64,000 nt of DNA from Actinomycetota bacterium (lineage in GTDB: Bacteria; Actinomycetota; Thermoleophilia; BMS3ABIN01). The stretch's first letter is position 1; each line of letters starts with the position of its first letter. Made by a program: the position numbers and the translations under genes. The notes below the pieces were generated by a model that made no database searches, was not told the origin of the DNA, and was given only the letters and a program-made list of their open reading frames with translations. Shown here piece after piece: positions 1-64,000 of the stretch. The DNA lies in NCBI GenBank assembly GCA_016235065.1, contig JACRMB010000005.1, positions 135,524-199,523 on the forward strand. The letters are read 5' to 3'.

Positions 1-1351
1 TCTCGAGGTTCGCGAACCTGGCAGCCTTCGTGAGGTCGGCTCGTATGCCGGGATAAAACTCGAACAGACGGTCGAGCCCATCCTTCCCGTATCGTTCCAG
101 CACTTCTGCCAGCCCGCGGCCGGTACCGATGAATTCAGGCGGCAGCCCGATCGAATAAAGGGCTCCGGTGAAACTGATCGCCCGTGGCAGGTTGCTTGCC
201 CTGGCAGGCTCGATTGCGGCTATCAGTGCCGAGATCTCCGGGTCGGCTATCTCACCTGCCAGCTTGTCCGGCTGGGCCGCCGCCCTGGCGTAACCCACCG
301 CGCTCTTCCGGGCAAGGCGGTCACGCTGGCGCGGCATCAGCTCGGAAAGCGCGATCACAGTAGGCAGCAGCTGATTGAAGCTGTCCAGGTAATGGCGGGT
401 GAATACACCGACGAGCGTCGTCAGTTCGTCGCGTTCGGCGGCGCTGAAAGACAGCGGCGGCGTCCCATGGAGAAGCTCACCAGCCTTTATGGCGACTTGC
501 CGGGCGGCCTCACTGCCGCAGTCATAACGAAGACCTGACTGCACGGTAACAGTCCTTACGCCGGGGAAATCAGCAGCCAGGCGTTCGAAATTGTCCAGGC
601 TTACATGCCCCCGGAACGGCAGCGCGCCGCCGCCAAAGATCGGCAGCACCTCGATGCCGCGTTCGCTTCCCATCCTGCAGCAGTCGGATATGGCGATCTT
701 CACAGCCAGGACCGAGGGAACCATGCCATAGACCATGGCTGAATCGCTGCGGCCGAACATCAGGCGCAGATAAGGTATCGCATAATCCGAACCAGTTGCC
801 TGATCGAGATATTCCCCGAGGAAACGGCCGGCCGTCAGCAGTTCCGGCACCTCCTCGATCAGGGGGATCACCTGCACTGCGTCGGGATCGAGCGAGCCTC
901 CGAACTCCTTGTGCCCGAGTTCGATCACATCCTGGATACGCCGGCGCACGTCCACCAGCTCAGACGCCGTCTCCACCATCGGCACGATCACCTCGCGGAT
1001 AGCCCCCTGGCTGCCGGTTGAGGAAAGCTGATAATTCGATTCGATGACGCTCATCAGCGCCATCAACTGATGGAAGACCGTCTCCTTGGTGGCGCTGGAG
1101 ATGCGTGGCGTCACCATGACATCCCGCCCGGGGACCAGCCCCCTCTCCACCAGGCCGAGGGCAATCTCAGCGGTCTGATGGTAGGGAGTGAGTTTGCCCT
1201 CATAGTCAACCATCACTTCCTCGATGCCGAGGCCGATAGGCTGGGGCGTCAAAGCGTCGATCGCTTCTCGCGGCTCATCTCTTACCGACACATAGCGCGA
1301 GGCGCTGTCGGGATGCTGGGTCATCATGGTGGAGGGAATAAAGGTTTCCAA
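1..1351 (-). CDS. ppcA: Archaeal-type phosphoenolpyruvate carboxylase, C-terminus cut by window edge
   Basis: Carboxylates phosphoenolpyruvate to oxaloacetate, refilling the TCA cycle. I translated the minus strand: the N-terminus has the family signature IPSTMMTQHPDSA, followed by PQPIGLGIEEVMVDYEGK, matching the short archaeal-type enzymes and not the long bacterial ppc. About 450 codons are present; the family runs to roughly 480-540, so only the end is missing. A TTG start at 1349-1351 is preceded by an AGAGG ribosome site; two ATG codons eight residues in are possible alternatives but would remove the conserved IPST. It lies 27 nt after gatB on the same strand, so it may be cotranscribed. 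This type is sporadic in bacteria. Confidence 0.9.
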   Translation of the reverse strand, partial: METFIPSTMMTQHPDSASRYVSVRDEPREAIDALTPQPIGLGIEEVMVDYEGKLTPYHQTAEIALGLVERGLVPGRDVMVTPRISSATKETVFHQLMALMSVIESNYQLSSTGSQGAIREVIVPMVETASELVDVRRRIQDVIELGHKEFGGSLDPDAVQVIPLIEEVPELLTAGRFLGEYLDQATGSDYAIPYLRLMFGRSDSAMVYGMVPSVLAVKIAISDCCRMGSERGIEVLPIFGGGALPFRGHVSLDNFERLAADFPGVRTVTVQSGLRYDCGSEAARQVAIKAGELLHGTPPLSFSAAERDELTTLVGVFTRHYLDSFNQLLPTVIALSELMPRQRDRLARKSAVGYARAAAQPDKLAGEIADPEISALIAAIEPARASNLPRAISFTGALYSIGLPPEFIGTGRGLAEVLERYGKDGLDRLFEFYPGIRADLTKAARFANLE

Positions 1352-1378
1352 GAATACCTCTGGGGATCAAGCCGGCGG

Positions 1379-2827
1379 TCAGCCGGACAGTTTTTTCCTG
1401 AGCAGCTCGTTGACCACCTTGGGATTCGCCTGCCCGCTGGTAGCCTTCATGACCTGGCCAACGAAGAAGCCGATCACCTGCTCCCTGCCGGCCCGGTACT
1501 GCTCGACCTGTTTGGGATTGTCCGCGATAGCCTGGTCGATATGCGACTCAAGCTCGGACTGATCGGATATCTGGGTAAGGCCTTTCGCCTTGACGATCTC
1601 AGCCGGGCCAGAGCCGCTCTCACACATCTCGGCGAACACTTCCTTGCCGACATTGGCGCTCACCTTGCCGTCAGCGACCATCTTCAACAGCTCCGCCAGG
1701 CTCTGCGGTTTAACCCGGCAACCGGAAATATCCTGCCCGGAAGCGTTCAGATATCCCAGCAGTTCGCCCATGACCCAGTTGCTCACTGTCTTGGCATCAT
1801 CGTGGTGCTCGAGCACGGCTTCGAAATAATCGGCCAGCTCCCGGCTCGCGGTCAGCACCTCGGCATTGTACTCGGGCAGGTCCAGGTCTTTCATATAGCG
1901 GCGCGACCGAGCTTCGGGAAGTTCCGGCATCTCCGCCCGGACTTCGTCGATGAAGTCCGCGGTCGCGATCAGCGGCACCAGATCAGGCTCAGGGAAATAG
2001 CGGTAATCGTGGGCGAACTCCTTGGAGCGCAAGGGGCTGATATCGCCAGTCGTGACATCGAAATGGACCGTCTGCTGAACTACTTTCTCACCGTTCTTCA
2101 GCAACTCGGTCTGGCGTGCGATCTCCTGGGTCAGACCCTTTTCGAGGTGCTTGAAGCTGTTCATGTTCTTGAGCTCTGTCTTGACGCCCAGTCCGGTATC
2201 GCCTGCCGGCCGCATTGAGATGTTGGCGTCGCAGCGCAGCGACCCTTCCTCCATATTGCAGTCGGAGACGTCAAGATACTGAAGCGTGTTCTTGAGCTTG
2301 TTGAGGAAAGCCCGGGCAACCTGCGGTGAGTGTATATCCGGCCGCGTGACAATCTCCACAAGAGGTGTCCCCGAGCGGTTGAAGTCGATCAGGGAATAAG
2401 TGGAGCCGGCGATCCGGCCGCTCTCGCCGCAATGGATGTTCTTGGCTGTGTCTTCCTCCTGATGCACCCGCTCGATGCCTACGCGGTAGGTCTCGCCTTC
2501 CACTGCTACGTGAAGCTGTCCGTCCACCGCGAAAGGCTGGTCGTACTGGGATATCTGATAACCCTTGGGAAGGTCGGGATAAAAATAGTTCTTCCGGTGG
2601 AATATGCTCTTCTCAGGGACTGAGCATTCCAGCGCCAGCGATATCCTGGCAAGGTAGCGGATAGCCTGGCGGTTCATCACCGGCAGCGCCCCCGGGTGCG
2701 CCAGGCAGACCGGGCAGATACGGGTGTTGGGCTCACCGCCGAACTCCACCCGGCAACCGCAGAACATCTTGCTCTTCGTCGAGAGCTCGACGTGGATCTC
2801 GAGGCCGATGACCGGTTCGAATTCCAT
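1379..2827 (-). CDS. gatB: Aspartyl/glutamyl-tRNA amidotransferase subunit B
   Basis: GatB binds misacylated Glu-tRNA(Gln) or Asp-tRNA(Asn) and activates the carboxylate for amidation inside the GatCAB complex. The protein opens with the typical FEPVIGLEIHVEL and has the metal-site cysteines (CGC, then CPVCLAHPG). At 482 residues it is full length, with the C-terminal YqeY-like tail (GQVMKATSGQANPKVVNELL). The ATG abuts the gatA stop exactly, as expected for a translationally coupled gatC-gatA-gatB operon. Because a GlnRS gene is also present (49170), the complex may mainly serve Asn-tRNA; that is inference. Confidence 0.97.
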   Translation of the reverse strand: MEFEPVIGLEIHVELSTKSKMFCGCRVEFGGEPNTRICPVCLAHPGALPVMNRQAIRYLARISLALECSVPEKSIFHRKNYFYPDLPKGYQISQYDQPFAVDGQLHVAVEGETYRVGIERVHQEEDTAKNIHCGESGRIAGSTYSLIDFNRSGTPLVEIVTRPDIHSPQVARAFLNKLKNTLQYLDVSDCNMEEGSLRCDANISMRPAGDTGLGVKTELKNMNSFKHLEKGLTQEIARQTELLKNGEKVVQQTVHFDVTTGDISPLRSKEFAHDYRYFPEPDLVPLIATADFIDEVRAEMPELPEARSRRYMKDLDLPEYNAEVLTASRELADYFEAVLEHHDDAKTVSNWVMGELLGYLNASGQDISGCRVKPQSLAELLKMVADGKVSANVGKEVFAEMCESGSGPAEIVKAKGLTQISDQSELESHIDQAIADNPKQVEQYRAGREQVIGFFVGQVMKATSGQANPKVVNELLRKKLSG

Positions 2828-4285
2828 CTAGTCCTGCCCTTCGATGAGCGGTGACACCTTGTCGAAACCTATCGCCGCCTCGGCGCTGTACGCCGTCTGC
2901 AAAAGCGTCGGCGCCGTGAAGGCCTTGCCGATTATCTGAAGCCCCACAGGCAATCCTTCGGAAAGCCCAGCCGGGATCGATATAGCCGGCAGGCCAGCCA
3001 GGTTCACGGGAATGGTGCAGATGTCAGACTTGTACATCGTCAGCGGATCGCCGGTCTTCTCTCCCAGGCGGAAAGCAGTGGTCGGCGCTGTCGGCGATAT
3101 AAGCATGTCGAAGTCAGAGAGAGCTTTGGCAAAATCCTGAACGATCAGCGTACGCACCTTCTGGGCCTGACCGTAGTAGGCGTCGTAATATCCCGAACTG
3201 AGAGCGTGAGTCCCCAGCATGATGCGTCGTTTTACCTCGTCACCGAACCCAAGCCTGCGGGTCTCCTCATACATCTCGGTAATGTCGACTGTCCCGCCTG
3301 CGCGCAGTCCATAACGGACGCCATCAAAGCGGGCCAGGTTGGCGCTGGCTTCAGCAGGCGCCAGGATGTAGTACGCAGGGAGCGCGTACTCTGCATGAGG
3401 CAGGCTGGCTTCACCGATCTCGGCGCCGGCGGCCTCGAGCCGCGCGACCGCCCGGTTGAAAATCTCCCTGACTCCGGCATCGAAGCCCTCGCCCACCAGT
3501 TCCTTCACGACACCGAGACGTATTCCCGTAAGATCACGGTCCTCAAGCGGGGGAATATCAACTGGATATTCCACAGAGGTAGAGTCGAGCGGATCCTTGC
3601 CGACCAGGAACTGCAGCATCAGGTGCGCGTCACGGACGTTTTTCGTGATCGGTCCGACCTGGTCGAACGAAGAAGCGAACGCTATCAGGCCATAACGGGA
3701 TACGCTGCCGTATGTAGGTTTGAGCCCGACGACTCCGCAGAAGGCTGCAGGCTGACGGATGGAACCACCTGTATCCGAGCCCAGCGCCCACACGCACTCC
3801 CCCGCCGCGACCGCGGCAGCCGATCCACCGCTGGAACCTCCAGGTACCCGTTCCAGGTCCCAGGGATTCCTCGTTGGTCCATAAGCAGAATTCTCTGTGG
3901 ATGAACCCATAGCGAACTCGTCCATGTTGGTCTTGCCGAGGGTGACGATACCGGCGTCAATCATCCTCTGGACGCAGGTGGCGGTATAAATAGGGTTATA
4001 GTCCTCCAGCATCTTCGAAGCGCAGGTCGTGGTGACGCCGCGCGTGCAGAGGACATCCTTGATGGCCGTCGGCAGTCCCGCCAGCGGCGCCCGGCTTCCG
4101 CTCTGAGCGTCCACGGCAGCCGCCTCTTCCCTGGCACTCCCGGCGGTCACCTTGAGATAGGCGAATACATCCCTGTCGTGCCGTTCGATCTGGGAAAGAG
4201 AAGCCTCGGTCAACTCGGCGGAGCTGATCTCGCCCCTGCCCATAAGTTCCAATGCCTCGGTGGCTGTCAGTCTAAGGAGGTTCAA
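2828..4285 (-). CDS. gatA: Aspartyl/glutamyl-tRNA amidotransferase subunit A
   Basis: GatA is the glutaminase that releases ammonia for GatB. The amidase-signature triad is visible: Lys in AIKDVLCTRG, the cis-Ser in GSSGGSAAAVAAG and the nucleophile in SDTGGSIRQPA. The longest frame reaches further upstream, but that part overlaps gatC and is unlike GatA. I chose the TTG at 4283-4285, which gives 485 residues starting LNLLRLTATEALELM, the usual GatA beginning and length. The start lies 4 nt past the gatC stop. Confidence 0.95.
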   Translation of the reverse strand: MNLLRLTATEALELMGRGEISSAELTEASLSQIERHDRDVFAYLKVTAGSAREEAAAVDAQSGSRAPLAGLPTAIKDVLCTRGVTTTCASKMLEDYNPIYTATCVQRMIDAGIVTLGKTNMDEFAMGSSTENSAYGPTRNPWDLERVPGGSSGGSAAAVAAGECVWALGSDTGGSIRQPAAFCGVVGLKPTYGSVSRYGLIAFASSFDQVGPITKNVRDAHLMLQFLVGKDPLDSTSVEYPVDIPPLEDRDLTGIRLGVVKELVGEGFDAGVREIFNRAVARLEAAGAEIGEASLPHAEYALPAYYILAPAEASANLARFDGVRYGLRAGGTVDITEMYEETRRLGFGDEVKRRIMLGTHALSSGYYDAYYGQAQKVRTLIVQDFAKALSDFDMLISPTAPTTAFRLGEKTGDPLTMYKSDICTIPVNLAGLPAISIPAGLSEGLPVGLQIIGKAFTAPTLLQTAYSAEAAIGFDKVSPLIEGQD

Positions 4286-4289
4286 TCGC

Positions 4290-4577
4290 TCACGCTTCCA
4301 GTATCGGTGGCACCCTGAACGCGCCCTTTTCCACTTCGGGGCCATTCGCGAGCGCCTCGTCGTGATCGACCGAGGGCCTGGGTTCGTCCTCACGGAATAT
4401 ATTCGACAGATCGATGACGTGGGATGTCGGCTCGACCCCGGAAAGGTCCAGCTCTGATATCTTGTCTATATGGCTGAGAATCGATGAAAGCTGGTCGGCA
4501 TACCGATCCAGCTCTTCAGCCTCGACCTTGAGCCGAGCCAGCTTTGCCACGTAAATTACGTCGTCGTGAGTTACCAA
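4290..4577 (-). CDS. gatC: Aspartyl/glutamyl-tRNA amidotransferase subunit C
   Basis: GatC is the small belt subunit that wraps and stabilises GatA-GatB. The sequence VTHDDVIYVAKLARLKVEAEEL is the conserved N-terminus, and the end (VDHDEALANGPEVEKGAFRVPPILE) is typical. I chose the TTG at 4575-4577 (95 residues, the family length), with a GAGG about 8 nt upstream; in-frame starts up to 4640 add an unrelated leader. It is the first gene of the gatCAB run. The 194 bases between it and cheR hold no gene I can support. Confidence 0.9.
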   Translation of the reverse strand: MVTHDDVIYVAKLARLKVEAEELDRYADQLSSILSHIDKISELDLSGVEPTSHVIDLSNIFREDEPRPSVDHDEALANGPEVEKGAFRVPPILEA

Positions 4578-4771
4578 ATCTCCGGCCTCATTATTGCTTT
4601 GCAGGAAGGCGACCCGTAGCAGCATACTGCCCTGAGCCACGCAAGCAGAAAGTTTATCACAAGCTCTGGTGAGAGGGATGCCGGGGGATGCCAGAAATGG
4701 CTCAGCTGGTTATAAAGCAAGACCGGCAGAAATGCCGGGAGGAACGGATGCGGGCCTGAACTGCGGGAGAC

Positions 4772-6208
4772 TCAGGTCTCCATGCTTCCGAGGTTCTCGA
4801 CTTTCCATTCGCAGAGGTTGACCAGCGCCTCGCCGTCGAAGGCATCCAGGTCGATCTCCCAGCGGCCCGGGGGATCATCCTTGAGAGCTTTTACCGCGTT
4901 ACGATATTCCTTGACAGCGCCCTTGAAACTGCCAAGCCTTTCGAGGGTATTGGCAAGATGGAAATATGCCAGGCCGTGGGTGTTGTCACAATAAATCGTA
5001 CGCCGGAACGATTCGGCTGCCATCTCCAGGTCATTTTTGCGCTCATATGCGATTCCCAAAAGAAAATGGGCTTCAGCCGTGTCGCCATTGCGTTTGATGG
5101 CGTCAAGTAACAATTCGACAGCCTTGTCGTTCTCTCCGAGGTCTATGCTTGTGCGCGCCTTGCTAACCAGCGGATCCGTTCGTTCCTGTCCATCCTCAGC
5201 TGTAACGGGTTCCGCCTGCGGGTCATCGATGAGATCGGCTTCGCTCCTGGCATCACGCCTTTCTTCTGATAAGCGCCTGTCTGCAGTCACTCCCGGCGGC
5301 AGCGGTGCATCCCGCAGACGGCGGTCGGGGATAAAACGCCTGCCTTCAAGCGAACGCGGCAGAGGTTTGTTATAGATAAAAGCATCACCCATCTCCACGA
5401 GACTGTATTTAGCGGACATCTTCCATAGCGTCTCCGAGTGACCCAGGAACAGGTAGCCGCCTGGATTGAGGATATCGAAGAAGTGTTCGATCACATACTT
5501 GGCCGTCTCATGAGTGAAATAGATGATCACGTTCCGGCAGAAGACGATGTCGCAGGTGCCGAAGATGCTGATCGGCAGCGGATCGGTGACCATATTGTGG
5601 CGGACGAAATGCACCATGCGCCTGACCGGCTCCACAACCCGGTAGCCACCATCACTCTGCCGGAAGTACTTCTCCCGATGCAGGCGGTCCATCCCGTTAA
5701 GCCGGCGTTCGGCATACCAGCCCCGCTGGGCTGTGGCCAGGGCCGACTCGCTTAAGTCAGTACCCAGGATCTGGATATTCCAGGAATCCGGGTCGGGAAG
5801 GACGTCCAGAAGAGACATTGCCAGTGAATATGGTTCCTGCCCGGTGGAGCAGCCCGCACTCCAGAACCGCAAACTCCTGTAGCCATCGGCCTTCCGCCTG
5901 ACTATCTCAGGAATGACATATTTACGCAGGGCGTCGAATTGGGGCTGATTGCGGAAAAACTGTGTTTCCTGGACTGACAGATGGTCCAGCAGCCGGCGGA
6001 GTTCGACTTCCCGCTCGGGAACACTGGTCAGACGCTCATAATAGTCGGAGAGGGTATCGACGCCGATCTCGTCAGCGCGGTCCGAGAGGCCCAGTCTTAG
6101 CAGGTCGCGCTTGCCCCTGTCGAAGAATATCCCGCTTGTCTGGTTGATCAGCTTGCGGAACTTCTCGAAATCCTCCTCCGTCAACTCATATTTTTTGGCA
6201 GGGATCAT
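4772..6208 (-). CDS. CheR-type receptor methyltransferase with C-terminal TPR domain (WspC-like)
   Basis: Transfers methyl groups from SAM to glutamates on the chemoreceptor. Residues about 10-275 are CheR: the N-terminal helical part, then the SAM fold with FWSAGCSTGQEPYSLAM and the CDIVFCRNVIIYF and NPGGYLFLGHSE motifs. After a charged linker (about 285-345), residues about 350-450 form TPR-like repeats (AHFLLGIAYERKNDLEMAAESF). A CheR with TPRs is the form found as WspC in Wsp systems. Its ATG overlaps the stop of the diguanylate-cyclase gene by 4 nt (ATGA), so the two are coupled. It is the last gene of the chemosensory operon. Confidence 0.93.
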   Translation of the reverse strand: MIPAKKYELTEEDFEKFRKLINQTSGIFFDRGKRDLLRLGLSDRADEIGVDTLSDYYERLTSVPEREVELRRLLDHLSVQETQFFRNQPQFDALRKYVIPEIVRRKADGYRSLRFWSAGCSTGQEPYSLAMSLLDVLPDPDSWNIQILGTDLSESALATAQRGWYAERRLNGMDRLHREKYFRQSDGGYRVVEPVRRMVHFVRHNMVTDPLPISIFGTCDIVFCRNVIIYFTHETAKYVIEHFFDILNPGGYLFLGHSETLWKMSAKYSLVEMGDAFIYNKPLPRSLEGRRFIPDRRLRDAPLPPGVTADRRLSEERRDARSEADLIDDPQAEPVTAEDGQERTDPLVSKARTSIDLGENDKAVELLLDAIKRNGDTAEAHFLLGIAYERKNDLEMAAESFRRTIYCDNTHGLAYFHLANTLERLGSFKGAVKEYRNAVKALKDDPPGRWEIDLDAFDGEALVNLCEWKVENLGSMET

Positions 6209-7704
6209 CTCACACCGCCGACAACGACCTTGTTCTTCCCGGTTTTCTTGGCCTCATAAAGAGCCGCGTCTGCGACCTGGACCAGCTCGGTCTGGCTCTC
6301 GACTTCACACTCGGGATAGGCGGCGATGCCGAGGCTGATCGTCAGGCGAATCTTTCCCTCCGAAGCGTCGAACTCGTTATGTTCGACCGCATGTCTGATC
6401 CTCTCAGCAACAGTCTCTGCCTGTCTGAGCGAAGTCTGAGGCATCAACACTGCGAACTCCTCGCCCCCGTATCGTGCCAGGATGTCTACATCTCTTACCT
6501 GACGCTGGATGACAAGCGCCATGGACTTCAGGATGTCATCACCAACCTGATGTCCATAAGTGTCATTGATATGTTTGAAGAAATCGATATCGATCATGAT
6601 CATCGCCAGCTGTGTCTTGTAACGTTTCGTCCGGAGGAATTCCTGTTCCAGCAGTTCATAAAAATGGCGGTGGTTGAACAGGCGCGTCAGACCGTCGGTT
6701 ACTGCCAGCCGCTTAGTCCCCTCGTGCAACCTGGCGTTATCCACGACGACACTAGCGGGATATTCGAGGATGTCCAGGACCTGCCGAATATCCTCGACGA
6801 AAGCGTCAGACTTGGGGCTGTTCAATGTCAGCACCGCTATGGTCTTGCCTCTGGCCATCAGCGGGATTGTCAGCACAGAGCCGAACGAATCACATTCTGG
6901 ATGTGAGCCTTCGAGGAAGACCGGATCGGCATCTATGATCAAATCGAGCTCCTTGATCGTTGTTCCTGGTAAAAGGTATCCGGATGCCGCTTCAAACGCC
7001 TGTGACTTTGAAAGATCGAAATATTCCTTGCCGACGGCGTTATGGACATGCATTATCAGCTCCAGCTCGTCCACGAGAAGCACTGAGCATATATAACAAT
7101 CAGTCACCTTGGCGATCACAGACAGGACAGAACTCACCGTGATCGCGCAGTCTTCACTCAAGGTGTTGAGTTTGCTGATCTCGTTGATAATAGTGGCTTC
7201 GTACAGTTTGCGGTCGAGCAGGTCGTTGACTCTTGAGAGCACATCGGTCTCGTCCTGCTTTGAAAACATCGCATGGGCGATACCCTGCTTTGGATAGTCA
7301 TCGGCTGCGCCTCTTTCCTCGAGCAATTCGTGGACGCTGGCGCCCAGTCCGGTAAGCTTGAAGTCCTTGGTCACATAGCGATCTGCGCCGGTTTTCAGAC
7401 CCCAGAACTTGTCGGTCTCCTGCGAGCGGCTGGTGAGCATCACTACCGGGATATGCGCGGTGCGGCGATCGTCTTTCAGCAGCCTGCATACCTGATAACC
7501 GTTCATCCGTGGCATCTCGATATCTAGCACGATGATATCCGGATTCATGCTGAATGCCTGGGTCACAGCTTCGATGCCGTCACAGGCCAGAACGACTTCG
7601 AAGCCCTCCCTGCTGAGTACTGACTTTATTATCTGCCGCTGGGTGGGGCTGTCTTCAGCCACCAGGACCCTGTATTTATGCTCTTGTGGCTGGATTGCTT
7701 CCAT
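6205..7704 (-). CDS. Response regulator diguanylate cyclase, REC-GAF-GGDEF (WspR-like)
   Basis: Likely output of the chemosensory operon: makes c-di-GMP from two GTP. Residues 12-125 are a receiver domain with phospho-acceptor Asp61 in IIVLDIEMPRMNG. Residues about 165-325 look like a GAF domain. Residues about 330-499 are GGDEF with the active-site GGEEF at 413-417 and an inhibitory I-site RDVD at 404-407, exactly five residues upstream, so product feedback inhibition is expected. It sits between cheB and cheR, as a Wsp-type regulator would. WspR itself has REC-GGDEF without a GAF, so this is a variant. Confidence 0.95.
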   Translation of the reverse strand: MEAIQPQEHKYRVLVAEDSPTQRQIIKSVLSREGFEVVLACDGIEAVTQAFSMNPDIIVLDIEMPRMNGYQVCRLLKDDRRTAHIPVVMLTSRSQETDKFWGLKTGADRYVTKDFKLTGLGASVHELLEERGAADDYPKQGIAHAMFSKQDETDVLSRVNDLLDRKLYEATIINEISKLNTLSEDCAITVSSVLSVIAKVTDCYICSVLLVDELELIMHVHNAVGKEYFDLSKSQAFEAASGYLLPGTTIKELDLIIDADPVFLEGSHPECDSFGSVLTIPLMARGKTIAVLTLNSPKSDAFVEDIRQVLDILEYPASVVVDNARLHEGTKRLAVTDGLTRLFNHRHFYELLEQEFLRTKRYKTQLAMIMIDIDFFKHINDTYGHQVGDDILKSMALVIQRQVRDVDILARYGGEEFAVLMPQTSLRQAETVAERIRHAVEHNEFDASEGKIRLTISLGIAAYPECEVESQTELVQVADAALYEAKKTGKNKVVVGGVR

Positions 7705-7706
7705 GG

Positions 7707-8777
7707 TTACGCAAACTCCATTATCAATCGGCTGACGTCAGACAGTGGAACAACGCGGTCCACGCCGCCGAGTTTTATTGCTTCCTTGGCCATACTGAAA
7801 ATTACGGACGTATTCTTGTCCTGGGCTATCGTGCGGCCCCCACGGTCGTGGATGGCTTTGATGCCCTGGGCGCCGTCCCGTCCCATTCCTGTCAAGATAA
7901 TGCCGACGGCGCTGTTACCATATGCATCGGCTACAGACTCCAGCAGTACATCGATAGACGGTTTGTGCGGACCGGGAATCTGTCTGTCGACGAGGTGTAT
8001 ACGGCCTCCGCTGGTCACGACCATGTGAATCCCATCTGGAGCGATGACGACTTCACCCGGCTCGATAAGATGGCCGTCGCTGCCCTTGGTGATCTTCAGG
8101 CTGGTGCTGCCACTCAGCCATTCGATCAGACCGTCGGTGAATCCGGGAGCGATGTGCTGCACGATCACGATGCCGGCGCTGAAATCCACAGGGAGGCTGC
8201 ACAGGATCCTTTGCAGGGCCTGCGGCCCTCCGGTGGATGACCCGATGGCAACCAGCCTGCATCCGGACCTGGATGCTGAAGGCGGAGCAATCGATGGAAC
8301 ATCGAAAGCATGGTTCAGCAGGCGCGCTCGCGGGTGGGTGATGACCCGTACCCTCGACAGCATCTTGATCTTGGCCCTCAGATCGGCGCCGATATTATCG
8401 AAGTCTTCCAGTGAGGAGGGTGTCGGCTTACTGATGACATCTACTGCCCCGGCCCCGAGTGCCCGGGCGGCGTTGGCGGTGTTTTCCTTGTCTACAACAG
8501 AACTGACCACGAGCACCGGCACGGGATTGTAGGCCATGATGTGCTCGATGGCGGCAAGCCCGTCCATCACCGGCATGTTCACGTCCATGGTGACAAGATC
8601 CGGCTCGAGTGTCTCTACCTGCTCTATCGCCTCACGGCCGTCGCCAGCAGTGCCAACGACCCTGATGTCAGCATCCTTCTCGAGCATGCGGCAGAGCATT
8701 AGCCGGACAGTCGGAGAATCATCCGCGACCAGCACTCGCACCTTTTTTGATTCATGAAGTCTGAGGTTGGCTTCCAT
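7707..8777 (-). CDS. cheB: CheB chemoreceptor methylesterase/glutamine deamidase
   Basis: Removes methyl groups from the receptor and can deamidate glutamines, opposing CheR. Residues 12-130 are a receiver domain with Asp65 in VTMDVNMPVMDG. The esterase domain has the catalytic triad: Ser181 in IGSSTGGPQ, His208 in VIVQHIAPGF and Asp301 in LTGMGRDGAQG. At 356 residues it is full length. The stop lies 2 nt before the diguanylate-cyclase start, within one tight operon. It is presumably phosphorylated by the adjacent CheA. Confidence 0.97.
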   Translation of the reverse strand: MEANLRLHESKKVRVLVADDSPTVRLMLCRMLEKDADIRVVGTAGDGREAIEQVETLEPDLVTMDVNMPVMDGLAAIEHIMAYNPVPVLVVSSVVDKENTANAARALGAGAVDVISKPTPSSLEDFDNIGADLRAKIKMLSRVRVITHPRARLLNHAFDVPSIAPPSASRSGCRLVAIGSSTGGPQALQRILCSLPVDFSAGIVIVQHIAPGFTDGLIEWLSGSTSLKITKGSDGHLIEPGEVVIAPDGIHMVVTSGGRIHLVDRQIPGPHKPSIDVLLESVADAYGNSAVGIILTGMGRDGAQGIKAIHDRGGRTIAQDKNTSVIFSMAKEAIKLGGVDRVVPLSDVSRLIMEFA

Positions 8778-8794
8778 GATCCCCCGGGTGGCGC

Positions 8795-11224
8795 TCAGGC
8801 CACCAGTCGCCCAATGGTGTTAAGAAGATTTTGTTGATCGAAGCTTCCTTTGATGACATATGCATTGGCGCCTACATCCAGGCCGCGCTTACGATCATCA
8901 TCGCTGCTGCAGGAGGTGACCATGATCACAGGCGTATCCTTGAAATCCCTGTTTTTTCTGATCGCGGATGTCAGGTCGAAGCCGTTCATCCGTGGCATCT
9001 CGATATCGGTGACGACGCAATCTGCCGGCTGCTTCAAAAGATATTCAAGGGCGTCCTCTCCATCCACTGCGGTCTGTACCAGATAGCCGGCTGCCTCAAG
9101 TATATTGCGCTGCAGTTCGCGCACGACCAGTGAATCCTCGACGACCAGTACCGTCTTGCGGCTTTCAGACACGGGTCTGACCTCCTTCTGAATTCGTGAC
9201 TGTGTTTTTACATGGGCGCCCTTCTTGACTTCCCGCGCGAGTTCGCTGGTGTTCAATACCAGCACGGCCTCGCCGTTGCCGAGTATCGTCGCTCCTGCCA
9301 CGTTCGGCAGTTTTCCCAGGAAAGTCCCCAATGGTTTGATCACGACTTCCTGTTCACCAAGGAGCCTTCCAACTTCCAGGCCAAGGCGGAAGTTCCCGGT
9401 CTCGATCACCACGACCTGGGTCTTGCCTCCACTTCGCGAGGTATGACCACCACCAAGATGGCCAAGCAGATCGATGATTGGGATGGCGCTTTCCCTCATC
9501 AGGAAACCCTTGTGCGCTCCAAGCGACTGGATCTCCTCATCAGGAACCGCAACCATCTCCTGCACCGATACAAGCGGGATAACGAGCCTGATCTCATTCG
9601 ATTCCACCAGAAGTCCCTTGATCACAGCCAGGGTGACAGGCAGTGATACTGTAAAAATGGTTCCGGCTCCGACATCTGACTCGACCGAGACGAAGCCTTC
9701 AAGTTTTTCAATGTTGTTCTTTACTACGTCCAGTCCGACACCGCGGCCGGAGATATCCGTGACCGAGGCTGATGTAGAGAATCCCGGGCGGAATAAGAGT
9801 TCGATGGCGTCTTCTGAAGAAAGCTCGTCATGCTCGCCGATCAGGCCTTTTTCCAGCGCGACATCCCTGATCCTGGCAACATCAATTCCGGCGCCGTCAT
9901 CTTCGATCTCGATCTCTACCCTGTCACCACGCTGATAAGCTGACAGGCGCAGTTTTCCCTGTTCCGGTTTTCCCGCAGCGATGCGATCTTCGGGGGATTC
10001 GATTCCATGATCGATGCAGTTTCGGATGATGTGCATCAGTGGATCTGCAACCTGTTCGAGTATGCGCTTGTCGAGCTCGGTCTCTTCTCCGCTGGTCTCG
10101 AACCTGACCAGCTTGCCGCCTGAATTCGAGGCATCCCTGACTACCCGCGGGTATAGTCCGAAAATAGATGACAGGGGGAGCATGCGGACATGCAACGTCC
10201 GGTCCTGGAGTTCATCCAGGGCAAGTCTGCGGCTTGAGGTGTTCTCCTTGAAGCGGGACGCTGCAGCTTCGAGGCTGCCGGCGATGATGCCTGCCTGCTC
10301 CTCAGCCTGCGTGAGATGCTGGCTCAGTGAAGCTATGTGATCATCATCAGCGTTATCCTTGAGGCTCTCAGCCTGTCCTACAAGTGTACCGAAAACCTCG
10401 CGCAACTCGCGGGCTTCCCTCTGCAACACGGCAAGATCGTGGACCTGGCTTTCACTGTCGATCTGGTTGACGAGGATCTCTCCCATGAGATTAAGGAGCT
10501 TGTCGAGCCTTTCTATATTCACGCGAATCGTAGGGTCGCCATCGCGTGCTGATTTCGTCTCGCGGACAGGACCGGCAGCGCTGCATTTTAGAACAGCAGG
10601 CGCCGGCACGACTTTAAGCGCTTCTTCCTTCACTGGAATCACCGGTTCGTGCGCGGACCCTGTCTGTTCGGGTCCGAAACCAGACGAATCCGGTTCTGCC
10701 CTTGCCGCCACTAGTCCCGTATCGCCTGGCTCAGATATCGTTTCCGCCTGCATCTGTACTGGTTCAGACGGTGACGCGGCAGGTTCGATGACTAGCTCGG
10801 GGCGACTGTACTCCCGGCTGGCAGAGAAGTCATCTCCATGGTTTGCCTTTACCAGCCGCTCCAGAAGATCCGTGGCATCGGTCTCGACTGACTGCCCCGA
10901 CTCGGGATCGGGAAGCATCCGTTCGACCTGGTCGAGTGTCTCGAGCAGCAGGTCGATCAGCGCTTTCTCTACCTTGATCTGGCCTTTCTGTACTGAAGTA
11001 AGGATATCCTCAGAGCGATGCGACAACTCCCTGATGGTCTCGAATCCCATCATTCCGGCAGAACCCTTGAGAGTATGGGCTTCGCGGAAGAGCTTCTTTA
11101 TCAGGTCTTCGTTCCCAGGCTCATTTTCCATCGCCATGAGGCCTTCACCCATGTTACGAAGGCGCTCTTCAGCTTCAGCTCTGAAAGTGAGCAGAAATTC
11201 CTTGTCGGCCGACCAGTTATCCAT
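8795..11224 (-). CDS. cheA: Hybrid CheA histidine kinase with C-terminal receiver (WspE-like)
   Basis: Central kinase of the chemosensory array. In order: Hpt domain with His50 in REAHTLKGSAGMMG; a Pro/Glu-rich linker (about 120-230) with no recognisable P2 domain; a dimerisation helix region; a HATPase domain with N-box HIIRNCIDHGIE and G-box DDGAGID; a CheW-like domain (about 505-640); and a receiver with Asp740 in VVTDIEMPRMNG. The fused receiver is the WspE/FrzE arrangement. No stand-alone CheY lies in the window, so the fused receiver and the REC-GGDEF protein are the visible phosphate sinks besides CheB. Confidence 0.96.
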   Translation of the reverse strand: MDNWSADKEFLLTFRAEAEERLRNMGEGLMAMENEPGNEDLIKKLFREAHTLKGSAGMMGFETIRELSHRSEDILTSVQKGQIKVEKALIDLLLETLDQVERMLPDPESGQSVETDATDLLERLVKANHGDDFSASREYSRPELVIEPAASPSEPVQMQAETISEPGDTGLVAARAEPDSSGFGPEQTGSAHEPVIPVKEEALKVVPAPAVLKCSAAGPVRETKSARDGDPTIRVNIERLDKLLNLMGEILVNQIDSESQVHDLAVLQREARELREVFGTLVGQAESLKDNADDDHIASLSQHLTQAEEQAGIIAGSLEAAASRFKENTSSRRLALDELQDRTLHVRMLPLSSIFGLYPRVVRDASNSGGKLVRFETSGEETELDKRILEQVADPLMHIIRNCIDHGIESPEDRIAAGKPEQGKLRLSAYQRGDRVEIEIEDDGAGIDVARIRDVALEKGLIGEHDELSSEDAIELLFRPGFSTSASVTDISGRGVGLDVVKNNIEKLEGFVSVESDVGAGTIFTVSLPVTLAVIKGLLVESNEIRLVIPLVSVQEMVAVPDEEIQSLGAHKGFLMRESAIPIIDLLGHLGGGHTSRSGGKTQVVVIETGNFRLGLEVGRLLGEQEVVIKPLGTFLGKLPNVAGATILGNGEAVLVLNTSELAREVKKGAHVKTQSRIQKEVRPVSESRKTVLVVEDSLVVRELQRNILEAAGYLVQTAVDGEDALEYLLKQPADCVVTDIEMPRMNGFDLTSAIRKNRDFKDTPVIMVTSCSSDDDRKRGLDVGANAYVIKGSFDQQNLLNTIGRLVA

Positions 11225-11240
11225 GTGAATAACCGCCGAT

Positions 11241-12938
11241 CTACTTCACCCGGAATCTGGATATAGCCTGCCGCAGTTCGACAGCAGCCTGGTTGAGCTG
11301 CTCTGTCGCCGCCGCTGTCTGGCGAGCGCCGCTTGCCTGCTGCTTGCTCGCTTCGGAGATACTTGTCATAGCTACCACTACCTGCTCGCTCGCGCTCTTC
11401 TGTTGCTGCGTAGCGATGGATATCTCATTGGCAGCTCGGGTATTCTCGGCAACGACTGCCAGGATGCTCTCCAGCGACTTCCCGGCATTTGTCGCCAGCT
11501 CGACGCCGCGATCTACTTCCTTGGCGCTCTCTTCAGTTGCGAGAATAGTGCTGTTTGTCTCAGACTGGATCTCGTCGATCAGAGCCTTGATCTTGGCTGT
11601 GGCTTCGACGCTTTCTTCGGCCAGCCTTCGGACTTCACCGGCGACTACAGCAAAACCCCTTCCCTGGTCGCCTGCGCGGGCTGCTTCGACTGCGGCATTC
11701 AGGGCCAGAAGGTTGGTCTGATCGGCGATGTCGTTGATGATCTCAAGGATGGTTCCGATCCTCTGCGACTTCTCTCCAAGTGAGAGCGTCTTTTCAGCGA
11801 CCTTGTCCACCTTGTCATTGATTGACTCCATTCCCTCGAGTGTAGCCGCCACAGCCTCATGGCCCTGCCGGGCGTGATTGAGTGTCTCTTCAGCCACGCT
11901 GGCGACGGAGCCTGCGGTGTCGGCTATCTGCCTCGCGGTTCCCGCAAGCTGTTCGATGGTCGCCGTTGTCTCAGCCACTGCCGCGGACTGCTCGGCTGAT
12001 GTGCTCGCCTGCTGTTCGACGGTGGCGGAGATCTCGGCTGAAGCGGCGCTGGTCTGCTCGCCGGTCTCCATGATCTTCGTGCTGAGTTCAGTCAGGGAGT
12101 CGGTCATCTCGTTGAAGCTGGAGGCAAGGATGCCGAGTTCATCCGATGACTTTGACGGCACCCTGAGAGTCAGGTCTCCGGCGGCGATACGTTTGATCGC
12201 GCTGACCACATTGGTAAGTGGATTGATCACAGCTATCTTGAGGAGGACCTTGAGGGCAATGATTATGAATGCCAGGGTCAGAACCAGGGCGCCGATGGAG
12301 AATATCTTGTTCGACTGGATAGTCTCGTCAACCCGCTGGGTCGATGTGGAGACCAGCACCGCGCCCCGCATCGCTGAACCACCGGCATGGCACGCCTGGC
12401 AGGCAGCCTCGTTGGGTAGAGGATGGATCTCGGTCATCACCCGGTCTACTCCCTCGCCCTCATAGAACGACGCTACTTCACCGCTGCCCATGACCCGGGT
12501 CAGCTGTTCCTTGACCAGGCCACTGGCGGACCCGCCGCCATTGAATGCTTCGCCGCCGTCGACGTTGAAGACCCTTACCTGTCGAACATCACCGACATTG
12601 CGCATTCCCTCCAGCGCATCCTTGGTAAGATCGCTCTTGCCGGCAAGCATGCTTGTCCTCAGGCTGGCATGGACCGAAGTCGCCAGCGAACGGTTCATCT
12701 CTTCCTGCTGTGCGATCATATCGCTCTGCTCGTGGCTTATGCTGAGAAGCGCGTAGGTTCCAAAGCCGATTATGATCAGCAGGGATGTCAGGCCGAGTAT
12801 CTTGGCCTCAATGCTGGTTTTGAATATATTATGCAATCTTCCTCCCCCTGGAACAGCGCTTCCGGCTGTATATTCTTGGGAACGATGGATCCGCTCTCTG
12901 TCCGTGCCGTACCCCAGTGTGTCGCCTCCGACGGCCAT
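11241..12938 (-). CDS. Methyl-accepting chemotaxis protein with extracytoplasmic CXXCH motif
   Basis: Receptor of the chemosensory operon. From the chosen start there are 565 residues: TM1 about 46-66, an extracytoplasmic domain of about 140 residues, TM2 about 211-235, a HAMP domain, then the signalling hairpin with [18 protein letters not shown]. The sensor domain ends with CQACH at residues 180-184, a potential c-type haem attachment motif just before TM2. The longer frame (to 13007) overlaps cheW and lacks support. The ATG at 12936-12938 has an AGGGG ribosome site 5 nt away and starts 13 nt after the cheW stop. Confidence 0.94.
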
Positions 12939-12951
12939 GGTTACCCCTTTG

Positions 12952-13512
12952 TCATCCAGTTTGATTGGCAGCCTGGGCTGCGCGGGCTTGTGACAGTATC
13001 TCGTCAAGTTCCAGAATTCCTATAAGGGTATCCTCGAGGTTCAGCTGGGCGATCACAAAAGCTCTCTGGCTCTCGTCAAGGGTTCGGAGAGCCGGTTCCA
13101 GCTGGGATGGCGCAATATCTGCAACACGGCTGACATTGTCGACGAGGACTCCAACAATAACTCCGGACGACTCGACTATAATGATTCGAGTCTGTGAGTC
13201 TTCTTCAGCAGGAGGCATGCCCAGCATACCCGCCAGGTCGATGACTGCCACCACGCTGCCTCTGAGGTTGATCACCCCACGCACATAATCAGGAGAACCT
13301 GGTACCCAGGTAATATGGGGGACTCTGATTATCTCCCGCACCTTGCTTATCTCAACCGCAAAGGTCTCACCGGCAATCGAGAGAACGACGAATGGAACCG
13401 CGCCCTCCGGCCTTTCGATGGTTGGGGAATCAGGAAGGTTGCCCCCCTCGTTTGGCCCCTTTAAAAATGATGTATCTTGTCCGCCCATCGCCCTGGGTTG
13501 GTTGGACTGCAT
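12952..13512 (-). CDS. cheW: CheW receptor-kinase coupling protein
   Basis: Adaptor that links the receptor to CheA. After a 35-residue low-complexity leader comes a single CheW domain with [21 protein letters not shown], the conserved [12 protein letters not shown] motif and DLAGMLG. The total is 186 residues, slightly long because of the leader and the Ala/Gln-rich tail. It is the first gene of the minus-strand operon cheW-mcp-cheA-cheB-GGDEF-cheR. The 95 bases upstream, before the permease gene's stop, show no clear terminator, so read-through from the CpsB-permease pair is possible. Confidence 0.95.
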
Positions 13513-13607
13513 TGACAGCGATTAATTCGGACGCTAGCGCCATCCGCTTTAACTGCGAGATTTATCGGCGGGGAGAAGCTTTTGCTTGATTGACCCGAAT
13601 GCGGTGT

Positions 13608-14747
13608 CTACTGGGTTCTGAGCGCTTTCACCGGATCGAGACGAGCTGCCCTGTACGCTGGCAGCAGCCCGGCCAGGGCGCCCAGGCCGACCGCAAAGGA
13701 TAGTGCCAGGAAAGCCAGCCTGTATGTGACTCTGAAGATCTGAACGCCGAACTGGGATGCGGTGAGGCTGTTCAGGCCGATCGTAGCGGCTATGCCTGCC
13801 AGAAGCCCGAATACTCCGGCTATCAGGCCGATAATAGCCGCCTCGGTCACGTATTCCATCAATATGGCCCGGTCTGGTGCGCCGATTGCTTTTTTCAGGC
13901 CTATCTCCCTGGTCCGTTCGGATATGGCCATAACCATCGTATTCACGGTAGCGACGCCTCCGACTACGAGAGAAATGATCGCCAGTCCAAGGACAATGGC
14001 AGTAAAAATAATGGTGCCTCGGGAGGCCTGCTCTTCGGCAGCCTTGGGTGACAGCGCTTTGACATCGGAATTCTCTTCGCTGATCCTCGCTGCTACAGCT
14101 TCAGGATCTGCGCCATCTCTCGGGATGACATTCAATACCACCGCTTCCGGCGGCAGCAGGGCGATGCGGCGCACCGTCTCAATGGGCACTATGGCGCTGT
14201 TGTTGACATACATGCCCTCGTAAGGCTTGAAAATGCCCTTGACCAGGAAATCCTGGCCTCTGAAGTTGACTATCTCCCCTGTCTCGAGGCCGTATTTCAG
14301 TGCGAGGCCATTGCCGATCAGAATGGCGGTTGTATCGCCAGATTCCAGGAATGAACCCGACTGAAGTTCGACGTTGCGGAAGCGATAAGCGGTATCTTCC
14401 GGAGGGAAGCCGGCCATGCCGGAAAAGGCACTCTGATCTTCGGCTCCGTCTCTTCCACCCAGGGCAGCGACTACAAATGGAATGGCCTTTTCGACTTCGG
14501 GCATGTTGCGGATCCGTTCCTGCGTCTCGAGTGAGATGGTACCGCTCCCCGGAGCGCCGAGTGAGAACTTGGGCTGGACATTGATGATCTCGCGCGCATC
14601 CTGTATGGAGACTTCCACCATGCGGTTCATGAACTCGGAAAGGCTCCCCATGACGGTCAGGGCGATTATGCCGATGCTGATGCCAAGCACTGTCAGGATA
14701 GTCCTGACACGCCTGCGGTTGATGTTGCGCAACGCTTCCCTGAACAA
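13608..14747 (-). CDS. MacB/FtsX-family ABC transporter permease (orphan)
   Basis: Predicted membrane subunit of a MacB-type ABC transporter. It has the family start (MFREALRNINRRRVRTILTVLGISIGI, TM1), a large extracytoplasmic domain (about 40-245), and three C-terminal membrane segments, with the coupling-helix motif MAISERTREIGLKKAIGAPDRAIL. At 379 residues it is full length. The usual ATPase (LolD/MacB-like) and periplasmic partner are absent from the window. It starts 3 nt after the CpsB-like phosphatase, so it belongs to that transcript. Substrate unknown. Confidence 0.9.
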   Translation of the reverse strand: MFREALRNINRRRVRTILTVLGISIGIIALTVMGSLSEFMNRMVEVSIQDAREIINVQPKFSLGAPGSGTISLETQERIRNMPEVEKAIPFVVAALGGRDGAEDQSAFSGMAGFPPEDTAYRFRNVELQSGSFLESGDTTAILIGNGLALKYGLETGEIVNFRGQDFLVKGIFKPYEGMYVNNSAIVPIETVRRIALLPPEAVVLNVIPRDGADPEAVAARISEENSDVKALSPKAAEEQASRGTIIFTAIVLGLAIISLVVGGVATVNTMVMAISERTREIGLKKAIGAPDRAILMEYVTEAAIIGLIAGVFGLLAGIAATIGLNSLTASQFGVQIFRVTYRLAFLALSFAVGLGALAGLLPAYRAARLDPVKALRTQ

Positions 14748-14750
14748 GGC

Positions 14751-15536
14751 TTACCTCCTGTGCAGGAACCTTGCCAGCCGGCCTTTTCCTGAAACCTCAG
14801 GGCCGGTCTTGACCCAGCGTTCCAGTTCCTGGTTCTCCAGCACGCGCAGGGGATTATCTATAGTGACTTTACGGGCAGCAGCCTCGCCGAATTCACGCTG
14901 TAAAAGCTCGAAAGCACCTGAGAGACGAGGTTTTCTGCGTCCGGTGGAATGGGCGTCGCTGGCCACGAGGTGTATCAACCCGGCGCGCGCCATTGCCAGG
15001 CTGTTTTTCTGCAGGGTCTTGCCGAAGGTGCCGTCGATGCTGGCAGCCGTCAACTGGCAGAAGACTTCCCCGCGGCTAACCAGCCCTGCAAGACGCGAGC
15101 GGTTCTGCTGCACGAATATAGTCCTTTCCGGGTGGGCAAGGATCGGATACAGGCCGCATAGACGGACCTTGTAGACAGCCTGCGCCAGCTGATCGAATGT
15201 CGTGTCGGCTGTCTCCATGAGCAGGTAGATTCCTCCATTGATTGCCAGAGGCTTCAGGAGTTCCACGTCCCCGGCAAGGCAGGCGCTCATGGGTACTTCG
15301 GCGCCCGCAACCAGCTTCAGGGGAATTCCAGCTGCCGCCAGCTGCCCAGCCAATTGCTGTAGCCGCTCATGGCGGTCCCTGCCATCGTAGAAGCCCTCGA
15401 CGATATGTGGTGTGGCTACGACAGTCGTTATCCCGTCTTCACTTGCCAGCTTCGCCATCTCGACGCTCGTGCGGATGTCGGCTGGACCGTCGTCCACCCC
15501 TGAGATGATATGGCAGTGGGTATCGATGAAATTCAT
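14751..15536 (-). CDS. CpsB/YwqE-type PHP-fold tyrosine-protein phosphatase
   Basis: Manganese-dependent phosphatase of the capsule-regulating CpsB family, which dephosphorylates tyrosine kinases of the CpsD/Wzc type. The PHP metal-binding motifs are clear: DTHCHIISGVDDGP, VATPHIVEGFYDGR, PILAHPERT and VASDAHSTGRRKP. I chose the ATG at 15534-15536 (261 residues) with an AGGGAG ribosome site; upstream extension lacks homology. Two tyrosine kinases in the window (19583 and 33214) are the obvious targets. It is divergent from the sortase gene and precedes the permease with a 3-nt gap. Confidence 0.92.
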   Translation of the reverse strand: MNFIDTHCHIISGVDDGPADIRTSVEMAKLASEDGITTVVATPHIVEGFYDGRDRHERLQQLAGQLAAAGIPLKLVAGAEVPMSACLAGDVELLKPLAINGGIYLLMETADTTFDQLAQAVYKVRLCGLYPILAHPERTIFVQQNRSRLAGLVSRGEVFCQLTAASIDGTFGKTLQKNSLAMARAGLIHLVASDAHSTGRRKPRLSGAFELLQREFGEAAARKVTIDNPLRVLENQELERWVKTGPEVSGKGRLARFLHRR

Positions 15537-15581
15537 AATTCTCCCTGTAAGCTTCCTTGAGAATGCCAGCCCGCTCAATTA

Positions 15582-15590
15582 TGCTATAAA
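15582..15590 (+). promoter_or_regulatory. Candidate extended -10 promoter for the sortase gene
   Basis: TGCTATAAA has the extended -10 pattern TGn followed by a TATAAT-like hexamer, 36 nt before the sortase start in the divergent cpsB/sortase gap. No convincing -35 was found. Confidence 0.35.
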
Positions 15591-15625
15591 AAGCAGGATA
15601 GCTCACCTTCCCGAATCAGGATTCT

Positions 15626-16294
15626 ATGCTCTCCATGAAAAAGTTCGTAAAAATAATTGGAATATTGCTCATTGTAGCCGGTCTCGGGGTTCTGATGATC
15701 GTGCCGGGTTCATGGCTGCTTGGTTACATCGCTCAGAGGGGCCTGGACAGCGAGTTCGACCAGGAGTCCGCCTCTGCAATGGCACTCAACCAGTCTGTCA
15801 TCGACAAGATGCAGGGAGCTGCCGAAGTGGAAAAACTGCGGGAGCTTGCCAGGGCTTTCCAGCGCCAGCTACGGAGCGAACAGACCATCGCCCGCCTTGA
15901 GATTCCACGTATCGGAGTGAACGCTGTGGTCGTCGAAGGGACGACTGACGGATCCCTGAGAAAGGGAGTAGGCCACATGGAGGACACTCCCCTGCCTGGA
16001 ATGGGCGATAATTTCAGTGTAGCCGGCGACCGGGTGTTGTACGGGGCGCCCTTCCTTAATCTGGACGACCTGTCCGAAGGCGATGAGATAAGGGTAAAGA
16101 CCACTTATGGCATTTTCACCTATAACGTGGTGAGCACAAAGATAACAGTGCCGGAAGATACGGAGATCCTGAAGTACCCCGGCTATGAAGCGATCACGCT
16201 GATCACCTGCGACCCTCCATGGGACACATCACACCGCCTGATCGTGCAGGGAAAGCTGGTATCGGCGGAACTCCTCGAGCAACCGGCCGGCTGA
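15626..16294 (+). CDS. Sortase (class D/E-like) with Asp at the catalytic His position
   Basis: Membrane transpeptidase that cleaves LPXTG-type sorting signals and attaches proteins to the cell wall. One N-terminal membrane anchor (about 6-34), then the sortase barrel from IARLEIPRIGVNAVVVEG. Cys195 lies in TLITCDPP and Arg204 in SHRLIV, both in the right places. The usual catalytic His motif, AGHR.TYGAPF, reads AGDRVLYGAPF here, so position 135 is Asp (codon GAC at 16028-16030). Either the enzyme is inactive or altered, or there is a base error. A plausible substrate with LPSTG is encoded at 32682. The sortase is convergent with the sugar transferase at 16310. Confidence 0.9.
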   Translation: MLSMKKFVKIIGILLIVAGLGVLMIVPGSWLLGYIAQRGLDSEFDQESASAMALNQSVIDKMQGAAEVEKLRELARAFQRQLRSEQTIARLEIPRIGVNAVVVEGTTDGSLRKGVGHMEDTPLPGMGDNFSVAGDRVLYGAPFLNLDDLSEGDEIRVKTTYGIFTYNVVSTKITVPEDTEILKYPGYEAITLITCDPPWDTSHRLIVQGKLVSAELLEQPAG

Positions 16295-16309
16295 CAGGCA
16301 CTTTCCCGC

Positions 16310-17737
16310 CTAATAGGCGCCTTTTCTCGAGAGCACTACTGGCACGGTCTTGAGGATGATCTTCAGATCGAACACTATCGACCAGTTCTCTATGTAATAC
16401 AGGTCAAGCCTGGACATCTCTTCAAAATCACGGCGGTCTCTGCCACTGACCTGCCAGAGACCGGTCACACCGGGCCGCACAGCGAGCCGCTTCAGATGAT
16501 GCGCCTGATAGCGCCCGACTTCATCGGGCAGTGGCGGCCGCGGGCCAACCATGCTCATATCGCCTTTCAGGATGTTTATCAACTGTGGTAGCTCGTCGAG
16601 GCTGGTTTTTCTGATGAATCTTCCAAAGCGGGTTATGCGAGGGTCTTCTTTCATCTTGAACATGGCGCCGGACGCTTCATTCCTGCGTTTCAGCTCTTCA
16701 CGCATCTCATGGGCTCCCACGAACATTGAGCGGAATTTCATCATCTCAAATGGCTTGCCGTCTTTTCCCAGCCTGGTCTGCCGGTAGATAGCCGGGCCTT
16801 TGGATGTTATGTGGATCATCACGAAGATGGGGATCATCAGAGGCAGGTTGAACATGAAGAGCAACAGCGCGATCACGATATCCATCAATCGCTTCAGACC
16901 GTTGTGCATGGCGTCGAGACTCGGCTGCTTCACGTTGATCATCGCCAGGCCGTCGTACTCCTGGATGTCGAGATTGCTGTAAGGATAGGCGAATGAGTCA
17001 GGGATGATGCGAACCTTGACGTCACGCCGGACTCCGTTGTTCACGATCTCTTCCATGAGCGAATGCTCCTCGGGAGCCAGCGCTATCACAACCTCTTCGA
17101 TCTTCTCCTCCTGGACCAGCCGCGGCAGATCGGCGACCTTGCCGAGTAGTGGTACATCTTCAACAGGTGAGACTGCCGCATGCTCGTCCACAAAACCGAC
17201 ACAATTGACCCCAAGCCAGTTCTTGGCCCTGAGATGCTCGAACAGGTCAACACCAGCTGGCCCGGCGCCAACGATCACCATTTTCTTTCGCCAGGCGCCG
17301 CTATCGAACTGCCGGATCTGGGTATGATGCGCTGCAAGCCTGACAACAAGCAATAATGTGACAAACACAGAGACCATGATAAGGATTCCAGGCCGTGAGA
17401 ATTCGTAGCTCTCCGAAAGGACGAAATCTTCGAGTACGAAAGCGGAGCAGACGAGCATGGCAAAGGAGATAAAGGCTGCCTTGATAACCTGGGAGACGTC
17501 CACCAGGCGGGAATATCTTTTACCGTAGACATAATCGCCATTAAGGGCGATACCGGTCAGCGTAAGTGCCACGAAAGAGCAGTAGAACATGATATCGAAC
17601 AGGGAAAGGTTGGGGCGGCTGTGCACGGAAAGGGAGGGATATGTCGATACCATGAACCACGCAAACGCGACCGCGGCCAGTCCGGCGAGGATATCGGCGA
17701 AAAGGACCAAGCGGGGCAAACTGCTCTTTCCTGACAT
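16310..17737 (-). CDS. Polyprenyl glycosylphosphotransferase (WbaP/CpsE-type initiating transferase)
   Basis: Starts polysaccharide repeat-unit synthesis by moving a sugar-1-phosphate onto undecaprenyl phosphate at the membrane. The order is four to five N-terminal membrane segments, a CoA-binding-like Rossmann domain (KMVIVGAGPAGVDLFEHL), a further membrane helix, and the catalytic domain with KFRSMFVGAHE, ITRFGRFIRKTSLDELPQL and MSMVGPRPPLP. The ATG at 17735-17737 gives 475 residues and follows a perfect AAGGAG; the longer frame adds 18 unsupported residues. It is transcribed after the polymerase-like gene at 17922, across a 184-nt gap with no gene. Confidence 0.95.
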   Translation of the reverse strand: MSGKSSLPRLVLFADILAGLAAVAFAWFMVSTYPSLSVHSRPNLSLFDIMFYCSFVALTLTGIALNGDYVYGKRYSRLVDVSQVIKAAFISFAMLVCSAFVLEDFVLSESYEFSRPGILIMVSVFVTLLLVVRLAAHHTQIRQFDSGAWRKKMVIVGAGPAGVDLFEHLRAKNWLGVNCVGFVDEHAAVSPVEDVPLLGKVADLPRLVQEEKIEEVVIALAPEEHSLMEEIVNNGVRRDVKVRIIPDSFAYPYSNLDIQEYDGLAMINVKQPSLDAMHNGLKRLMDIVIALLLFMFNLPLMIPIFVMIHITSKGPAIYRQTRLGKDGKPFEMMKFRSMFVGAHEMREELKRRNEASGAMFKMKEDPRITRFGRFIRKTSLDELPQLINILKGDMSMVGPRPPLPDEVGRYQAHHLKRLAVRPGVTGLWQVSGRDRRDFEEMSRLDLYYIENWSIVFDLKIILKTVPVVLSRKGAY

Positions 17738-17921
17738 TAGTGCTCCTTGCAGCCCCGCTTCAGACGAGTGCCGGGGCCACTCGATATTCATGCCATGCCG
17801 ATCATATCAGGGAACTGAGTTTCCCTATATGTACGGCATCACCATATTTTAACACGCGCCTGATAGTGCCATCAAAGAATGACCTGGCGTGGATGACCTT
17901 CGGAAGAATCGATGTGGGACT

Positions 17922-19496
17922 TTAGATTACCGCTGCCGGCTCAGTCGCGCGCGTCTGACTACCGTCAATTCGACCAGAACGCGGCAGCATCCTGGGACGT
18001 GGCCAACCGAGCATTATTCCGGAAAAGTAGAAGAAAGCCATTGTGAGCGCGAACATGTTCCAGTCCCAATCGTAGGATGCGTGGATCAGGTAGATAACCA
18101 GCATCGAGAGGATCGCTGCAGCAAGGCTGCGCTCCCAGCGATCTTTCTGGCGGCAGAGTGTGATCGTGGAAAAAGTCATTGCCACTGTGATGAACGCCAT
18201 GCCCAACAGGAAACCGACGATGCCGAACTCGGCTAAAAGCTGGAACGGATGGCTATGGGGCTGCTTCACAAAAATCGAGCTGCTGTCGCGCTTCAGCAGG
18301 TGTACAAGCGGAAAGCTCTGCCCACCCGATCCCAAGTAAGGATGTTCCTCCCAGCTTTCGAGTGACTCTTCCCATAATTTCCAGCGCCCCGAAGAGCCCA
18401 TCTCAAGCAGCCGTCCGGTTCCTTCGTTACTGGGAGCTCCATATCTCAGGTCGTGATATGCCTGCCGCGACCAGTCACTGAACGAAGGTTTGGAAGACGT
18501 GAACCAGATGGCGCCTCCAAGCGCCAGCAATATCACTGAAGCAAGGATCAGCGCTCCCGAGCCTTTCGACAACATCTGAGGGACTTTTACCTGGCGACCC
18601 AATATGATGCATATTGTGAAGATGAGACCTGCGGCGATCACGGATGCAACCACATACCACCTCAACGTGGATGCAGCTACAATCCTCTCGCTCATAGGGA
18701 CACGGTCTTTCATCAGCGCGTCCTGGCCACTGCTCCACATTGCGATGAGAACAGTGGGGACAAGTGACAGAAGCATGACTCCAAAGCTGCGCAGCCTTAC
18801 AGTGGAAACTGAAAAATAGACGATAAGCCCCAGGATCAGCGCGAGTGTTGCCCCTCGTGAGAGCGTGAAGAACAGACAGGTCAGAAGCAGCGGTGAAGCC
18901 ATCGCCGAGATTATTCGCAAGGACCAGTGGAATGTACGATCAGAAGACAGGTATATCGCAAGAACGAATCCCATGGCCATGAGAAGGCCCATCGCATTGA
19001 CATATCCTATCGGCACGGCGATCCGGCCCATCTCGTCAAGGTTCTCTACGACAGACGGGAAGGTCTTCGGCCCGAGACCATAGACGGATGCTGCGGTGGC
19101 GATCGCCAGCAGGAGGATGACTGCGATTCGGCGGCACAGGAGATGCCTGCCGGCTGTGACTCCCAGCACGAAAATCGCTACATATCCCCCGGTCCGATTG
19201 AATTCGATCAGGGACTGGTCTGCTGAGATGGACCATGAGATCGACAGGCCGGTCCAGATCCAGAATGCCACCGCCAGCCCCAGCAGGGAAAGCTGCACTG
19301 CATCCCAGTCCCGATAAAACTCTTCCCTTTCTGAGACCAGGAGCATAGCCAGGCATAGCCAGGCACCCACCACGCAAAGCGTCATCGCGTTCGGGAAATA
19401 GCCTCCGTCGGCGAAAACGGCAAAGGCTTCTATCGCCATGACTATCAAAACCCCGAGGAAAGCCATAATCGGGAACGAAAAGGATATTGCTCTCAT
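17922..19496 (-). CDS. O-antigen ligase/polymerase-family membrane protein
   Basis: Multi-pass inner-membrane protein of the O-antigen ligase (Wzy_C) family, expected to polymerise or transfer lipid-linked glycan units outside the membrane. About a dozen hydrophobic segments are visible. Family-like motifs are LFFTLSRGATLAL and, in the large loop, EEHPYLGSGGQSF with HSHPFQLLAEFGIVGF. It is 524 residues from the ATG at 19494-19496; the TTG three codons earlier is an alternative. It is divergent from the Wzz-kinase at 19583. A second family member lies at 21260, and sequence alone does not tell which is polymerase and which is ligase. Confidence 0.87.
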   Translation of the reverse strand: MRAISFSFPIMAFLGVLIVMAIEAFAVFADGGYFPNAMTLCVVGAWLCLAMLLVSEREEFYRDWDAVQLSLLGLAVAFWIWTGLSISWSISADQSLIEFNRTGGYVAIFVLGVTAGRHLLCRRIAVILLLAIATAASVYGLGPKTFPSVVENLDEMGRIAVPIGYVNAMGLLMAMGFVLAIYLSSDRTFHWSLRIISAMASPLLLTCLFFTLSRGATLALILGLIVYFSVSTVRLRSFGVMLLSLVPTVLIAMWSSGQDALMKDRVPMSERIVAASTLRWYVVASVIAAGLIFTICIILGRQVKVPQMLSKGSGALILASVILLALGGAIWFTSSKPSFSDWSRQAYHDLRYGAPSNEGTGRLLEMGSSGRWKLWEESLESWEEHPYLGSGGQSFPLVHLLKRDSSSIFVKQPHSHPFQLLAEFGIVGFLLGMAFITVAMTFSTITLCRQKDRWERSLAAAILSMLVIYLIHASYDWDWNMFALTMAFFYFSGIMLGWPRPRMLPRSGRIDGSQTRATEPAAVI

Positions 19497-19582
19497 TCTT
19501 TGCAAGATGGTGGAATTATATATAAAATCCGTTTTGCTATTTTATGTTCAGATCAAGCTAACCAGGAGTTGAACCTCACTAA

Positions 19583-21154
19583 ATGGCAACCCCCTCTCCT
19601 TCGTCTGGAAACTCGGATTTTCGGGAGAATCTGAACATAGTCTGGCGACGCAAATGGATACTCTTCACGTGCATTTTGCTGATCACCGCGATAGCTGTGA
19701 TCGCCACCATAATCTTTAATACTCCCAGCTATCAGTCCTCAGCCGAGCTGCTGCAGCGGCGCTCGGGCCTTGACAAGGTCCTGCTGGGGTCGGATGTCTT
19801 ACAGCAGTCGAACTTCTCCCCCGAGAGGAACATGCAGACCGCGGCGGAGCTGGTCAAATCGCCGGAGGTCGTCTCCAAGGTCGAAGAGAGGCTTGGAGAT
19901 GAGCTTGACGGGCGCAATCCGGCCTTGATGATCAGTGTCTCGCTGATAGACAAGACAGATATCATGAAACTCGTCGCCACCGACGGAGACCCCCAGGTCG
20001 CAGCTGATGTCGCGAATGCATTTGCAGTTGAATACATGGCCTGGAGACAGAAAGTCGACCGCGAAGTCCTCAGCCAGGCCAGGCTGCCACTGGAAGCTCA
20101 GATCAACAGTATCCCCGCAGAACAGCGGGAATCGTCGACAACTTACAGAGTACTCGCCGACAAGCTTGAGACTGTCAAGCTGCTGGAGGCCATGCAGACC
20201 GGGAATCTCGAAATGGTCAAGCCCGCAACAGTTTCACAGACTGCGATTGCCAGAAATCCTGTCACGGTCGGGGTAGTCGCCTTTTTTATAAGCATCATTG
20301 TGGGCGTCGGTCTTATCTTCCTGATCGAACGCCTCGACACCAAGATCAGAAGCACTGATGAGATCACCAGGAGGATCGACAAGCCCATCATCTCTACGAT
20401 CCCCCGTATCAATTCAGGATATGGATCCATGGTAACACTGGAAAATCCCTCAGGCGCCTGTTCAGAGGCATACCGGCTGCTTAAAACAAATCTCAGTTAT
20501 ATCGAACCTGACAATGATGTGAAGTCGATCATGATAACCAGCCCGGAGCCAGGTGAGGGTAAATCAACCACTATCGCAAACCTTGCCATTACCATGGCCA
20601 GAGCCGGACAGCGGGTTATCGTGATGGAAGCCGACCTCAGACGCCCCATGCTCTCCCACTACCTTGGCCTCGAGAATTCAATTGGACTCACGAACGCGAT
20701 ATCGGGAGCGTTTACCCTGAGAGAAACGCTTCAGGAGATCGAAGCCCAGGACCTGATCATCCGGAGTACGATCGGCGATCAGAGTAGCGGTTCAGGAATG
20801 GGAGTCAACAGCCTTAATGGCGTAAAACCTGTTTACTGCGTGACGTCCGGGCCGACGCCTCCAAATCCTGGTGAGATGGCTGCGTCTGACAGAATGGCAG
20901 AATTGATCGCGGAAGCCAGTGATTACGCTGATATCGTACTGGTTGACGCCCCGCCGCTGGGTGCTGTCGGTGACGCCGCAAGTATGGCAACCAAGGTTGA
21001 CGGAGTCCTGATCGTGATGAAGCTCGCTCAGACATCAAGAAAGTCATTCGGTTTCATCGAGAGTTTCATGGAGACCGTTCCCTGCAATGTCCTCGGACTG
21101 GTCGTTACCAATGCTGGTTCCTCGAGTGCCTATGAAGGCAGCTATTATTATTAG
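19583..21154 (+). CDS. Fused chain-length determinant and BY-type tyrosine kinase (Wzc-like)
   Basis: Controls polysaccharide chain length and export through cycles of tyrosine autophosphorylation. The N-terminal Wzz domain has membrane segments at about 24-46 and 230-252. The cytoplasmic kinase has Walker A SPEPGEGKST (near 320), Walker A' VIVMEADLRRPML and Walker B IVLVDAPPLGAVGDA. The C-terminus ends in a tyrosine cluster, YEGSYYY, the usual autophosphorylation tail. A single-chain layout is common in Gram-negatives; a split pair also occurs in this locus (33214-34624). The likely partner phosphatase is the CpsB-like gene at 14751. Confidence 0.94.
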   Translation: MATPSPSSGNSDFRENLNIVWRRKWILFTCILLITAIAVIATIIFNTPSYQSSAELLQRRSGLDKVLLGSDVLQQSNFSPERNMQTAAELVKSPEVVSKVEERLGDELDGRNPALMISVSLIDKTDIMKLVATDGDPQVAADVANAFAVEYMAWRQKVDREVLSQARLPLEAQINSIPAEQRESSTTYRVLADKLETVKLLEAMQTGNLEMVKPATVSQTAIARNPVTVGVVAFFISIIVGVGLIFLIERLDTKIRSTDEITRRIDKPIISTIPRINSGYGSMVTLENPSGACSEAYRLLKTNLSYIEPDNDVKSIMITSPEPGEGKSTTIANLAITMARAGQRVIVMEADLRRPMLSHYLGLENSIGLTNAISGAFTLRETLQEIEAQDLIIRSTIGDQSSGSGMGVNSLNGVKPVYCVTSGPTPPNPGEMAASDRMAELIAEASDYADIVLVDAPPLGAVGDAASMATKVDGVLIVMKLAQTSRKSFGFIESFMETVPCNVLGLVVTNAGSSSAYEGSYYY

Positions 21155-21259
21155 GACCGGGAAACTCTGTTCCGGGCACATATTAATTCCAATTTGCCAA
21201 ACGGTGTTTGTCGGCGCGATGTCTAGGCTGGTTATCACAGATGAACCTGGAAGCCAAGG

Positions 21260-22732
21260 ATGAACTCCACTTTTGAAGCCAGGGTAGATAGAGGGATCCA
21301 CTGGATCTGGATACCTGTCATCATCGCGGTCTGTCTCGCTGTCGGTCTACTTCTCTCACAATTCTCACCTGGTTTTGCTGTATTTGTATCGTTGGCCGTG
21401 GCGGCTACGATCGCCTTCATCACCTGGCCGAGGCTTGCCCTTTATGGATTGCTGCTCCTCAGCCCCTTCTATTTCATTCTCAACGATCTTCTGACATCTG
21501 GTCAGCTGGCGGGGCTGGCGACGCACATCTCGATCCTTGATTACCTTGTGATCATCGCAGTGGCAGGCACAGTCTGGCAATTGTTGAGGGGAAACCAATA
21601 CGGCGCTTACAGGCTTGCCGGTATCGACATCATGGCGCTGCTCTGGCTCGCAGTGGTCTTCGTAGGACTCGCATACGGCTATTCCCAGGGATTCGAAGCT
21701 TCATTCCGCTCTGCACGAGGCCCGTTGATGTACGCGCTTTATTTTGTGGCCGCCTTTGAGCTGACCTCGAACCGGCGACTTCGGGAATTCGGCTGGATCA
21801 TGATGATCAACTCATATGCGATAGGAGTGATCGGGCTTCTCGCGGTTGCCGGATACCTGACTCCATATTTTCCGGAACTGACAGTCGGGCTTGTAGGTGA
21901 CTCGCTCACGCTGACCAGGCCAAATTTCTTTGTCGAGCCTGCCCTGACAATACCGAATATAATATTTTTGGTGCTGCATTTCAGGTTCATGGGTTTACGG
22001 GTCAGAAGGTCGCTCTTTTTGAATGTCCTGATCGCAGGAGCCCTGGTCCTGAATATGCTTGTACTCGCCCTTTCGGTGACCAGAGGTTTCTGGTTGGGGA
22101 TGATAGCGGCACTCCTGGCCGCTGCCTTGCTGCTGAGCCGATACTTCAATATCCTCAAGTTCCGTCAGATCCTCAAGGTATGCGTGTTTTCCGTGTTCAC
22201 TGCGATAGCGGTTTCTTTCATCCTTGAACGTTTCTTTGATGTCAGCATGTCTTCAGTCATCTTCAGCAGGCTGGACAGCATGACTAGCGGTAGTGACCCG
22301 ACTTCCGATTACAGACTTAACGAATTCCAGGTATATCTCAGATCGTTCCTCGAGTCGCCATTGATAGGACATGGTTTTGGATCGTCCCTGGGAATCTCGA
22401 TCGAATATGCCAGCTATGGTTTCGCCCACAACCAGTACATCTGGATCCTGCAGACAACGGGCTTGTTCGGAGGGATCATCTTCGCCATATTTATCCTGCT
22501 GGCGATACTCAACGCCCTGAAGACTTTATCAGCCAGCAGAGAAGACGGGTTACCGGAGATGATGAACGTCCTTTTTCTCTCTACCCTGGCCGGGTTTGCA
22601 GCGGTTTCCTTCACGTCACCCGAGCTCAGCAACCCTACCACAGTGCCGCTCATGGTCACGCTTCTCGGCATATCAAGAGCCCAGTTCGGACGGCTTCAGA
22701 GCCGGTCTGACCAGGAAGTAGACGGGCCGTGA
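21260..22732 (+). CDS. O-antigen ligase/polymerase-family membrane protein (second copy)
   Basis: Integral membrane protein with around ten to twelve hydrophobic segments and the Wzy_C-type loop: LSVTRGFWLGM and later ESPLIGHGFGSSLGISIEY followed by HNQYIWILQTTGLFGG. It probably polymerises or ligates lipid-linked oligosaccharide on the outer face of the membrane. It is 490 residues, with a GGAAG ribosome site 6 nt before the ATG. It begins the plus-strand run of glycosyltransferases, about 105 nt after the Wzc-like gene. It differs clearly in sequence from the gene at 17922, so this is not a recent duplication. Confidence 0.87.
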   Translation: MNSTFEARVDRGIHWIWIPVIIAVCLAVGLLLSQFSPGFAVFVSLAVAATIAFITWPRLALYGLLLLSPFYFILNDLLTSGQLAGLATHISILDYLVIIAVAGTVWQLLRGNQYGAYRLAGIDIMALLWLAVVFVGLAYGYSQGFEASFRSARGPLMYALYFVAAFELTSNRRLREFGWIMMINSYAIGVIGLLAVAGYLTPYFPELTVGLVGDSLTLTRPNFFVEPALTIPNIIFLVLHFRFMGLRVRRSLFLNVLIAGALVLNMLVLALSVTRGFWLGMIAALLAAALLLSRYFNILKFRQILKVCVFSVFTAIAVSFILERFFDVSMSSVIFSRLDSMTSGSDPTSDYRLNEFQVYLRSFLESPLIGHGFGSSLGISIEYASYGFAHNQYIWILQTTGLFGGIIFAIFILLAILNALKTLSASREDGLPEMMNVLFLSTLAGFAAVSFTSPELSNPTTVPLMVTLLGISRAQFGRLQSRSDQEVDGP

Positions 22733-22757
22733 TGACGACTCCGGACGCAAGACTATT

Positions 22758-23777
22758 ATGTTGACAGCACCTGACAGTTCGGAGGCGGAATGCCGTCCGT
22801 CCGGTGGGCCAGATATCTCAGTGGTTATCGTCAGTTTCAATACCCGCGCCCTGCTGATCGAGTGTCTCGAAAGTCTTTACAGGCCAGACCAGGTTTTTTC
22901 ATTCGAGACCATCATCGTTGATAATGATTCCCACGACGGAACTGCAGATGCCGTACAAGCGGGATTCCCACAGGTCAGGATGATCCAGAATGAAGAGAAC
23001 CTCGGCTTCGGTACCGCTATGAACATGGGAGCTGCCATAGCCCGAGGCAGATATCTCATGGTACTGAATCCTGACACGCTGGTACCTCCAGAAACTATCC
23101 CCCGCCTTCTGGGATTCCTCGAATCTGAGAACGAGCCTCGCCTTGCGAGCTGCCACCTGGTTGGACCACAGAAGTCATATCAGCTCTCGTGCGCCCGCTT
23201 TCCGACTCCTTTGCGCATTTTCATGCTATTTACGCGCCTGGCAAAAGTAATTCCCATCGAGTCGTTCCAGTCATACTATGAAAAATTTGACTGGGATAAT
23301 CTTGCCCTGGATGAACCGGGAGCAGATTCTGTCTGGCAGGTTGACACGGTGCTTGGCGCCTTTTTTATCCTGCCGCTCGATGAGTTCAGAAAAGCTGGCG
23401 GTTTTGACGAGCGCTTTTTTATGCATTTTGAGGAAATAGACCTCATGAAAAAACTAGAGACCAGGGGCTGCCATACCTATATGATCCCCGATGTGAGCGT
23501 AATGCACTACGGAGGTGCGTCCACGAAGCAGGATTATGAGAAGATGCGCTTTGAACAGCAGCGCAGCCTTCTCCTTTATCTGCATAAATGGCACGGCATG
23601 TCTGCCGCCCAGAGCATCCGCTTCTTTCTGATTATAATGGCGCTGATCAGATATGTGAGCGCCATTGCCTCTGAACGAGTCAGGGGCCGAGAGCATTCTG
23701 CGAGTCAGTTCCGCAGCGCGTCGCGGGCAATCCTCGTCGGCCTCCTTCGTATGAATTTCCAATCCTCAGCCGACTGA
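22758..23777 (+). CDS. Family 2 glycosyltransferase
   Basis: Cytoplasmic or membrane-associated GT-A glycosyltransferase. The nucleotide-binding start is clear (ISVVIVSFNTRALLIECLESL), followed by VDNDSHDGT and LMVLNPDTLVPP. The acceptor-side motif GGFDERFFMHFEEIDLMKKLE resembles rhamnosyltransferase-type GT2 enzymes; the donor sugar cannot be told from sequence. It is 339 residues, typical length. It is the first of four glycosyltransferases in a plus-strand operon with almost no gaps. Confidence 0.92.
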   Translation: MLTAPDSSEAECRPSGGPDISVVIVSFNTRALLIECLESLYRPDQVFSFETIIVDNDSHDGTADAVQAGFPQVRMIQNEENLGFGTAMNMGAAIARGRYLMVLNPDTLVPPETIPRLLGFLESENEPRLASCHLVGPQKSYQLSCARFPTPLRIFMLFTRLAKVIPIESFQSYYEKFDWDNLALDEPGADSVWQVDTVLGAFFILPLDEFRKAGGFDERFFMHFEEIDLMKKLETRGCHTYMIPDVSVMHYGGASTKQDYEKMRFEQQRSLLLYLHKWHGMSAAQSIRFFLIIMALIRYVSAIASERVRGREHSASQFRSASRAILVGLLRMNFQSSAD

Positions 23778-23782
23778 CCACG

Positions 23783-24898
23783 TTGGATGATGAGCCAAAA
23801 ACGATTCTGCTGGACGGCAGGATGCTGGCGGGCAGGAACACCGGGATGGGACGTTATGTTTCGCAGCTTGCAGGCATGCATGCAGAGATCGATCCGCCTG
23901 ACTTGAGAATGCAGCTCGTCTGCATGGACGATGACACACCCCCCGACGCGATCGGCGGCGTTGTCAGGTCGAACCGGAGAACGCAGACTCTTTGGCAGCA
24001 GGTCCGGACGCCCCCAGAGCTGAACAGCAGTCGGTGCGACATCTTCCACTATCCGTCTTTCGACCCACCAGGAGTTCGTGGCAAAAGGCTCGTCGTCACC
24101 TGTCCTGATATCGAGCCGCTCATATTGCCTTCGCTTTTTTCCAGAAGGATCGTTTTTTACTACAGACTCCTCACCCGGCGCATGCGCGCAGCATCGCGGA
24201 TAATCGTCTTCTCAGCCAGTACCGGAAAAGACCTCGATTCTGTCCTTGGAATAGATACTGAACGCATCAAGGTCATACCGCTTGGGGTGGAATCGAGATT
24301 CGCTCCGGCAGACGAATCGTGGCGGGATGAAGTCGTTTCGAAATATCATCTGCCGGAAAAATACGTCCTGTATGTCGGCAACACCATGCCTCACAAGAAT
24401 CTTCCCAGGCTGGTTGAGGCTTTTGCTGCAGTTCGCCTCAGCCATCCTCACGTAGAACTGCTGCTCGCCGGTGCGAAGGACAAGTATCGCCACCAGGTCG
24501 AAGCTGCGATATCATCTTCCGGGCTGGTTGGTGCCATACGGTTCATCGGGAAAGTGCCGGAGACGGATCTGCCAGCTATCTATAGCTGCGCGAGCGTGTT
24601 TGCCTTTCCTTCCTTATACGAAGGTTTCGGGCTGCCCGTGCTCGAAGCAATGGCGTGTGGAACGCCGGTGGTCGCCTCTGATGCCGCCTCTATCCCGGAG
24701 GTGGCCGGAGATGCCGCAATCCTGGTCGATCCGCTGGATACCATGGCGCTCGCGGGCGCGATCGTGGGCGTCCTCGACAGCCCGGACAGGGCTGCACACC
24801 TGTCCGCGAAAGGCATTCAGCGCGCTTCCCTGTTTTCCTGGCGAAGGTGTGCAGAGGAACATCTCACCGTCTACCGCGATCTTCTGGGGATTTCATGA
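23783..24898 (+). CDS. Family 4 glycosyltransferase
   Basis: GT-B fold transferase for repeat-unit assembly. The C-terminal donor-binding half is typical: YVLYVGNTMPHKNLPRLVEAF, FIGKVPETDLPAIYSCASVF, and the FPSLYEGFGLPVLEAMACGTPVV signature containing the EX7E motif. The start is a TTG at 23783, 5 nt after the preceding stop, giving 371 residues and the sensible N-terminus TILLDGRMLAGRNTGMGRY. It overlaps the next transferase by 4 nt (ATGA). The donor may be mannose- or rhamnose-type by analogy with close families, which is only inference. Confidence 0.92.
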   Translation: MDDEPKTILLDGRMLAGRNTGMGRYVSQLAGMHAEIDPPDLRMQLVCMDDDTPPDAIGGVVRSNRRTQTLWQQVRTPPELNSSRCDIFHYPSFDPPGVRGKRLVVTCPDIEPLILPSLFSRRIVFYYRLLTRRMRAASRIIVFSASTGKDLDSVLGIDTERIKVIPLGVESRFAPADESWRDEVVSKYHLPEKYVLYVGNTMPHKNLPRLVEAFAAVRLSHPHVELLLAGAKDKYRHQVEAAISSSGLVGAIRFIGKVPETDLPAIYSCASVFAFPSLYEGFGLPVLEAMACGTPVVASDAASIPEVAGDAAILVDPLDTMALAGAIVGVLDSPDRAAHLSAKGIQRASLFSWRRCAEEHLTVYRDLLGIS

Positions 24899-26106
24899 GA
24901 GAACGGCCACGCATCATATTATTCTCAAGCCTATATCCGCTTCCCGTTGACAGGGGTGACAGGAACCGTCTCTTGCACACGCTCAAGATCCTGTCTGGGT
25001 TTGCGGATGTGCTGCTCGTCTGCCTGAAACGTGGCTGGGAAAGGTCGGCTTTCCAACATCGTCTGCCTGATGGCATCGAAACCAGATTCTTCCCGATCAG
25101 CAAAAGACAGGTGATGGCAGCCGGCGGCCTGGCTGCGATCACCGGCCGTCCGTTTCAGGCACTGCGCTTCGATGTCCCCGGGCTTCGCGATTTCGTCAAC
25201 GAGCAACTCTACTATTTCAATCCTGACATTTTCTGGGGCTATCAGATCTCATCCTATCCCTTCCTCAGCCAGGCAAGGTCACCGGTCCGCATCCTGGATC
25301 TGGTAGACAGCCCATCACGTTTCGCTGACATGACGGCTGGGATCAAGGGCGATTCGCTTCGGACCAGAGCGGTCAACAGAGTCAACTGGCGGATACGTGA
25401 GTATGAACGGCGGGCTGTCGAAGCAAGTTCGATGGTCCTTGTCAGCTCCCCCGGGGACAGGGAACATCTCGTCTCACGGTATGGAATGGAATCGAAGGTG
25501 TCCATTTTCCCGAACTGCGTCCCGAAAACCATGCTTGATCACAGGTGGCGGTACGATGGAGACAGACCGCCACGGCTCCTGTTCGTTGGGAATCTTAATT
25601 ACCCCCCAAACCGGGACGCGGTGAGCTATTTTGCGTCGAAAGTCATGCCGCGAGTCAGTGAGGAATCCCCAGAGGCAGAGTTCATAGTCTGCGGTGCGAG
25701 CGGAGAAGCTCTGGCTTCAAGATTTGCCGGGATGCCCGGGGTTCGCTTCACAGGATTTATCGAGGATCTCGAAAGTGCCTACCTTGACGCCAGCATGCTG
25801 GTAACGCCGCTTTCTGTTGCGACCGGATCTCAATACAAGGTCCTGGAGGCGATGGCGCTGGGCCTTCCCGTGCTTGCATCGGATGTAGTCGCAAAAGGCT
25901 GCGGAGCTGAGCCGGGCCGGGATATCATGGTTGCGGGAAGCCCTGACGAATACCTTTCGGCTATCAGAAGATTGACAGGGGATCCTGTTTTCAGCGGGAA
26001 TCTTGCAGATGCCGGCAGGCAGCTTGTCTCCGCGAATTTTATCTGGGAATCGCAGGCGGACAGACTTAGAGATGCGATCGCCGGTGTCAGGAGCGCTGGA
26101 CGATGA
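24895..26106 (+). CDS. Family 4 glycosyltransferase (sugar PEP-CTERM/EPS type)
   Basis: GT-B glycosyltransferase of about 403 residues. The N-terminus IILFSSLYPLPVDRGDRNR resembles stp1/WreA-like exopolysaccharide transferases. The donor domain has LLFVGNLNYPPNRDAVSYF, FTGFIEDLESAYLDASMLVTPL and the GSQYKVLEAMALGLPVLAS signature. I took the ATG at 24895, which overlaps the upstream stop (ATGA); the longest frame adds 16 residues read from the neighbour. It continues the tightly packed EPS operon. Confidence 0.9.
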   Translation: MRERPRIILFSSLYPLPVDRGDRNRLLHTLKILSGFADVLLVCLKRGWERSAFQHRLPDGIETRFFPISKRQVMAAGGLAAITGRPFQALRFDVPGLRDFVNEQLYYFNPDIFWGYQISSYPFLSQARSPVRILDLVDSPSRFADMTAGIKGDSLRTRAVNRVNWRIREYERRAVEASSMVLVSSPGDREHLVSRYGMESKVSIFPNCVPKTMLDHRWRYDGDRPPRLLFVGNLNYPPNRDAVSYFASKVMPRVSEESPEAEFIVCGASGEALASRFAGMPGVRFTGFIEDLESAYLDASMLVTPLSVATGSQYKVLEAMALGLPVLASDVVAKGCGAEPGRDIMVAGSPDEYLSAIRRLTGDPVFSGNLADAGRQLVSANFIWESQADRLRDAIAGVRSAGR

Positions 26107-26137
26107 AAGTCACTCAGCAGATTCGCAGGTCTTTTTG

Positions 26138-27304
26138 ATGACGTCAGGATTAAAAACGCTTCAGGTGATTGGCGGTAGTGAGTTCGGCGGCGCCGCCTGG
26201 ATAATACTGAGTTATATACAGATATTGCAGGAACACGGTCTTGAGATCTCTGTGATCACCTCGAACGAGGACGTAGCAGGGATCTACAGGGAAGCTGGCT
26301 GCGCGATCATTCCCGTGCACGAGTTGCGCCGGGAGATCAATCCGGTCCGCGATGGGCTGGCGCTGAGAAAGTTGAAGAAGATATGCCGCGAGCAGGACTT
26401 CGACATAGTACATACACATACGTCGAAAGGCGGTTTTATCGGACGGGCCGCCGCCAGGTCGGCCAAAGTCCCGATCGTGATACACACCGCACACGGTTTC
26501 GCGTTTCATGAACTCTCGAGACCGGCTTCTATCAGGACTTACTCGATACTCGAACGCCGCGCCGCGGGCTGGTGTGACCGCATCACCACTGTGAGCGATT
26601 TTCACCGCGACTGGGCGTTAAGGCTGGGAATCGCCGATGAGGAAAAGATCGTGACTGTGCATAATGGGATATCTTCATCGCGGCTTGAGTCTAGCCAGGA
26701 CAGAGCCATGGTACGGGCAAGCCTTGGAGTGGAAGCATCAGAGTCACTTCTGGCGGTGATCGGACGACTGGCCGCGCAAAAGGGGCTCGAAGACATGCTC
26801 GACGCGATGCCGGCAATCCTCGCTGCGCAGCCGGCTACAAGATTGCTCATTGTCGGCAAAGGGCCGATCTCCGCTTTACTCGAATCAAGATGCAGGCAGC
26901 TTGGTGTTGAGAAAAAGGTCATATTCACTGGCTTCAGATCTGATATTGGTGAACTTCTGAACGCCTGTGATATCGTGGTTTCACCGACTTTGAGAGAAGG
27001 ACTTTCGGTTTCCATACTCGAAGCCATGGCGATGGGAAAGCCGATCATCGCGACAGGCATCTCGAGCAACAGGGAGCTGGTCATCGACGGCGAGACGGGG
27101 TTGCTGGTGCCGGCGGCAGATACCAGCTCTATCGCGCGGGCGGTTATCACCCTCATAACTGACAGAGAGAAGGCGCTGCGATTCGGAAGGCAGGCGCGGG
27201 AACGCTTCGACCAGAGGTTCTCAGAAGAGATAATGCAGCAAAGATTATGGACAGTTTATGAAGGCCTTATCCGGGACAAACTGGCTAATCGGACTTTTTC
27301 ATGA
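26138..27304 (+). CDS. Family 4 glycosyltransferase
   Basis: GT-B glycosyltransferase of about 388 residues. The N-terminal acceptor domain begins LKTLQVIGGSEFGGAAWII and has HTHTSKGGFIGRAAARSAKVP, as in capsular EpsF/WbpH-like enzymes. The donor domain includes LAVIGRLAAQKGLEDML, FTGFRSDIGELLNACDIVV and the LREGLSVSILEAMAMGKPIIA signature. The ATG at 26138 was preferred over upstream in-frame codons, which overlap the previous gene and have no homology. It overlaps the methyltransferase start by 4 nt. Confidence 0.91.
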   Translation: MTSGLKTLQVIGGSEFGGAAWIILSYIQILQEHGLEISVITSNEDVAGIYREAGCAIIPVHELRREINPVRDGLALRKLKKICREQDFDIVHTHTSKGGFIGRAAARSAKVPIVIHTAHGFAFHELSRPASIRTYSILERRAAGWCDRITTVSDFHRDWALRLGIADEEKIVTVHNGISSSRLESSQDRAMVRASLGVEASESLLAVIGRLAAQKGLEDMLDAMPAILAAQPATRLLIVGKGPISALLESRCRQLGVEKKVIFTGFRSDIGELLNACDIVVSPTLREGLSVSILEAMAMGKPIIATGISSNRELVIDGETGLLVPAADTSSIARAVITLITDREKALRFGRQARERFDQRFSEEIMQQRLWTVYEGLIRDKLANRTFS

Positions 27305-28098
27305 GCAATATGGAGCATTCTCAGGATAACGTGGCCGGCGTCAGGGGCTTCTTCAATGAAGAGGTAAGGAAGCATCCCAGTTTCCTGCTCGATGACAGGG
27401 ATCCAACCAATTTTCTGATCCCTTCTGAAGAATATGCGAGGGATCTGCTGGGAGTCTGCGACGATAGCCTGGATATCCTCGAGATCGGCTGTGGCGATGG
27501 CGTCGACAGCATCCGGCTGGCCGCGACCAGTAACAGGGTCTGCGCGATCGATCTGGCCGAGAACAGGATCGCCCAGGCTCAGGGCAACATATCCAGGAAC
27601 GGTTTGTCAGAAAGGATCACGGCACGCCATATGGATGCCCACGATCTGGATTTCCCCGACGGGCACTTCGACCTCGTTATCGGCAACTCGGTGCTGCTGT
27701 TCCTGGACCGGAAAAGGTTTGCCCGGGAGTGCTACCGGGTCCTCAAGCCTGGCGGCAGGGCGATTTTCCCTAACGAATCAATGGCGGATCATCCCCTGCT
27801 CAGATTAAGAAGATCGTTGCCCGGCGTCAACCAGCGCGAAGAAGTCGCTGACAGGATGACCCTGAGCGGGGTTGAAGCGATCGCCGCTGATTTTGACTCA
27901 GCCAGGCATCGCGAGTTCTACCTTTTTTCCGTGCTATTAGCGCCGGTCGTTTCCAGACATGGAAGAAAGAGGGCTGTCGCGGGCGCAGTCCGCCTGGCAT
28001 ATCGGCTTGATGAATCAATCCTTCATAGATTCAAGGGGCTAAGAAAATATTGCTGGATAAGCGTTATCGAGCTCAAGAAAACCACAGGCAACCGCTGA
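27301..28098 (+). CDS. SAM-dependent class I methyltransferase
   Basis: Probable small-molecule or sugar methyltransferase in the EPS operon. SAM-binding motif I is ILEIGCGDGVDSIRLA, followed by AIDLAENRIAQAQ, the acidic HMDAHDLDFPDGHFD and VIGNSVLLFLDR, all typical of Methyltransf_11 proteins. It is 265 residues. The ATG overlaps the preceding glycosyltransferase stop (ATGA). It may methylate the glycan or its lipid carrier; the substrate is not evident. Confidence 0.88.
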   Translation: MSNMEHSQDNVAGVRGFFNEEVRKHPSFLLDDRDPTNFLIPSEEYARDLLGVCDDSLDILEIGCGDGVDSIRLAATSNRVCAIDLAENRIAQAQGNISRNGLSERITARHMDAHDLDFPDGHFDLVIGNSVLLFLDRKRFARECYRVLKPGGRAIFPNESMADHPLLRLRRSLPGVNQREEVADRMTLSGVEAIAADFDSARHREFYLFSVLLAPVVSRHGRKRAVAGAVRLAYRLDESILHRFKGLRKYCWISVIELKKTTGNR

Positions 28099-28100
28099 AT

Positions 28101-29258
28101 ATGCGGACTTCCTACCTTCCATTCTCACCACCCTCGATCGGCGAAGAGGAGATCGATGAAGTAATCGATACCCTGCGTTCCGAGTGGATCACCACCGGCC
28201 CGAAAGTTAAGAGGTTCGAGGGAGACTTCGCAAAATACATCGGCACGCCATCTGCCCTGGCTGTGAGTTCAGCGACAGAGGCGATGCAGGTAGGCCTGGC
28301 AGCCATGGGGATCGGTCCGGGTTCAGAAGTAATTACCACACCTATGACTTTTTGTTCGACTGTCCACGTCATCGAACAGGCTGGAGCCAGGCCGGTGCTG
28401 GCTGATGTCGAGCCGGGAACGCTGAATATAGACCCGGCCGCCATAGAGAAGTCCGTTTCAAAAAATACCAGGGCGATAATGCCCGTCCATCTTTATGGCA
28501 ATCCCTGCGACATGAAAGCGATAATGGAAATCGCCCGGGCGAGCGACCTGCTCATCCTCGAAGACGCAGCCCACGCGCTGCCAGCCGCCATCCACAGCCA
28601 GATGATCGGAACCATCGGCGACCTCACAGCATTCAGCTTCTATGCTACCAAGAACATAACGACAGCCGAAGGTGGGATGCTGACCGGTGACCCCGAGCTT
28701 GTGGAACAGGCGCGGATCTGGAGCCTGCATGGTATGAGCCGCGATGCCTACAAGCGCAACAGTGCCGAGGGTTCATGGCGATATGAAGTAGTCTTGCCCG
28801 GCTTCAAGTGCAACATGACCGATATCCAGGCTGCTATCGGTTTGCATCAACTCGCCAGGCTTGATGGATTCCAGGAACAGCGCCGGCAGATCGTCAAGAT
28901 CTATACTGATGCCTTTACGAGCATGCCTGAGCTGCAATTGCCTCAGGTCACGCCGGAGGCTGAGCCAGCGTGGCACATCTATGCGATCAGACTGAACCTC
29001 GAGATGCTCTCGCTTGACCGGGACCGCTTCATCATCGGGATGAAGGAACGGAACATCGGCACCAGCGTACACTTCATCCCGGTACACACCCAGCCATATT
29101 ACCGGGAAAAGTACGGTTACTCGGATGGTGATTTTCCGGTTGCATTCGAGAATTTCCAGAGGCTTGTCTCATTACCCCTTAATCCCCGCATGACACGCGA
29201 TGACGCGTATGATGTCGTGGAAGCGGTCGTCGACATTATCAACAAACACCGCCGCTAG
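28101..29258 (+). CDS. DegT/DnrJ/EryC1 sugar aminotransferase
   Basis: PLP-dependent aminotransferase that converts a 4-keto (or 3-keto) nucleotide sugar to the amino sugar. It shows the family start (LPFSPPSIGEEEIDEVIDTLRSEWITTGP), the PLP ring-stacking region ILEDAAHALPA, and the Schiff-base Lys in FSFYATKNITTAEGGM. It is 385 residues from the ATG at 28101, which begins 2 nt after the methyltransferase stop. With the PglC-like transferase and CapD-type dehydratase just downstream, a 4-amino-4-deoxy sugar such as a bacillosamine precursor is a reasonable inference. Confidence 0.93.
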   Translation: MRTSYLPFSPPSIGEEEIDEVIDTLRSEWITTGPKVKRFEGDFAKYIGTPSALAVSSATEAMQVGLAAMGIGPGSEVITTPMTFCSTVHVIEQAGARPVLADVEPGTLNIDPAAIEKSVSKNTRAIMPVHLYGNPCDMKAIMEIARASDLLILEDAAHALPAAIHSQMIGTIGDLTAFSFYATKNITTAEGGMLTGDPELVEQARIWSLHGMSRDAYKRNSAEGSWRYEVVLPGFKCNMTDIQAAIGLHQLARLDGFQEQRRQIVKIYTDAFTSMPELQLPQVTPEAEPAWHIYAIRLNLEMLSLDRDRFIIGMKERNIGTSVHFIPVHTQPYYREKYGYSDGDFPVAFENFQRLVSLPLNPRMTRDDAYDVVEAVVDIINKHRR

Positions 29259-29269
29259 AGACGTATAGC

Positions 29270-29869
29270 ATGGCAAAGCGACTCTTCGATCTGGTTCTGT
29301 CAGGACTCGGGCTGATTCTGCTTGCTCCCCTGTTTCTTGTGATCGCTATCTGGATAAAGCTGGATTCCCCTGGCCCGGTATTCTTCAGAGGGAGGCGGGT
29401 TGGCCGTAAGGGAACAGACTTCAGGATCATCAAATTTCGAAGCATGTCCACTGATGCTCCCCTAACCGGCCCGGAGCTCACGGCTGGAGAGGATCAGCGC
29501 ATTACCAAAGCCGGCAGGCTGCTTCGCAGATCCAAGCTGGACGAGCTTCCCCAGCTGATCAACGTCTTCAAGGGAGAGATGAGCCTGGTCGGGCCCAGGC
29601 CGGAAGTCAGGCGTTATGTGGACCTGTTCGCCGAAGATTACAGGGAGATATTGGAGATGAGGCCCGGGATCACCGACCTCGCTTCACTTGAGTACAGAGC
29701 CGAAGCTGAGCTTCTGGGGAAGTCAGACGACCCGGAGGCTTTCTACACAGTGAATGTCCTTCCCGAAAAGATCAGGCTGGCAAAGGAGTACCGGCGCCAT
29801 TCTTCAGTCTGGTACGATCTGCTCCTGATCAGCCGCACAATCGCTGCGTTAGCCAGGAAGAAAACATGA
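29270..29869 (+). CDS. Small initiating sugar-phosphate transferase (PglC/WcaJ catalytic-domain type)
   Basis: Phosphoglycosyl transferase made only of the catalytic domain. It has one re-entrant hydrophobic N-terminus (LVLSGLGLILLAPLFLVIAIWI), then SPGPVFFRGRRVGRKG, KFRSM, RRSKLDELPQLINV and MSLVGPRPEV. At 199 residues it matches monotopic PglC-like enzymes that load a sugar phosphate onto undecaprenyl phosphate. The window also has a large polytopic homologue at 16310, so two separate initiation steps may exist. It is followed by the CapD-like dehydratase. Confidence 0.92.
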   Translation: MAKRLFDLVLSGLGLILLAPLFLVIAIWIKLDSPGPVFFRGRRVGRKGTDFRIIKFRSMSTDAPLTGPELTAGEDQRITKAGRLLRRSKLDELPQLINVFKGEMSLVGPRPEVRRYVDLFAEDYREILEMRPGITDLASLEYRAEAELLGKSDDPEAFYTVNVLPEKIRLAKEYRRHSSVWYDLLLISRTIAALARKKT

Positions 29870-29957
29870 ATGGTACAGGACGCCCGTTGAAATATGGTTT
29901 ACAAACACCCACTACCCCACTTAGACTGGTCATTCAAAGCCGACTCAGGATGTCAAA

Positions 29958-31943
29958 ATGGTAGTGACACCGTTCCGACAATTAAAACGTCAGCCGTTGG
30001 CTATCCTGGTTGACGCCTGCATAGTCGTCAACGCATATACGATGGCTTCGCTTGTGCTCTTCGCCCAGTGGGCGCCTCTCCAGTATTACAGTGAACTCCT
30101 TATCTTTCTTCCGATCGCTGTTGTCGTGCATTGCGGCATCAACCTCCAGCTGGGCCTGTACCGTGGCGTCGGCCGCTACGCCGGCCTCAGCCAGGGCCTC
30201 AAGATCATCAAGGCGTCCGTTTTTTCTGTCGCCCTGCTGGTAGCGGCAGGCCTGCTGTCAATGCGTTCGTCCACAGCTCATGTCCTGGCGATGGTTCCGG
30301 TAGGTGGCGCCATCGCCTTCATCTTCATGTCATTGGTGCGCTTTTATCCGCGAGTCTTCTATGAGCGTTCCCTCAAGGAGCTGGACAGCGCCCAGACTCT
30401 CTTGATCGTAGGAGCTGGTTCAGCCGGCGAGATGATCCTCAGAAGCATCCAGAAGGAACCTAATCTTGCCATGCAGGCGATTGCATTCGTGGATGACAAA
30501 CCCGACCTCGACGGTCTCGAGATACACGGCGTTCCTATCTACTCGCCAACGGAGATGATCCCTGATCTTGTCGCAAGATACGAAGTCGACGAGATACTGA
30601 TTGCCATACCCAGCGCATCCCTCGAGGATTTTCAACGCATCTGGCAGATATGTTTCCGAACCGGCAAGGCGACCAAGACTCTGAGACCCCTGCAGAGCAT
30701 CCATCTGGGAAAGGTAGGCCTGGAAAACATCAGGGAGATTGACATCGAGGACGTCCTTGGAAGGCAGCCAGTTCAGACAGACTATACCCAGGTGAGCGGC
30801 TTTATCGATGACCGGGTTGTACTGGTGACCGGAGCCGGTGGCTCTATTGGTTCAGAACTCGTAATGCAGATAAGTCATCACAATCCTGCGAATATAATCC
30901 TGGTTGACCAGGATGAGACTGCGCTCTACCGGATCCATGAGAAACTCAGTCAGCTCTATTTCCACAAGCACATCATCTGTGTCACCGACGTAAAATCCGA
31001 GACCAGGATGGAGTTCCTTTTCCGCAGATACCAGCCAGACCTCGTATTTCACGCCGCAGCATACAAACATGTACCTCTTATGGAGATTCAGCCGGACGTA
31101 GCCGTGCTGAATAACGTCCATGGCACCTGGAACATGGCCCGAATCTCTGCCGAACATAAGGTTGAATGCTTCGTGAACATATCGACCGACAAGGCTGTCG
31201 AACCAGTCAATGTCCTTGGTGCCACCAAACTCCTGGGTGAACGTGTCGTCAGCGAGCTTGGTGATGAATACCCGGATACAAAGTTCTGCTCCGTTCGATT
31301 CGGTAACGTTCTTGGCAGCCGGGGCAGTGTCATACCCATATTTCAGGAGCAGATACACGCGGGCGGGCCGGTCACGATCACGCATCCGGAGATGACACGC
31401 TACTTCATGCTGATCTCCGAGGCTGTTGACCTGGTGCTACAGGCAGCGGCGTTCAATGACAAAAACGCCATATTTGTTCTGGAGATGGGCAAACCGGTGC
31501 GTATCGTCGATCTTGCTGAGCAGATGATCAGCCTGATGCGGCCCGGCGAAAATATAGATGTGATCTTCACAGGACTGCGGCCGGGAGAGAAGCTGCACGA
31601 ACAATTGATCGATAAATATGAGTCAAGGACGGAAACCAGCCACGAGATGATCTACAAGGTCAGCCCCTTAAACATCCGGGCGATGATACTTTCCGAACTG
31701 CCTGATCTTTTTTACGAAGCCAGCTCCCACGACGGTGGCGCTATCAAGGCTCTCCTTGAGAAATGGATTCCTTCCTATTCCCCGTTCGACATGAGCCTGG
31801 TAGGCTCCATCAACCCCGAAGACCAGGATCCTGCCAGCGGAGATGATGCTCTTCCTTCCACTGCCGGAATCCTCGGCTACCGCTGGAACGACGAAACGAA
31901 TCCGCCCGATATCGAGGATGTCCCGGCTACCGAACCAGGTTAG
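29958..31943 (+). CDS. Membrane nucleotide-sugar 4,6-dehydratase (CapD/PglF/WbpM family)
   Basis: Long-form NDP-sugar dehydratase. Four N-terminal membrane helices (residues about 12-125) are followed by a first Rossmann domain (LLIVGAGSAGEMIL) and a catalytic SDR domain (VVLVTGAGGSIGSELV). The motif around the active site reads STDKAVEPVNVLGATK; as in this family, the usual SDR Tyr is replaced (commonly by Met, here apparently Leu). It is 661 residues, full length, with an acidic C-terminal tail. It probably makes UDP-4-keto-6-deoxy-HexNAc for the neighbouring aminotransferase. An AGGA site lies 8 nt before the ATG. Confidence 0.94.
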   Translation: MVVTPFRQLKRQPLAILVDACIVVNAYTMASLVLFAQWAPLQYYSELLIFLPIAVVVHCGINLQLGLYRGVGRYAGLSQGLKIIKASVFSVALLVAAGLLSMRSSTAHVLAMVPVGGAIAFIFMSLVRFYPRVFYERSLKELDSAQTLLIVGAGSAGEMILRSIQKEPNLAMQAIAFVDDKPDLDGLEIHGVPIYSPTEMIPDLVARYEVDEILIAIPSASLEDFQRIWQICFRTGKATKTLRPLQSIHLGKVGLENIREIDIEDVLGRQPVQTDYTQVSGFIDDRVVLVTGAGGSIGSELVMQISHHNPANIILVDQDETALYRIHEKLSQLYFHKHIICVTDVKSETRMEFLFRRYQPDLVFHAAAYKHVPLMEIQPDVAVLNNVHGTWNMARISAEHKVECFVNISTDKAVEPVNVLGATKLLGERVVSELGDEYPDTKFCSVRFGNVLGSRGSVIPIFQEQIHAGGPVTITHPEMTRYFMLISEAVDLVLQAAAFNDKNAIFVLEMGKPVRIVDLAEQMISLMRPGENIDVIFTGLRPGEKLHEQLIDKYESRTETSHEMIYKVSPLNIRAMILSELPDLFYEASSHDGGAIKALLEKWIPSYSPFDMSLVGSINPEDQDPASGDDALPSTAGILGYRWNDETNPPDIEDVPATEPG

Positions 31944-31946
31944 CGG

Positions 31947-32387
31947 TTATTCTAGCGGGAGTCCGGCTTCTTTCTTCAGGTATTTATCGTGCGGGTTAAG
32001 GCTGATGGCTTTGTCGAAGTGTTCTCTGGCTTTATCAGGTTCGTTCCAGCGATCACGCTCGTAAATAGCCAGCTGCAACCAGGTCTGATAGTTCATTGGT
32101 TGTAGCTCTGTTGCCTTGATCAGCGCAGCCCTGGCATCCACCATATGACCTACCCGTTGCTGGGCGCCTGCTACAACGAATAACGATTGTATGGAAAGCG
32201 GATTGAAAGTTCCCGCTGCCTCTGCGGTATGCAACGCTTCTATCTGAAAACCGAGCTCTGCCTGTTGAAGGGATTTATTGACCAGATAGTCACTGTACCA
32301 TGGCATCAACGCGATCAGAGCAGCCGCCCCGGCAACAGATACAGAAAAGTAAAATGAAAATTTTTTGATATATACATCAATGGTCAT
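31947..32387 (-). CDS. Membrane-anchored TPR-repeat protein of unknown function
   Basis: A 146-residue protein with one N-terminal hydrophobic segment (about 11-31) and then helical TPR-like repeats (ARAALIKATELQPMNYQTWLQLAIYER and KAREHFDKAISLNPHDKYLKK). Similar short TPR proteins are common beside O-antigen ligase-type genes, but no specific family was recognised. Its stop is only 3 nt from the stop of the convergent dehydratase. An AGGAG site lies 8 nt before the ATG. It is divergent from the LPXTG protein gene. Confidence 0.75.
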   Translation of the reverse strand: MTIDVYIKKFSFYFSVSVAGAAALIALMPWYSDYLVNKSLQQAELGFQIEALHTAEAAGTFNPLSIQSLFVVAGAQQRVGHMVDARAALIKATELQPMNYQTWLQLAIYERDRWNEPDKAREHFDKAISLNPHDKYLKKEAGLPLE

Positions 32388-32681
32388 TCCGGTTACTCCT
32401 GAAAAAGAGACTTTTTAGCACAATAATATCCGACGATTCCCAAAGCAACATCTATACATAAATATAATTATAATTGTTTAGTTGCAATCAGGTGTAAATA
32501 GAGTTAGTTTTTTCCCGTAGTGGGAAGGATATGTGCAATTTCCGGAGAAGTACATAAAAATCAGGATTATGGTATCTGGTTCTATATTCTAAAGTTATTT
32601 GTAATAAAGCCGTTTAGTTTTTATGGCTTTAAGGTAAAGCTTGTAATTGCAGATATATCAAATTCGAGGGAGGTGATGTTT
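32388..32681 (+). promoter_or_regulatory. AT-rich divergent intergenic region with -10 boxes and long leader
   Basis: This gap between the TPR gene and the LPXTG gene is strikingly AT-rich against its surroundings. It has two overlapping TATAAT boxes (32463-32468 and 32469-32474), which would give a plus-strand leader of about 200 nt. Visible inverted repeats are a TTCCC/GGGAA hairpin near 32512-32526 and AAAGCC/GGCTTT near 32606-32636. I recognise no known riboswitch. A strong GGGAGGT ribosome site ends the region. Confidence 0.5.
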
Positions 32682-33125
32682 GTGAAGATTGCTACATTGA
32701 TTGTCGTGTGTATGGTATTGACGCTGGCGCTGACCGGTACGGCGTTGGCAAGCTGGCCCACTGGCGCTCAGGGAGACCAGTATGTCCCGGTAAATACAGC
32801 AATGGATGGCGTCGTAGCAGGAGTAGGTATCTCACCAGATACTTTCATCAGCATTTATAACGCCGCAGTAGCTGGAGATGTTTCCGGATATACTGACTCT
32901 CAGCTAGCAGCCAGTTGTGAAGCGTTAAGCCAGCTGTCTGGTTACCAGGATGTACTCATGGATTACAACACCGTGTATACCAACCTGGGATGCAGCACAC
33001 GTTTGGCATCGGCGGGGCCGACTCGAGGGGCCCTACCCAGCACCGGTATCGCTATCGCACTACTCATCGGTTCAGGAGTGGTTGGGATCGGCGCGGCCTC
33101 CCAGATGCTGAAGCGCAGCAAGTAA
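32682..33125 (+). CDS. Secreted LPXTG-type cell-wall anchored protein
   Basis: Predicted surface protein of 147 residues. A signal peptide (1-25, ending TALAS) is followed by a short mature domain rich in Ala, Ser, Asp and Tyr with two Cys (79 and 104) that could pair. The sorting signal is LPSTG at 118-122, then a hydrophobic helix and the basic tail KRSK: a complete sortase substrate. The GTG at 32682 lies 7 nt from GGAGGT; an in-frame ATG two codons upstream is too close to that site. The presumed sortase is at 15626. No homologous family was recognised for the mature part. Confidence 0.85.
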   Translation: MKIATLIVVCMVLTLALTGTALASWPTGAQGDQYVPVNTAMDGVVAGVGISPDTFISIYNAAVAGDVSGYTDSQLAASCEALSQLSGYQDVLMDYNTVYTNLGCSTRLASAGPTRGALPSTGIAIALLIGSGVVGIGAASQMLKRSK

Positions 33126-33153
33126 TAACGCAATTCAGCCGGTTTTCCGGCAT

Positions 33154-33190
33154 AAAAAAAAGAGTCTGTCATCCGGCAGGCTCTTTTTTT
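33154..33190. terminator. Bidirectional intrinsic terminator
   Basis: A run of A, the stem GAGTCTG/CAGGCTC (one G-T pair), then a run of T. It lies between the convergent LPXTG gene and the cpsD-like gene and can serve both. A smaller GCCGG-TTTT-CCGGC hairpin sits just upstream at 33138-33151. Confidence 0.85.
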
Positions 33191-33213
33191 ATTCCATAAA
33201 GCAGAAATCTTTT

Positions 33214-33936
33214 TTAGTCTATCGGCTCTTCGCTTTTCGAAGCCGCATACCCCTGTGCCCCGCTGTGGTAATAGGCGTAATAGGCACTTCGCTCCTGTCT
33301 GACGTTATTCAGCACAATACCGATCACGTTGGCATTGACCTGGTCGAGCGCTGCCTTTGCTCTTAGAGCCTGCTTGCGGTCTCCAGACTGCGCGTCCAGC
33401 ACCAGTACGGTACCATCCACGAGAGCGGAAAGAATCGCCGCATCAGTTACCAGACCGACTGGCGGCGCATCCAGGATCACTGTGTCAAAGTCCTGTGATA
33501 CCCTGTCAAGAAATGCACGAAATCTGTTTGAACCCAGAAACTCTGAGGGGTTTGGTGGTGGTGGACCGCTTCCGATCACCGTAAGGCCCGGCAGGTTCTC
33601 CTCGCCCAGATTGATCTCTTCGTTTTCATCATGATATCCCACCAGCGTGGTGAGTCCGCCGTCGCGAGGCAGATCGAAAAGCTTATCCTGGCTAGGCAGG
33701 CGCAGGTCGCAATCAATCAACAGGACCCTTTTCTCTGCCTGAGCCATGATCACAGCGAGATTGGCACATATGGTTGATTTCCCTTCACCGCGGTCCGCGC
33801 TGGTGACAACCATGGAGTTCAGGCCCTGATCGATGTTTGTGAGCAGCAGGTTTGTCCTCAACGTTCGGAATGCCTCTGCGATCGCCGAGTTGGGATAGAA
33901 CTTTACGTACAGGTGATAATCGTCGCTATGGGCCAT
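33214..33936 (-). CDS. CpsD-type BY tyrosine kinase
   Basis: Stand-alone cytoplasmic tyrosine kinase that works with the membrane activator encoded just upstream. Walker A is SADRGEGKST (about 46-55), Walker A' is VLLIDCDLRLPSQ and Walker B is TVILDAPPVGLVTDA. A C-terminal Tyr cluster, AYYAYYHSG, is followed by a basic/acidic tail. It is 240 residues, the usual CpsD length. Its start lies 1 nt after the CpsC-like stop. The CpsB-type phosphatase at 14751 is a likely counter-player. Confidence 0.94.
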   Translation of the reverse strand: MAHSDDYHLYVKFYPNSAIAEAFRTLRTNLLLTNIDQGLNSMVVTSADRGEGKSTICANLAVIMAQAEKRVLLIDCDLRLPSQDKLFDLPRDGGLTTLVGYHDENEEINLGEENLPGLTVIGSGPPPPNPSEFLGSNRFRAFLDRVSQDFDTVILDAPPVGLVTDAAILSALVDGTVLVLDAQSGDRKQALRAKAALDQVNANVIGIVLNNVRQERSAYYAYYHSGAQGYAASKSEEPID

Positions 33937-33937
33937 A

Positions 33938-34624
33938 TCAGTACCTGGGATTTTCGCTCAGGGTTTCATATGTCATCTGTGGTATCACACCGAGTATTGG
34001 CAGTTCGAGAATTTCCTCGACCTCTTCCTTCGAGCGCCAGCGTGTATCAAGCCTGTCAAGCAGGAACGCGACCCCCACTCCCACTCCCAGCCCTAGAAGC
34101 ACTGCCAGAATAGCATTCCTGCCCGGGGTCGGTTTTACTGGTGCAACCGGGATGGTAGCGCCCTGCCAGACCTGTGCTGTCAATCCGCTGCGGGAGGATT
34201 CGGTTCTCTGGACAAGTTCCGCGAAAGCATTCCCGATGCCGTTGGCGATAGTCGCTGCCTGGACCGGATCCGTGTCCTGGACAGTGACCTCGATCAGCTG
34301 TGTCTGCTGGACAGGTTGAGCCGTTATCTGCGAAAGAACCGCTTCAGGCGATGCCTCCAGACCCAGGTCACCGACTACCTTCTCTGCAACTGTGCGCGAA
34401 GAGATCATCTTGCTCATGCTGTTCGCGACTTCCTGAAGAGCGGTTGTAAGGTTGAGGTTTTCAGCCAGACCCTGATTCTGGCCTACCAGGATCGTTATCG
34501 ATGCCTCGTATACCTTGGCCTGCCTGGCGCTGAAGAAATAGCCGAAAGCGCCCGCGATGACCGCGGCTGCAACTATCAGGAGTATATATCTCCTGAGTAT
34601 CTTGAAAGCGTCTGAAAAAGTCAT
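33938..34624 (-). CDS. CpsC-type chain-length/kinase activator (Wzz family)
   Basis: Membrane protein that activates CpsD and sets polysaccharide length. It has TM1 about 11-30, an extracytoplasmic helical domain with a family-like start (KVYEASITILVGQ), and the Pro-rich motif PVAPVKPTPGRN just before TM2 (about 170-188). The C-terminal cytoplasmic tail ends near VIPQM. It is 228 residues. It pairs with the kinase gene, giving this locus a second, split Wzz/kinase system besides the fused protein at 19583. Confidence 0.92.
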   Translation of the reverse strand: MTFSDAFKILRRYILLIVAAAVIAGAFGYFFSARQAKVYEASITILVGQNQGLAENLNLTTALQEVANSMSKMISSRTVAEKVVGDLGLEASPEAVLSQITAQPVQQTQLIEVTVQDTDPVQAATIANGIGNAFAELVQRTESSRSGLTAQVWQGATIPVAPVKPTPGRNAILAVLLGLGVGVGVAFLLDRLDTRWRSKEEVEEILELPILGVIPQMTYETLSENPRY

Positions 34625-34786
34625 CTTATTCTGGAACTGGAGATAGAACCACGCCCTTAACGCACTTCAGGCCGCCATTTGGCGGCTCTAACTGAATTCT
34701 AGCCTAATCGTAAACAGAATCAAAATTCGACAACAGCGGCAGTACACCTGCAAACAGTGGCAAAAACCGGCTTTTTCCACACCAAG

Positions 34787-34812
34787 AAAGAAGGGCCTCT
34801 CGGCCCTTCTTT
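34787..34812 (-). terminator. Intrinsic terminator downstream of the Met-rich secreted protein gene
   Basis: A perfect 11-bp stem AAAGAAGGGCC/GGCCCTTCTTT with a 4-nt loop. It lies 30 nt after the stop of the minus-strand gene at 34843. The T-rich arm could allow termination on either strand. Another short GCCGCC/GGCGGC hairpin lies near 34671-34687. Confidence 0.8.
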
Positions 34813-34842
34813 ATCGAACTCTGACCAATTTACCTGAGTAAT

Positions 34843-35241
34843 TCAGGTAGCCGTATTGCGAGTGCTACCTCCGCGCGTCGCGGAAGAAGGCTCTGTACCG
34901 TCATCGGAGCTCTGATTTCTTTCCCAGGCCTGCTGGCAGGTTGCGCGCATCTCCTCCCAGGTACCGTTCTCCATGGCTTCACGCATCTGGTCCATGTTCT
35001 CGCCATTCATCATGGCTCCCTGACCCATCGCGCCAGGTCCTGGCCCACCCATGGGGCAAACTGGATCTCCCTGAGGAGCGGGCTGGGCATCAGGCGCGGT
35101 TGCACCAGGTGTGGCCGGGGCTGCGGGAGTCTGAGCCATCCGGTTCCCTTGACGAACCGGCGCATCCTGGGCAAAAACTGCTGAGGCTCCCACCAGAAGC
35201 ATCACAAGGGCTAAAACTGCGATCAATGTAAACTTCGACAT
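34843..35241 (-). CDS. Small secreted Met-, Ala- and Pro-rich protein
   Basis: A 132-residue protein with a clear signal peptide (cleavage after VFAQ, about 25). Next come a Pro/Ala linker, a Met/Gly-rich stretch (PMGGPGPGAMGQGAMMNG), a short helix with MREAMENGTWEEMRATCQQAW, and a polar Ser/Thr tail. Two Cys are present. The Met density suggests soft-metal (copper or silver) binding, but no known family was recognised. It lies 86 nt downstream of the kinase gene, with a strong AGGAGGT site and candidate regulator repeats in between, so it may be the target of that two-component system. Confidence 0.75.
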   Translation of the reverse strand: MSKFTLIAVLALVMLLVGASAVFAQDAPVRQGNRMAQTPAAPATPGATAPDAQPAPQGDPVCPMGGPGPGAMGQGAMMNGENMDQMREAMENGTWEEMRATCQQAWERNQSSDDGTEPSSATRGGSTRNTAT

Positions 35242-35304
35242 ATCTTTACACCTCCTTCTTTCGAATTGTTCCTGAAGATTATGGCTCAGGCAGGTGAAGG
35301 AAGG

Positions 35305-35332
35305 ATTAACGGACTGTTAAGAATCCGTTAAG
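35305..35332 (-). promoter_or_regulatory. Three direct repeats of (C/G)TTAA(C/T) at 11-nt period: candidate OmpR-type regulator site
   Basis: On the minus strand CTTAAC, CTTAAC and GTTAAT begin at 35332, 35321 and 35310, exactly 11 nt apart, the spacing used by OmpR/PhoB-family dimers. The outer copies also form the inverted repeat TTAACGGA/TCCGTTAA. The site overlaps the stop codon of the histidine kinase gene and lies 64 nt before the Met-rich protein start. Confidence 0.55.
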
Positions 35333-36437
35333 CCGCAGCGGGGATGAGGACTGTCATCCTTGTGCCTTTTCCGGCATCGCTTTCAGCGGTTATGCTGCCT
35401 CCCAGCGCCCTGGCGTAACTGCTGGCGATCGTCAGGCCGATTCCGGTTCCTCCGCGCTCACGCGAACGTGACTTGTCAGCAGTATAGAAGCGTTCGAATA
35501 TATGAGGCAGGTCAGCCTCAGGGATGCCGACGCCGTTGTCGTTAACGATCAGGGCTACGAATTCATCGCGTCGCTCCGCCACCAGCGAAACAGATCCTCC
35601 AGTATCGGTATGCCTTAAACTGTTATCAAGAAGGTTTGTAAGGATCTGGTCCAGCTTGTCTTCATCTGCGAGTATCGCCAGCCCGCCATCCGCAGGCAGG
35701 AGTTCCAGTGAAACACCTTTCTCACGAAACTGTGGCTCCATGCGATTACCGACCCTGTCCAGGAACGGAACAAGGTTCACCTCGACAAGGTCCAGCCTTT
35801 CCTGGCCGGATTCAGCTCGTGACAGCCTCTGAAGGTCGTCGACAAGGCGGCTGAGCCGCCCTGCCTCCCGATGCACAAGGTTATAAGTCTCGGCGGTAGC
35901 CGGCACGGCGCCATCGACCAGGCCCTCCATATAACCGGAAATGCTCGTCAGGGGTGTCCTGAGTTCGTGGGCGATATTCGCCATAAGCTCACGCCTCAAC
36001 CGCTGCGCATTCTCAAGACTCTCGGCCATACTGTTGAAACTCTCAGCCAGTGCCCCTATCTCGTCCTTCGACTTCACGTCGACACGACGGCTGTAATCGC
36101 CCTCAGCCACCTTGGCTGTAACCTCAGCCATCCCATGGATCGGGCCGGTTATCTTTCGAGAGATTATCAGGCTGAGGATCACAGCCACTGTCACCGCGGC
36201 AGCGCCTCCCCAGATCAGCGAGTCGTTAAGGGCATCGCGAAAGGCATCGTTAAGCGTTTCGCTCATCCTTTGTGACATCATCGCGCCCATGCTGCCTTCC
36301 TCCATATTATGCATGTGCCTGCCATAAAGGCTGATCGTCAACTGCCTGGTGATGGCTATGACTATTCCAAGACATACCGAGGCCAGGGCGATATATGTAG
36401 CAAGCAGCTTCCACTTGATCTGATGCATCCTATTCAT
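35328..36437 (-). CDS. Membrane sensor histidine kinase with Met/His-rich sensor loop
   Basis: Kinase of an OmpR-type two-component pair. TM1 is about 10-30, then a short extracytoplasmic loop (31-76) rich in Met and His (GRHMHNMEEGSMGAMM), TM2 about 77-93 and HAMP 94-146. The HisKA domain has His157 in NIAHELRTPLTS, and the HATPase domain has NLLDNSLRH, DNGVGIP and GGTGIGLTIA. It is 369 residues, complete. The start overlaps the regulator stop by 4 nt. The Met/His loop suggests metal sensing, which is inference. Confidence 0.94.
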   Translation of the reverse strand: MNRMHQIKWKLLATYIALASVCLGIVIAITRQLTISLYGRHMHNMEEGSMGAMMSQRMSETLNDAFRDALNDSLIWGGAAAVTVAVILSLIISRKITGPIHGMAEVTAKVAEGDYSRRVDVKSKDEIGALAESFNSMAESLENAQRLRRELMANIAHELRTPLTSISGYMEGLVDGAVPATAETYNLVHREAGRLSRLVDDLQRLSRAESGQERLDLVEVNLVPFLDRVGNRMEPQFREKGVSLELLPADGGLAILADEDKLDQILTNLLDNSLRHTDTGGSVSLVAERRDEFVALIVNDNGVGIPEADLPHIFERFYTADKSRSRERGGTGIGLTIASSYARALGGSITAESDAGKGTRMTVLIPAAA

Positions 36438-37129
36438 TTTTCACCTGTTTCCAGCTTGTAACCGACACCGCGAACCGTGATCAGGTAGCGGGGGTGTGCG
36501 GCATCTTCTTCCAGCTTCTTGCGCAGTTTGGCCACGTGGACATCGACGACACGCGGATCGCCATAGAAGTCAGTGCCCCAGACGAGCTCGAGCAGCTTCT
36601 CCCGGGTAAAGACCATTCCGGGGCGGGACGCAAGCTGGCTGAGGATATCGAACTCACGCGCGGTCAGGTCGAGGACTGTCCCGGAGACCATCGCCACGTG
36701 TCGGCTTGAATCAATCTCCACCTGGCCTGCCCGCACCATCCTGGCAGTGGACGCTGTCCCTCCCTGGCCCCGCCTCAGGATCGCTTTCACCCGGGCTATC
36801 AGCTCGCGCGGGCTAAATGGTTTTGTCAGGTAGTCATCCGCTCCCAGTCCGAGTCCGAGCAGCTTGTCGGCCTCCTCGGCGCGGGCGGTCAGCATCAGTA
36901 TGAAAACATCCATCTCGGAACGCAATATCCTGCAGACTTCAAGTCCGTCGACTTCGGGGATCATCAGATCCAGGACTACGAGATCGGGATGACCGGTTCG
37001 AGCCAGCTTCAGCGCATCGGCTCCGTTATCAGCCTCGATCACATCATAGCCTTCACGGACCAGGTAAGACCTGACCAGATTCCTGACACTGGCCTCGTCA
37101 TCGACAACCAGTATCTTGCCGGTGGTCAT
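36434..37129 (-). CDS. OmpR/PhoB-family response regulator
   Basis: Transcription factor paired with the kinase downstream. The receiver domain (1-120) has phospho-acceptor Asp54 in LVVLDLMIPEVDG and the switch residues Thr (LMLTARAEE) and Lys (DYLTKPFSPREL). The winged-helix domain has LDLTAREFDILSQLASRPG and VVDVHVAKLRKKLEEDAAHPRYL. It is 231 residues. The 11-nt repeats after the kinase gene suit binding by this family. It lies 30 nt after the DJ-1-family gene on the same strand. Confidence 0.96.
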   Translation of the reverse strand: MTTGKILVVDDEASVRNLVRSYLVREGYDVIEADNGADALKLARTGHPDLVVLDLMIPEVDGLEVCRILRSEMDVFILMLTARAEEADKLLGLGLGADDYLTKPFSPRELIARVKAILRRGQGGTASTARMVRAGQVEIDSSRHVAMVSGTVLDLTAREFDILSQLASRPGMVFTREKLLELVWGTDFYGDPRVVDVHVAKLRKKLEEDAAHPRYLITVRGVGYKLETGEK

Positions 37130-37159
37130 GTAGAGGTGTGGATCAAGGCATGCCCACTG

Positions 37160-37717
37160 TCACCGCAGGGTCGCGGCAGGCTCGAGCAGGAACGAGATGG
37201 CGTCGACAAAATGGGGGATGTCGACCTCACCGCGCGCGGTCACGAGATTATGGTCGACTACTACACCCTGGTTGAGAAAGATGGCACCGGCTTCTTCCAG
37301 CTCTTTCCTTACGGTTTCCTCACCAGTAACCCTGCGGCCGAACACGAGGCCGCCGGCGGCCAACACCAGCACAGCGTCACAGGTCGCACCTATGGGCTTG
37401 CCAAGGGAATTCACTTCCAGTAGCAACGTCAGAACCCGCTCGTCGGAAGTCAGCCGCGTATTGGAATCGCCTCCGGGGATGATGATTGCATCAAGTGAAG
37501 ACGCGGGAGCGTTGCCCAGAACCACGTCCGGCTTCAGCAGTGACCCCTGACGGCCGGCTACCGCTACAGCCTCTGATTCACCGACGCCGATCACGACTAC
37601 CCTGGCTCCACGCTGGCGCAACATCTGCGCTGCCTTGATGACCTGGGAGTCTTCAAAGCCGGGCCCTGCAACGATTCCTATTGTCTTACTCTTCAGATTC
37701 ATTCCACTCACCACCAC
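37160..37717 (-). CDS. DJ-1/PfpI-family protein
   Basis: Member of the DJ-1/PfpI fold, which includes glyoxalase/deglycase and protease-like stress proteins. It shows the family start KTIGIVAGPGFEDSQVIKAAQMLRQRG, DAIIIPGGDS and the nucleophile elbow GATCDAVLVLAAGGL, with Cys but Asp where PfpI has His. It is 185 residues from a GTG at 37717; a GTG one codon later or the ATG at 37702 are equally possible. A candidate SigB/SigF-type promoter lies just upstream, which suits a general stress role. Confidence 0.85.
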   Translation of the reverse strand: MVVSGMNLKSKTIGIVAGPGFEDSQVIKAAQMLRQRGARVVVIGVGESEAVAVAGRQGSLLKPDVVLGNAPASSLDAIIIPGGDSNTRLTSDERVLTLLLEVNSLGKPIGATCDAVLVLAAGGLVFGRRVTGEETVRKELEEAGAIFLNQGVVVDHNLVTARGEVDIPHFVDAISFLLEPAATLR

Positions 37718-37735
37718 TTTCCCCCTAACTAATAT

Positions 37736-37762
37736 CTACCCGTTGTGCGCTAAGGGGTAAAC
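37736..37762 (-). promoter_or_regulatory. Candidate SigB/SigF-type promoter for the DJ-1-family gene
   Basis: On the minus strand GTTTAC (37757-37762), 15 nt, then GGGTAG (37736-37741): that is GTTT-N17-GGGTAG, one mismatch from the mycobacterial SigF pattern GTTT-N17-GGGTAT. It lies 18 nt before the earliest possible start. The sigma factor that could read it is encoded at 38656. Confidence 0.45.
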
Positions 37763-37776
37763 TCCTGAAAGTGCTG

Positions 37777-38061
37777 TTACTCTTGTTCTCTACGTTTGAA
37801 CGTAATCCTCGATTTTCCTGCTTCAGGGGTGGTGTTCTCAAGACGATTCTTCATCTTCAGCAACCATTCGGCCATCTCGGGAGATAGCGTATCGAGCATC
37901 TGATAGAACTGGAGTCCGCAACCTTGCTCATTGCTCATATCAAGGTCCTGCGACTCGATAAGGCGCCAATATATGCATTTATCGCGGCTGCACCACGCTT
38001 CAAGGCCTTGTGCCTTATGCAACCTGCACGGCTCGCGGCCGATTGCCTGGTCTTCGTTCAT
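37777..38061 (-). CDS. Small Cys-rich protein of unknown function
   Basis: A 94-residue acidic/basic mixed protein with no signal peptide or membrane segment. Four Cys occur at 12, 24, 29 and 48 (PCRLHK, WCSRDKCIYWRL, GCGLQF), a pattern that could bind zinc or an iron-sulfur cluster. The C-terminal half is helical and polar. A GGAG site lies 9 nt before the ATG, and an extended -10 promoter lies just upstream. It is divergent from the sigma-factor operon. No family was recognised. Confidence 0.7.
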   Translation of the reverse strand: MNEDQAIGREPCRLHKAQGLEAWCSRDKCIYWRLIESQDLDMSNEQGCGLQFYQMLDTLSPEMAEWLLKMKNRLENTTPEAGKSRITFKRREQE

Positions 38062-38089
38062 TTTAATATCTCCTTCATCCTTGAAGTTA

Positions 38090-38114
38090 GTTAGATTATA
38101 GCAGTCCAGGGTAT
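38090..38114 (+). promoter_or_regulatory. Candidate SigB-type promoter of the sigma-factor operon
   Basis: GTTAGA (38090-38095), 13 nt, then a perfect GGGTAT (38109-38114), close to the SigB consensus GTTTAA-N12-14-GGGTAT. It points at the three-gene operon starting at 38254 and would make it autoregulated, as sigB/sigF operons commonly are. Confidence 0.5.
38095..38103 (-). promoter_or_regulatory. Extended -10 promoter for the Cys-rich protein gene
   Basis: On the minus strand this reads TGCTATAAT, a perfect -10 with the extended TGn. It lies 34 nt before the start at 38061 and inside the spacer of the opposing SigB-type promoter, so the two promoters overlap. Confidence 0.5.
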
Positions 38115-38253
38115 TACTATCTCACCGGACAGTAGTTCATGAACATGTTTGCTTTCAGATATAATCAATCGTATCAGCAAATAATTATGTGAATATGAGA
38201 GTCCCTCAGAGACGGATTCTGGCAATCTTATTAATCTAAACACGGGGATACCA

Positions 38254-38652
38254 ATGACGCCGGATCGAGACATGGAAGTAGTCTGCATAGCCGTGCCGCC
38301 GATCGAGCGGATGAACCGGGTGGTTCATCTGGCTACCACCGCTGTTGCCAGCCGTACCGGCCTCAATATAGACCAGGCTGACGATATCAATACGGCACTG
38401 GACGAGCTGTTCCGTCTGTCGATCTCACAACCGGATGACCGGCAATCGTTCTGTGTGCGCTATGACATCCACGACGACCGGCTCGAAGTCGTCGCGGAAA
38501 AAATCAAGGCAAGCGTGGGTGATGGCAGCAGCAAGGTCAGTCGCTATCGCCGTTTCATAATCGAGAAGGTCGCCGACCGATTTGAAGAGCGGACTAATCC
38601 CGAAGGCGGTTTTGATATCCTCCTGGTTAAATTCGTCGGCGACCAAGCCTGA
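38254..38652 (+). CDS. Degenerate RsbW/HATPase-like protein, first gene of sigma operon
   Basis: A 132-residue protein with the outline of a small anti-sigma kinase (GHKL fold): IERMNRVVHLATTAVASRTGL, then DDINTALDELFRLS where a functional protein has the N-box Glu and Asn. The key Asn and the G1/G2 glycine motifs are missing, so ATP binding is doubtful. It is followed by the sigma factor after 3 nt and by a true RsbW-like kinase. It may be an antagonist-like or structural regulator of the sigma factor. Identification is by fold resemblance and context. Confidence 0.6.
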   Translation: MTPDRDMEVVCIAVPPIERMNRVVHLATTAVASRTGLNIDQADDINTALDELFRLSISQPDDRQSFCVRYDIHDDRLEVVAEKIKASVGDGSSKVSRYRRFIIEKVADRFEERTNPEGGFDILLVKFVGDQA

Positions 38653-38655
38653 GAT

Positions 38656-39432
38656 TTGGCTAAACGGAACCAAAACTCCCTGAGCAGGGACGAGATCAAT
38701 TCCCTGTTCCGCACCTACAAGGAAAACAAGGACCCCGAGGTTAAAAACCAGCTTGTGGGTGCCTATATGGATCTGGTGCATTCCCTGGCGCGCCGTTTTG
38801 CCAATCGCGGTGAGCCGCTGGACGACCTGGTCCAGGTGGCATCGATGGGCCTACTGAAAGCGATAGACCGCTTCGATCCTGACCGGGGTGTGCAATTCAC
38901 TACCTATGCCGTACCGACGATCGTCGGCGAGGTCAGACGGTATTTCCGTGACCGCGCCTCCGCGATCCGTCTTCCCCGCGGGCTTCGCGAGCGCAGCTTC
39001 ATGCTCAATACAGCCATCCAGAAATTCTCCCAGGAGCACGGTCGGACACCGAATGTGCGTGAGATTGCTGCCGCAGTGGGTATAAGTGAGGAAGACGTCA
39101 TCGAGGGCCTCGAGAGTAATGAGGCCACAACTGTCGCGTCGCTCGATACCACGACTGATGAAGGCGACCTGTCTCTGCTCGATATCGTCGGTGGCGAAGA
39201 TCAGACTTTGAGGCTTCTGGATGAACGGCTCAGTCTTGCGGGTGCCATGTCGACACTCGATTCACGGGAGCAGAACCTGCTGTATCTGCGATTCATAGAA
39301 GGGCTGAGCCAGACAGAGATAGCCGATCGTCTGGAGATTTCCCAGATGCATGTATCCAGGCTGTTGCGACGCACTTTACAGTCGCTTCGGCAGAACCTTA
39401 CAACTTCACCAAGGGAGCCATATATATCGTGA
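38656..39432 (+). CDS. RNA polymerase sigma factor, SigB/SigF group
   Basis: Alternative sigma-70 factor (group 3) for stress-type regulons. Region 2 is visible as GAYMDLVHSLARRFANRGEPLDDLVQVASMGLLKAIDRFDPDRGVQFTTYA shortened to the key LVQVASMGLLKAIDRFD; region 3 has AIRLPRGLRER and region 4 has LLYLRFIEGLSQTEIADRLEISQMHVSRLLRR. It is 258 residues. The start is a TTG at 38656, just after the upstream stop. It overlaps the RsbW-like gene by 4 nt (GTGA), a classic sigma/anti-sigma coupling. Confidence 0.95.
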   Translation: MAKRNQNSLSRDEINSLFRTYKENKDPEVKNQLVGAYMDLVHSLARRFANRGEPLDDLVQVASMGLLKAIDRFDPDRGVQFTTYAVPTIVGEVRRYFRDRASAIRLPRGLRERSFMLNTAIQKFSQEHGRTPNVREIAAAVGISEEDVIEGLESNEATTVASLDTTTDEGDLSLLDIVGGEDQTLRLLDERLSLAGAMSTLDSREQNLLYLRFIEGLSQTEIADRLEISQMHVSRLLRRTLQSLRQNLTTSPREPYIS

Positions 39433-39863
39433 GCGCGTCTGAGATAACAGGAGACAGACTGCTGCATCTTGTAGTTCCGGCACGTGCTGAATACCTGTCG
39501 ATGCTGCGGTTACTGGTTGCAGCGATCGCCAGCGATTCTGGATTCACTGAAGAGAACATCGCTGATATCAAGGTAGCTCTTTCCGAGGCTTCCACGAATG
39601 TGGTAAGGCATGCCTATCCGGAAGGAATAGAATCCAAGCGCAGGGTCATCGAGATAAACTGTTATGGAGATCTGAGCCAGCTGATGATCGAGGTGACCGA
39701 TCATGGAAGCGGTATCCCATTGCCTCCGCCGGCATCCGAGGGCCTGGGCCTTGGTATCATGGGAAGCCTCATGGACCGGGTCGATGTCGAAACCGGATCC
39801 ACCGGTACATCGGTGCTGCTTGTCAAGAGCCCTTCTTCCGCAAGGTACGCATCACAGGACTGA
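39429..39863 (+). CDS. RsbW/SpoIIAB-like anti-sigma factor kinase
   Basis: Small GHKL ATPase that binds and holds the sigma factor and phosphorylates an STAS antagonist in the family's usual partner switch. The N-box ALSEASTNVVRHAYP, G1 DHGSGIP and G2 EGLGLGIMGSLMD are intact. It is 144 residues, starting at a GTG that overlaps the sigma-factor stop. No STAS antagonist (RsbV-like) or PP2C phosphatase lies in the window, so the rest of the switch must be encoded elsewhere. Confidence 0.92.
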   Translation: MSASEITGDRLLHLVVPARAEYLSMLRLLVAAIASDSGFTEENIADIKVALSEASTNVVRHAYPEGIESKRRVIEINCYGDLSQLMIEVTDHGSGIPLPPPASEGLGLGIMGSLMDRVDVETGSTGTSVLLVKSPSSARYASQD

Positions 39864-39879
39864 CCGCGGATCGGACTGA

Positions 39880-39967
39880 TGGTGCCCGAGGTGGGAGTCG
39901 AACCCACATACCCATAGGGTGAGGGATTTTAAGTCCCTTGTGTCTACCAGTTCCACCACTCGGGCAC
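39880..39967 (-). tRNA. tRNA-Leu (UAA anticodon)
   Basis: Minus-strand class II tRNA. The acceptor stem GTGCCCG pairs with CGGGCAC, and the anticodon stem-loop GGGA-CTTAAAA-TCCC gives anticodon UAA. A long variable arm and the T-loop GTTCGACTC follow. CCA is encoded (39880-39882). Confidence 0.96.
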
Positions 39968-40010
39968 AAGAATATGACAACGTGATTATAGGCGCACTAC
40001 CAGCTGATCG

Positions 40011-40931
40011 CTACAGTTCCCCTTTTGCAAGCGCCCTCGCCGCGCCATCGAGTATATCGAGTTCGCTCACCGTAAGCTCATCCGCCTCCGTATGGATCAT
40101 CAGTCTTTCGATAATCAACGAACCCGCGATTATCACATCAGCCCTTCCAGGCTCCATTGTCGGCAGCCGCAGGCGCTCAGGCAATGTCATTCCCGAAAGC
40201 TTCCTGATCAATCCATGAATACTAGTGAGGCTCATCTGGTGCCCATGGACTCTGGCGGGATCGTAGCTCTCCAGCCCCAGATCGATGGCAGCGAGTGCGG
40301 TTACCGTCCCGGCGACTGCGATAGTAAGTGCCGGCTTCGTCAGCACGCCCTTCTCTACCTCCCGGGCCAGGACATCATCGATGAATCCGGAGGCTGCCTC
40401 CAGCTCATTCCGGCTTACGGGATCAGTAGTAATGAACCTCTCGGTTATGCGCACGCATCCGAGACTGAGACTGCGCGCGAACGACACCCTTCCATCGACG
40501 CCGGATACAACCTCGGTGCTGCCACCACCGACATCGAACAGATTTACGCTATCAGATGATCCAAAGCCTGCGCTTGCTCCAGAAAAACTGAGCTTTGCTT
40601 CTTCATCACCAGTCAGAAGTCTGCAGCCGGCTCCGATTCCATCCGCAAGCGTTTTCAAAAACTCCAGTCCGTCACTGGCGTCACGCACCGAACTTGTGGC
40701 GATAACCATGGTCCTGGATGCCCCGATGTCATCTATGCGGGTTGCGTAGTCGGCGACGCAGGTTACGACCCGGGCACATGCTTCCCGGCTCAGGCTGCCG
40801 ACACGGTCCACCCCCTCCCCCAGCCGCGTCACTTGAGTCTGCCGGTAGATCTCTCTCACCTGGTCATCAAGGACCTCGGCCACGAGCAGCCTTGTGGAGT
40901 TGGTGCCAGTGTCTATTACTGCGACTATCAC
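40011..40931 (-). CDS. ppx: Ppx/GppA-family exopolyphosphatase/pppGpp phosphohydrolase
   Basis: Hydrolyses polyphosphate or pppGpp. The actin-fold motifs are clear: IDTGTNSTRLLVAE near the start, the catalytic-region GDEEAKLSFSGA and the phosphate-binding VNLFDVGGGSTEVV. I chose the GTG at 40931, which overlaps the DUF501 stop (GTGA) and gives 306 residues, the short actinobacterial length; the longest frame adds 21 residues read from the neighbour. The order divIC-DUF501-ppx is a common actinobacterial arrangement. A tRNA-Leu gene follows. Confidence 0.93.
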   Translation of the reverse strand: MIVAVIDTGTNSTRLLVAEVLDDQVREIYRQTQVTRLGEGVDRVGSLSREACARVVTCVADYATRIDDIGASRTMVIATSSVRDASDGLEFLKTLADGIGAGCRLLTGDEEAKLSFSGASAGFGSSDSVNLFDVGGGSTEVVSGVDGRVSFARSLSLGCVRITERFITTDPVSRNELEAASGFIDDVLAREVEKGVLTKPALTIAVAGTVTALAAIDLGLESYDPARVHGHQMSLTSIHGLIRKLSGMTLPERLRLPTMEPGRADVIIAGSLIIERLMIHTEADELTVSELDILDGAARALAKGEL

Positions 40932-41494
40932 GGCATCTCTCTTCCAGGCGATTCGGTCCTTCGATCCATCAGTTCGTCCATCCAGCCCGCGCACCTTTCA
41001 TCAGGACACCATAACTCGCCAACCGCATCAACCAGAACCTGGCCGGCCAGGTAATCCGGGTGCACCAGAAACCAGGCCATCTGTGAATGCAGGCATTTGA
41101 GCATCTCTTTGTCACTCACGCCGGCGATGAACATATCCCGCTGCGGAAGACCATGGTCTCCCGCTTCCATGGCCGAACGATATTCCGCGGCATGATCGGC
41201 CTGACATCTCTTGAGATCATTCCTTAATTCGGCATCTGCCGCGATGCTTTGCTGCAACCTGCCGATGAAGCCGCCGTCCTCAAGCCGGGCCAGTTCCCGC
41301 CTGAGCCAGGGACAGGTAAGATAATAGAGGTTTGGGTGAGGTTCGCCGCTGAGATCCAGCGGCTGGTTAAGGATGACCGACGGCCAGCCATATACACATT
41401 TCGATGCTACTTCAAATTTTACGGAAGGCTGCCGTCCGAGCTGACGCGCTACCAGCCGCGACAGGTCTGAAGGAGAAGGTTCGGCGCCGGACAA
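40928..41494 (-). CDS. DUF501-family protein
   Basis: Conserved protein of unknown function, found mostly in Actinomycetota between a DivIC/FtsB-like gene and ppx, exactly as here. Recognisable stretches are YGWPSVILNQP, PNLYYLTCPWLRRELARLEDGGFI, and the C-terminal MLKCLHSQMAWFLVHPDYLAG followed by WCPDERC. Several conserved Cys and His could bind a metal. It is 188 residues from the TTG at 41494, 3 nt after the divIC stop. It overlaps ppx by 4 nt. Confidence 0.88.
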   Translation of the reverse strand: MSGAEPSPSDLSRLVARQLGRQPSVKFEVASKCVYGWPSVILNQPLDLSGEPHPNLYYLTCPWLRRELARLEDGGFIGRLQQSIAADAELRNDLKRCQADHAAEYRSAMEAGDHGLPQRDMFIAGVSDKEMLKCLHSQMAWFLVHPDYLAGQVLVDAVGELWCPDERCAGWMDELMDRRTESPGREMP

Positions 41495-41497
41495 GCG

Positions 41498-41950
41498 TCA
41501 GGGAATCAGTTCGCCCAGCGTATCCACTATCCGGTCGGCAATCGACACTTCTTCAACCGGCTGGGCTTCGTTTTCAGCGGGATTCACTTCGCTGACGGCT
41601 GGACCTTCAACGATAACAGCAGGATTTTCATCTACATTCAGATCCTTGACCACATAAGGCTGCTCGCCCGGCTTGACCATACCCAGATCGCGACGCGCGA
41701 CCTGTTCCACATAGGCTGTGCTCTGCAGGCTGTCTTTTTCATATTGAAGCTTGTCACGCTGGCTTCGAAGGGATTCTGTTTTCGCCTGCTCACTCTGGAT
41801 CAGGCGGCTTTTCTCTATATAGGCGCGAACCGGGGAGATGTAGCAGGCTGCGATGAAGATGATCACGCCGACTATCATCAACCGCCACCATCCCGGCCTC
41901 CTGGCGAGGAAACCATTCAAGCTCGGCGCAACAGTAGCTCTCTGGGACAA
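41498..41950 (-). CDS. FtsB/DivIC-family septum formation protein
   Basis: Bitopic cell-division protein that links FtsL/FtsQ in the divisome. It has a short cytoplasmic N-terminus, one membrane helix (about 24-41, LMIVGVIIFIAACYI), then a coiled coil (IEKSRLIQSEQAKTESLRSQ...) and the family motif YVEQVARRDLGMVKPGE. An acidic C-terminal tail follows. It is 150 residues from the TTG at 41950, with AGGAG about 8 nt upstream. It is first in the divIC-DUF501-ppx operon. Confidence 0.9.
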   Translation of the reverse strand: MSQRATVAPSLNGFLARRPGWWRLMIVGVIIFIAACYISPVRAYIEKSRLIQSEQAKTESLRSQRDKLQYEKDSLQSTAYVEQVARRDLGMVKPGEQPYVVKDLNVDENPAVIVEGPAVSEVNPAENEAQPVEEVSIADRIVDTLGELIP

Positions 41951-42077
41951 TCCATACTCCTGACTACGATTTCAGGCTTTCGATAGAGGTTCGCCGCAAC
42001 CCCTGCATTCACCTTCAAAATATCCGCCCTACTCCGCATTGAGCTGTATTCCCGGATCTCTCTTCAATCCATCACCA

Positions 42078-43496
42078 TCAGGCACCCATCCGATGGACCT
42101 TGATGAGATTAGTCGTGCCAGGCACGTTCACCATGACTCCGGCCGTTATCACGATCTCATCACCGTCGTCAGCCAGGCCGCTTTCGCCGGCAGATTCGAT
42201 CGCCTTGGCGAACATGTCATCCGTATCCCGCGCCGGAGGCACCAGGAAAGGTTGTACTCCCCAGACGAGGGCAAGCTGATTGACGACGTCGCGGCTGGAA
42301 CTGACTGCCAGGACCGGCGCCGCCGGCCTGTGCTTCGCGACCTCCAGCGCCGTCTTGCCGGAGCTGGTAGGCGTCACGATGGCAGCCACGTCAAGACTCT
42401 GGGCGAGTTCGCAGGTGGCGGCACTGATGGCATCGGTTACAGTCTTCCCGGAACGCAGATGCGCGTTGCCACGACGCCTTAGCGTCGACTCGACAGTCCT
42501 GGCTATTCGGTTCATAGTGCTTACGGACCTTGCCGGATATTTGCCGATCGCAGTCTCCCCGGACAGCATGACCGCGTCAGTACCATCGTATACCGCATTG
42601 GCGACGTCACTGGCTTCGGCCCTGGTCGGGATCGGCCTGCTGATCATTGACTCGAGCATCTCCGTGGCCGTAATAACAGGCTTCGCCTGGGAAACCGATC
42701 GGCGGATGATCTCCTTCTGCCAGTACGGCACCCTTTCGGCGGCGATCTCCACGCCGAGGTCACCCCTGGCGATCATCACCGCGTCGGCGGCGTTGATGAT
42801 AGAGGTTATATTCCGTATTGCTTCGTGTTTCTCGATCTTGGCGATCACCTTCACCGGCCGTTCGGTCCGGCTTTTGATCAGGCTCCGTAGTTCATTTATG
42901 TCATCAGCAGTCCTGACGAATGAGAGTGCGATATAGTCGACTGCTGCCTGTATGGAGAACTCCAGGTCCTGCAGATCCTTGCCGGTCAGGCTTGGTGCGG
43001 TGATCTTTGTGCCCGGCAGGTTGACACCTTTTCGGGAGACAAGATTCCCTCCCGCGGTCACCCTGCAGACAACATCTCCACCATCCAGATCGAGCACCTT
43101 GAGAGCGATACGCCCATCATCCATCAACACCCGGCTGCCTTTTCCAACGATTGCGGGAAGTTCGGGATAATTGACCGGGATTAGTTCCCTGGTACCAATG
43201 ATCCGCTGGGTAGTCAGGGTGACTTCCTGTCCACGAACCAGCTCCACGCCGGCGTCCGGCATGTCGCCGACCCGGATCTTCGGTCCCTGTAAGTCTGCGA
43301 TAATCGCTATCGCCCTTCCCGCCTCGGTCGCGGCAGCCCTGATCGTCGCGATCATCCGGGAATAGTCAGAGTGGCTCCCGTGGGAAAAATTCAGCCTGAC
43401 TGCATCCACACCGGCCTCAACGAGTGCCTGTATCTGCTGCTCCCCCTCGGTTGCCGGACCCAGGGTAGCCACTATTTTTGTCCTGCGGATATTCAA
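42078..43496 (-). CDS. pyk: Pyruvate kinase
   Basis: Converts phosphoenolpyruvate and ADP to pyruvate and ATP in glycolysis. It shows RRTKIVATLGPATEGEQQI, LNFSHGSHSDYS, the catalytic KIEKHEAI, MIARGDLGVEIAAERV and the MLESMISRPIPTRAEASDVANAVYDGTDAVMLSGETAIGKYP region in its shorter parts. It is 472 residues, full length without the extra C-terminal PEP-utiliser domain. The start is a TTG at 43496 with GGAGGA 8 nt upstream. It is divergent from the small Cys-rich gene; 127 nt without a gene follow it. Confidence 0.97.
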   Translation of the reverse strand: MNIRRTKIVATLGPATEGEQQIQALVEAGVDAVRLNFSHGSHSDYSRMIATIRAAATEAGRAIAIIADLQGPKIRVGDMPDAGVELVRGQEVTLTTQRIIGTRELIPVNYPELPAIVGKGSRVLMDDGRIALKVLDLDGGDVVCRVTAGGNLVSRKGVNLPGTKITAPSLTGKDLQDLEFSIQAAVDYIALSFVRTADDINELRSLIKSRTERPVKVIAKIEKHEAIRNITSIINAADAVMIARGDLGVEIAAERVPYWQKEIIRRSVSQAKPVITATEMLESMISRPIPTRAEASDVANAVYDGTDAVMLSGETAIGKYPARSVSTMNRIARTVESTLRRRGNAHLRSGKTVTDAISAATCELAQSLDVAAIVTPTSSGKTALEVAKHRPAAPVLAVSSSRDVVNQLALVWGVQPFLVPPARDTDDMFAKAIESAGESGLADDGDEIVITAGVMVNVPGTTNLIKVHRMGA

Positions 43497-43602
43497 GATA
43501 TCTTCCTCCAGTAAGGCAAGTATTCCAGTATTTCCATGGTCCGATCAGCTATATATTGAATCCCTATCAAATTTGTCTCTTTTCAAACACAAGGAAATAG
43601 CT

Positions 43603-43608
43603 TATAAT
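43603..43608 (+). promoter_or_regulatory. Candidate -10 box in the pyk / Cys-rich gene divergent region
   Basis: A perfect TATAAT 62 nt upstream of the small gene at 43670. A -35 match is weak (TTTCAA at 16-nt spacing). Confidence 0.3.
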
Positions 43609-43669
43609 ACATTTAATTTACTCAAGCTATCGGTGCGGCACCCACACGCTGCCGAAAGCGAGGTACATT

Positions 43670-43897
43670 TTGGACAAGATGGGTAAAAAGATGGACAAAT
43701 GCAGAGCCCCCGGATGTGCGAAGTGGGTCATGGATGCAGGTGACCTGGGTTTCTGTTCGGACCACCGGTGTAAACTGGATCCGGTCAGCGCCCTCTACGT
43801 CGACAAATCTCCGCGTCAGATGGATGCCGACGAGCGCATCGCCGAGTTTTTCGCCTGGCTTCTCCAGAACCGCACGGTCGAAGAACTCCTCGATTAA
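43670..43897 (+). CDS. Small putative zinc-binding protein
   Basis: A 75-residue protein with Cys at 11, 16, 29 and 34 (CRAPGC, then CSDHRC), a CX4C-X12-CX4C pattern that suggests a zinc knuckle. The second half is acidic and helical (RIAEFFAWLLQNRTVEELLD). The TTG at 43670 has AGGT 5 nt upstream; in-frame ATGs at 43679 and 43691 are alternatives. A strong terminator follows it. No named family was recognised. Confidence 0.65.
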   Translation: MDKMGKKMDKCRAPGCAKWVMDAGDLGFCSDHRCKLDPVSALYVDKSPRQMDADERIAEFFAWLLQNRTVEELLD

Positions 43898-43952
43898 CCG
43901 GGAAAAACCTTTAACTGAATAACCCCCAGCGTTCAAACTGCCGGTCAGATTG

Positions 43953-43980
43953 AAGTGCCCCTTCGGGGGCACTTTCTGTT
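43953..43980. terminator. Intrinsic terminator between the Cys-rich gene and rex
   Basis: A perfect 9-bp stem AAGTGCCCC/GGGGCACTT closed by the stable TTCG tetraloop, followed by TTTCTGTT. It serves the plus-strand small gene and may also stop rex transcripts from the other side. Confidence 0.85.
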
Positions 43981-44023
43981 TCTCATGATCTCTGTTCGGC
44001 TGCATCGCGTTTACACGCTTTCC

Positions 44024-44647
44024 TCAGCTGAGGTAGAAGTACAGGGCATAAAGCAGCTCGCCAGCCGGGCTCATGGAATGGACGGTCACCCCGGGAGGTG
44101 CGTCCAGCAGGGCTTCGCTGTAGTTGAAGATGATCCTGACGCCAGATTCGATCAAGGCCTTTGCCGCTGATGGAGCGGCTTTGGCCGGGACAGCCAGCAC
44201 TCCGACAATGATATTACGCTCGGTGACTGTCTCCGCTATCTCAGAGGTATGCTGCACAACCAGGTCGCCGATCTTCTGGCCGATCTTTCCAGGATCCATG
44301 TCAAATACCGCTGCTATCCTGAACCCGTGATCCACGAATACGTCTGAGCTGGCGATAGCCGTCCCCAGGTTGCCACAACCCAGCAGGGCGATATTGTGCT
44401 GGCCCGAAGTATGGAGGATCTCCTTGATCCGGGTGATGAGATAGTCGACGTCATACCCCACTCCCCGCTTTCCGAACTTTCCAAAAGCTGACAGATCCCG
44501 CCGGATCTGGGTCGGATTGACGTTTGCATATTCGCTGAGGACCTTGGAAGAGATGGATTTACGCCCGGATTTCTTTGTCTGGGTCAGTATCTGGAGGTAC
44601 CGGGATAGCCGGGCTGCGACTCCGAGAGTGAGTCTTTTTTCTGCCAT
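44024..44647 (-). CDS. rex: Redox-sensing transcriptional repressor Rex
   Basis: DNA-binding repressor that senses the NADH/NAD+ ratio, typically controlling fermentation and respiration genes. The N-terminal winged helix has RLSRYLQILTQTKKSGRKSISS and ANVNPTQIRRDLSAFGKFGKRGVGYDV; the Rossmann domain has IALLGCGNLGTAIA. It ends with the domain-swapped helix (SPAGELLYALYFYLS). The ATG at 44645-44647 (207 residues) has AGGAGA upstream; a longer frame adds 22 unlikely residues. An inverted repeat lies directly upstream. Confidence 0.95.
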   Translation of the reverse strand: MAEKRLTLGVAARLSRYLQILTQTKKSGRKSISSKVLSEYANVNPTQIRRDLSAFGKFGKRGVGYDVDYLITRIKEILHTSGQHNIALLGCGNLGTAIASSDVFVDHGFRIAAVFDMDPGKIGQKIGDLVVQHTSEIAETVTERNIIVGVLAVPAKAAPSAAKALIESGVRIIFNYSEALLDAPPGVTVHSMSPAGELLYALYFYLS

Positions 44648-44660
44648 GCAATCTCCTCGA

Positions 44661-44679
44661 CTGTATCTGGTAGATACAG
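44661..44679. promoter_or_regulatory. 7-bp perfect inverted repeat upstream of rex
   Basis: CTGTATC, 5 nt, GATACAG. It lies 13 nt before the rex ATG, just upstream of its ribosome site, and does not match the TTGTGAAN4TTCACAA Rex consensus. It may be an operator or an mRNA hairpin. Confidence 0.4.
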
Positions 44680-44889
44680 GAAACACTCTATCCATTCTTG
44701 TATCATCTTGCAACTATCGTTGGCAAGGGACTTCCCCCGGATTCAGCCAGCCTGCCTTGCGGATGGCGGAGTTATAAATCAGACATACGCGGGCATAAGC
44801 CTTCCAGACTGAAAAACCCCAAGGATGCAGGATCGACTTGTAAACCAGGGGCATAGCGAATCCTGTACCGAATAGCTACGTCTAAATAT

Positions 44890-44918
44890 TTGACATGCAT
44901 AGACTTAGATTTTATACT
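44890..44918 (+). promoter_or_regulatory. Vegetative promoter of the dnaK operon
   Basis: TTGACA (44890-44895), exactly 17 nt, then TATACT (44913-44918): a near-ideal sigma-70 promoter 42 nt before dnaK. No canonical HspR-associated inverted repeat (CTTGAGT-N7-ACTCAAG) was seen around it. The rest of the 312-nt rex/dnaK gap shows no gene. Confidence 0.75.
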
Positions 44919-44959
44919 GTCAATGCGCTAATAAGGAATATCTAAGGGAGGAATCACAG

Positions 44960-46873
44960 ATGGGTAAAGTAATCGGAATCGACTTGGGGACCACCAATTC
45001 ATGCGTAGCCGTGCTTGAAGGCGGCGAACCTACGGTCATCCCCAATTCGGAGGGTGGGAGAACTACGCCTTCCGTCGTGGCATTCACCAAGGACGGTGAG
45101 CGGCTTGTAGGAACGGTAGCCAAACGTCAGTCGGTAACCAACCCCGACAACACCATAACGTCGATCAAGCGGTTCATGGGACGCAAGGAGTCGAACGTCC
45201 GCGACGAGGAGAAGACAGTCTCGTACAAGGTCGAAAGCGACTCCAGTGGCGACGTCATCATCAACGCCGGCGGCAAGACCTGGAAGCCCCAGGAGATCTC
45301 CGCCATGATCCTGCAGAAGCTGAAGCGGGATGCTGAGGACTACCTGGGAGAGCCTGTCACCGAAGCGGTTATCACCGTACCCGCTTATTTCGAGGACTCA
45401 CAGCGGCAGGCGACCAAAGATGCCGGCAAGATCGCCGGGCTTGATGTCAAACGCATCATCAACGAGCCGACCGCAGCCTCGCTTGCTTACGGGCTCGATA
45501 AGGAACATGACCAGACCATCCTCGTATTCGACCTGGGCGGCGGCACCTTTGACGTCTCGGTGCTCGAGCTCGGCGAGGGCGTTTTCGAGGTCAAGGCCAC
45601 CAGCGGTAACAACCACCTTGGCGGCGACGACTTCGACAAGCGCGTGGTCGACTGGATGGCAGACGAGTTCAAGAAGGAGCAGGGCATCGACCTGCGCCAG
45701 GACAAGATGGCGGTCCAGCGCCTGGTCGAAGGCGCCGAGAAAGCCAAGATCGAGCTCTCGACCGCCATGAACACCGACATCAATCTGCCGTTCATCACGG
45801 CGGATGCCAGCGGTCCCAAACACCTTACCATGACCCTCACCCGCGCTAAGCTCGACGAGCTGACCGCGGACCTGGTTGAGAAGACCGTCGAGCCCATGAA
45901 GCAGGCAATCAAGGACTCGGGTATCACAGCTGAGGCAATCGACCAGGTCATCCTCGTCGGCGGCATGACCCGCATGCCTGCGGTACAGGACAAGGTCCAG
46001 AAGGTCACGGGCAAGGAGCCCCACAGGGGCGTCAATCCCGATGAGGTAGTCGCAGTCGGCGCAGCGATCCAGGGCGGCGTACTTGCCGGCGAGGTCAAGG
46101 ACGTACTGCTGCTGGATGTTACTCCGCTCTCTCTGGGCATCGAGACCAAGGGCGGCGTGTTCACCAAGCTGATCGAACGTAACACGACCATCCCGACGAA
46201 GAAGAGCGAGATCTTCTCGACCGCGGATGACAACCAGACCAGTGTCGAGATCCATGTTCTCCAGGGCGAACGCGAGATGGCTTCTTACAACAAGACGCTC
46301 GGCAAGTTCCAGCTGCTGGGTATCCCGCCGGCGATGCGCGGCATCCCGCAGATCGAGGTAGCCTTCGATATCGACGCCAACGGCATCGTCCACGTGTCGG
46401 CGAAGGACCTTGGAACCGGCCAGGAGCAGAAGATCCAGATCACCGGTTCGACCGGGCTCAAGGACGATGACATCAACCAGATGATCAAGGACGCTGAAGC
46501 CCACGCGGAAGAGGACCATCGCCTGCGTGAGCTTGTCGAGGCCAAGAACAACGGCGAGAACCTGGTCTACTCCACGGAGAAATCCATCAAGGATATGGGC
46601 GACAAGGTTGATGCCGAGACGAAGAGCAAGATCGACGCCGCGACCTCCGACCTCAAGAAGGCCATGGAAGGCGATGACGTGGCGGACATCAAGGCGAAGA
46701 CCGAGGCTCTGCTGGAAGCCTCACACAAACTCGCTGAAGCTGTATATCAGCAGGCACAGGCGTCACAGGCTTCCGGTGAAGGTGGCGCTTCCGGCTCCGC
46801 TGAGACCGCAGAGGATGAGGTCGTCGAGGATGCAGATTATGAGATCCTGGACGACGAAGAGAAGCAGAGCTGA
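44960..46873 (+). CDS. dnaK: Chaperone DnaK (Hsp70)
   Basis: ATP-driven chaperone that folds and protects proteins with DnaJ and GrpE. It shows the signatures [31 protein letters not shown] and [14 protein letters not shown], then the substrate-binding domain and a helical lid. The C-terminus ends with the conserved acidic [12 protein letters not shown]. It is 637 residues. GGGAGGA lies upstream of the ATG. It is the first gene of dnaK-grpE-dnaJ-hspR. Long antisense frames over this gene are coding shadows. Confidence 0.99.
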
Positions 46874-46894
46874 CGGCTGCAGCCGGTTTCTTAA

Positions 46895-47512
46895 ATGACC
46901 AGCCATCATAAAAAACCAGCAGCTTCACACCGGAACGAACCGGGTGCCTTCGCAGACAGGAAGAACAGGGACAAAAATGCGGGGGCGCACTCAGACAATG
47001 CTGCCGAGGCGCAGGAGTTGGCAGAGATAACAGCCGAGCTGCACGAGGAAGTGCTGCGCGAGCGTGACGAATACCTCGATTCGCTCCAGCGCCTCAAGGC
47101 GGAGTTCGAAAACTTCCGCAAGCGTATGCAGCGTGAAGGCGAACAGCGGGCTCAGCGGGCCCAGACCGAGGTCATCGAGGAACTCCTGCCGGTGCTCGAC
47201 AATTTCGAGCGGGCGATGCAGGCTGCGGCCCAGCACGACGAGAAGCTGCTCACAAGCGGAGTCGAGCTGGTCTATAACCAGCTGCGTGACCTGCTGACCA
47301 GGAGAGGCCTCTGCGAGATCGAATCTGAGGGCGCCCAGTTCGACCCCAACCAGCACGACGCAGTCATGTGCCAGCCTTCAGGCGAACATGAGGAAGGAAC
47401 AGTCATGCAGGTACTGGAAAAGGGCTACCAGCTCGACGATAAAGTGATGCGCCCGGCAAAGGTAATAGTCTCCGCCGCTCCTGAAGACGACGGCGGTAAG
47501 AAGCAACCCTGA
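46895..47512 (+). CDS. grpE: Nucleotide exchange factor GrpE
   Basis: Exchanges ADP for ATP on DnaK. It has a long low-complexity, charged N-terminus (1-45), then the coiled-coil helix ([22 protein letters not shown]) and the C-terminal beta domain with [21 protein letters not shown] and [15 protein letters not shown]. It is 205 residues. It starts 21 nt after dnaK and is followed 5 nt later by dnaJ. Confidence 0.97.
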
Positions 47513-47517
47513 GCTCA

Positions 47518-48648
47518 GTGGAAGATCTCTATAAAATTCTGGGCGTAGACAAGAGCGCCACCCAGGCGGAAATAAAGAAGTCGTATCGGAAGCTGGCGCG
47601 CAAGTACCATCCCGACGCCAATCCCGACGACAAGACTGCCGAGGCCAGGTTCAAGGAGATCTCGGCGGCCTATGACGTTCTTTCAGATCCCGAGAAGCGC
47701 AAGCAGTACGACGCCGGGCCAGCCTTCTTCGGCGGCGGTCAGGGTGCCGGCGCCCAGGGCTTCGATCCCTCCATGTTCGCTGACATGTTCGGTGGTGGTG
47801 GGCGCGGCAGAGGAGGCGCTGGTGCAGGCGGCTTCGGCAATATCTTCGACATGTTCGGTGGTGGAGGCGGAGGAGGTGGTTACGGCGGCGGCCGTGCCGC
47901 TCCGGCAAGAGGCGCCGACCTTACCTATGTGCTGAACCTCTCCTTTGAAGATGCCCTCAATGGCATCACTACCAAGATCGCCGTTGAGAAGAACATCCAG
48001 TGCCAGACCTGCCATGGCAGCGGCGCTGAACCTGGCACCTCCCCCATCACCTGCCCTGAGTGTGGCGGCCGGGGAGTCATAGCCCAGAACCAGGGTTTCT
48101 TTGCCCTCAGCCAGGCCTGTCCCCGCTGCGGTGGCGCCGGCAGCATCATCGAGAAGCCCTGCCATCGATGCGGAGGAGCCGGCGTCGTCCGTGCGACTAA
48201 AAAATATACGGTGAAGATACCGGCCGGCGTGAAAACAGGCAGCAAGATACGGCTCAAGGGCAAAGGCCAGCCCTCACCCCAGGGAGGGCCGCCCGGCGAC
48301 CTCTATGTCCGGATGGAAGTGGCGCCGAGCCCCATGTTTCATCGCCGGGGCGACGACCTGGTGATCACCGTGCCTGTGACGTTCCCCGAAGCTGCGATCG
48401 GCTCCAAGGTGAAGGTGCCGACCACCGATGGCGATATCTCTCTGAAGATACCCAAAGGGACTCAGAATGGCAGGATGCTCAGAGTCAAGGGCAAAGGTGC
48501 GCCTCATATGAAGGGCAGCGGCAATGGCGACCTTCTAGTGAAGGTGAAGGTCGACGTACCAACCGACCTGAGCAAAGACCAGAAGAAGGCACTAGAGGAA
48601 TATGCCAGACTGCGGGATGAGGATCCCCGTGAACAGATGAAAGCATAA
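47518..48648 (+). CDS. dnaJ: Co-chaperone DnaJ (Hsp40)
   Basis: Delivers substrates to DnaK and stimulates its ATPase. It has a J domain with the HPD motif (YHPDANPDD) at 1-70, then a Gly/Phe-rich region (75-130). The zinc domain has four CXXCXGXG-type repeats ([32 protein letters not shown]), and two C-terminal beta domains follow. It is 376 residues from a GTG at 47518. It is a standard member of the operon. Confidence 0.98.
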
Positions 48649-48660
48649 GCGGGTAATTAA

Positions 48661-49086
48661 ATGGCCGGCACCAGAAGAGAAGGAACAACCAGAGCGCTTT
48701 TCATGATCTCCGTAGCTGCGGAGCTGTCGGGCATGCACCCCCAGACCCTGCGGATCTACGAGCAGAAGGGCCTGATAACCCCTGCGCGTACCCCCAAGAA
48801 CACCCGTCTATATTCAGAGGAAGACATTGAGCGGCTGCGCTATATCCAGCGCCTGACAACCGACCTGGGCATGAACCTCGCCGGGGTAGAGAAGGTCATC
48901 GAACTCGAGGAGCAGATAGAAAGCCTTCATAGCCGTATCGCCAACCTGCGCGATGAGATGGAGTCCGTCACCAGGCGGCTGCATGAAGAAGTCGAGGCGG
49001 TACACAAGAGTTACAAGCGGGAACTGGTTCTGCTGCCGAGAAATGAAGTTGCCATAACGCACAGGCGGAAAAAGTCTAAGCGTTAA
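48661..49086 (+). CDS. hspR: HspR, MerR-family heat-shock repressor
   Basis: Represses the dnaK operon in actinobacteria and some other phyla, with DnaK as co-repressor. The MerR-type helix-turn-helix is clear: ISVAAELSGMHPQTLRIYEQKGLI, then RLYSEEDIERLRYIQRLT. A coiled coil (EEQIESLHSRIANLRDEMESV) and a basic C-terminus follow. It is 141 residues. Being last in dnaK-grpE-dnaJ-hspR suggests autoregulation, although the expected operator is not evident upstream of dnaK. Confidence 0.95.
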   Translation: MAGTRREGTTRALFMISVAAELSGMHPQTLRIYEQKGLITPARTPKNTRLYSEEDIERLRYIQRLTTDLGMNLAGVEKVIELEEQIESLHSRIANLRDEMESVTRRLHEEVEAVHKSYKRELVLLPRNEVAITHRRKKSKR

Positions 49087-49169
49087 GAGAAGAATCTTGT
49101 ACAATTTTTTAACTGACCATCCCATTTTGGCGCCGATTTATTGTTCGCTTTTCTGCTATCCTTTGCGTT

Positions 49170-50870
49170 GTGAATAACCAAAGCCAATCTCCATCTGACC
49201 GCAGCGATTTCATCCGCGAGATAGTAGCCGCCGACTTACGGGAAGGCCGGCACAGAACAGTCATCACCCGCTTCCCGCCTGAGCCGAACGGATACCTCCA
49301 CATAGGACACGCGAAGTCAATCTGTCTCAACTTCGGCATCGCCGAGGAGTTCGGCGGCCGCTGCCATCTACGCTTCGACGACACCAACCCAGTGAAAGAG
49401 GAACTGGAGTACATCGATGCCATCAAGACCGACGTCAGCTGGCTCGGGTTTGACTGGGGCGAGTACCTTTACTTCGCCTCTGACTACTTCGAAAAGCTCT
49501 ACGAATGGGCATGCCAACTGGTGCGAAGCGGAAAGGCCTATGTCGACGACCTTACCGCCGATGAGATCCGTGAGCACCGGGGGACCCTGACCGAACCGGG
49601 CCGTGAGAGCCCTTGGCGAGACCGTCCGGCCGAGGAGAGCCTCGACCTGCTGGAGCGCATGCGTGCCGGTGAGTTCCCCGATGGAGCCCGTGTTCTGCGC
49701 GCGCGGATCGACATGAGCTCAGGGAACATCAATCTGCGTGATCCCGTCCTATACCGGATCCTCCACACGGCGCACCCGCGGACTGGTGACGCCTGGTGCA
49801 TATATCCAACCTACGACTTCGCCCATGGGCAGTCAGATGCGATCGAAGGTATCACGCACTCTATCTGCACGCTGGAGTTCCAGGACCACCGGCCGCTTTA
49901 CGACTGGCTCATCGAAAACCTTCCGGTGCCATCGCGCCCGCACCAATACGAGTTCGCGAGGTTGAATCTCACCCATACCGTGCTCTCCAAACGAACGCTC
50001 CTGAGGCTCGTTAATGAGGGGCATGTGCGCGGATGGGACGATCCGAGGATGCCGACGCTTTCGGGTCTGCGCCGGCGCGGGTTCCCAGCTGAAGCGATAC
50101 GTGACTTCGCGCGCGCGGTCGGCGTCGCCAAGAACGAGAGCGTTGTCGAGGTCGAGATGCTTGAGCACGCCGTCCGGGATGTGCTCAACCGGAAGGCTCT
50201 CCGCCGCTTCGCCGTCCTTAATCCCCTCAAGGTCACCATCGAGAATTATCCAGAAAGTCAGTTCGAGGAAGTGGAAGCTGTGAACAATCCGGAGGATGCC
50301 TCCGCCGGCACCCGCAGTGTGCCTTTCAGCCGGGAACTCTGGATCGAGCGGGACGACTTCATGGAGGAGCCTCCGCGGAAGTTCTTCCGCCTGGCACCCG
50401 GCCGTGAGGTGCGTCTACGCTACGCATACTTCGTGACCTGCCGTGAGGTCGTCAAAGACGCTGATGGCGATATCGTCGAGCTCAAGTGCACGTATGACCC
50501 GGAAACGCGGGGAGGGAACGCGCCTGACGGGCGCCGCCCCAAAGCCACCCTCCATTGGCTCTCGATGGCACACGCGATGCCAGCGGAGGTACGGCTCTAT
50601 GACCACCTGTTCCGCAGCCCGCATCCCGGCTCGGATGGCCAAGACGTTTTCGAGGACTTGAATCCTGAATCCGATACCGTGCTCCGCGACTGCTTTGTAG
50701 AACCAGCGGTCGCTGATCTGCCGGCCGGCGAGACCGTACAGTTCGAGAGGCTCGGTTACTTCTGTCCCGATCCGGATTCAGCGCCAGGCGCGTTCGTGTT
50801 TAATCGAACACTCACACTGCGGGATACCTGGGCGAAACTGCAGGCGCGGGAAAAGCAGGCTGGGACTTAA
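49170..50870 (+). CDS. glnS: Glutaminyl-tRNA synthetase
   Basis: Charges tRNA(Gln) with glutamine directly. It has class I signatures: [20 protein letters not shown] (HIGH) and [11 protein letters not shown] (KMSKS variant). The GlnRS-specific start ([23 protein letters not shown]) separates it from GltX. It is 566 residues, including both C-terminal anticodon beta barrels. The start is a GTG at 49170. Most actinobacteria lack GlnRS and use GatCAB instead, so transfer is possible. Two tRNA-Gln genes with U1-A72 and G73, features this enzyme type favours, lie directly downstream. Confidence 0.97.
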
Positions 50871-51000
50871 GCAAGGCAGTTTTGACGGACGACGCCGGAT
50901 GATGGGTGTGGGCAATCGCCGCTCAGCACATCGGCTTGAGTCTGGCTGCATCGCACGGTAGACTCTATCTGCTCAACATGTGTCACCCAAGGCGCATCGA

Positions 51001-51075
51001 TGGCGAGTGGCCTAACGGTAAGGCACCTGACTCTGGATCAGGGGATTGAAGGTTCGAATCCTTCCTCGCCAGCCA
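51001..51075 (+). tRNA. tRNA-Gln (CUG anticodon), first copy
   Basis: The acceptor TGGCGAG/CTCGCCA is fully paired with U1-A72 and discriminator G73. The anticodon loop CTCTGGA reads CUG, the T-loop is GGTTCGAATCC-like, and CCA is encoded. It lies 130 nt after glnS. Confidence 0.95.
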
Positions 51076-51110
51076 ATTTCTCCGACGAGAGCTCAAATAA
51101 TAAGTCAATC

Positions 51111-51187
51111 TGGTCGGGGTGGGCGGATTTGAACCGCCGACCTCACGGTCCCGAACCGTGCGCTCTACCAAGCTGAGCCACACCCCG
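51111..51187 (-). tRNA. tRNA-Pro (CGG anticodon)
   Basis: The minus-strand acceptor CGGGGTG pairs with CACCCCG. The anticodon loop TTCGGGA gives CGG; the T-loop is GTTCAAATC and CCA is encoded (51111-51113). Confidence 0.96.
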
Positions 51188-51286
51188 ATTGTGATGATCG
51201 TGGCGGCCGGCCTGGATGGGAGGCTCAGTCACCGCCCGATATTGTAGCATGAAAAGACGAATGCAGTTTCTCTCAGCGGATGATTC

Positions 51287-51360
51287 AATGTGTCCCTTTA
51301 ATATCGAATTAAGTAATGTGTCCCACAGGTTTGACCTAATGTGTCCCACAGGTTTGACCT
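51287..51360 (+). repeat. Perfect 23-bp tandem duplication with a third partial copy
   Basis: Two identical 23-nt units abut at 51315-51337 and 51338-51360 (each AATGTGTCCC followed by ACAGGTTTGACCT). A third AATGTGTCCC occurs at 51287-51296. It lies in the 239-nt gap between tRNA-Pro and the pilT terminator's gene end. Repeated TGTGTCCC units resemble the ends of some insertion sequences, but no transposase is present. Confidence 0.8.
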
Positions 51361-51369
51361 GGCGGCACG

Positions 51370-51400
51370 AAAAAAGGACCCCCACCCCGGCGGGTCCCCT
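51370..51400 (-). terminator. Intrinsic terminator of pilT
   Basis: The stem GGACCC/GGGTCC with a GC-rich loop, followed on the minus strand by TTTTTT. It lies 27 nt after the pilT stop. Confidence 0.8.
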
Positions 51401-51426
51401 TCTCTCTTACAACCACCTTCAGTCCC

Positions 51427-52524
51427 TTATACTACCCCGCTGATGAGCGAGACATCGAAGCCCTCCTGCTGGGCCATAAGCTTGAAGTCGTGCGGGTTGC
51501 TTGCCACGAGGGCGGCATCCTGCAGCGTTACCAGGCCTTCCTTGTAAAGCGACAGGAGCGACTGGTCGAAAGTCTGCATCCCATAGTAGTCGCCCTCGCG
51601 GATAGCCTCCTCGATCTTGTGAGTTTGATTAGAATCGAGCACGAGATCGCGGATGCGCTTGGTCATGACCATTAGTTCGAGCGCCGGCACCCGGCCGTGT
51701 CCATCAGCTCTGGGTAGCAGCCGTTGTGAGACGATGCCACGTAACGAACCCGCCAGCAGGATGCGTACCTGCTTTTGCTGATGCAGCGGGAAGAAGTCGA
51801 TGATGCGATTGATGGTCTCGCTGACGTCGATAGTGTGCAGGGTGCTGAGAACAAGATGGCCGGTCTGGGCAGCGGTCATGGCAGTGCGCACAGTCTCCAG
51901 GTCGCGCATCTCACCGATGAAGATGACGTCGGGGTCCTGACGCAGAACATACTTGAGCGCCGACGAATAGCTCCTGGTGTCGATGCCCACTTCGCGCTGG
52001 TTGACCATTGACTTGTTGTCAGTGTGCAGGATCTCGATCGGGTCCTCGACGGTGACGATATGGCGGCGGACGTTCTGATTGATATAGTCGATCATCGATG
52101 CCAGGGTCGTCGTCTTACCGCTACCGGTGGTACCGGTCACCAGGATCATGCCTCGAGGTTCGAGCGCCAGACGCTGGATCACAGGCGGCAGATGCAGTTC
52201 CTCGAACCCGGGGATCTTGCTGACCACCTGACGCATGGCGATGCTGATGCTGCCCCGCTGGCGGAAGATATTGACGCGGAAGCGCCCCACTCCCATGACA
52301 CCGTAAGCGAAATCGATCTCGTTCTGCTCGGAAAAGATCACAATCTGCTTGTCGCTCATGATGGCCGCGGCGTACTCCTTCATGCCATCCGGAGTGATGT
52401 CCTTTTCGTCCAGTAGGTAGAGCTCTCCATCGACTCTGACAACCGGCGGGCTGCCGGTCTTCAGATGCAGGTCAGACGCTCCCCTGTCCACCATGATCTT
52501 GAGCAATTCATCGATGTTTCTCAT
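51427..52524 (-). CDS. pilT: Twitching motility ATPase PilT
   Basis: Hexameric ATPase that retracts type IV pili. It has the N-terminal PAS-like part (IMVDRGASDLHLKTGSPP), Walker A GTTGSGKTTTLAS, the Asp box TVEDPIEILH, Walker B VIFIGEMRDLETV and the His box LSTLHTIDVSETI. The C-terminal part has the AIREG retraction motif (EEAIREGDYYGMQTFDQSL). The ATG at 52522-52524 gives 365 residues with GGAGG upstream; the longer frame adds 36 unlike residues. No other pilus genes lie in the window. Confidence 0.96.
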   Translation of the reverse strand: MRNIDELLKIMVDRGASDLHLKTGSPPVVRVDGELYLLDEKDITPDGMKEYAAAIMSDKQIVIFSEQNEIDFAYGVMGVGRFRVNIFRQRGSISIAMRQVVSKIPGFEELHLPPVIQRLALEPRGMILVTGTTGSGKTTTLASMIDYINQNVRRHIVTVEDPIEILHTDNKSMVNQREVGIDTRSYSSALKYVLRQDPDVIFIGEMRDLETVRTAMTAAQTGHLVLSTLHTIDVSETINRIIDFFPLHQQKQVRILLAGSLRGIVSQRLLPRADGHGRVPALELMVMTKRIRDLVLDSNQTHKIEEAIREGDYYGMQTFDQSLLSLYKEGLVTLQDAALVASNPHDFKLMAQQEGFDVSLISGVV

Positions 52525-52673
52525 CTGATTCAGCCTCCAAGCCAGGAAACGGCGCGCAGAATTCGGCCTCCTGAATAGTTCTTCGGACGCGGCGAGTGCA
52601 TTCTTGACCTGTCCGCCACACCGGAAAGCCATCTGGCGGCGGCAATCGTCCTGTTTTAGCTATTTCCCGCAGT

Positions 52674-52746
52674 TGAGGCATCATCTAATGGCGGACAGCG
52701 GTCTCTGGAACCGCAGGTGGAGGTTCGAATCCTCCCGCCTCAGCCA
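52674..52746 (+). tRNA. tRNA-Gln (CUG anticodon), second copy with different body
   Basis: The acceptor TGAGGCA pairs with CGCCTCA except for an A7-C66 mismatch; U1-A72 and G73 are kept. The anticodon stem-loop GCGGT-CTCTGGA-ACCGC reads CUG, and CCA is encoded. The body sequence differs widely from the copy at 51001. Confidence 0.9.
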
Positions 52747-52883
52747 GAAACTCCTGTTTTTTGCCTCCTTCAGATTAGACTGGTCATCCTGTGGGTACTT
52801 TCGCTATGGTTCGCAAATCGCGCAGGAAAAGATAGATCTGCCGCCAATATGATGTAGCTGAATACCAAACGAGAGAGCCAATC

Positions 52884-53846
52884 ATGATTGAAGACGGCCC
52901 GAACATCATCTGTGAAGATCTTACCCGTTACTATGGGGAGACTCGGGGCATCGAAGGGCTGGATCTGACGATTGAGCATGGGGAGATCTTCGGCTTCCTG
53001 GGGCCGAACGGCGCTGGCAAGACGACGACGATCCGCATGTTGATGGGAATGCTCAAACCAACCCGCGGCAAGGCCACCGTGCTGGGGATGGATACCTGGC
53101 GCGACTCCACCCGGATAAAGCTGCATGCAGGCAACGTCCCGGGAGATCCGCGCCTCTACGAGCATATGCGCGTCAACGATCTGTTGAACTATATTGATGA
53201 CTTCCGCCCCGGGCCTGACCCTTTACGGGCTGAGCTGCTCGAGCGGCTCGACCTGGATGTAAGCAAGAAAGTGAGATCGCTTTCGCGGGGTAATCGCCAG
53301 AAGGTCGCCATCCTGCTGGCGATGATGCACGACCCGGAGATCCTGATCCTCGATGAACCTTCAACCGGACTCGACCCGCTGATGCAACAGGAGTTCTACA
53401 CGATCCTGGGTGAGTTCAAGAGCAGGAACAAGACCGTGTTTCTTTCGTCACATATCCTTTCGGAGGTCGAGCGTGTCTGCGATCGTGTGGGAATCGTCAA
53501 GGAGGGCAGGCTGGTGGACGTGCGCGCCATCGAAGACCTGAGACGCAACAAGGTCCGGCATATGGATATCGCGTTTTCCGAGAAGATCGACGAGGACGAA
53601 TTCAGGAAGTTGCCCCAGGTGCTGCAGGTCACCGGCACCGACAACCACATCCGCGTCACCATGCGCGGTGAGGTCGATTCACTTATCAAGCTGATAGCCC
53701 GCTACAGCGTTGAGGATCTTACCTTCACCCAGCCCAGTCTCGAAGATTTCTTCATGAGCTTTTATGGCGCCGATAAAACCGGGCCTGATGAGGCATTGCA
53801 AAAGCCTGAAAATCCGGAACCAGGGACGGAAGAAGGGACCACATGA
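52884..53846 (+). CDS. ABC-2 type transporter ATP-binding protein
   Basis: ATPase subunit of an ABC-2 exporter (drug, lipid or bacteriocin type). Walker A is GPNGAGKTTTIRMLMG, the signature is SLSRGNRQKVAIL (LSGGQ variant) and Walker B is ILILDEPSTGLDPL with the H-loop FLSSHILSEVE. A C-terminal extension (about 210-320) is typical of the CcmA/NatA group and ends in an acidic tail. Its stop overlaps the permease ATG by 4 nt. The substrate is unknown. Confidence 0.94.
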   Translation: MIEDGPNIICEDLTRYYGETRGIEGLDLTIEHGEIFGFLGPNGAGKTTTIRMLMGMLKPTRGKATVLGMDTWRDSTRIKLHAGNVPGDPRLYEHMRVNDLLNYIDDFRPGPDPLRAELLERLDLDVSKKVRSLSRGNRQKVAILLAMMHDPEILILDEPSTGLDPLMQQEFYTILGEFKSRNKTVFLSSHILSEVERVCDRVGIVKEGRLVDVRAIEDLRRNKVRHMDIAFSEKIDEDEFRKLPQVLQVTGTDNHIRVTMRGEVDSLIKLIARYSVEDLTFTQPSLEDFFMSFYGADKTGPDEALQKPENPEPGTEEGTT

Positions 53847-54640
53847 ACTTCAACCTCCTGAAACAGAGCCTGGCGGACAGGAGGCTTTCGCTGTCGGTCT
53901 ATGCCGCCAGTGTGGCCCTTTACGGGATCATCATCCTGGCAATCTGGCCTTCGATGCAGACATCCGGTATCTCCGAGATGTGGGACCGCTATCCGGAGAG
54001 CCTCAGGAAAGCGTTCGGAGCCACCATAAATTTTGCCGAGTTCGACGGCTTCATCACCCTGGAGTATCTGGCGCAGATGTGGGTGATAATCATGGCGGCC
54101 TTCGTTATCGGCGTCGCCACCAGTTCGCTGGCGGGTGAGATTGAAAAAGGCTCCATGGAACTCCTGCTTTCACAGCCGGTCGCCAGGCGCACGATCGTCG
54201 TGACCAGACATTTTTATATGTCCATAATGCTGATCGCCCTTATCGCAGCGACCATGCTGCCACTGATGATCGGGGCGCCTCTTGTTGATGGAGAACTCAG
54301 TAACAAGGGGGTTGCCGCTGTCAGCCTTCTGGCCTTCCTGTTCTACGAGGCGATCGGGTCCATGGCCTTTTTCTTTTCCTCGATCGCCAGCAGCCGGGGC
54401 AGGGCACTTTTTGCAGCGCTGGGGATTCTGATCGGTTCCTACGCACTTGACCTGCTGTCGAAGTTCAACGAGTTCATCGACAACTTCCACTTCCTGTCGC
54501 TGTTCTACTATTACGACCCCTATCGCTATCTTCACTCCGCATCGATTGCCTGGGGGGATCTGGCTGTTCTGGCGGCGGTAACACTGGTTTCTACTGCAGC
54601 CGCGGTCACCTGGTTTGAAAGGCGCGACATCGCTGTGTAG
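53843..54640 (+). CDS. ABC-2 type transporter permease
   Basis: Membrane partner of the preceding ATPase. Six hydrophobic segments are visible in 265 residues, with the family layout of an extracytoplasmic first loop and LEYLAQMWVIIMAAFVIGVATSSLAGEIEKGSMELLLSQPVARRTI split over TM2 and the coupling region. A Pro/Phe-rich FLFYEAIGSMAFFFSSIASSRGRALF stretch forms TM4. The start overlaps the ATPase gene (ATGA). A tRNA-Glu follows 23 nt later. Confidence 0.9.
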   Translation: MNFNLLKQSLADRRLSLSVYAASVALYGIIILAIWPSMQTSGISEMWDRYPESLRKAFGATINFAEFDGFITLEYLAQMWVIIMAAFVIGVATSSLAGEIEKGSMELLLSQPVARRTIVVTRHFYMSIMLIALIAATMLPLMIGAPLVDGELSNKGVAAVSLLAFLFYEAIGSMAFFFSSIASSRGRALFAALGILIGSYALDLLSKFNEFIDNFHFLSLFYYYDPYRYLHSASIAWGDLAVLAAVTLVSTAAAVTWFERRDIAV

Positions 54641-54663
54641 AATATCACGGCTGGTTTTATCGT

Positions 54664-54739
54664 GGCGCATTCGTCTAGTGGCCCAGGACGCCGCCCTCTC
54701 ACGGCGGTAGCAGGGGTTCAAATCCCCTATGCGCTACCA
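54664..54739 (+). tRNA. tRNA-Glu (CUC anticodon)
   Basis: The acceptor GGCGCAT pairs with ATGCGCT (G1-U72 wobble) with A73. The anticodon loop CTCTCAC gives CUC, the T-loop is GGTTCAAATCC-like, and CCA is encoded. It lies directly beside gltX, which would charge it. Confidence 0.95.
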
Positions 54740-54781
54740 TTTTTTCCCAGTTCGCTACCGAAAGATAGAAGGGTTTCGCTT

Positions 54782-54808
54782 ACGCGCCTGTTAGCAGGCG
54801 CGTTTTTT
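54782..54808 (+). terminator. Intrinsic terminator after tRNA-Glu, overlapping the gltX stop
   Basis: A perfect 9-bp stem ACGCGCCTG/CAGGCGCGT, loop TTAG, then a run of six T (54803-54808). The T-run overlaps the stop codon of the convergent gltX. Confidence 0.88.
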
Positions 54809-56273
54809 AGCGCTCGGTGAGCTGCAGGATAGCCGCCTCGAGCCTCGCTGTACTTTCCTCACGGCCGAGCATGGCCAGGGTCTCGAACATCCCAGGAGTT
54901 ATCATCTTGCCGCTGACGGCGATGCGGATCGGTTGCAGGAATTTTCCCAGCTTCAGTTCCATTGCGTCAGCTTCCTGGCGGAGCCGCTCTTCAATACTTT
55001 CAAGGTCGTAGGCATCAAGAGACTCCAGGGCTTCAATGGTATGCTCGAGCACCGTCGTGGCTTTTGCATCCTTCAGCAGCTTGCCCAGGGCTTTTTCCTC
55101 GAATTCCAGGGGCAGGAAAAAGAAATCAGTGAATACCGCGAAGTCGGCCAGCGTCTTCATCTTCTCCTGGACCAGTGGAACCAGGTCTGCGACCGTAGGC
55201 TTGCCATCGGCGCCAGGAAGGCCTTCCAGCCTGGTTCCTTCCAGAAATTCGGTGATGCGAGATGCCAGCTCAGCTTCTTCCATCTCCCGGATATAGTGTC
55301 CGTTCATCCAGAGGAATTTTTCACTGTCGAAAACAGAAGCTGTGTTGCCCACGCGCTCCAGGGAGAACTTCTCGATTAGTTCATCGACGCTGAACAGGGT
55401 GGTCTCGCCGTCGAAACTCCATCCCAGAAGCGCCAGATAATTACAGAGCGCCTCACGGACGTAACCCTGGTTCCTGAACTCTTCTACCGCTGAGGCGCCG
55501 TGACGCTTTGACAATGGCGTCTTGTCAGGCCCCAGTATGAGCGGCAGGTGGCCGTATGCCGGCGTCTTCTCCCCCATGGCCTCCAGTAGCATGATCTGCC
55601 GGGGAGTATTGGGCAGGTGGTCGTCACCGCGAATAACGTGGGTGATGCCCATGCGGGCATCGTCAACGGCGACCGCAAAATTGTAAGTTGGAATTCCTGA
55701 GGAACGGACCAGGATAAAATCACCGATCGTTGAGTTTTCGAACTGGACGTCGCCCTTGATCGTATCTCTGACGACAGTGAAGCCATCCTCGGGCGTGCGC
55801 AGACGTATCACCGGCAGCCGGCCCTCAGCCTCCATCCCCACTGTATCTGCAGTGGAAAGACTGCGGCAACGGCCGTCATAGACGACGTCGCGGCTTTTCT
55901 GCCTGGCGGCTGCCCGTGACGCTTCCAGCTCTTCAGGCGTGCAGTAGCAGCGATAGGCCTTGCCGGCATCAAGAAGCGACTCGGCCGCTTCACGGTAGAT
56001 GTCCATGCGCTCCATCTGGCGATATGGGCCGAACTCGCCACCAGTCTCCGGGCCTTCGTCCCAGTCGAGGCCAAGCCAGCGCAGGCTGCTGATGATCTGG
56101 CGAATGGACTCATCGGTTGAACGGGAGAGGTCGGTATCTTCGATGCGCAGAACAAAACTGCCACCCTGGCCACGGGCGTACAGCCAGTTATACAGGGCCG
56201 TACGAGCTCCGCCGACATGAAGGTGGCCCGTCGGGCTGGGAGCGAAGCGCACACGAGGTTTACTATCGTTCAT
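54807..56273 (-). CDS. gltX: Glutamyl-tRNA synthetase
   Basis: Charges tRNA(Glu) (and, if non-discriminating, tRNA(Gln)) with glutamate. The HIGH region is RFAPSPTGHLHVGGARTALYN; the KMSKS variant is DKTPLSKRHGASAVEE. It is 488 residues from the ATG at 56273; an upstream ATG/TTG pair adds eight basic residues and cannot be excluded. The presence of GlnRS makes a discriminating enzyme plausible, but this cannot be read from the sequence. It is convergent with tRNA-Glu. Confidence 0.96.
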   Translation of the reverse strand: MNDSKPRVRFAPSPTGHLHVGGARTALYNWLYARGQGGSFVLRIEDTDLSRSTDESIRQIISSLRWLGLDWDEGPETGGEFGPYRQMERMDIYREAAESLLDAGKAYRCYCTPEELEASRAAARQKSRDVVYDGRCRSLSTADTVGMEAEGRLPVIRLRTPEDGFTVVRDTIKGDVQFENSTIGDFILVRSSGIPTYNFAVAVDDARMGITHVIRGDDHLPNTPRQIMLLEAMGEKTPAYGHLPLILGPDKTPLSKRHGASAVEEFRNQGYVREALCNYLALLGWSFDGETTLFSVDELIEKFSLERVGNTASVFDSEKFLWMNGHYIREMEEAELASRITEFLEGTRLEGLPGADGKPTVADLVPLVQEKMKTLADFAVFTDFFFLPLEFEEKALGKLLKDAKATTVLEHTIEALESLDAYDLESIEERLRQEADAMELKLGKFLQPIRIAVSGKMITPGMFETLAMLGREESTARLEAAILQLTER

Positions 56274-56343
56274 GCGGCCTGCCTTCCTTTTCATCAAATG
56301 AGAGTCTGATTTTATCAGCGTTTCCGGGAATGTGTTCTTCCAT

Positions 56344-56377
56344 AAAAAAGAGCCCGATTGAATAACCGGGCTCTTTT
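56344..56377. terminator. Bidirectional intrinsic terminator downstream of the NlpC/P60 gene
   Basis: A perfect 11-bp stem AAAAGAGCCCG/CGGGCTCTTTT with a 10-nt loop, flanked by A and T runs. It separates the NlpC/P60 gene from gltX, both on the minus strand. Confidence 0.87.
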
Positions 56378-56396
56378 GATTGCTATTTGTGATCTC

Positions 56397-57542
56397 CTAG
56401 AGCCTGCATGCTCCTGCGTATGAACCGCCTGAGCTGACCGAGCCAACCTGGACCACGGTACCCTCGAACGGGGCGTGGATCATGCTGCCGCCGCCGATGT
56501 AGATACCAACATGGCTCATGTAGCCTCCGCCTCCGAAGAAGACCAGGTCGCCAGGCTGCAGTTCCGAATAATCAATCGGGGTTCCGGCTGCATACTGGGC
56601 CGTGGCTCCGTGAGGAAGGCCAATGCCGAGCTGAGCGTAAACATACATCACCAGGCCGGAGCAGTCGAATCCTGACGGATCAGCGCCGCCCCAGACATAA
56701 GGCACTCCAAGATACTGCATGGCGATCCCTACTGCGCCACCCGAAGTGGATGGATTCGCGGGGCCGACGAAACCGCCGCCGCCACCGCTGTAGCCGCCAT
56801 CGCCTTCACTGGCGGCTGCCGCCTGGGCATCCAGAGCCGCCTGCTGAGCCGCGGCCTCCTGTGCCTGCAGCGAGGCGATCTCGCCCTCGATGCTGCCGAG
56901 CAACTGCTGCCTCTGTCCCAGACCGGATTCGATATCCGCCTTTTCGGCGGTTACCTGCTCAAGCAGGGTCGACTGGGTCGCCATGTCGCTGTCGAGCTGG
57001 ACCTGGGTCTCCTCGACCTGCTGCTTTAGCTGCTTGACCTGCTCGAGGTCGTCACGATCCTGCTCGCCTACCTTGGTAAGCATGTCGAACTTGGTCATGA
57101 AATCGTTGAGGTCGCTGGTCTCCATGAGGACTTCCATCATGTCCACCTGGCCGTTACGGTAGATCTTGACTACACGGGTCTCGAGCCGGGACTGCATCTC
57201 GCCCAGCCTCACTGTAGTCTCATCGAGTTTGACCTGGTTCTCAGCGATATTGCTTTCTATCAAAGAAAGCTGATAGTTGGCGTTGTTGTACATCTCTACT
57301 TTTACTTCCAGCTCGCTGTTGAGACTTGCGATCTCACTGCGCACCGATTCAGCCTCTGTTTGCCTGCTGGATATATCACCCGCGGGGTCTGCATCCGCTA
57401 TGGCAGCCGAAATCGACATATATAACGCGAGTGCTAGAGGGAGGCTGATTACGAAGACGCTGAGTCTTCCGAGGATTGTTTTAGGGGTTACTTTGAAGAG
57501 GTTACTACTTGCAACGAATAATGGCTGTAACTTAAACCTGAT
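56397..57542 (-). CDS. Secreted NlpC/P60 peptidoglycan endopeptidase with coiled coil; apparent ATC start
   Basis: RipA-like cell-wall hydrolase that cuts peptide stems. In order: signal peptide, long coiled coil (about 55-210), a Gly/Ala-rich linker, and an NlpC/P60 domain with catalytic Cys in DPSGFDCSGLVMYVY and His in GYMSHVGIYIGGGSMIHA. The first ATG (57419) falls after the hydrophobic core of the signal peptide. Reading upstream, the frame stays open for 41 codons (SVFVISLPLALALY is the core) with no ATG, GTG or TTG before an in-frame TGA. A perfect AGGAGG at 57551-57556 sits 8 nt before an ATC codon at 57540-57542, which I take as the start (381 residues). Confidence 0.85.
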   Translation of the reverse strand: MRFKLQPLFVASSNLFKVTPKTILGRLSVFVISLPLALALYMSISAAIADADPAGDISSRQTEAESVRSEIASLNSELEVKVEMYNNANYQLSLIESNIAENQVKLDETTVRLGEMQSRLETRVVKIYRNGQVDMMEVLMETSDLNDFMTKFDMLTKVGEQDRDDLEQVKQLKQQVEETQVQLDSDMATQSTLLEQVTAEKADIESGLGQRQQLLGSIEGEIASLQAQEAAAQQAALDAQAAAASEGDGGYSGGGGGFVGPANPSTSGGAVGIAMQYLGVPYVWGGADPSGFDCSGLVMYVYAQLGIGLPHGATAQYAAGTPIDYSELQPGDLVFFGGGGYMSHVGIYIGGGSMIHAPFEGTVVQVGSVSSGGSYAGACRL

Positions 57543-57610
57543 GTTATTCGCCTCCTTTAGGACGTCTACTGGCGTCGGTCAGTTGGCTTCTATTACTCAA
57601 AACCTTGTGA

Positions 57611-57639
57611 ACCTTACCAAGGCATAAAATGGAAGTCAA
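57611..57639 (-). promoter_or_regulatory. Candidate promoter of the NlpC/P60 gene
   Basis: On the minus strand TTGACT (57634-57639), 17 nt, then TAAGGT (57611-57616). The inverted repeat CCTTG-N10-CAAGG (57604-57623) covers the -10 region and could be an operator. Confidence 0.4.
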
Positions 57640-57704
57640 ATCAGAAGGGGTAAAAATGACCATATTTCCGCAAATTGCGGGATTTTTATAGGGAAAAGCC
57701 CCTA

Positions 57705-58769
57705 TCAAGTAGTGAAATATTCCCTGATACCGGCCAAAATCGCCTCAGATTCTCGCCTGACGAGTTCTGCAGGATCCAGTCCCGCAAGGCCAGGACCATC
57801 CATAAATGATGGCTCCACCATGACAGCGGTCATGCTTGTTTCCCTTAAAACAGCATAATTCCGCCCCAATGCGGGAATCGCGGGCACCTGAAGCTCCCGG
57901 GAAAGGCTTTCCAGGATATGCTGCGCCAGCAGGCTGCCGGCTTCGGAGAAATATCCCTGGCGGCAGAAATAATAGGCAGCGGCAGCCTGGGCGTCTCCCT
58001 CCGGCAGGAAATTGTGATGGATGCTGATGAATATGTCGGCGCCGGCTGAATTGGCCAAGGCGGGCCGTTCATAAAGGGGCTTTGCATGGTCTCCATCCCT
58101 GGTGAGGATGACTTTCGAGCCCAATCCTTCCAGAGCCCTGGCGAGCTCCAGAGCCACCATCAGGTTCAGCTCTTTCTCTTTCATGCCCGATGGAGCTACC
58201 GCACCTGATTCATCGCCACCATGCCCGGGATCGATGGTTATTGTCAGATCCGCCAGTGACCTGCCGGCGGCATAGCCCCCGTTGCGGTCAGGGATCTTGG
58301 CCTCGGTGGAATGAGGTTCTCCGTCCTTGGTGACTTTTGCCATTATCCTGAGAACTGAATCGTCGACCATCCCGTCCATCACCAGGCCGGAATTCTTCTG
58401 GAAGTCAAGCACAGCCCGCTCGGTGAGGTCACCGAAAATCCCGTCCTCGGGGCCTGCGTTGAATCCGAGGCAGTTCAGCGAGCGCTGCAGCACGAGTACA
58501 TCGGCGCCCCGAAAAGGCGGGATGCGAAGATAGAGCAGACGCTCGCCGGCCTTGTAACCGGCCTCAACCAGTTCGCACCAGGTGTTCTCAGCAACGACGC
58601 CATCGGCGATCAGCCCACTCTCCTGCTGGAACAGGAGGATAGCCGAGTGGGTATCTTCACCGAAATAGCCATCAACGCCATCGGTGCCGACATCGTAGCC
58701 GAGGCTGCAAAGCCTTGACTGGACGTCCAGCACTTCTTTGCCTCTGTCACCGAGCTTCAGGATTTTCAC
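57705..58769 (-). CDS. N-acetylmuramoyl-L-alanine amidase-like protein with two PG-binding domains (CwlM-like)
   Basis: Two N-terminal peptidoglycan-binding-1 domains (about 1-70 and 80-150; LGDRGKEVLDVQSRLCSLGY and ADVLVLQRSLNCLGF) precede an Amidase_3 domain. The zinc and catalytic residues look intact: His in TIDPGHGGDE, Glu in MKEKELNLMV, His in FISIHHNF and Glu in VMVEPSFMDG. There is no signal peptide. That layout matches actinobacterial CwlM, a cytoplasmic regulator of cell-wall precursor synthesis, though CwlM proteins differ in activity. It is 354 residues from a GTG at 58769. It lies 108 nt downstream of thiD. Confidence 0.9.
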   Translation of the reverse strand: MKILKLGDRGKEVLDVQSRLCSLGYDVGTDGVDGYFGEDTHSAILLFQQESGLIADGVVAENTWCELVEAGYKAGERLLYLRIPPFRGADVLVLQRSLNCLGFNAGPEDGIFGDLTERAVLDFQKNSGLVMDGMVDDSVLRIMAKVTKDGEPHSTEAKIPDRNGGYAAGRSLADLTITIDPGHGGDESGAVAPSGMKEKELNLMVALELARALEGLGSKVILTRDGDHAKPLYERPALANSAGADIFISIHHNFLPEGDAQAAAAYYFCRQGYFSEAGSLLAQHILESLSRELQVPAIPALGRNYAVLRETSMTAVMVEPSFMDGPGLAGLDPAELVRRESEAILAGIREYFTT

Positions 58770-58877
58770 GCGAACCAGCCTCTTTCAGAGCAGAGAACGG
58801 CGCTTCGCACACGCGCCTGGATGTAAAGGTTAATTGTTGGGCAGCCCAGGTTCAACCCGGCCGGGGATATTTCTGTT

Positions 58878-59711
58878 TTAACCAGGATGTGGAAGCCGCG
58901 GAACCTGCATGCCTCTTCCGGGAGAAACCGCTGCGGAGACAGCGTCCTCTACCAGGCGTTTGGCCATCACTACCGATTCATGGACGTCATTGCCCATCGC
59001 CAGGTAAGATGTGGCGGCGGCGGAGAAAAGGCATCCGGTGCCGTGGGTCTGAGCACCGCCACCAATACGAGTGCCCGGCAGCGAGCGCATGGTCGAACCG
59101 TCGAAGAGATAATCGACCGGAGCTCCCGGCCAGTGGCCTCCTGTAACACAGGCAGCCCCTGCTCCGGCGGCAACCAGCGCCCTGGCTGCGTCCATAGCCC
59201 CGGATTCGCCGGTGATACCGATGCCGGTCAAGGTGACCGCCTCGTCGATATTAGGTGTCACCAGGGTACATTGGGGAAGCAACACGCTGATCAGCCGCCT
59301 GACGCTTTCCTTCTTCGACAACATCGTACCGCTGGTGCTGACCAGCACAGGATCAACCACCAGTTTCCCCAGCACACCGGCAGCCGCAAGTCGCGAAACC
59401 TCTTCTATGGCTTCGACTTCGGGCATCATGCCAGTCTTGGCTGCCGTCACGGTGAAATCAGCGATAATCGAACTGAGCTGGGCTTTCAGCTGGACTGGAG
59501 GCACCGGATACATAGCCTGTACACCCAGGGTATTCTGGGCCGTCAAGGCAGTGACCGCGCTCAGGCCATATAGACCCAGGTGGTCGAAGACCTTGAGATC
59601 CGCCTGGATGCCGGCACCGCCGCCAGGGTCAGAACCGGCGATGGTAAGGACATTCGTCAAAGGATGTACACTCATGATGCCGGATTCAGGCACCGAGATT
59701 CCCTGAGCCAT
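58878..59711 (-). CDS. thiD: Hydroxymethylpyrimidine/phosphomethylpyrimidine kinase
   Basis: Phosphorylates HMP and HMP-P to HMP-PP for thiamin synthesis. It is a ribokinase-fold protein with [48 protein letters not shown] and the C-terminal [16 protein letters not shown] anion hole. It is 277 residues from the ATG at 59711; the ATG at 59675 (MSVHPLTN) fits the family start equally well. It is the last thi gene of the operon, with no ThiE or ThiM fusion. Confidence 0.94.
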
Positions 59712-59735
59712 ATAGACCGCGACGTATGGGACACA

Positions 59736-60740
59736 TCAGTCACGGGATATGAAATGTTCGTATCCGTGGGATGGCATATCCCGGCCGGACCCATCACTGC
59801 CGACGAGTCTCACTCCAAATTCCCGGGGCATGATCTCGCCTATCAGGGCCACCTGAAGGCCGGCGGCATGGGCGATGACTTCCTTGACCTGTCCGGCGAT
59901 GCTCCCTGGCAGGGTGAACAGCAGTTCGTAATCCTCGCCGCCTGTCACCATCATCGATTCGCGGTCCCAGCCGAAGCGGGTACAGGCCTCATCGAGCTGT
60001 GCTGAGGAAGGAAGTGAACCGGGTTCGATCATGGCCCCCACTCCGCTTTCCTCACATATATGCCTGAGATCACTGGCAAGGCCATCGCTTATATCAGTCA
60101 TCGAAGTGACTCCTGTTTCCACTGCGGCAAGACCGGCACTGATGCGAGCAGCGGGCTCGATAAAAGCGGCGGCGAGCTCCGGATAGGCACCGGCCTCGCC
60201 TTCCCTGATGAGCCGCATTCCGGCCGCTGCGCTGCCAAGATTTCCTGTGACCAGTATCGAGTCGCCGACAGCTGCTCCTGACCTCAGGATAGCCGCGCCC
60301 GCCTCGATGGAACCGCCCACGGATACACTCACGGTCAGCGCCCCCATCGAAGCGGTAGTATCGCCGCCGACCACCGAGACTCCAGCTTCGCTGGCAAGGG
60401 CAGAGAATCCGCGAGCGATCTCGAGGATATATTCGATCTCAGTCTCCGGAGGACAGGCGATTGACAAGAGGGCGTAATGAGGTGTAGCTCCCATCGCTGC
60501 GATATCGCTGAGATTGACCGCGAGGCATTTGCTTCCGAGTTGACTGGGGGTCTGCCACTGTTTCTGAAAATGGACCCCCTCGAGAAGGAGGTCAGTGCTC
60601 CAGACTGCCTGCCTCCCCTTGGGACAATCGAGGACGGCAGCGTCATCACCGATGCCCACCAGCACCTTCGGTCCTGCAGCTGCGAAGAGTCTGCGCAGCT
60701 CCCTGAGTAGCGCTTCCTCTCCCACGCCGCCGACTAGCAA
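59736..60740 (-). CDS. thiL: Thiamin-monophosphate kinase
   Basis: Makes thiamin pyrophosphate from thiamin phosphate and ATP, the last step. It shows VGIGDDAAVLDCPKGR, TDLLLEGVHF, NLSDIAAMGATPHYALLS, the GGDTTAS phosphate loop and TDISDGLASDLRHI. I chose the TTG at 60738-60740, which overlaps the thiC end and gives 334 residues; a GGAGAG site lies 8 nt upstream. The longest frame adds 26 residues read out of frame from thiC. Full length for the family. Confidence 0.94.
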   Translation of the reverse strand: MLVGGVGEEALLRELRRLFAAAGPKVLVGIGDDAAVLDCPKGRQAVWSTDLLLEGVHFQKQWQTPSQLGSKCLAVNLSDIAAMGATPHYALLSIACPPETEIEYILEIARGFSALASEAGVSVVGGDTTASMGALTVSVSVGGSIEAGAAILRSGAAVGDSILVTGNLGSAAAGMRLIREGEAGAYPELAAAFIEPAARISAGLAAVETGVTSMTDISDGLASDLRHICEESGVGAMIEPGSLPSSAQLDEACTRFGWDRESMMVTGGEDYELLFTLPGSIAGQVKEVIAHAAGLQVALIGEIMPREFGVRLVGSDGSGRDMPSHGYEHFISRD

Positions 60741-62047
60741 CCCGAGATCTCTCCCTCCCGGACACCCAGGTGATCTGAAACCAGCTTCATGGCGCACAGG
60801 TCGCCACACATGCTGCAACCATCGACTGAGCCACTATGCCTGTCTTCGTAAGTCGCGCGTGCTGTCTGCGGATCGATAGCCAGCGATATCTGCATGTCCC
60901 AGTCAAGGCTCTTGCGGGCTGCGGCCATCTGCCGGTCCCAGTCGAGAGCGCCGGGTATGCCTTTGGCGATATCAGCAGCGTGCGCTGCAATGCGCGAGAC
61001 GATCACTCCCTGCCGGACATCGCTCGACGTAGGCAATCCCAGATGCTCGGCAGCGGTCACATAACAGAGGAAGTCAGCTCCGGCGGAACCTGCGATAGCG
61101 CCGCCAATAGCGGCAGTGATGTGATCGTATCCTGGCGCGACGTCCGTAACCAGCGGCCCCAATACGTAAAACGGGGCTCCTCCGGTTAGTTTTTTTGCGA
61201 GCCTGACATTCGCCTCGATATCCTGCATCGGCATGTGGCCGGGCCCCTCGATGATAGTCTGAACGCCGGCTTCTCGTGCCCGCGAGGCAAGTTTGCCCAG
61301 GGTGATCAGCTCGCTGAACTGAGCCCTGTCGCTGGCATCCGCCAGGCAGCCAGGCCTGAGGCCGTCACCGAGGCTTAGTACGACATCCCACCGTGCCAGT
61401 ATTTCCAGCAGGCGGTCAAAATCCTCGAAAAATGGATTCTCCCGGTCATGATGGAGCATCCAGGCGATCATGAAGGCTCCGCCGCGGCTGACCACATCCA
61501 TAAGCCTGCCCTGCGCCTGTAACTCGTCGATCGCCGAACGCGTCAGCCCGGCATGGATGGTCATGAAATCCACGCCTTCAGCCGCCTGGCCTTCGATCGT
61601 GGCCATCAGGGAGTCGGCATCCATGCTTACCATGCTGCCGGATGAATCACGGGCGGCAACAGTCGCTTCATAGATGGGAACCGTGCCGAAGGGGATATCA
61701 CAGGCGGAAAGCAGGGCTCTCCTTAGCGACCCTACATCACCGCCGCAGGACAGATCCATGACCGCGTCGGCTCCCGCCTGGATAGCGGCTTCCAGCTTAC
61801 CTATCTCGTCATCAAGTGAAACAGCCTCACTCGAAGCGCCGATATTGGCATTGACCTTGGTTCTGAGTCTGTTGCCGATGCCGGTCGGCCTGGTCTTCCT
61901 TCCAGAGTTCGCTGAAGGGATGACGGTTTTACCCGACAGGATATCTCCTGCAAGGACCTCGGCACTGATCTGCTCTTCCTGCGAGACAGTCAGGACTGAT
62001 TCAGGAATATTGCCATCGGCCAGAAGCTGGAGCAGGGTCGGTTTCAT
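60734..62047 (-). CDS. thiC: Phosphomethylpyrimidine synthase (radical SAM)
   Basis: Rearranges aminoimidazole ribotide to HMP-P using SAM and a 4Fe-4S cluster. It shows KVNANIGASS, AGADAVMDLSCGGD, FMTIHAGLTRSAID, SRGGAFMIAWMLHH, SLGDGLRPGCLADA, IEGPGHMPMQDIE and VTAAEHLGLP. The C-terminal cluster motif is CSMCGDLC (Cys 411, 414, 418), CX2CX3C, one residue shorter than the common CX2CX4C. It is 437 residues, the short form lacking the plant/E. coli N-terminal extension. The ATG overlaps the thiE stop (ATGA). Confidence 0.96.
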   Translation of the reverse strand: MKPTLLQLLADGNIPESVLTVSQEEQISAEVLAGDILSGKTVIPSANSGRKTRPTGIGNRLRTKVNANIGASSEAVSLDDEIGKLEAAIQAGADAVMDLSCGGDVGSLRRALLSACDIPFGTVPIYEATVAARDSSGSMVSMDADSLMATIEGQAAEGVDFMTIHAGLTRSAIDELQAQGRLMDVVSRGGAFMIAWMLHHDRENPFFEDFDRLLEILARWDVVLSLGDGLRPGCLADASDRAQFSELITLGKLASRAREAGVQTIIEGPGHMPMQDIEANVRLAKKLTGGAPFYVLGPLVTDVAPGYDHITAAIGGAIAGSAGADFLCYVTAAEHLGLPTSSDVRQGVIVSRIAAHAADIAKGIPGALDWDRQMAAARKSLDWDMQISLAIDPQTARATYEDRHSGSVDGCSMCGDLCAMKLVSDHLGVREGEISGC

Positions 62048-62709
62048 CAAGCACCCCTGCTTCCGGCTGCGCGCGCGACTCGGGCCCTGGCCTTGTCCAG
62101 CTCATTTCTAAGCTCTGCGGTTGCCGCAACCATGTCGTCAGCCATCGCCACGGCGCCTATGAGCGCTACGCCGTCAGCGCCCGCCTCTATGCATTCGGCC
62201 AGGTTTCCCGCATCGATTCCGCCGATGGCAATAACAGGCACGTTGACCACAGCTTTCACCTTGGCGATGCGCTGCACTCCCACAGGCGGCTTTCCGGGTT
62301 TGTTGATTGTGGAGAAAATGGGTCCTACGCCGACATAGCTGGCGCTCTCCTGCTCGGCCTTGATCGCCTCGTCATGCTTGCTCGTGGACTTGCCTATGAT
62401 CAGCGAGTTGCCCAGCATGCGCCGGGCGGATGGCACAGAGATATCGTCCGGACCAACATGAAGCCCCTCAGCTTTGGATGCCATGGCTATACCGACATGG
62501 TCGTTGATGATCAGCGGGATGCCGGCGTCGAGAGTCAACTTATGGATGGCGGTCGCGATCTGCAACGCCTGCCCCATCGGGCGTTTTTTCACCCGCAACT
62601 GGATGGCGGTTGCCCCGCCTTCGATAGCCGCAAGGGCAACGTCATAATGATCCCGCCCTAGTTCGGGTAGTGATTGAGTTACGATATATAATCCGAAATC
62701 AACTTTCAT
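62047..62709 (-). CDS. thiE: Thiamin-phosphate synthase
   Basis: Joins HMP-PP and thiazole phosphate to thiamin phosphate. It is a TIM barrel with GLYIVTQSLPELGRD, EGGATAIQLRVKKRPMGQAL, PLIINDHVGIAMASKAEGLHVGPDD, YVGVGPIFSTINKPGKPPVG and the phosphate site IAIGGIDAGNLAECIEAGADGVALIGA. It is 220 residues. Its ATG overlaps by 4 nt the stop of a short frame (62706-62889), and it couples to thiC downstream. Confidence 0.96.
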   Translation of the reverse strand: MKVDFGLYIVTQSLPELGRDHYDVALAAIEGGATAIQLRVKKRPMGQALQIATAIHKLTLDAGIPLIINDHVGIAMASKAEGLHVGPDDISVPSARRMLGNSLIIGKSTSKHDEAIKAEQESASYVGVGPIFSTINKPGKPPVGVQRIAKVKAVVNVPVIAIGGIDAGNLAECIEAGADGVALIGAVAMADDMVAATAELRNELDKARARVARAAGSRGA

Positions 62710-62889
62710 TCAGCACTGTCTTTCGTCAGTCGCCTGAAGAACTCCTCGTGTCTGGGGCAGAATTCGACAGTTTTTACAGTTGCCGCCTTACGGAGCCGCA
62801 ACTGCCGGTGAAGCCTTCGTCTCGAATCGTACATGTACCAGGCAGTCATCGGCAAATGAGTCAGCAAGCTGCAGTTTGCAGTTATGCAA
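62706..62889 (-). pseudogene. Possible small Cys/His protein gene, broken by a frameshift
   Basis: Between thi4 and thiE two short frames appear to be halves of one protein. The first starts at a TTG 3 nt after the thi4 stop and runs to a TAA at 62788-62790 (HNCKLQLADSFADDCLVHVRFETKASP). The second, in another frame, gives TVKTVEFCPRHEEFFRRLTKDSAE and ends in an ATGA overlap with thiE, as a real operon gene would. The shift lies near 62785-62795. The intact product would be about 60 residues with Cys and His pairs. It could be a decayed gene, a sequence error or chance. Confidence 0.35.
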
Positions 62890-62892
62890 TAG

Positions 62893-63690
62893 TCAAGATA
62901 CGGCGACTTTTTCCGGGAACATCTCCAGGACTACTTCCGCGGCCCGCTTGCCTGACAGCAGCATACCCCCGAAGGTCGGACCCATCCTTGGCAGGCCATA
63001 TGCTGTCGAGACCGCCATCCCGGTGATCACGAGGCCGGGCATGAATTCCCCTGTATGTTCGACCAGCAGATCTTCGGAGCGTTCTACCCACATGGCACCG
63101 AATCCAACCGTCTTTGCCAGCCCACGCTTTTCCAGGATTGAGAGGACACAGGCGTCATGACCAGTCGAATCGATCACTACCTTGCATTCGATGGCAACGG
63201 GATCGACGCAGGTGATCTGCCGCGGCAGCGACTGGATCGGAGTCCAGTTGATGACAACCCCTGCCACACGGTTGCCTTCCCGTAGCACGACATCCTCGAA
63301 CACGGTCATGTTGGCGAATTTCACGCCCGCGTCGCAGGCTGCGGCGATGAGTTTGGAACAGGCGTGCGGACCATCGGCGACGAACAGGCCTTCCTGTGGT
63401 TCCTCGTATGGTATGCCCAGTTCGTCGAGCACTTCCTGGGCTGGAGCGCGGAATGTCACCTTGTTCATCAGGTACCCGCCGATCCAGAAACCGCCGCCGA
63501 TGTAGTTGTTCCGTTCGATGATCAGGGTCTTGAGCCCCTTTGAGGCAAGTTCCCTGCCTGCCATCAGTCCGCTGGGGCCACCGCCTATGATGATCACATC
63601 GCTTTCCACATACTCATCGAACTGCTTCATGAAGCCGCCGACTATCGCCCGCGTCACATCTTTCTCGTCTACCGGATGAAATAGAGCCAT
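62893..63690 (-). CDS. thi4: Thi4-family thiazole synthase (with active-site-position Cys)
   Basis: Makes the adenylated thiazole of thiamin from NAD+, glycine and a sulfur source, replacing ThiS/F/G/H. It has an FAD/NAD-type Rossmann start ([19 protein letters not shown]), [36 protein letters not shown] and the C-terminal [19 protein letters not shown]. Cys161 lies in ITCVDP, aligned with the sulfur-donor Cys of yeast Thi4, where many archaeal enzymes have His. The ATG at 63690 (265 residues) has AAAGGA upstream; the longer frame runs into the riboswitch terminator. Confidence 0.93.
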
Positions 63691-63709
63691 GGATGTTCCT
63701 TTCGTAATG

Positions 63710-63738
63710 AAAAAGGCCGCGCCAACGCGTGGCACGGC
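63710..63738 (-). terminator. Riboswitch expression platform: intrinsic terminator
   Basis: On the minus strand the stem GCCGTGCCA/TGGCGCGGC (one G-U pair) with a short loop is followed by CTTTTTC. It lies between the TPP aptamer and the thi4 ribosome site, so TPP binding probably ends transcription early. Confidence 0.85.
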
Positions 63739-63756
63739 TCATCCATGGTGAGAGTC

Positions 63757-63841
63757 CTCCCTACGCTGGCATTACCCAGATCAGGTTCACGGGGTCAGTG
63801 ACATATCACTTTCTCAGCCGCTCAAGCGCAGCTCCCCCTAT
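63757..63841 (-). promoter_or_regulatory. TPP riboswitch (THI element)
   Basis: The minus-strand aptamer has the conserved pieces in order: GGGGGAGC at the 5' end, GGCTGAGA, GACCC, GAACCTGATCTGGGTAATGCCAGCG in its shorter blocks (CTGATCTGG, TAATGCCAGCG) and TAGGGA at the 3' end. It controls thi4-thiE-thiC-thiL-thiD. Confidence 0.97.
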
Positions 63842-63854
63842 GTTTTGTAAAGCG

Positions 63855-63863
63855 ATTATATCA
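63855..63863 (-). promoter_or_regulatory. Extended -10 promoter of the thiamin operon
   Basis: The minus strand reads TGATATAAT, a perfect -10 hexamer with an extended TGn, 14 nt before the riboswitch. The -35 (TTAATC at 17 nt) is weak. Confidence 0.6.
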
Positions 63864-63889
63864 TCCGGGCGCAAGATGATTAAGGCAGT

Positions 63890-64000
63890 TCACCGCTTCT
63901 TGATCGTTGGCATAAAAACAGCGGGCCAATTGCCCGCCTCGAAACGCTTCTCTATATAGTTGTTCATTTTACTTATTTGTTGCAGCCTAACCTGCGCCCA
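63890..64000 (-). CDS. C-terminal end of an unidentified protein, cut by window edge
   Basis: An open minus-strand frame enters from beyond the window and ends with TGA at 63890-63892. The visible 36 residues are basic and helical (QISKMNNYIEKRFEAGNW, then PAVFMPTIKKR). That is too little for identification; it might also be a short gene starting at the internal ATG. Its stop lies just upstream of the thiamin operon promoter. Confidence 0.4.
   Translation of the reverse strand, partial: WAQVRLQQISKMNNYIEKRFEAGNWPAVFMPTIKKR

What the first reader, a model, noticed from the sequence alone, without database searches (positions are those of the whole stretch)
4772..13512. Wsp-like chemosensory operon with c-di-GMP output beside an exopolysaccharide locus
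Seen: cheW, one MCP, CheA with a fused receiver, CheB, a REC-GAF-GGDEF protein with intact GGEEF and I-site, and CheR with TPRs, all in one tight minus-strand operon with no cheY, cheC, cheD or flagellar gene. Known: these special parts (CheR-TPR, CheA-REC, REC-GGDEF) are those of Pseudomonas Wsp, which makes c-di-GMP on surface contact. Inference: in this probably actinobacterial genome the system drives the adjacent EPS and surface-protein genes. The GAF insert and the single CheW differ from classic Wsp.
Basis: partly seen in the sequence, partly recalled or inferred. Interest (0 to 1): 0.7.

Follow-up and report, generated by a model that had tools for sequence, protein, structure and literature searches.

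The report
Heme-sensing chemosensory operon making c-di-GMP
A non-swimming actinobacterium uses a chemotaxis-type signalling set, headed by a receptor predicted to carry a covalently bound heme outside the membrane, probably to turn outside redox state (or a gas such as nitric oxide) into the biofilm messenger c-di-GMP; the parts are known, but this combination and its presence in this lineage appear undescribed.

Summary
The operon is real and complete: cheW, MCP, CheA-REC, CheB, REC-GAF-GGDEF and CheR-TPR, with one gene order in relatives of the same family. It is the only chemosensory system in the 2.37 Mb genome: one MCP, CheW domains only here, no FliF. Architecture and CheA phylogeny agree with an 'alternative cellular function' pathway of Wsp type.

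The MCP's extracytoplasmic domain is PF21563, homologous to the heme-c sensors GSU0582/GSU0935 of Geobacter, not the 4HB domain of WspA. Its CxxCH and the methionine matching axial ligand Met60 are invariant in 13 of 13 family MCPs. Cytochrome-c assembly genes are present. The best reading is therefore a redox-switched (or NO-binding) receptor that sets a diguanylate cyclase, not a surface sensor.

The EPS link is unproven. Adjacency holds in 8 genomes of 5 genera and is lost in 5 others, and the genome has no PilZ. One c-di-GMP receptor candidate is a MshEN-PilB.

A second heme-c sensor, a histidine kinase, sits beside a REC-HD-GYP phosphodiesterase in 15 of 16 family genomes. Two heme-c sensors may thus control synthesis and breakdown of c-di-GMP. 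I rate it a new variant of a known kind.

The parts
12952..13512 (-). cheW, single-domain coupling protein
   Evidence: PF01584 E 8.6e-37
11241..12938 (-). MCP, 565 aa: TM1 about 47-67, extracytoplasmic PF21563 heme-c sensor with CQACH at 180-184 and Met97, TM2 about 211-234, HAMP, MCP hairpin of 40H-like length; no CheR-tethering pentapeptide (ends SRFRVK)
12387..12401 (-). CxxCH heme-c attachment motif CQACH (MCP residues 180-184)
   Evidence: translation; conserved in 13/13 family MCPs
12648..12650 (-). Met97 codon of MCP, aligned with axial ligand Met60 of GSU0935/GSU0582
   Evidence: ligand role from PMC8396549
8795..11224 (-). CheA-REC: Hpt, dimerisation, ATPase, CheW domain, C-terminal receiver; no P2 domain found
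7707..8777 (-). CheB (REC + methylesterase)
   Evidence: NCBIfam CheB above cut-off
6205..7704 (-). REC-GAF-GGDEF diguanylate cyclase response regulator; GGEEF and I-site RDVD
4772..6208 (-). CheR-TPR methyltransferase
4723..4738 (-). terminator-like stem-loop after cheR
   Evidence: sites not in excess over shuffles
13608..14747 (-). MacB/FtsX-type permease between cheW and cpsB, seen only in this genome and G005
14751..15578 (-). CpsB/CapC-like phosphatase, first gene of the neighbouring surface-polysaccharide locus
   Evidence: PF19567; conserved neighbour in 8 genomes
15626..31943 (.). sortase and exopolysaccharide locus (WcaJ-like, Wzy, Wzz-BY-kinase, glycosyltransferases, CapD-like)

Best explanation
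This is a self-contained ACF-type (Wsp-like) chemosensory pathway whose only receptor is a membrane MCP with an extracytoplasmic c-type heme. I infer that a change in the heme's redox and ligation state (His/Met to His/open, as in the Geobacter homologs) is passed through HAMP to the CheW-CheA array. CheA-REC would phosphorylate the receiver of the REC-GAF-GGDEF protein, which makes c-di-GMP. CheR-TPR and CheB set receptor methylation and the CheA receiver tunes or sinks phosphate. Shown here: genes, domains, intact catalytic motifs, conserved heme and Met positions, the heme-c assembly genes, and that it is the genome's only chemosensory system. Inferred: covalent heme attachment, the sign of the response, c-di-GMP production and its targets (surface polysaccharide or MshEN-PilB type IV pili).
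For: Domains and motifs. The MCP sensor matches PF21563 above cut-off and PDB chains 3b47/3b42 (E 3e-8 and 2e-7) with CxxCH aligned and Met97 aligned to Met60. CQxCH and the SML motif are invariant in 13/13 family MCPs. TM helices flank the domain. ResB and CcsA-type cytochrome c assembly genes and multiheme cytochromes are present in the genome; ResB is in all 15 family genomes searched and not above cut-off in the other families of the class searched. Single MCP per genome and no FliF in the family. Gene order conserved. CheA is distinct from the class's flagellar CheAs (AU p 0.018). Published behaviour of GSU0582/GSU0935.
Against: No biochemistry. A preprint finds one signalling sCache_heme protein to behave as an NO sensor, and GSU0582/GSU0935 also bind NO and CO, so redox is not the only reading. 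The g3 relatives have GGEEI/GGEEM instead of GGEEF, so cyclase activity may not be kept everywhere. The GAF domain may add a second input. The structure prediction of the sensor failed (pLDDT 44).
Confidence: 0.6

Rival explanations
1. Same pathway, but the heme-c receptor senses nitric oxide (or CO) rather than redox state, so the operon turns NO into a change of c-di-GMP.
For: sCache_heme domains fused to signalling modules are proposed to be NO sensors, on one tested protein with slow NO release; GSU0582/GSU0935 bind NO by displacing Met60.
Against: The Met ligand position is kept in all 13 family MCPs, as in the redox-switching Geobacter sensors; whether the preprint's sensor has that Met was not checked. 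No denitrification or NO-reductase gene was looked for or seen here.
Confidence: 0.22
2. A true Wsp-like surface-contact sensor in which the heme domain is incidental and the receptor responds to the membrane or to contact, activating EPS synthesis.
For: Same architecture as Wsp; WspA chimeras with foreign sensor domains still respond to surfaces; the EPS locus is adjacent in 8 genomes.
Against: CxxCH and Met are invariant in 13/13, which an incidental domain would not need; no PilZ; EPS adjacency lost in 5 genomes.
Confidence: 0.1
3. The pathway serves type IV pilus motility or attachment rather than polysaccharide: c-di-GMP acts through the MshEN-PilB ATPase.
For: One MshEN protein, a PilB-like ATPase beside PilT- and PilC-like genes; no PilZ.
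Against: The first MshEN-like repeat lacks its usual Arg and the second its usual final Gln (sequence, motif from my own knowledge); no pil gene in the operon. It is an alternative output and does not compete with the input reading.
Confidence: 0.3

Closest known systems
Pseudomonas Wsp system (WspA-F, WspR)
   Same: ACF type; CheA-REC without P2; CheR-TPR; CheB; REC-GGDEF cyclase output; dedicated long-class MCP
   Different: Heme-c receptor domain instead of 4HB; one CheW, not two; GAF inserted in the cyclase; different gene order; actinobacterial host without a FliF gene
Geobacter sulfurreducens heme-c MCPs GSU0582 / GSU0935 (PDB 3B47, 3B42; PF21563)
   Same: Homologous extracytoplasmic heme-c sensor, HAMP, MCP; same CxxCH and Met60 positions
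   Different: The published model links them to regulation of cell movement; here the receptor is encoded with its own cyclase pathway
sCache_heme domain family (Deshpande et al., PMC12889525)
   Same: Extracytoplasmic CxxCH sensor fused to MCP and histidine kinase; GSU0582/0935 are members
   Different: Reported rare or absent in Actinomycetota; here nearly universal in one actinobacterial family
Geobacter Esn electrode sensing network (EsnABCD)
   Same: Class 40H MCP, CheW and CheA feeding a GGDEF protein, linked to redox-dependent surface growth
   Different: EsnA has a cytoplasmic GAF and no periplasmic domain, and the genes are scattered
Nitrospinia loci L051/L063 and Nitrospinae locus L080
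   Same: CheA-REC, CheB, CheR-TPR; L051/L063 have PF11845 heme-motif MCPs; L080 has the same gene order with a REC-GGDEF protein of the same layout
   Different: L051/L063 output is REC-GAF-PAS-class III nucleotide cyclase; L080 MCP has no CxxCH

Membership tests
ACF-class chemosensory pathway | Multidomain response regulator (REC fused to an output domain) | tested here: met
   REC-GAF-GGDEF
ACF-class chemosensory pathway | CheR-TPR in the cluster | tested here: met
   association with ACF from PMC3447774
ACF-class chemosensory pathway | CheA falls in the ACF class by class HMM | not testable with these tools
   No MiST class HMMs; proxy tree separates it from the class's flagellar CheAs, exact sister unresolved
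ACF-class chemosensory pathway | No flagellar apparatus served | tested here: met
   FliF absent in own genome and 18 family members; other flagellar genes not searched
Wsp system | CheA with C-terminal REC and no P2 domain | tested here: met
   trait in PMC5907407
Wsp system | REC-GGDEF output with active site and I-site | tested here: met
   extra GAF domain
Wsp system | WspA-type 4HB sensor domain | tested here: not met
   PF21563 instead
Wsp system | Two CheW proteins (WspB, WspD; own knowledge) | tested here: not met
   One free-standing CheW in the genome
Wsp system | Activation by surface contact | not testable with these tools
   needs experiment
PF21563 / sCache_heme sensor | CxxCH motif in an extracytoplasmic domain between two TM helices | tested here: met
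PF21563 / sCache_heme sensor | Profile and structure-sequence match to known members | tested here: met
   PF21563 40.6 bits vs cut-off 27; 3b47, 3b42
PF21563 / sCache_heme sensor | Covalently bound heme | not testable with these tools
   needs heme stain or spectra
c-di-GMP cyclase (versus hybrid cGAMP GGDEF) | Asp at the substrate-recognition position rather than Ser (own knowledge) | tested here: met
   NDxxGHxxGD in 13/13

The most novel reading that the evidence does not exclude
This actinobacterial family controls c-di-GMP with two opposed extracytoplasmic heme-c sensors: a heme-c chemoreceptor pathway driving a GGDEF cyclase (this operon), and a heme-c hybrid histidine kinase encoded beside a REC-HD-GYP phosphodiesterase. 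If the two hemes differ in midpoint potential or ligand affinity, they would set a redox (or NO) window for surface life.
Probability: 0.35. Interest if true: 0.75.

Novelty: new variant of a known kind. Interest (0 to 1): 0.58.

Why it matters
Heme-c MCPs have been known structurally since 2008, but in the papers read here their downstream pathways are only modelled. Here a heme-c receptor is genetically locked to one kinase and one cyclase in a small genome with no other MCP, so input, phosphotransfer and output can be reconstituted and tested together. It extends heme-c Cache sensors and CheR-TPR/ACF pathways into Actinomycetota, where they were reported as rare or absent, and suggests that extracytoplasmic redox state or NO directly sets c-di-GMP.

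Tried and rejected
(1) Flagellar chemotaxis: rejected; no FliF in the family, one MCP, and a CheA unlike the class's flagellar CheAs. (2) PilZ receptor near the EPS genes: none in own genome or in the 11 family members searched. (3) Hybrid cGAMP-type GGDEF, as for Esn: rejected on the conserved Asp. (4) Co-transcription with cpsB: not supported; cheW starts 83 bases or more after the cpsB stop in the relatives measured. (5) AlphaFold model of the sensor with three sequences: failed, pLDDT 44, not used, and no fold search was run. (7) Exact sister of the CheA clade: unresolved. (8) A literature search for this lineage with c-di-GMP/chemotaxis found nothing specific.

Full report
1. Observation. 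On the minus strand, in transcription order: cheW (12952-13512), MCP, CheA-REC (8795-11224), CheB (7707-8777), REC-GAF-GGDEF (6205-7704), CheR-TPR (4772-6208). Spacings are 13, 16, 17, 2 and -4 bases, so this is one operon. The listed TTG start of the MCP (13007) is not the likely one: an ATG at 12938 follows AAAGGGG and gives 565 aa, close to the reading frames of most relatives (560-578 aa). Catalytic and phosphoacceptor motifs checked in all four enzymes are conserved in the family.

2. The MCP's extracytoplasmic part is PF21563, named for class 40H receptors (40.6 bits, cut-off 27). By sequence it matches two solved structures, 3b47 and 3b42, the heme-c sensor domains of GSU0582 and GSU0935. 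The alignment puts CQACH on their CxxCH. Counting from the published ligands (Cys140, Cys143, His144, Met60; PMC8396549), MCP Met97 falls on Met60, the methionine that binds the heme iron in the reduced state and is released on oxidation. CQxCH and the Ser-Met-Leu motif are invariant in 13 of 13 family MCPs. Hydrophobic helices at about 47-67 and 211-234 flank the domain.

3. Can the cell make it? The genome carries ResB and a CcsA-type assembly protein next to multiheme cytochromes. ResB is found in all 15 family genomes searched, and not above cut-off in the 10 genomes of other families of the class.

4. Whole-genome context. G000 (2.37 Mb, 98.9% complete) has one MCP, CheW domains only in this cheW and CheA, no FliF, no PilZ, no EAL and 20 GGDEF matches. 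A type IV pilus locus has a MshEN-PilB. The two repeats of its c-di-GMP motif are each imperfect (sequence; motif from my own knowledge).

5. Distribution. An orthologous CheA or operon fragment is seen in 15 of 19 family genomes including this one. Three of the four without it are 78-89% complete; one (G009) is listed as 100% complete. Gene order is the same wherever the contig allows it to be read. In 396 genomes drawn across the phylum, PF21563 occurs in 11, seven of them in this family. The closest named contigs are 'Thermoleophilia bacterium' MAGs.

6. EPS neighbourhood. cpsB, with sortase and polysaccharide genes where the contig reaches them, flanks cheW in 8 genomes of 5 genera. In 5 genomes of genus g3 the operon lies elsewhere; in the two whose flanks were annotated or matched it lies between polA/ribosomal-protein-S1-like genes and uvrB. 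These five form one clade of the CheA tree (100), so a single relocation suffices. The same five have GGEEI instead of GGEEF. Adjacency is thus conserved but not obligatory, and cheW starts 83 bases or more after cpsB in the relatives measured.

7. Phylogeny. Family CheAs form a 100/100 clade that does not join the flagellar CheAs of the same class (holding them together is rejected, AU p 0.018; the group was named after a first tree had been seen). The sister is unresolved. Nearby branches include Nitrospinia loci L051/L063, whose MCPs carry the related heme domain PF11845 and whose regulator ends in a class III nucleotide cyclase, and L080, with the same gene order and a REC-GGDEF protein of the same layout but no heme motif. 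Horizontal acquisition is plausible, not shown.

8. Mechanism. Best reading: heme redox/ligation state -> HAMP -> CheW/CheA-REC -> REC-GAF-GGDEF -> c-di-GMP, with CheR-TPR/CheB adaptation. For Geobacter, published spectroscopy supports a redox-linked spin and ligand switch, with NO and CO also bound. A 2026 preprint argues that signalling heme-Cache domains are NO sensors, on one tested protein. The conserved Met makes me favour redox, but NO is a serious rival. Surface contact, as in Wsp, is not supported but not excluded.

9. A second heme-c sensor. A hybrid histidine kinase with the same heme domain (G000:C2, L144:6284-8365) has CxxCH and the Met-Leu pair in 16 of 16 family members examined. 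It lies beside a REC-HD-GYP protein (HDxGK and HQExxDGxGYP present) in 15 of 16. The exception, G009, also lacks the che operon. Since the genus has no EAL match, HD-GYP proteins are the expected phosphodiesterases. This suggests paired heme-c control of making and breaking c-di-GMP; it is an inference from gene neighbourhood.

10. Verdict. Confirmed observation; interpretation partly right (ACF/Wsp-like, c-di-GMP output) and partly to be replaced (heme-c input rather than surface contact; EPS target unproven). New variant of a known kind.

Noticed in passing
L144:4816-9833 (G000:C2 about 40815-45832): Second heme-c sensor (hybrid HK, PF21563, CQHCH) with a REC protein, another HK and a REC-HD-GYP; conserved beside REC-HD-GYP in 15 of 16 family genomes.
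   Followed up: partly
L133, L134, L136, L138, L140 (DGC genes): The cyclase signature is GGEEI, and GGEEM in L135; the five GGEEI genomes are those whose operon moved away from the EPS locus.
   Followed up: partly
L051:3233-13611 and L063:7495-18439: Nitrospinia chemosensory clusters with PF11845 heme-motif MCPs, CheR-TPR, and a REC-GAF-PAS-class III nucleotide cyclase as likely output.
   Followed up: partly
L066:2056-8520, L093: Gammaproteobacterial cluster pairing a protoglobin MCP (L066) with CheA-REC and a REC-REC-GGDEF protein: a globin-based parallel; L093 has a similar layout.
   Followed up: no
window 13608-14747: MacB/FtsX permease inserted between cheW and cpsB, seen only in this genome and close relative G005.
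   Followed up: no
L171:4663-11612 (G000:C3): Five- and six-heme cytochromes with weak MtrC/MtrF-domain matches beside ResB/CcsA and an NHL-repeat protein; the cytochrome-ResB pairing recurs in relatives.
   Followed up: partly
window 33214-34624: A second Wzz/BY-kinase-like pair (CpsC/CpsD-like) downstream of the EPS locus; in L135 its homologs sit next to wcaJ.
   Followed up: no
window 32520-33125: 201-aa ORF without any Pfam match beside the EPS locus.
   Followed up: no
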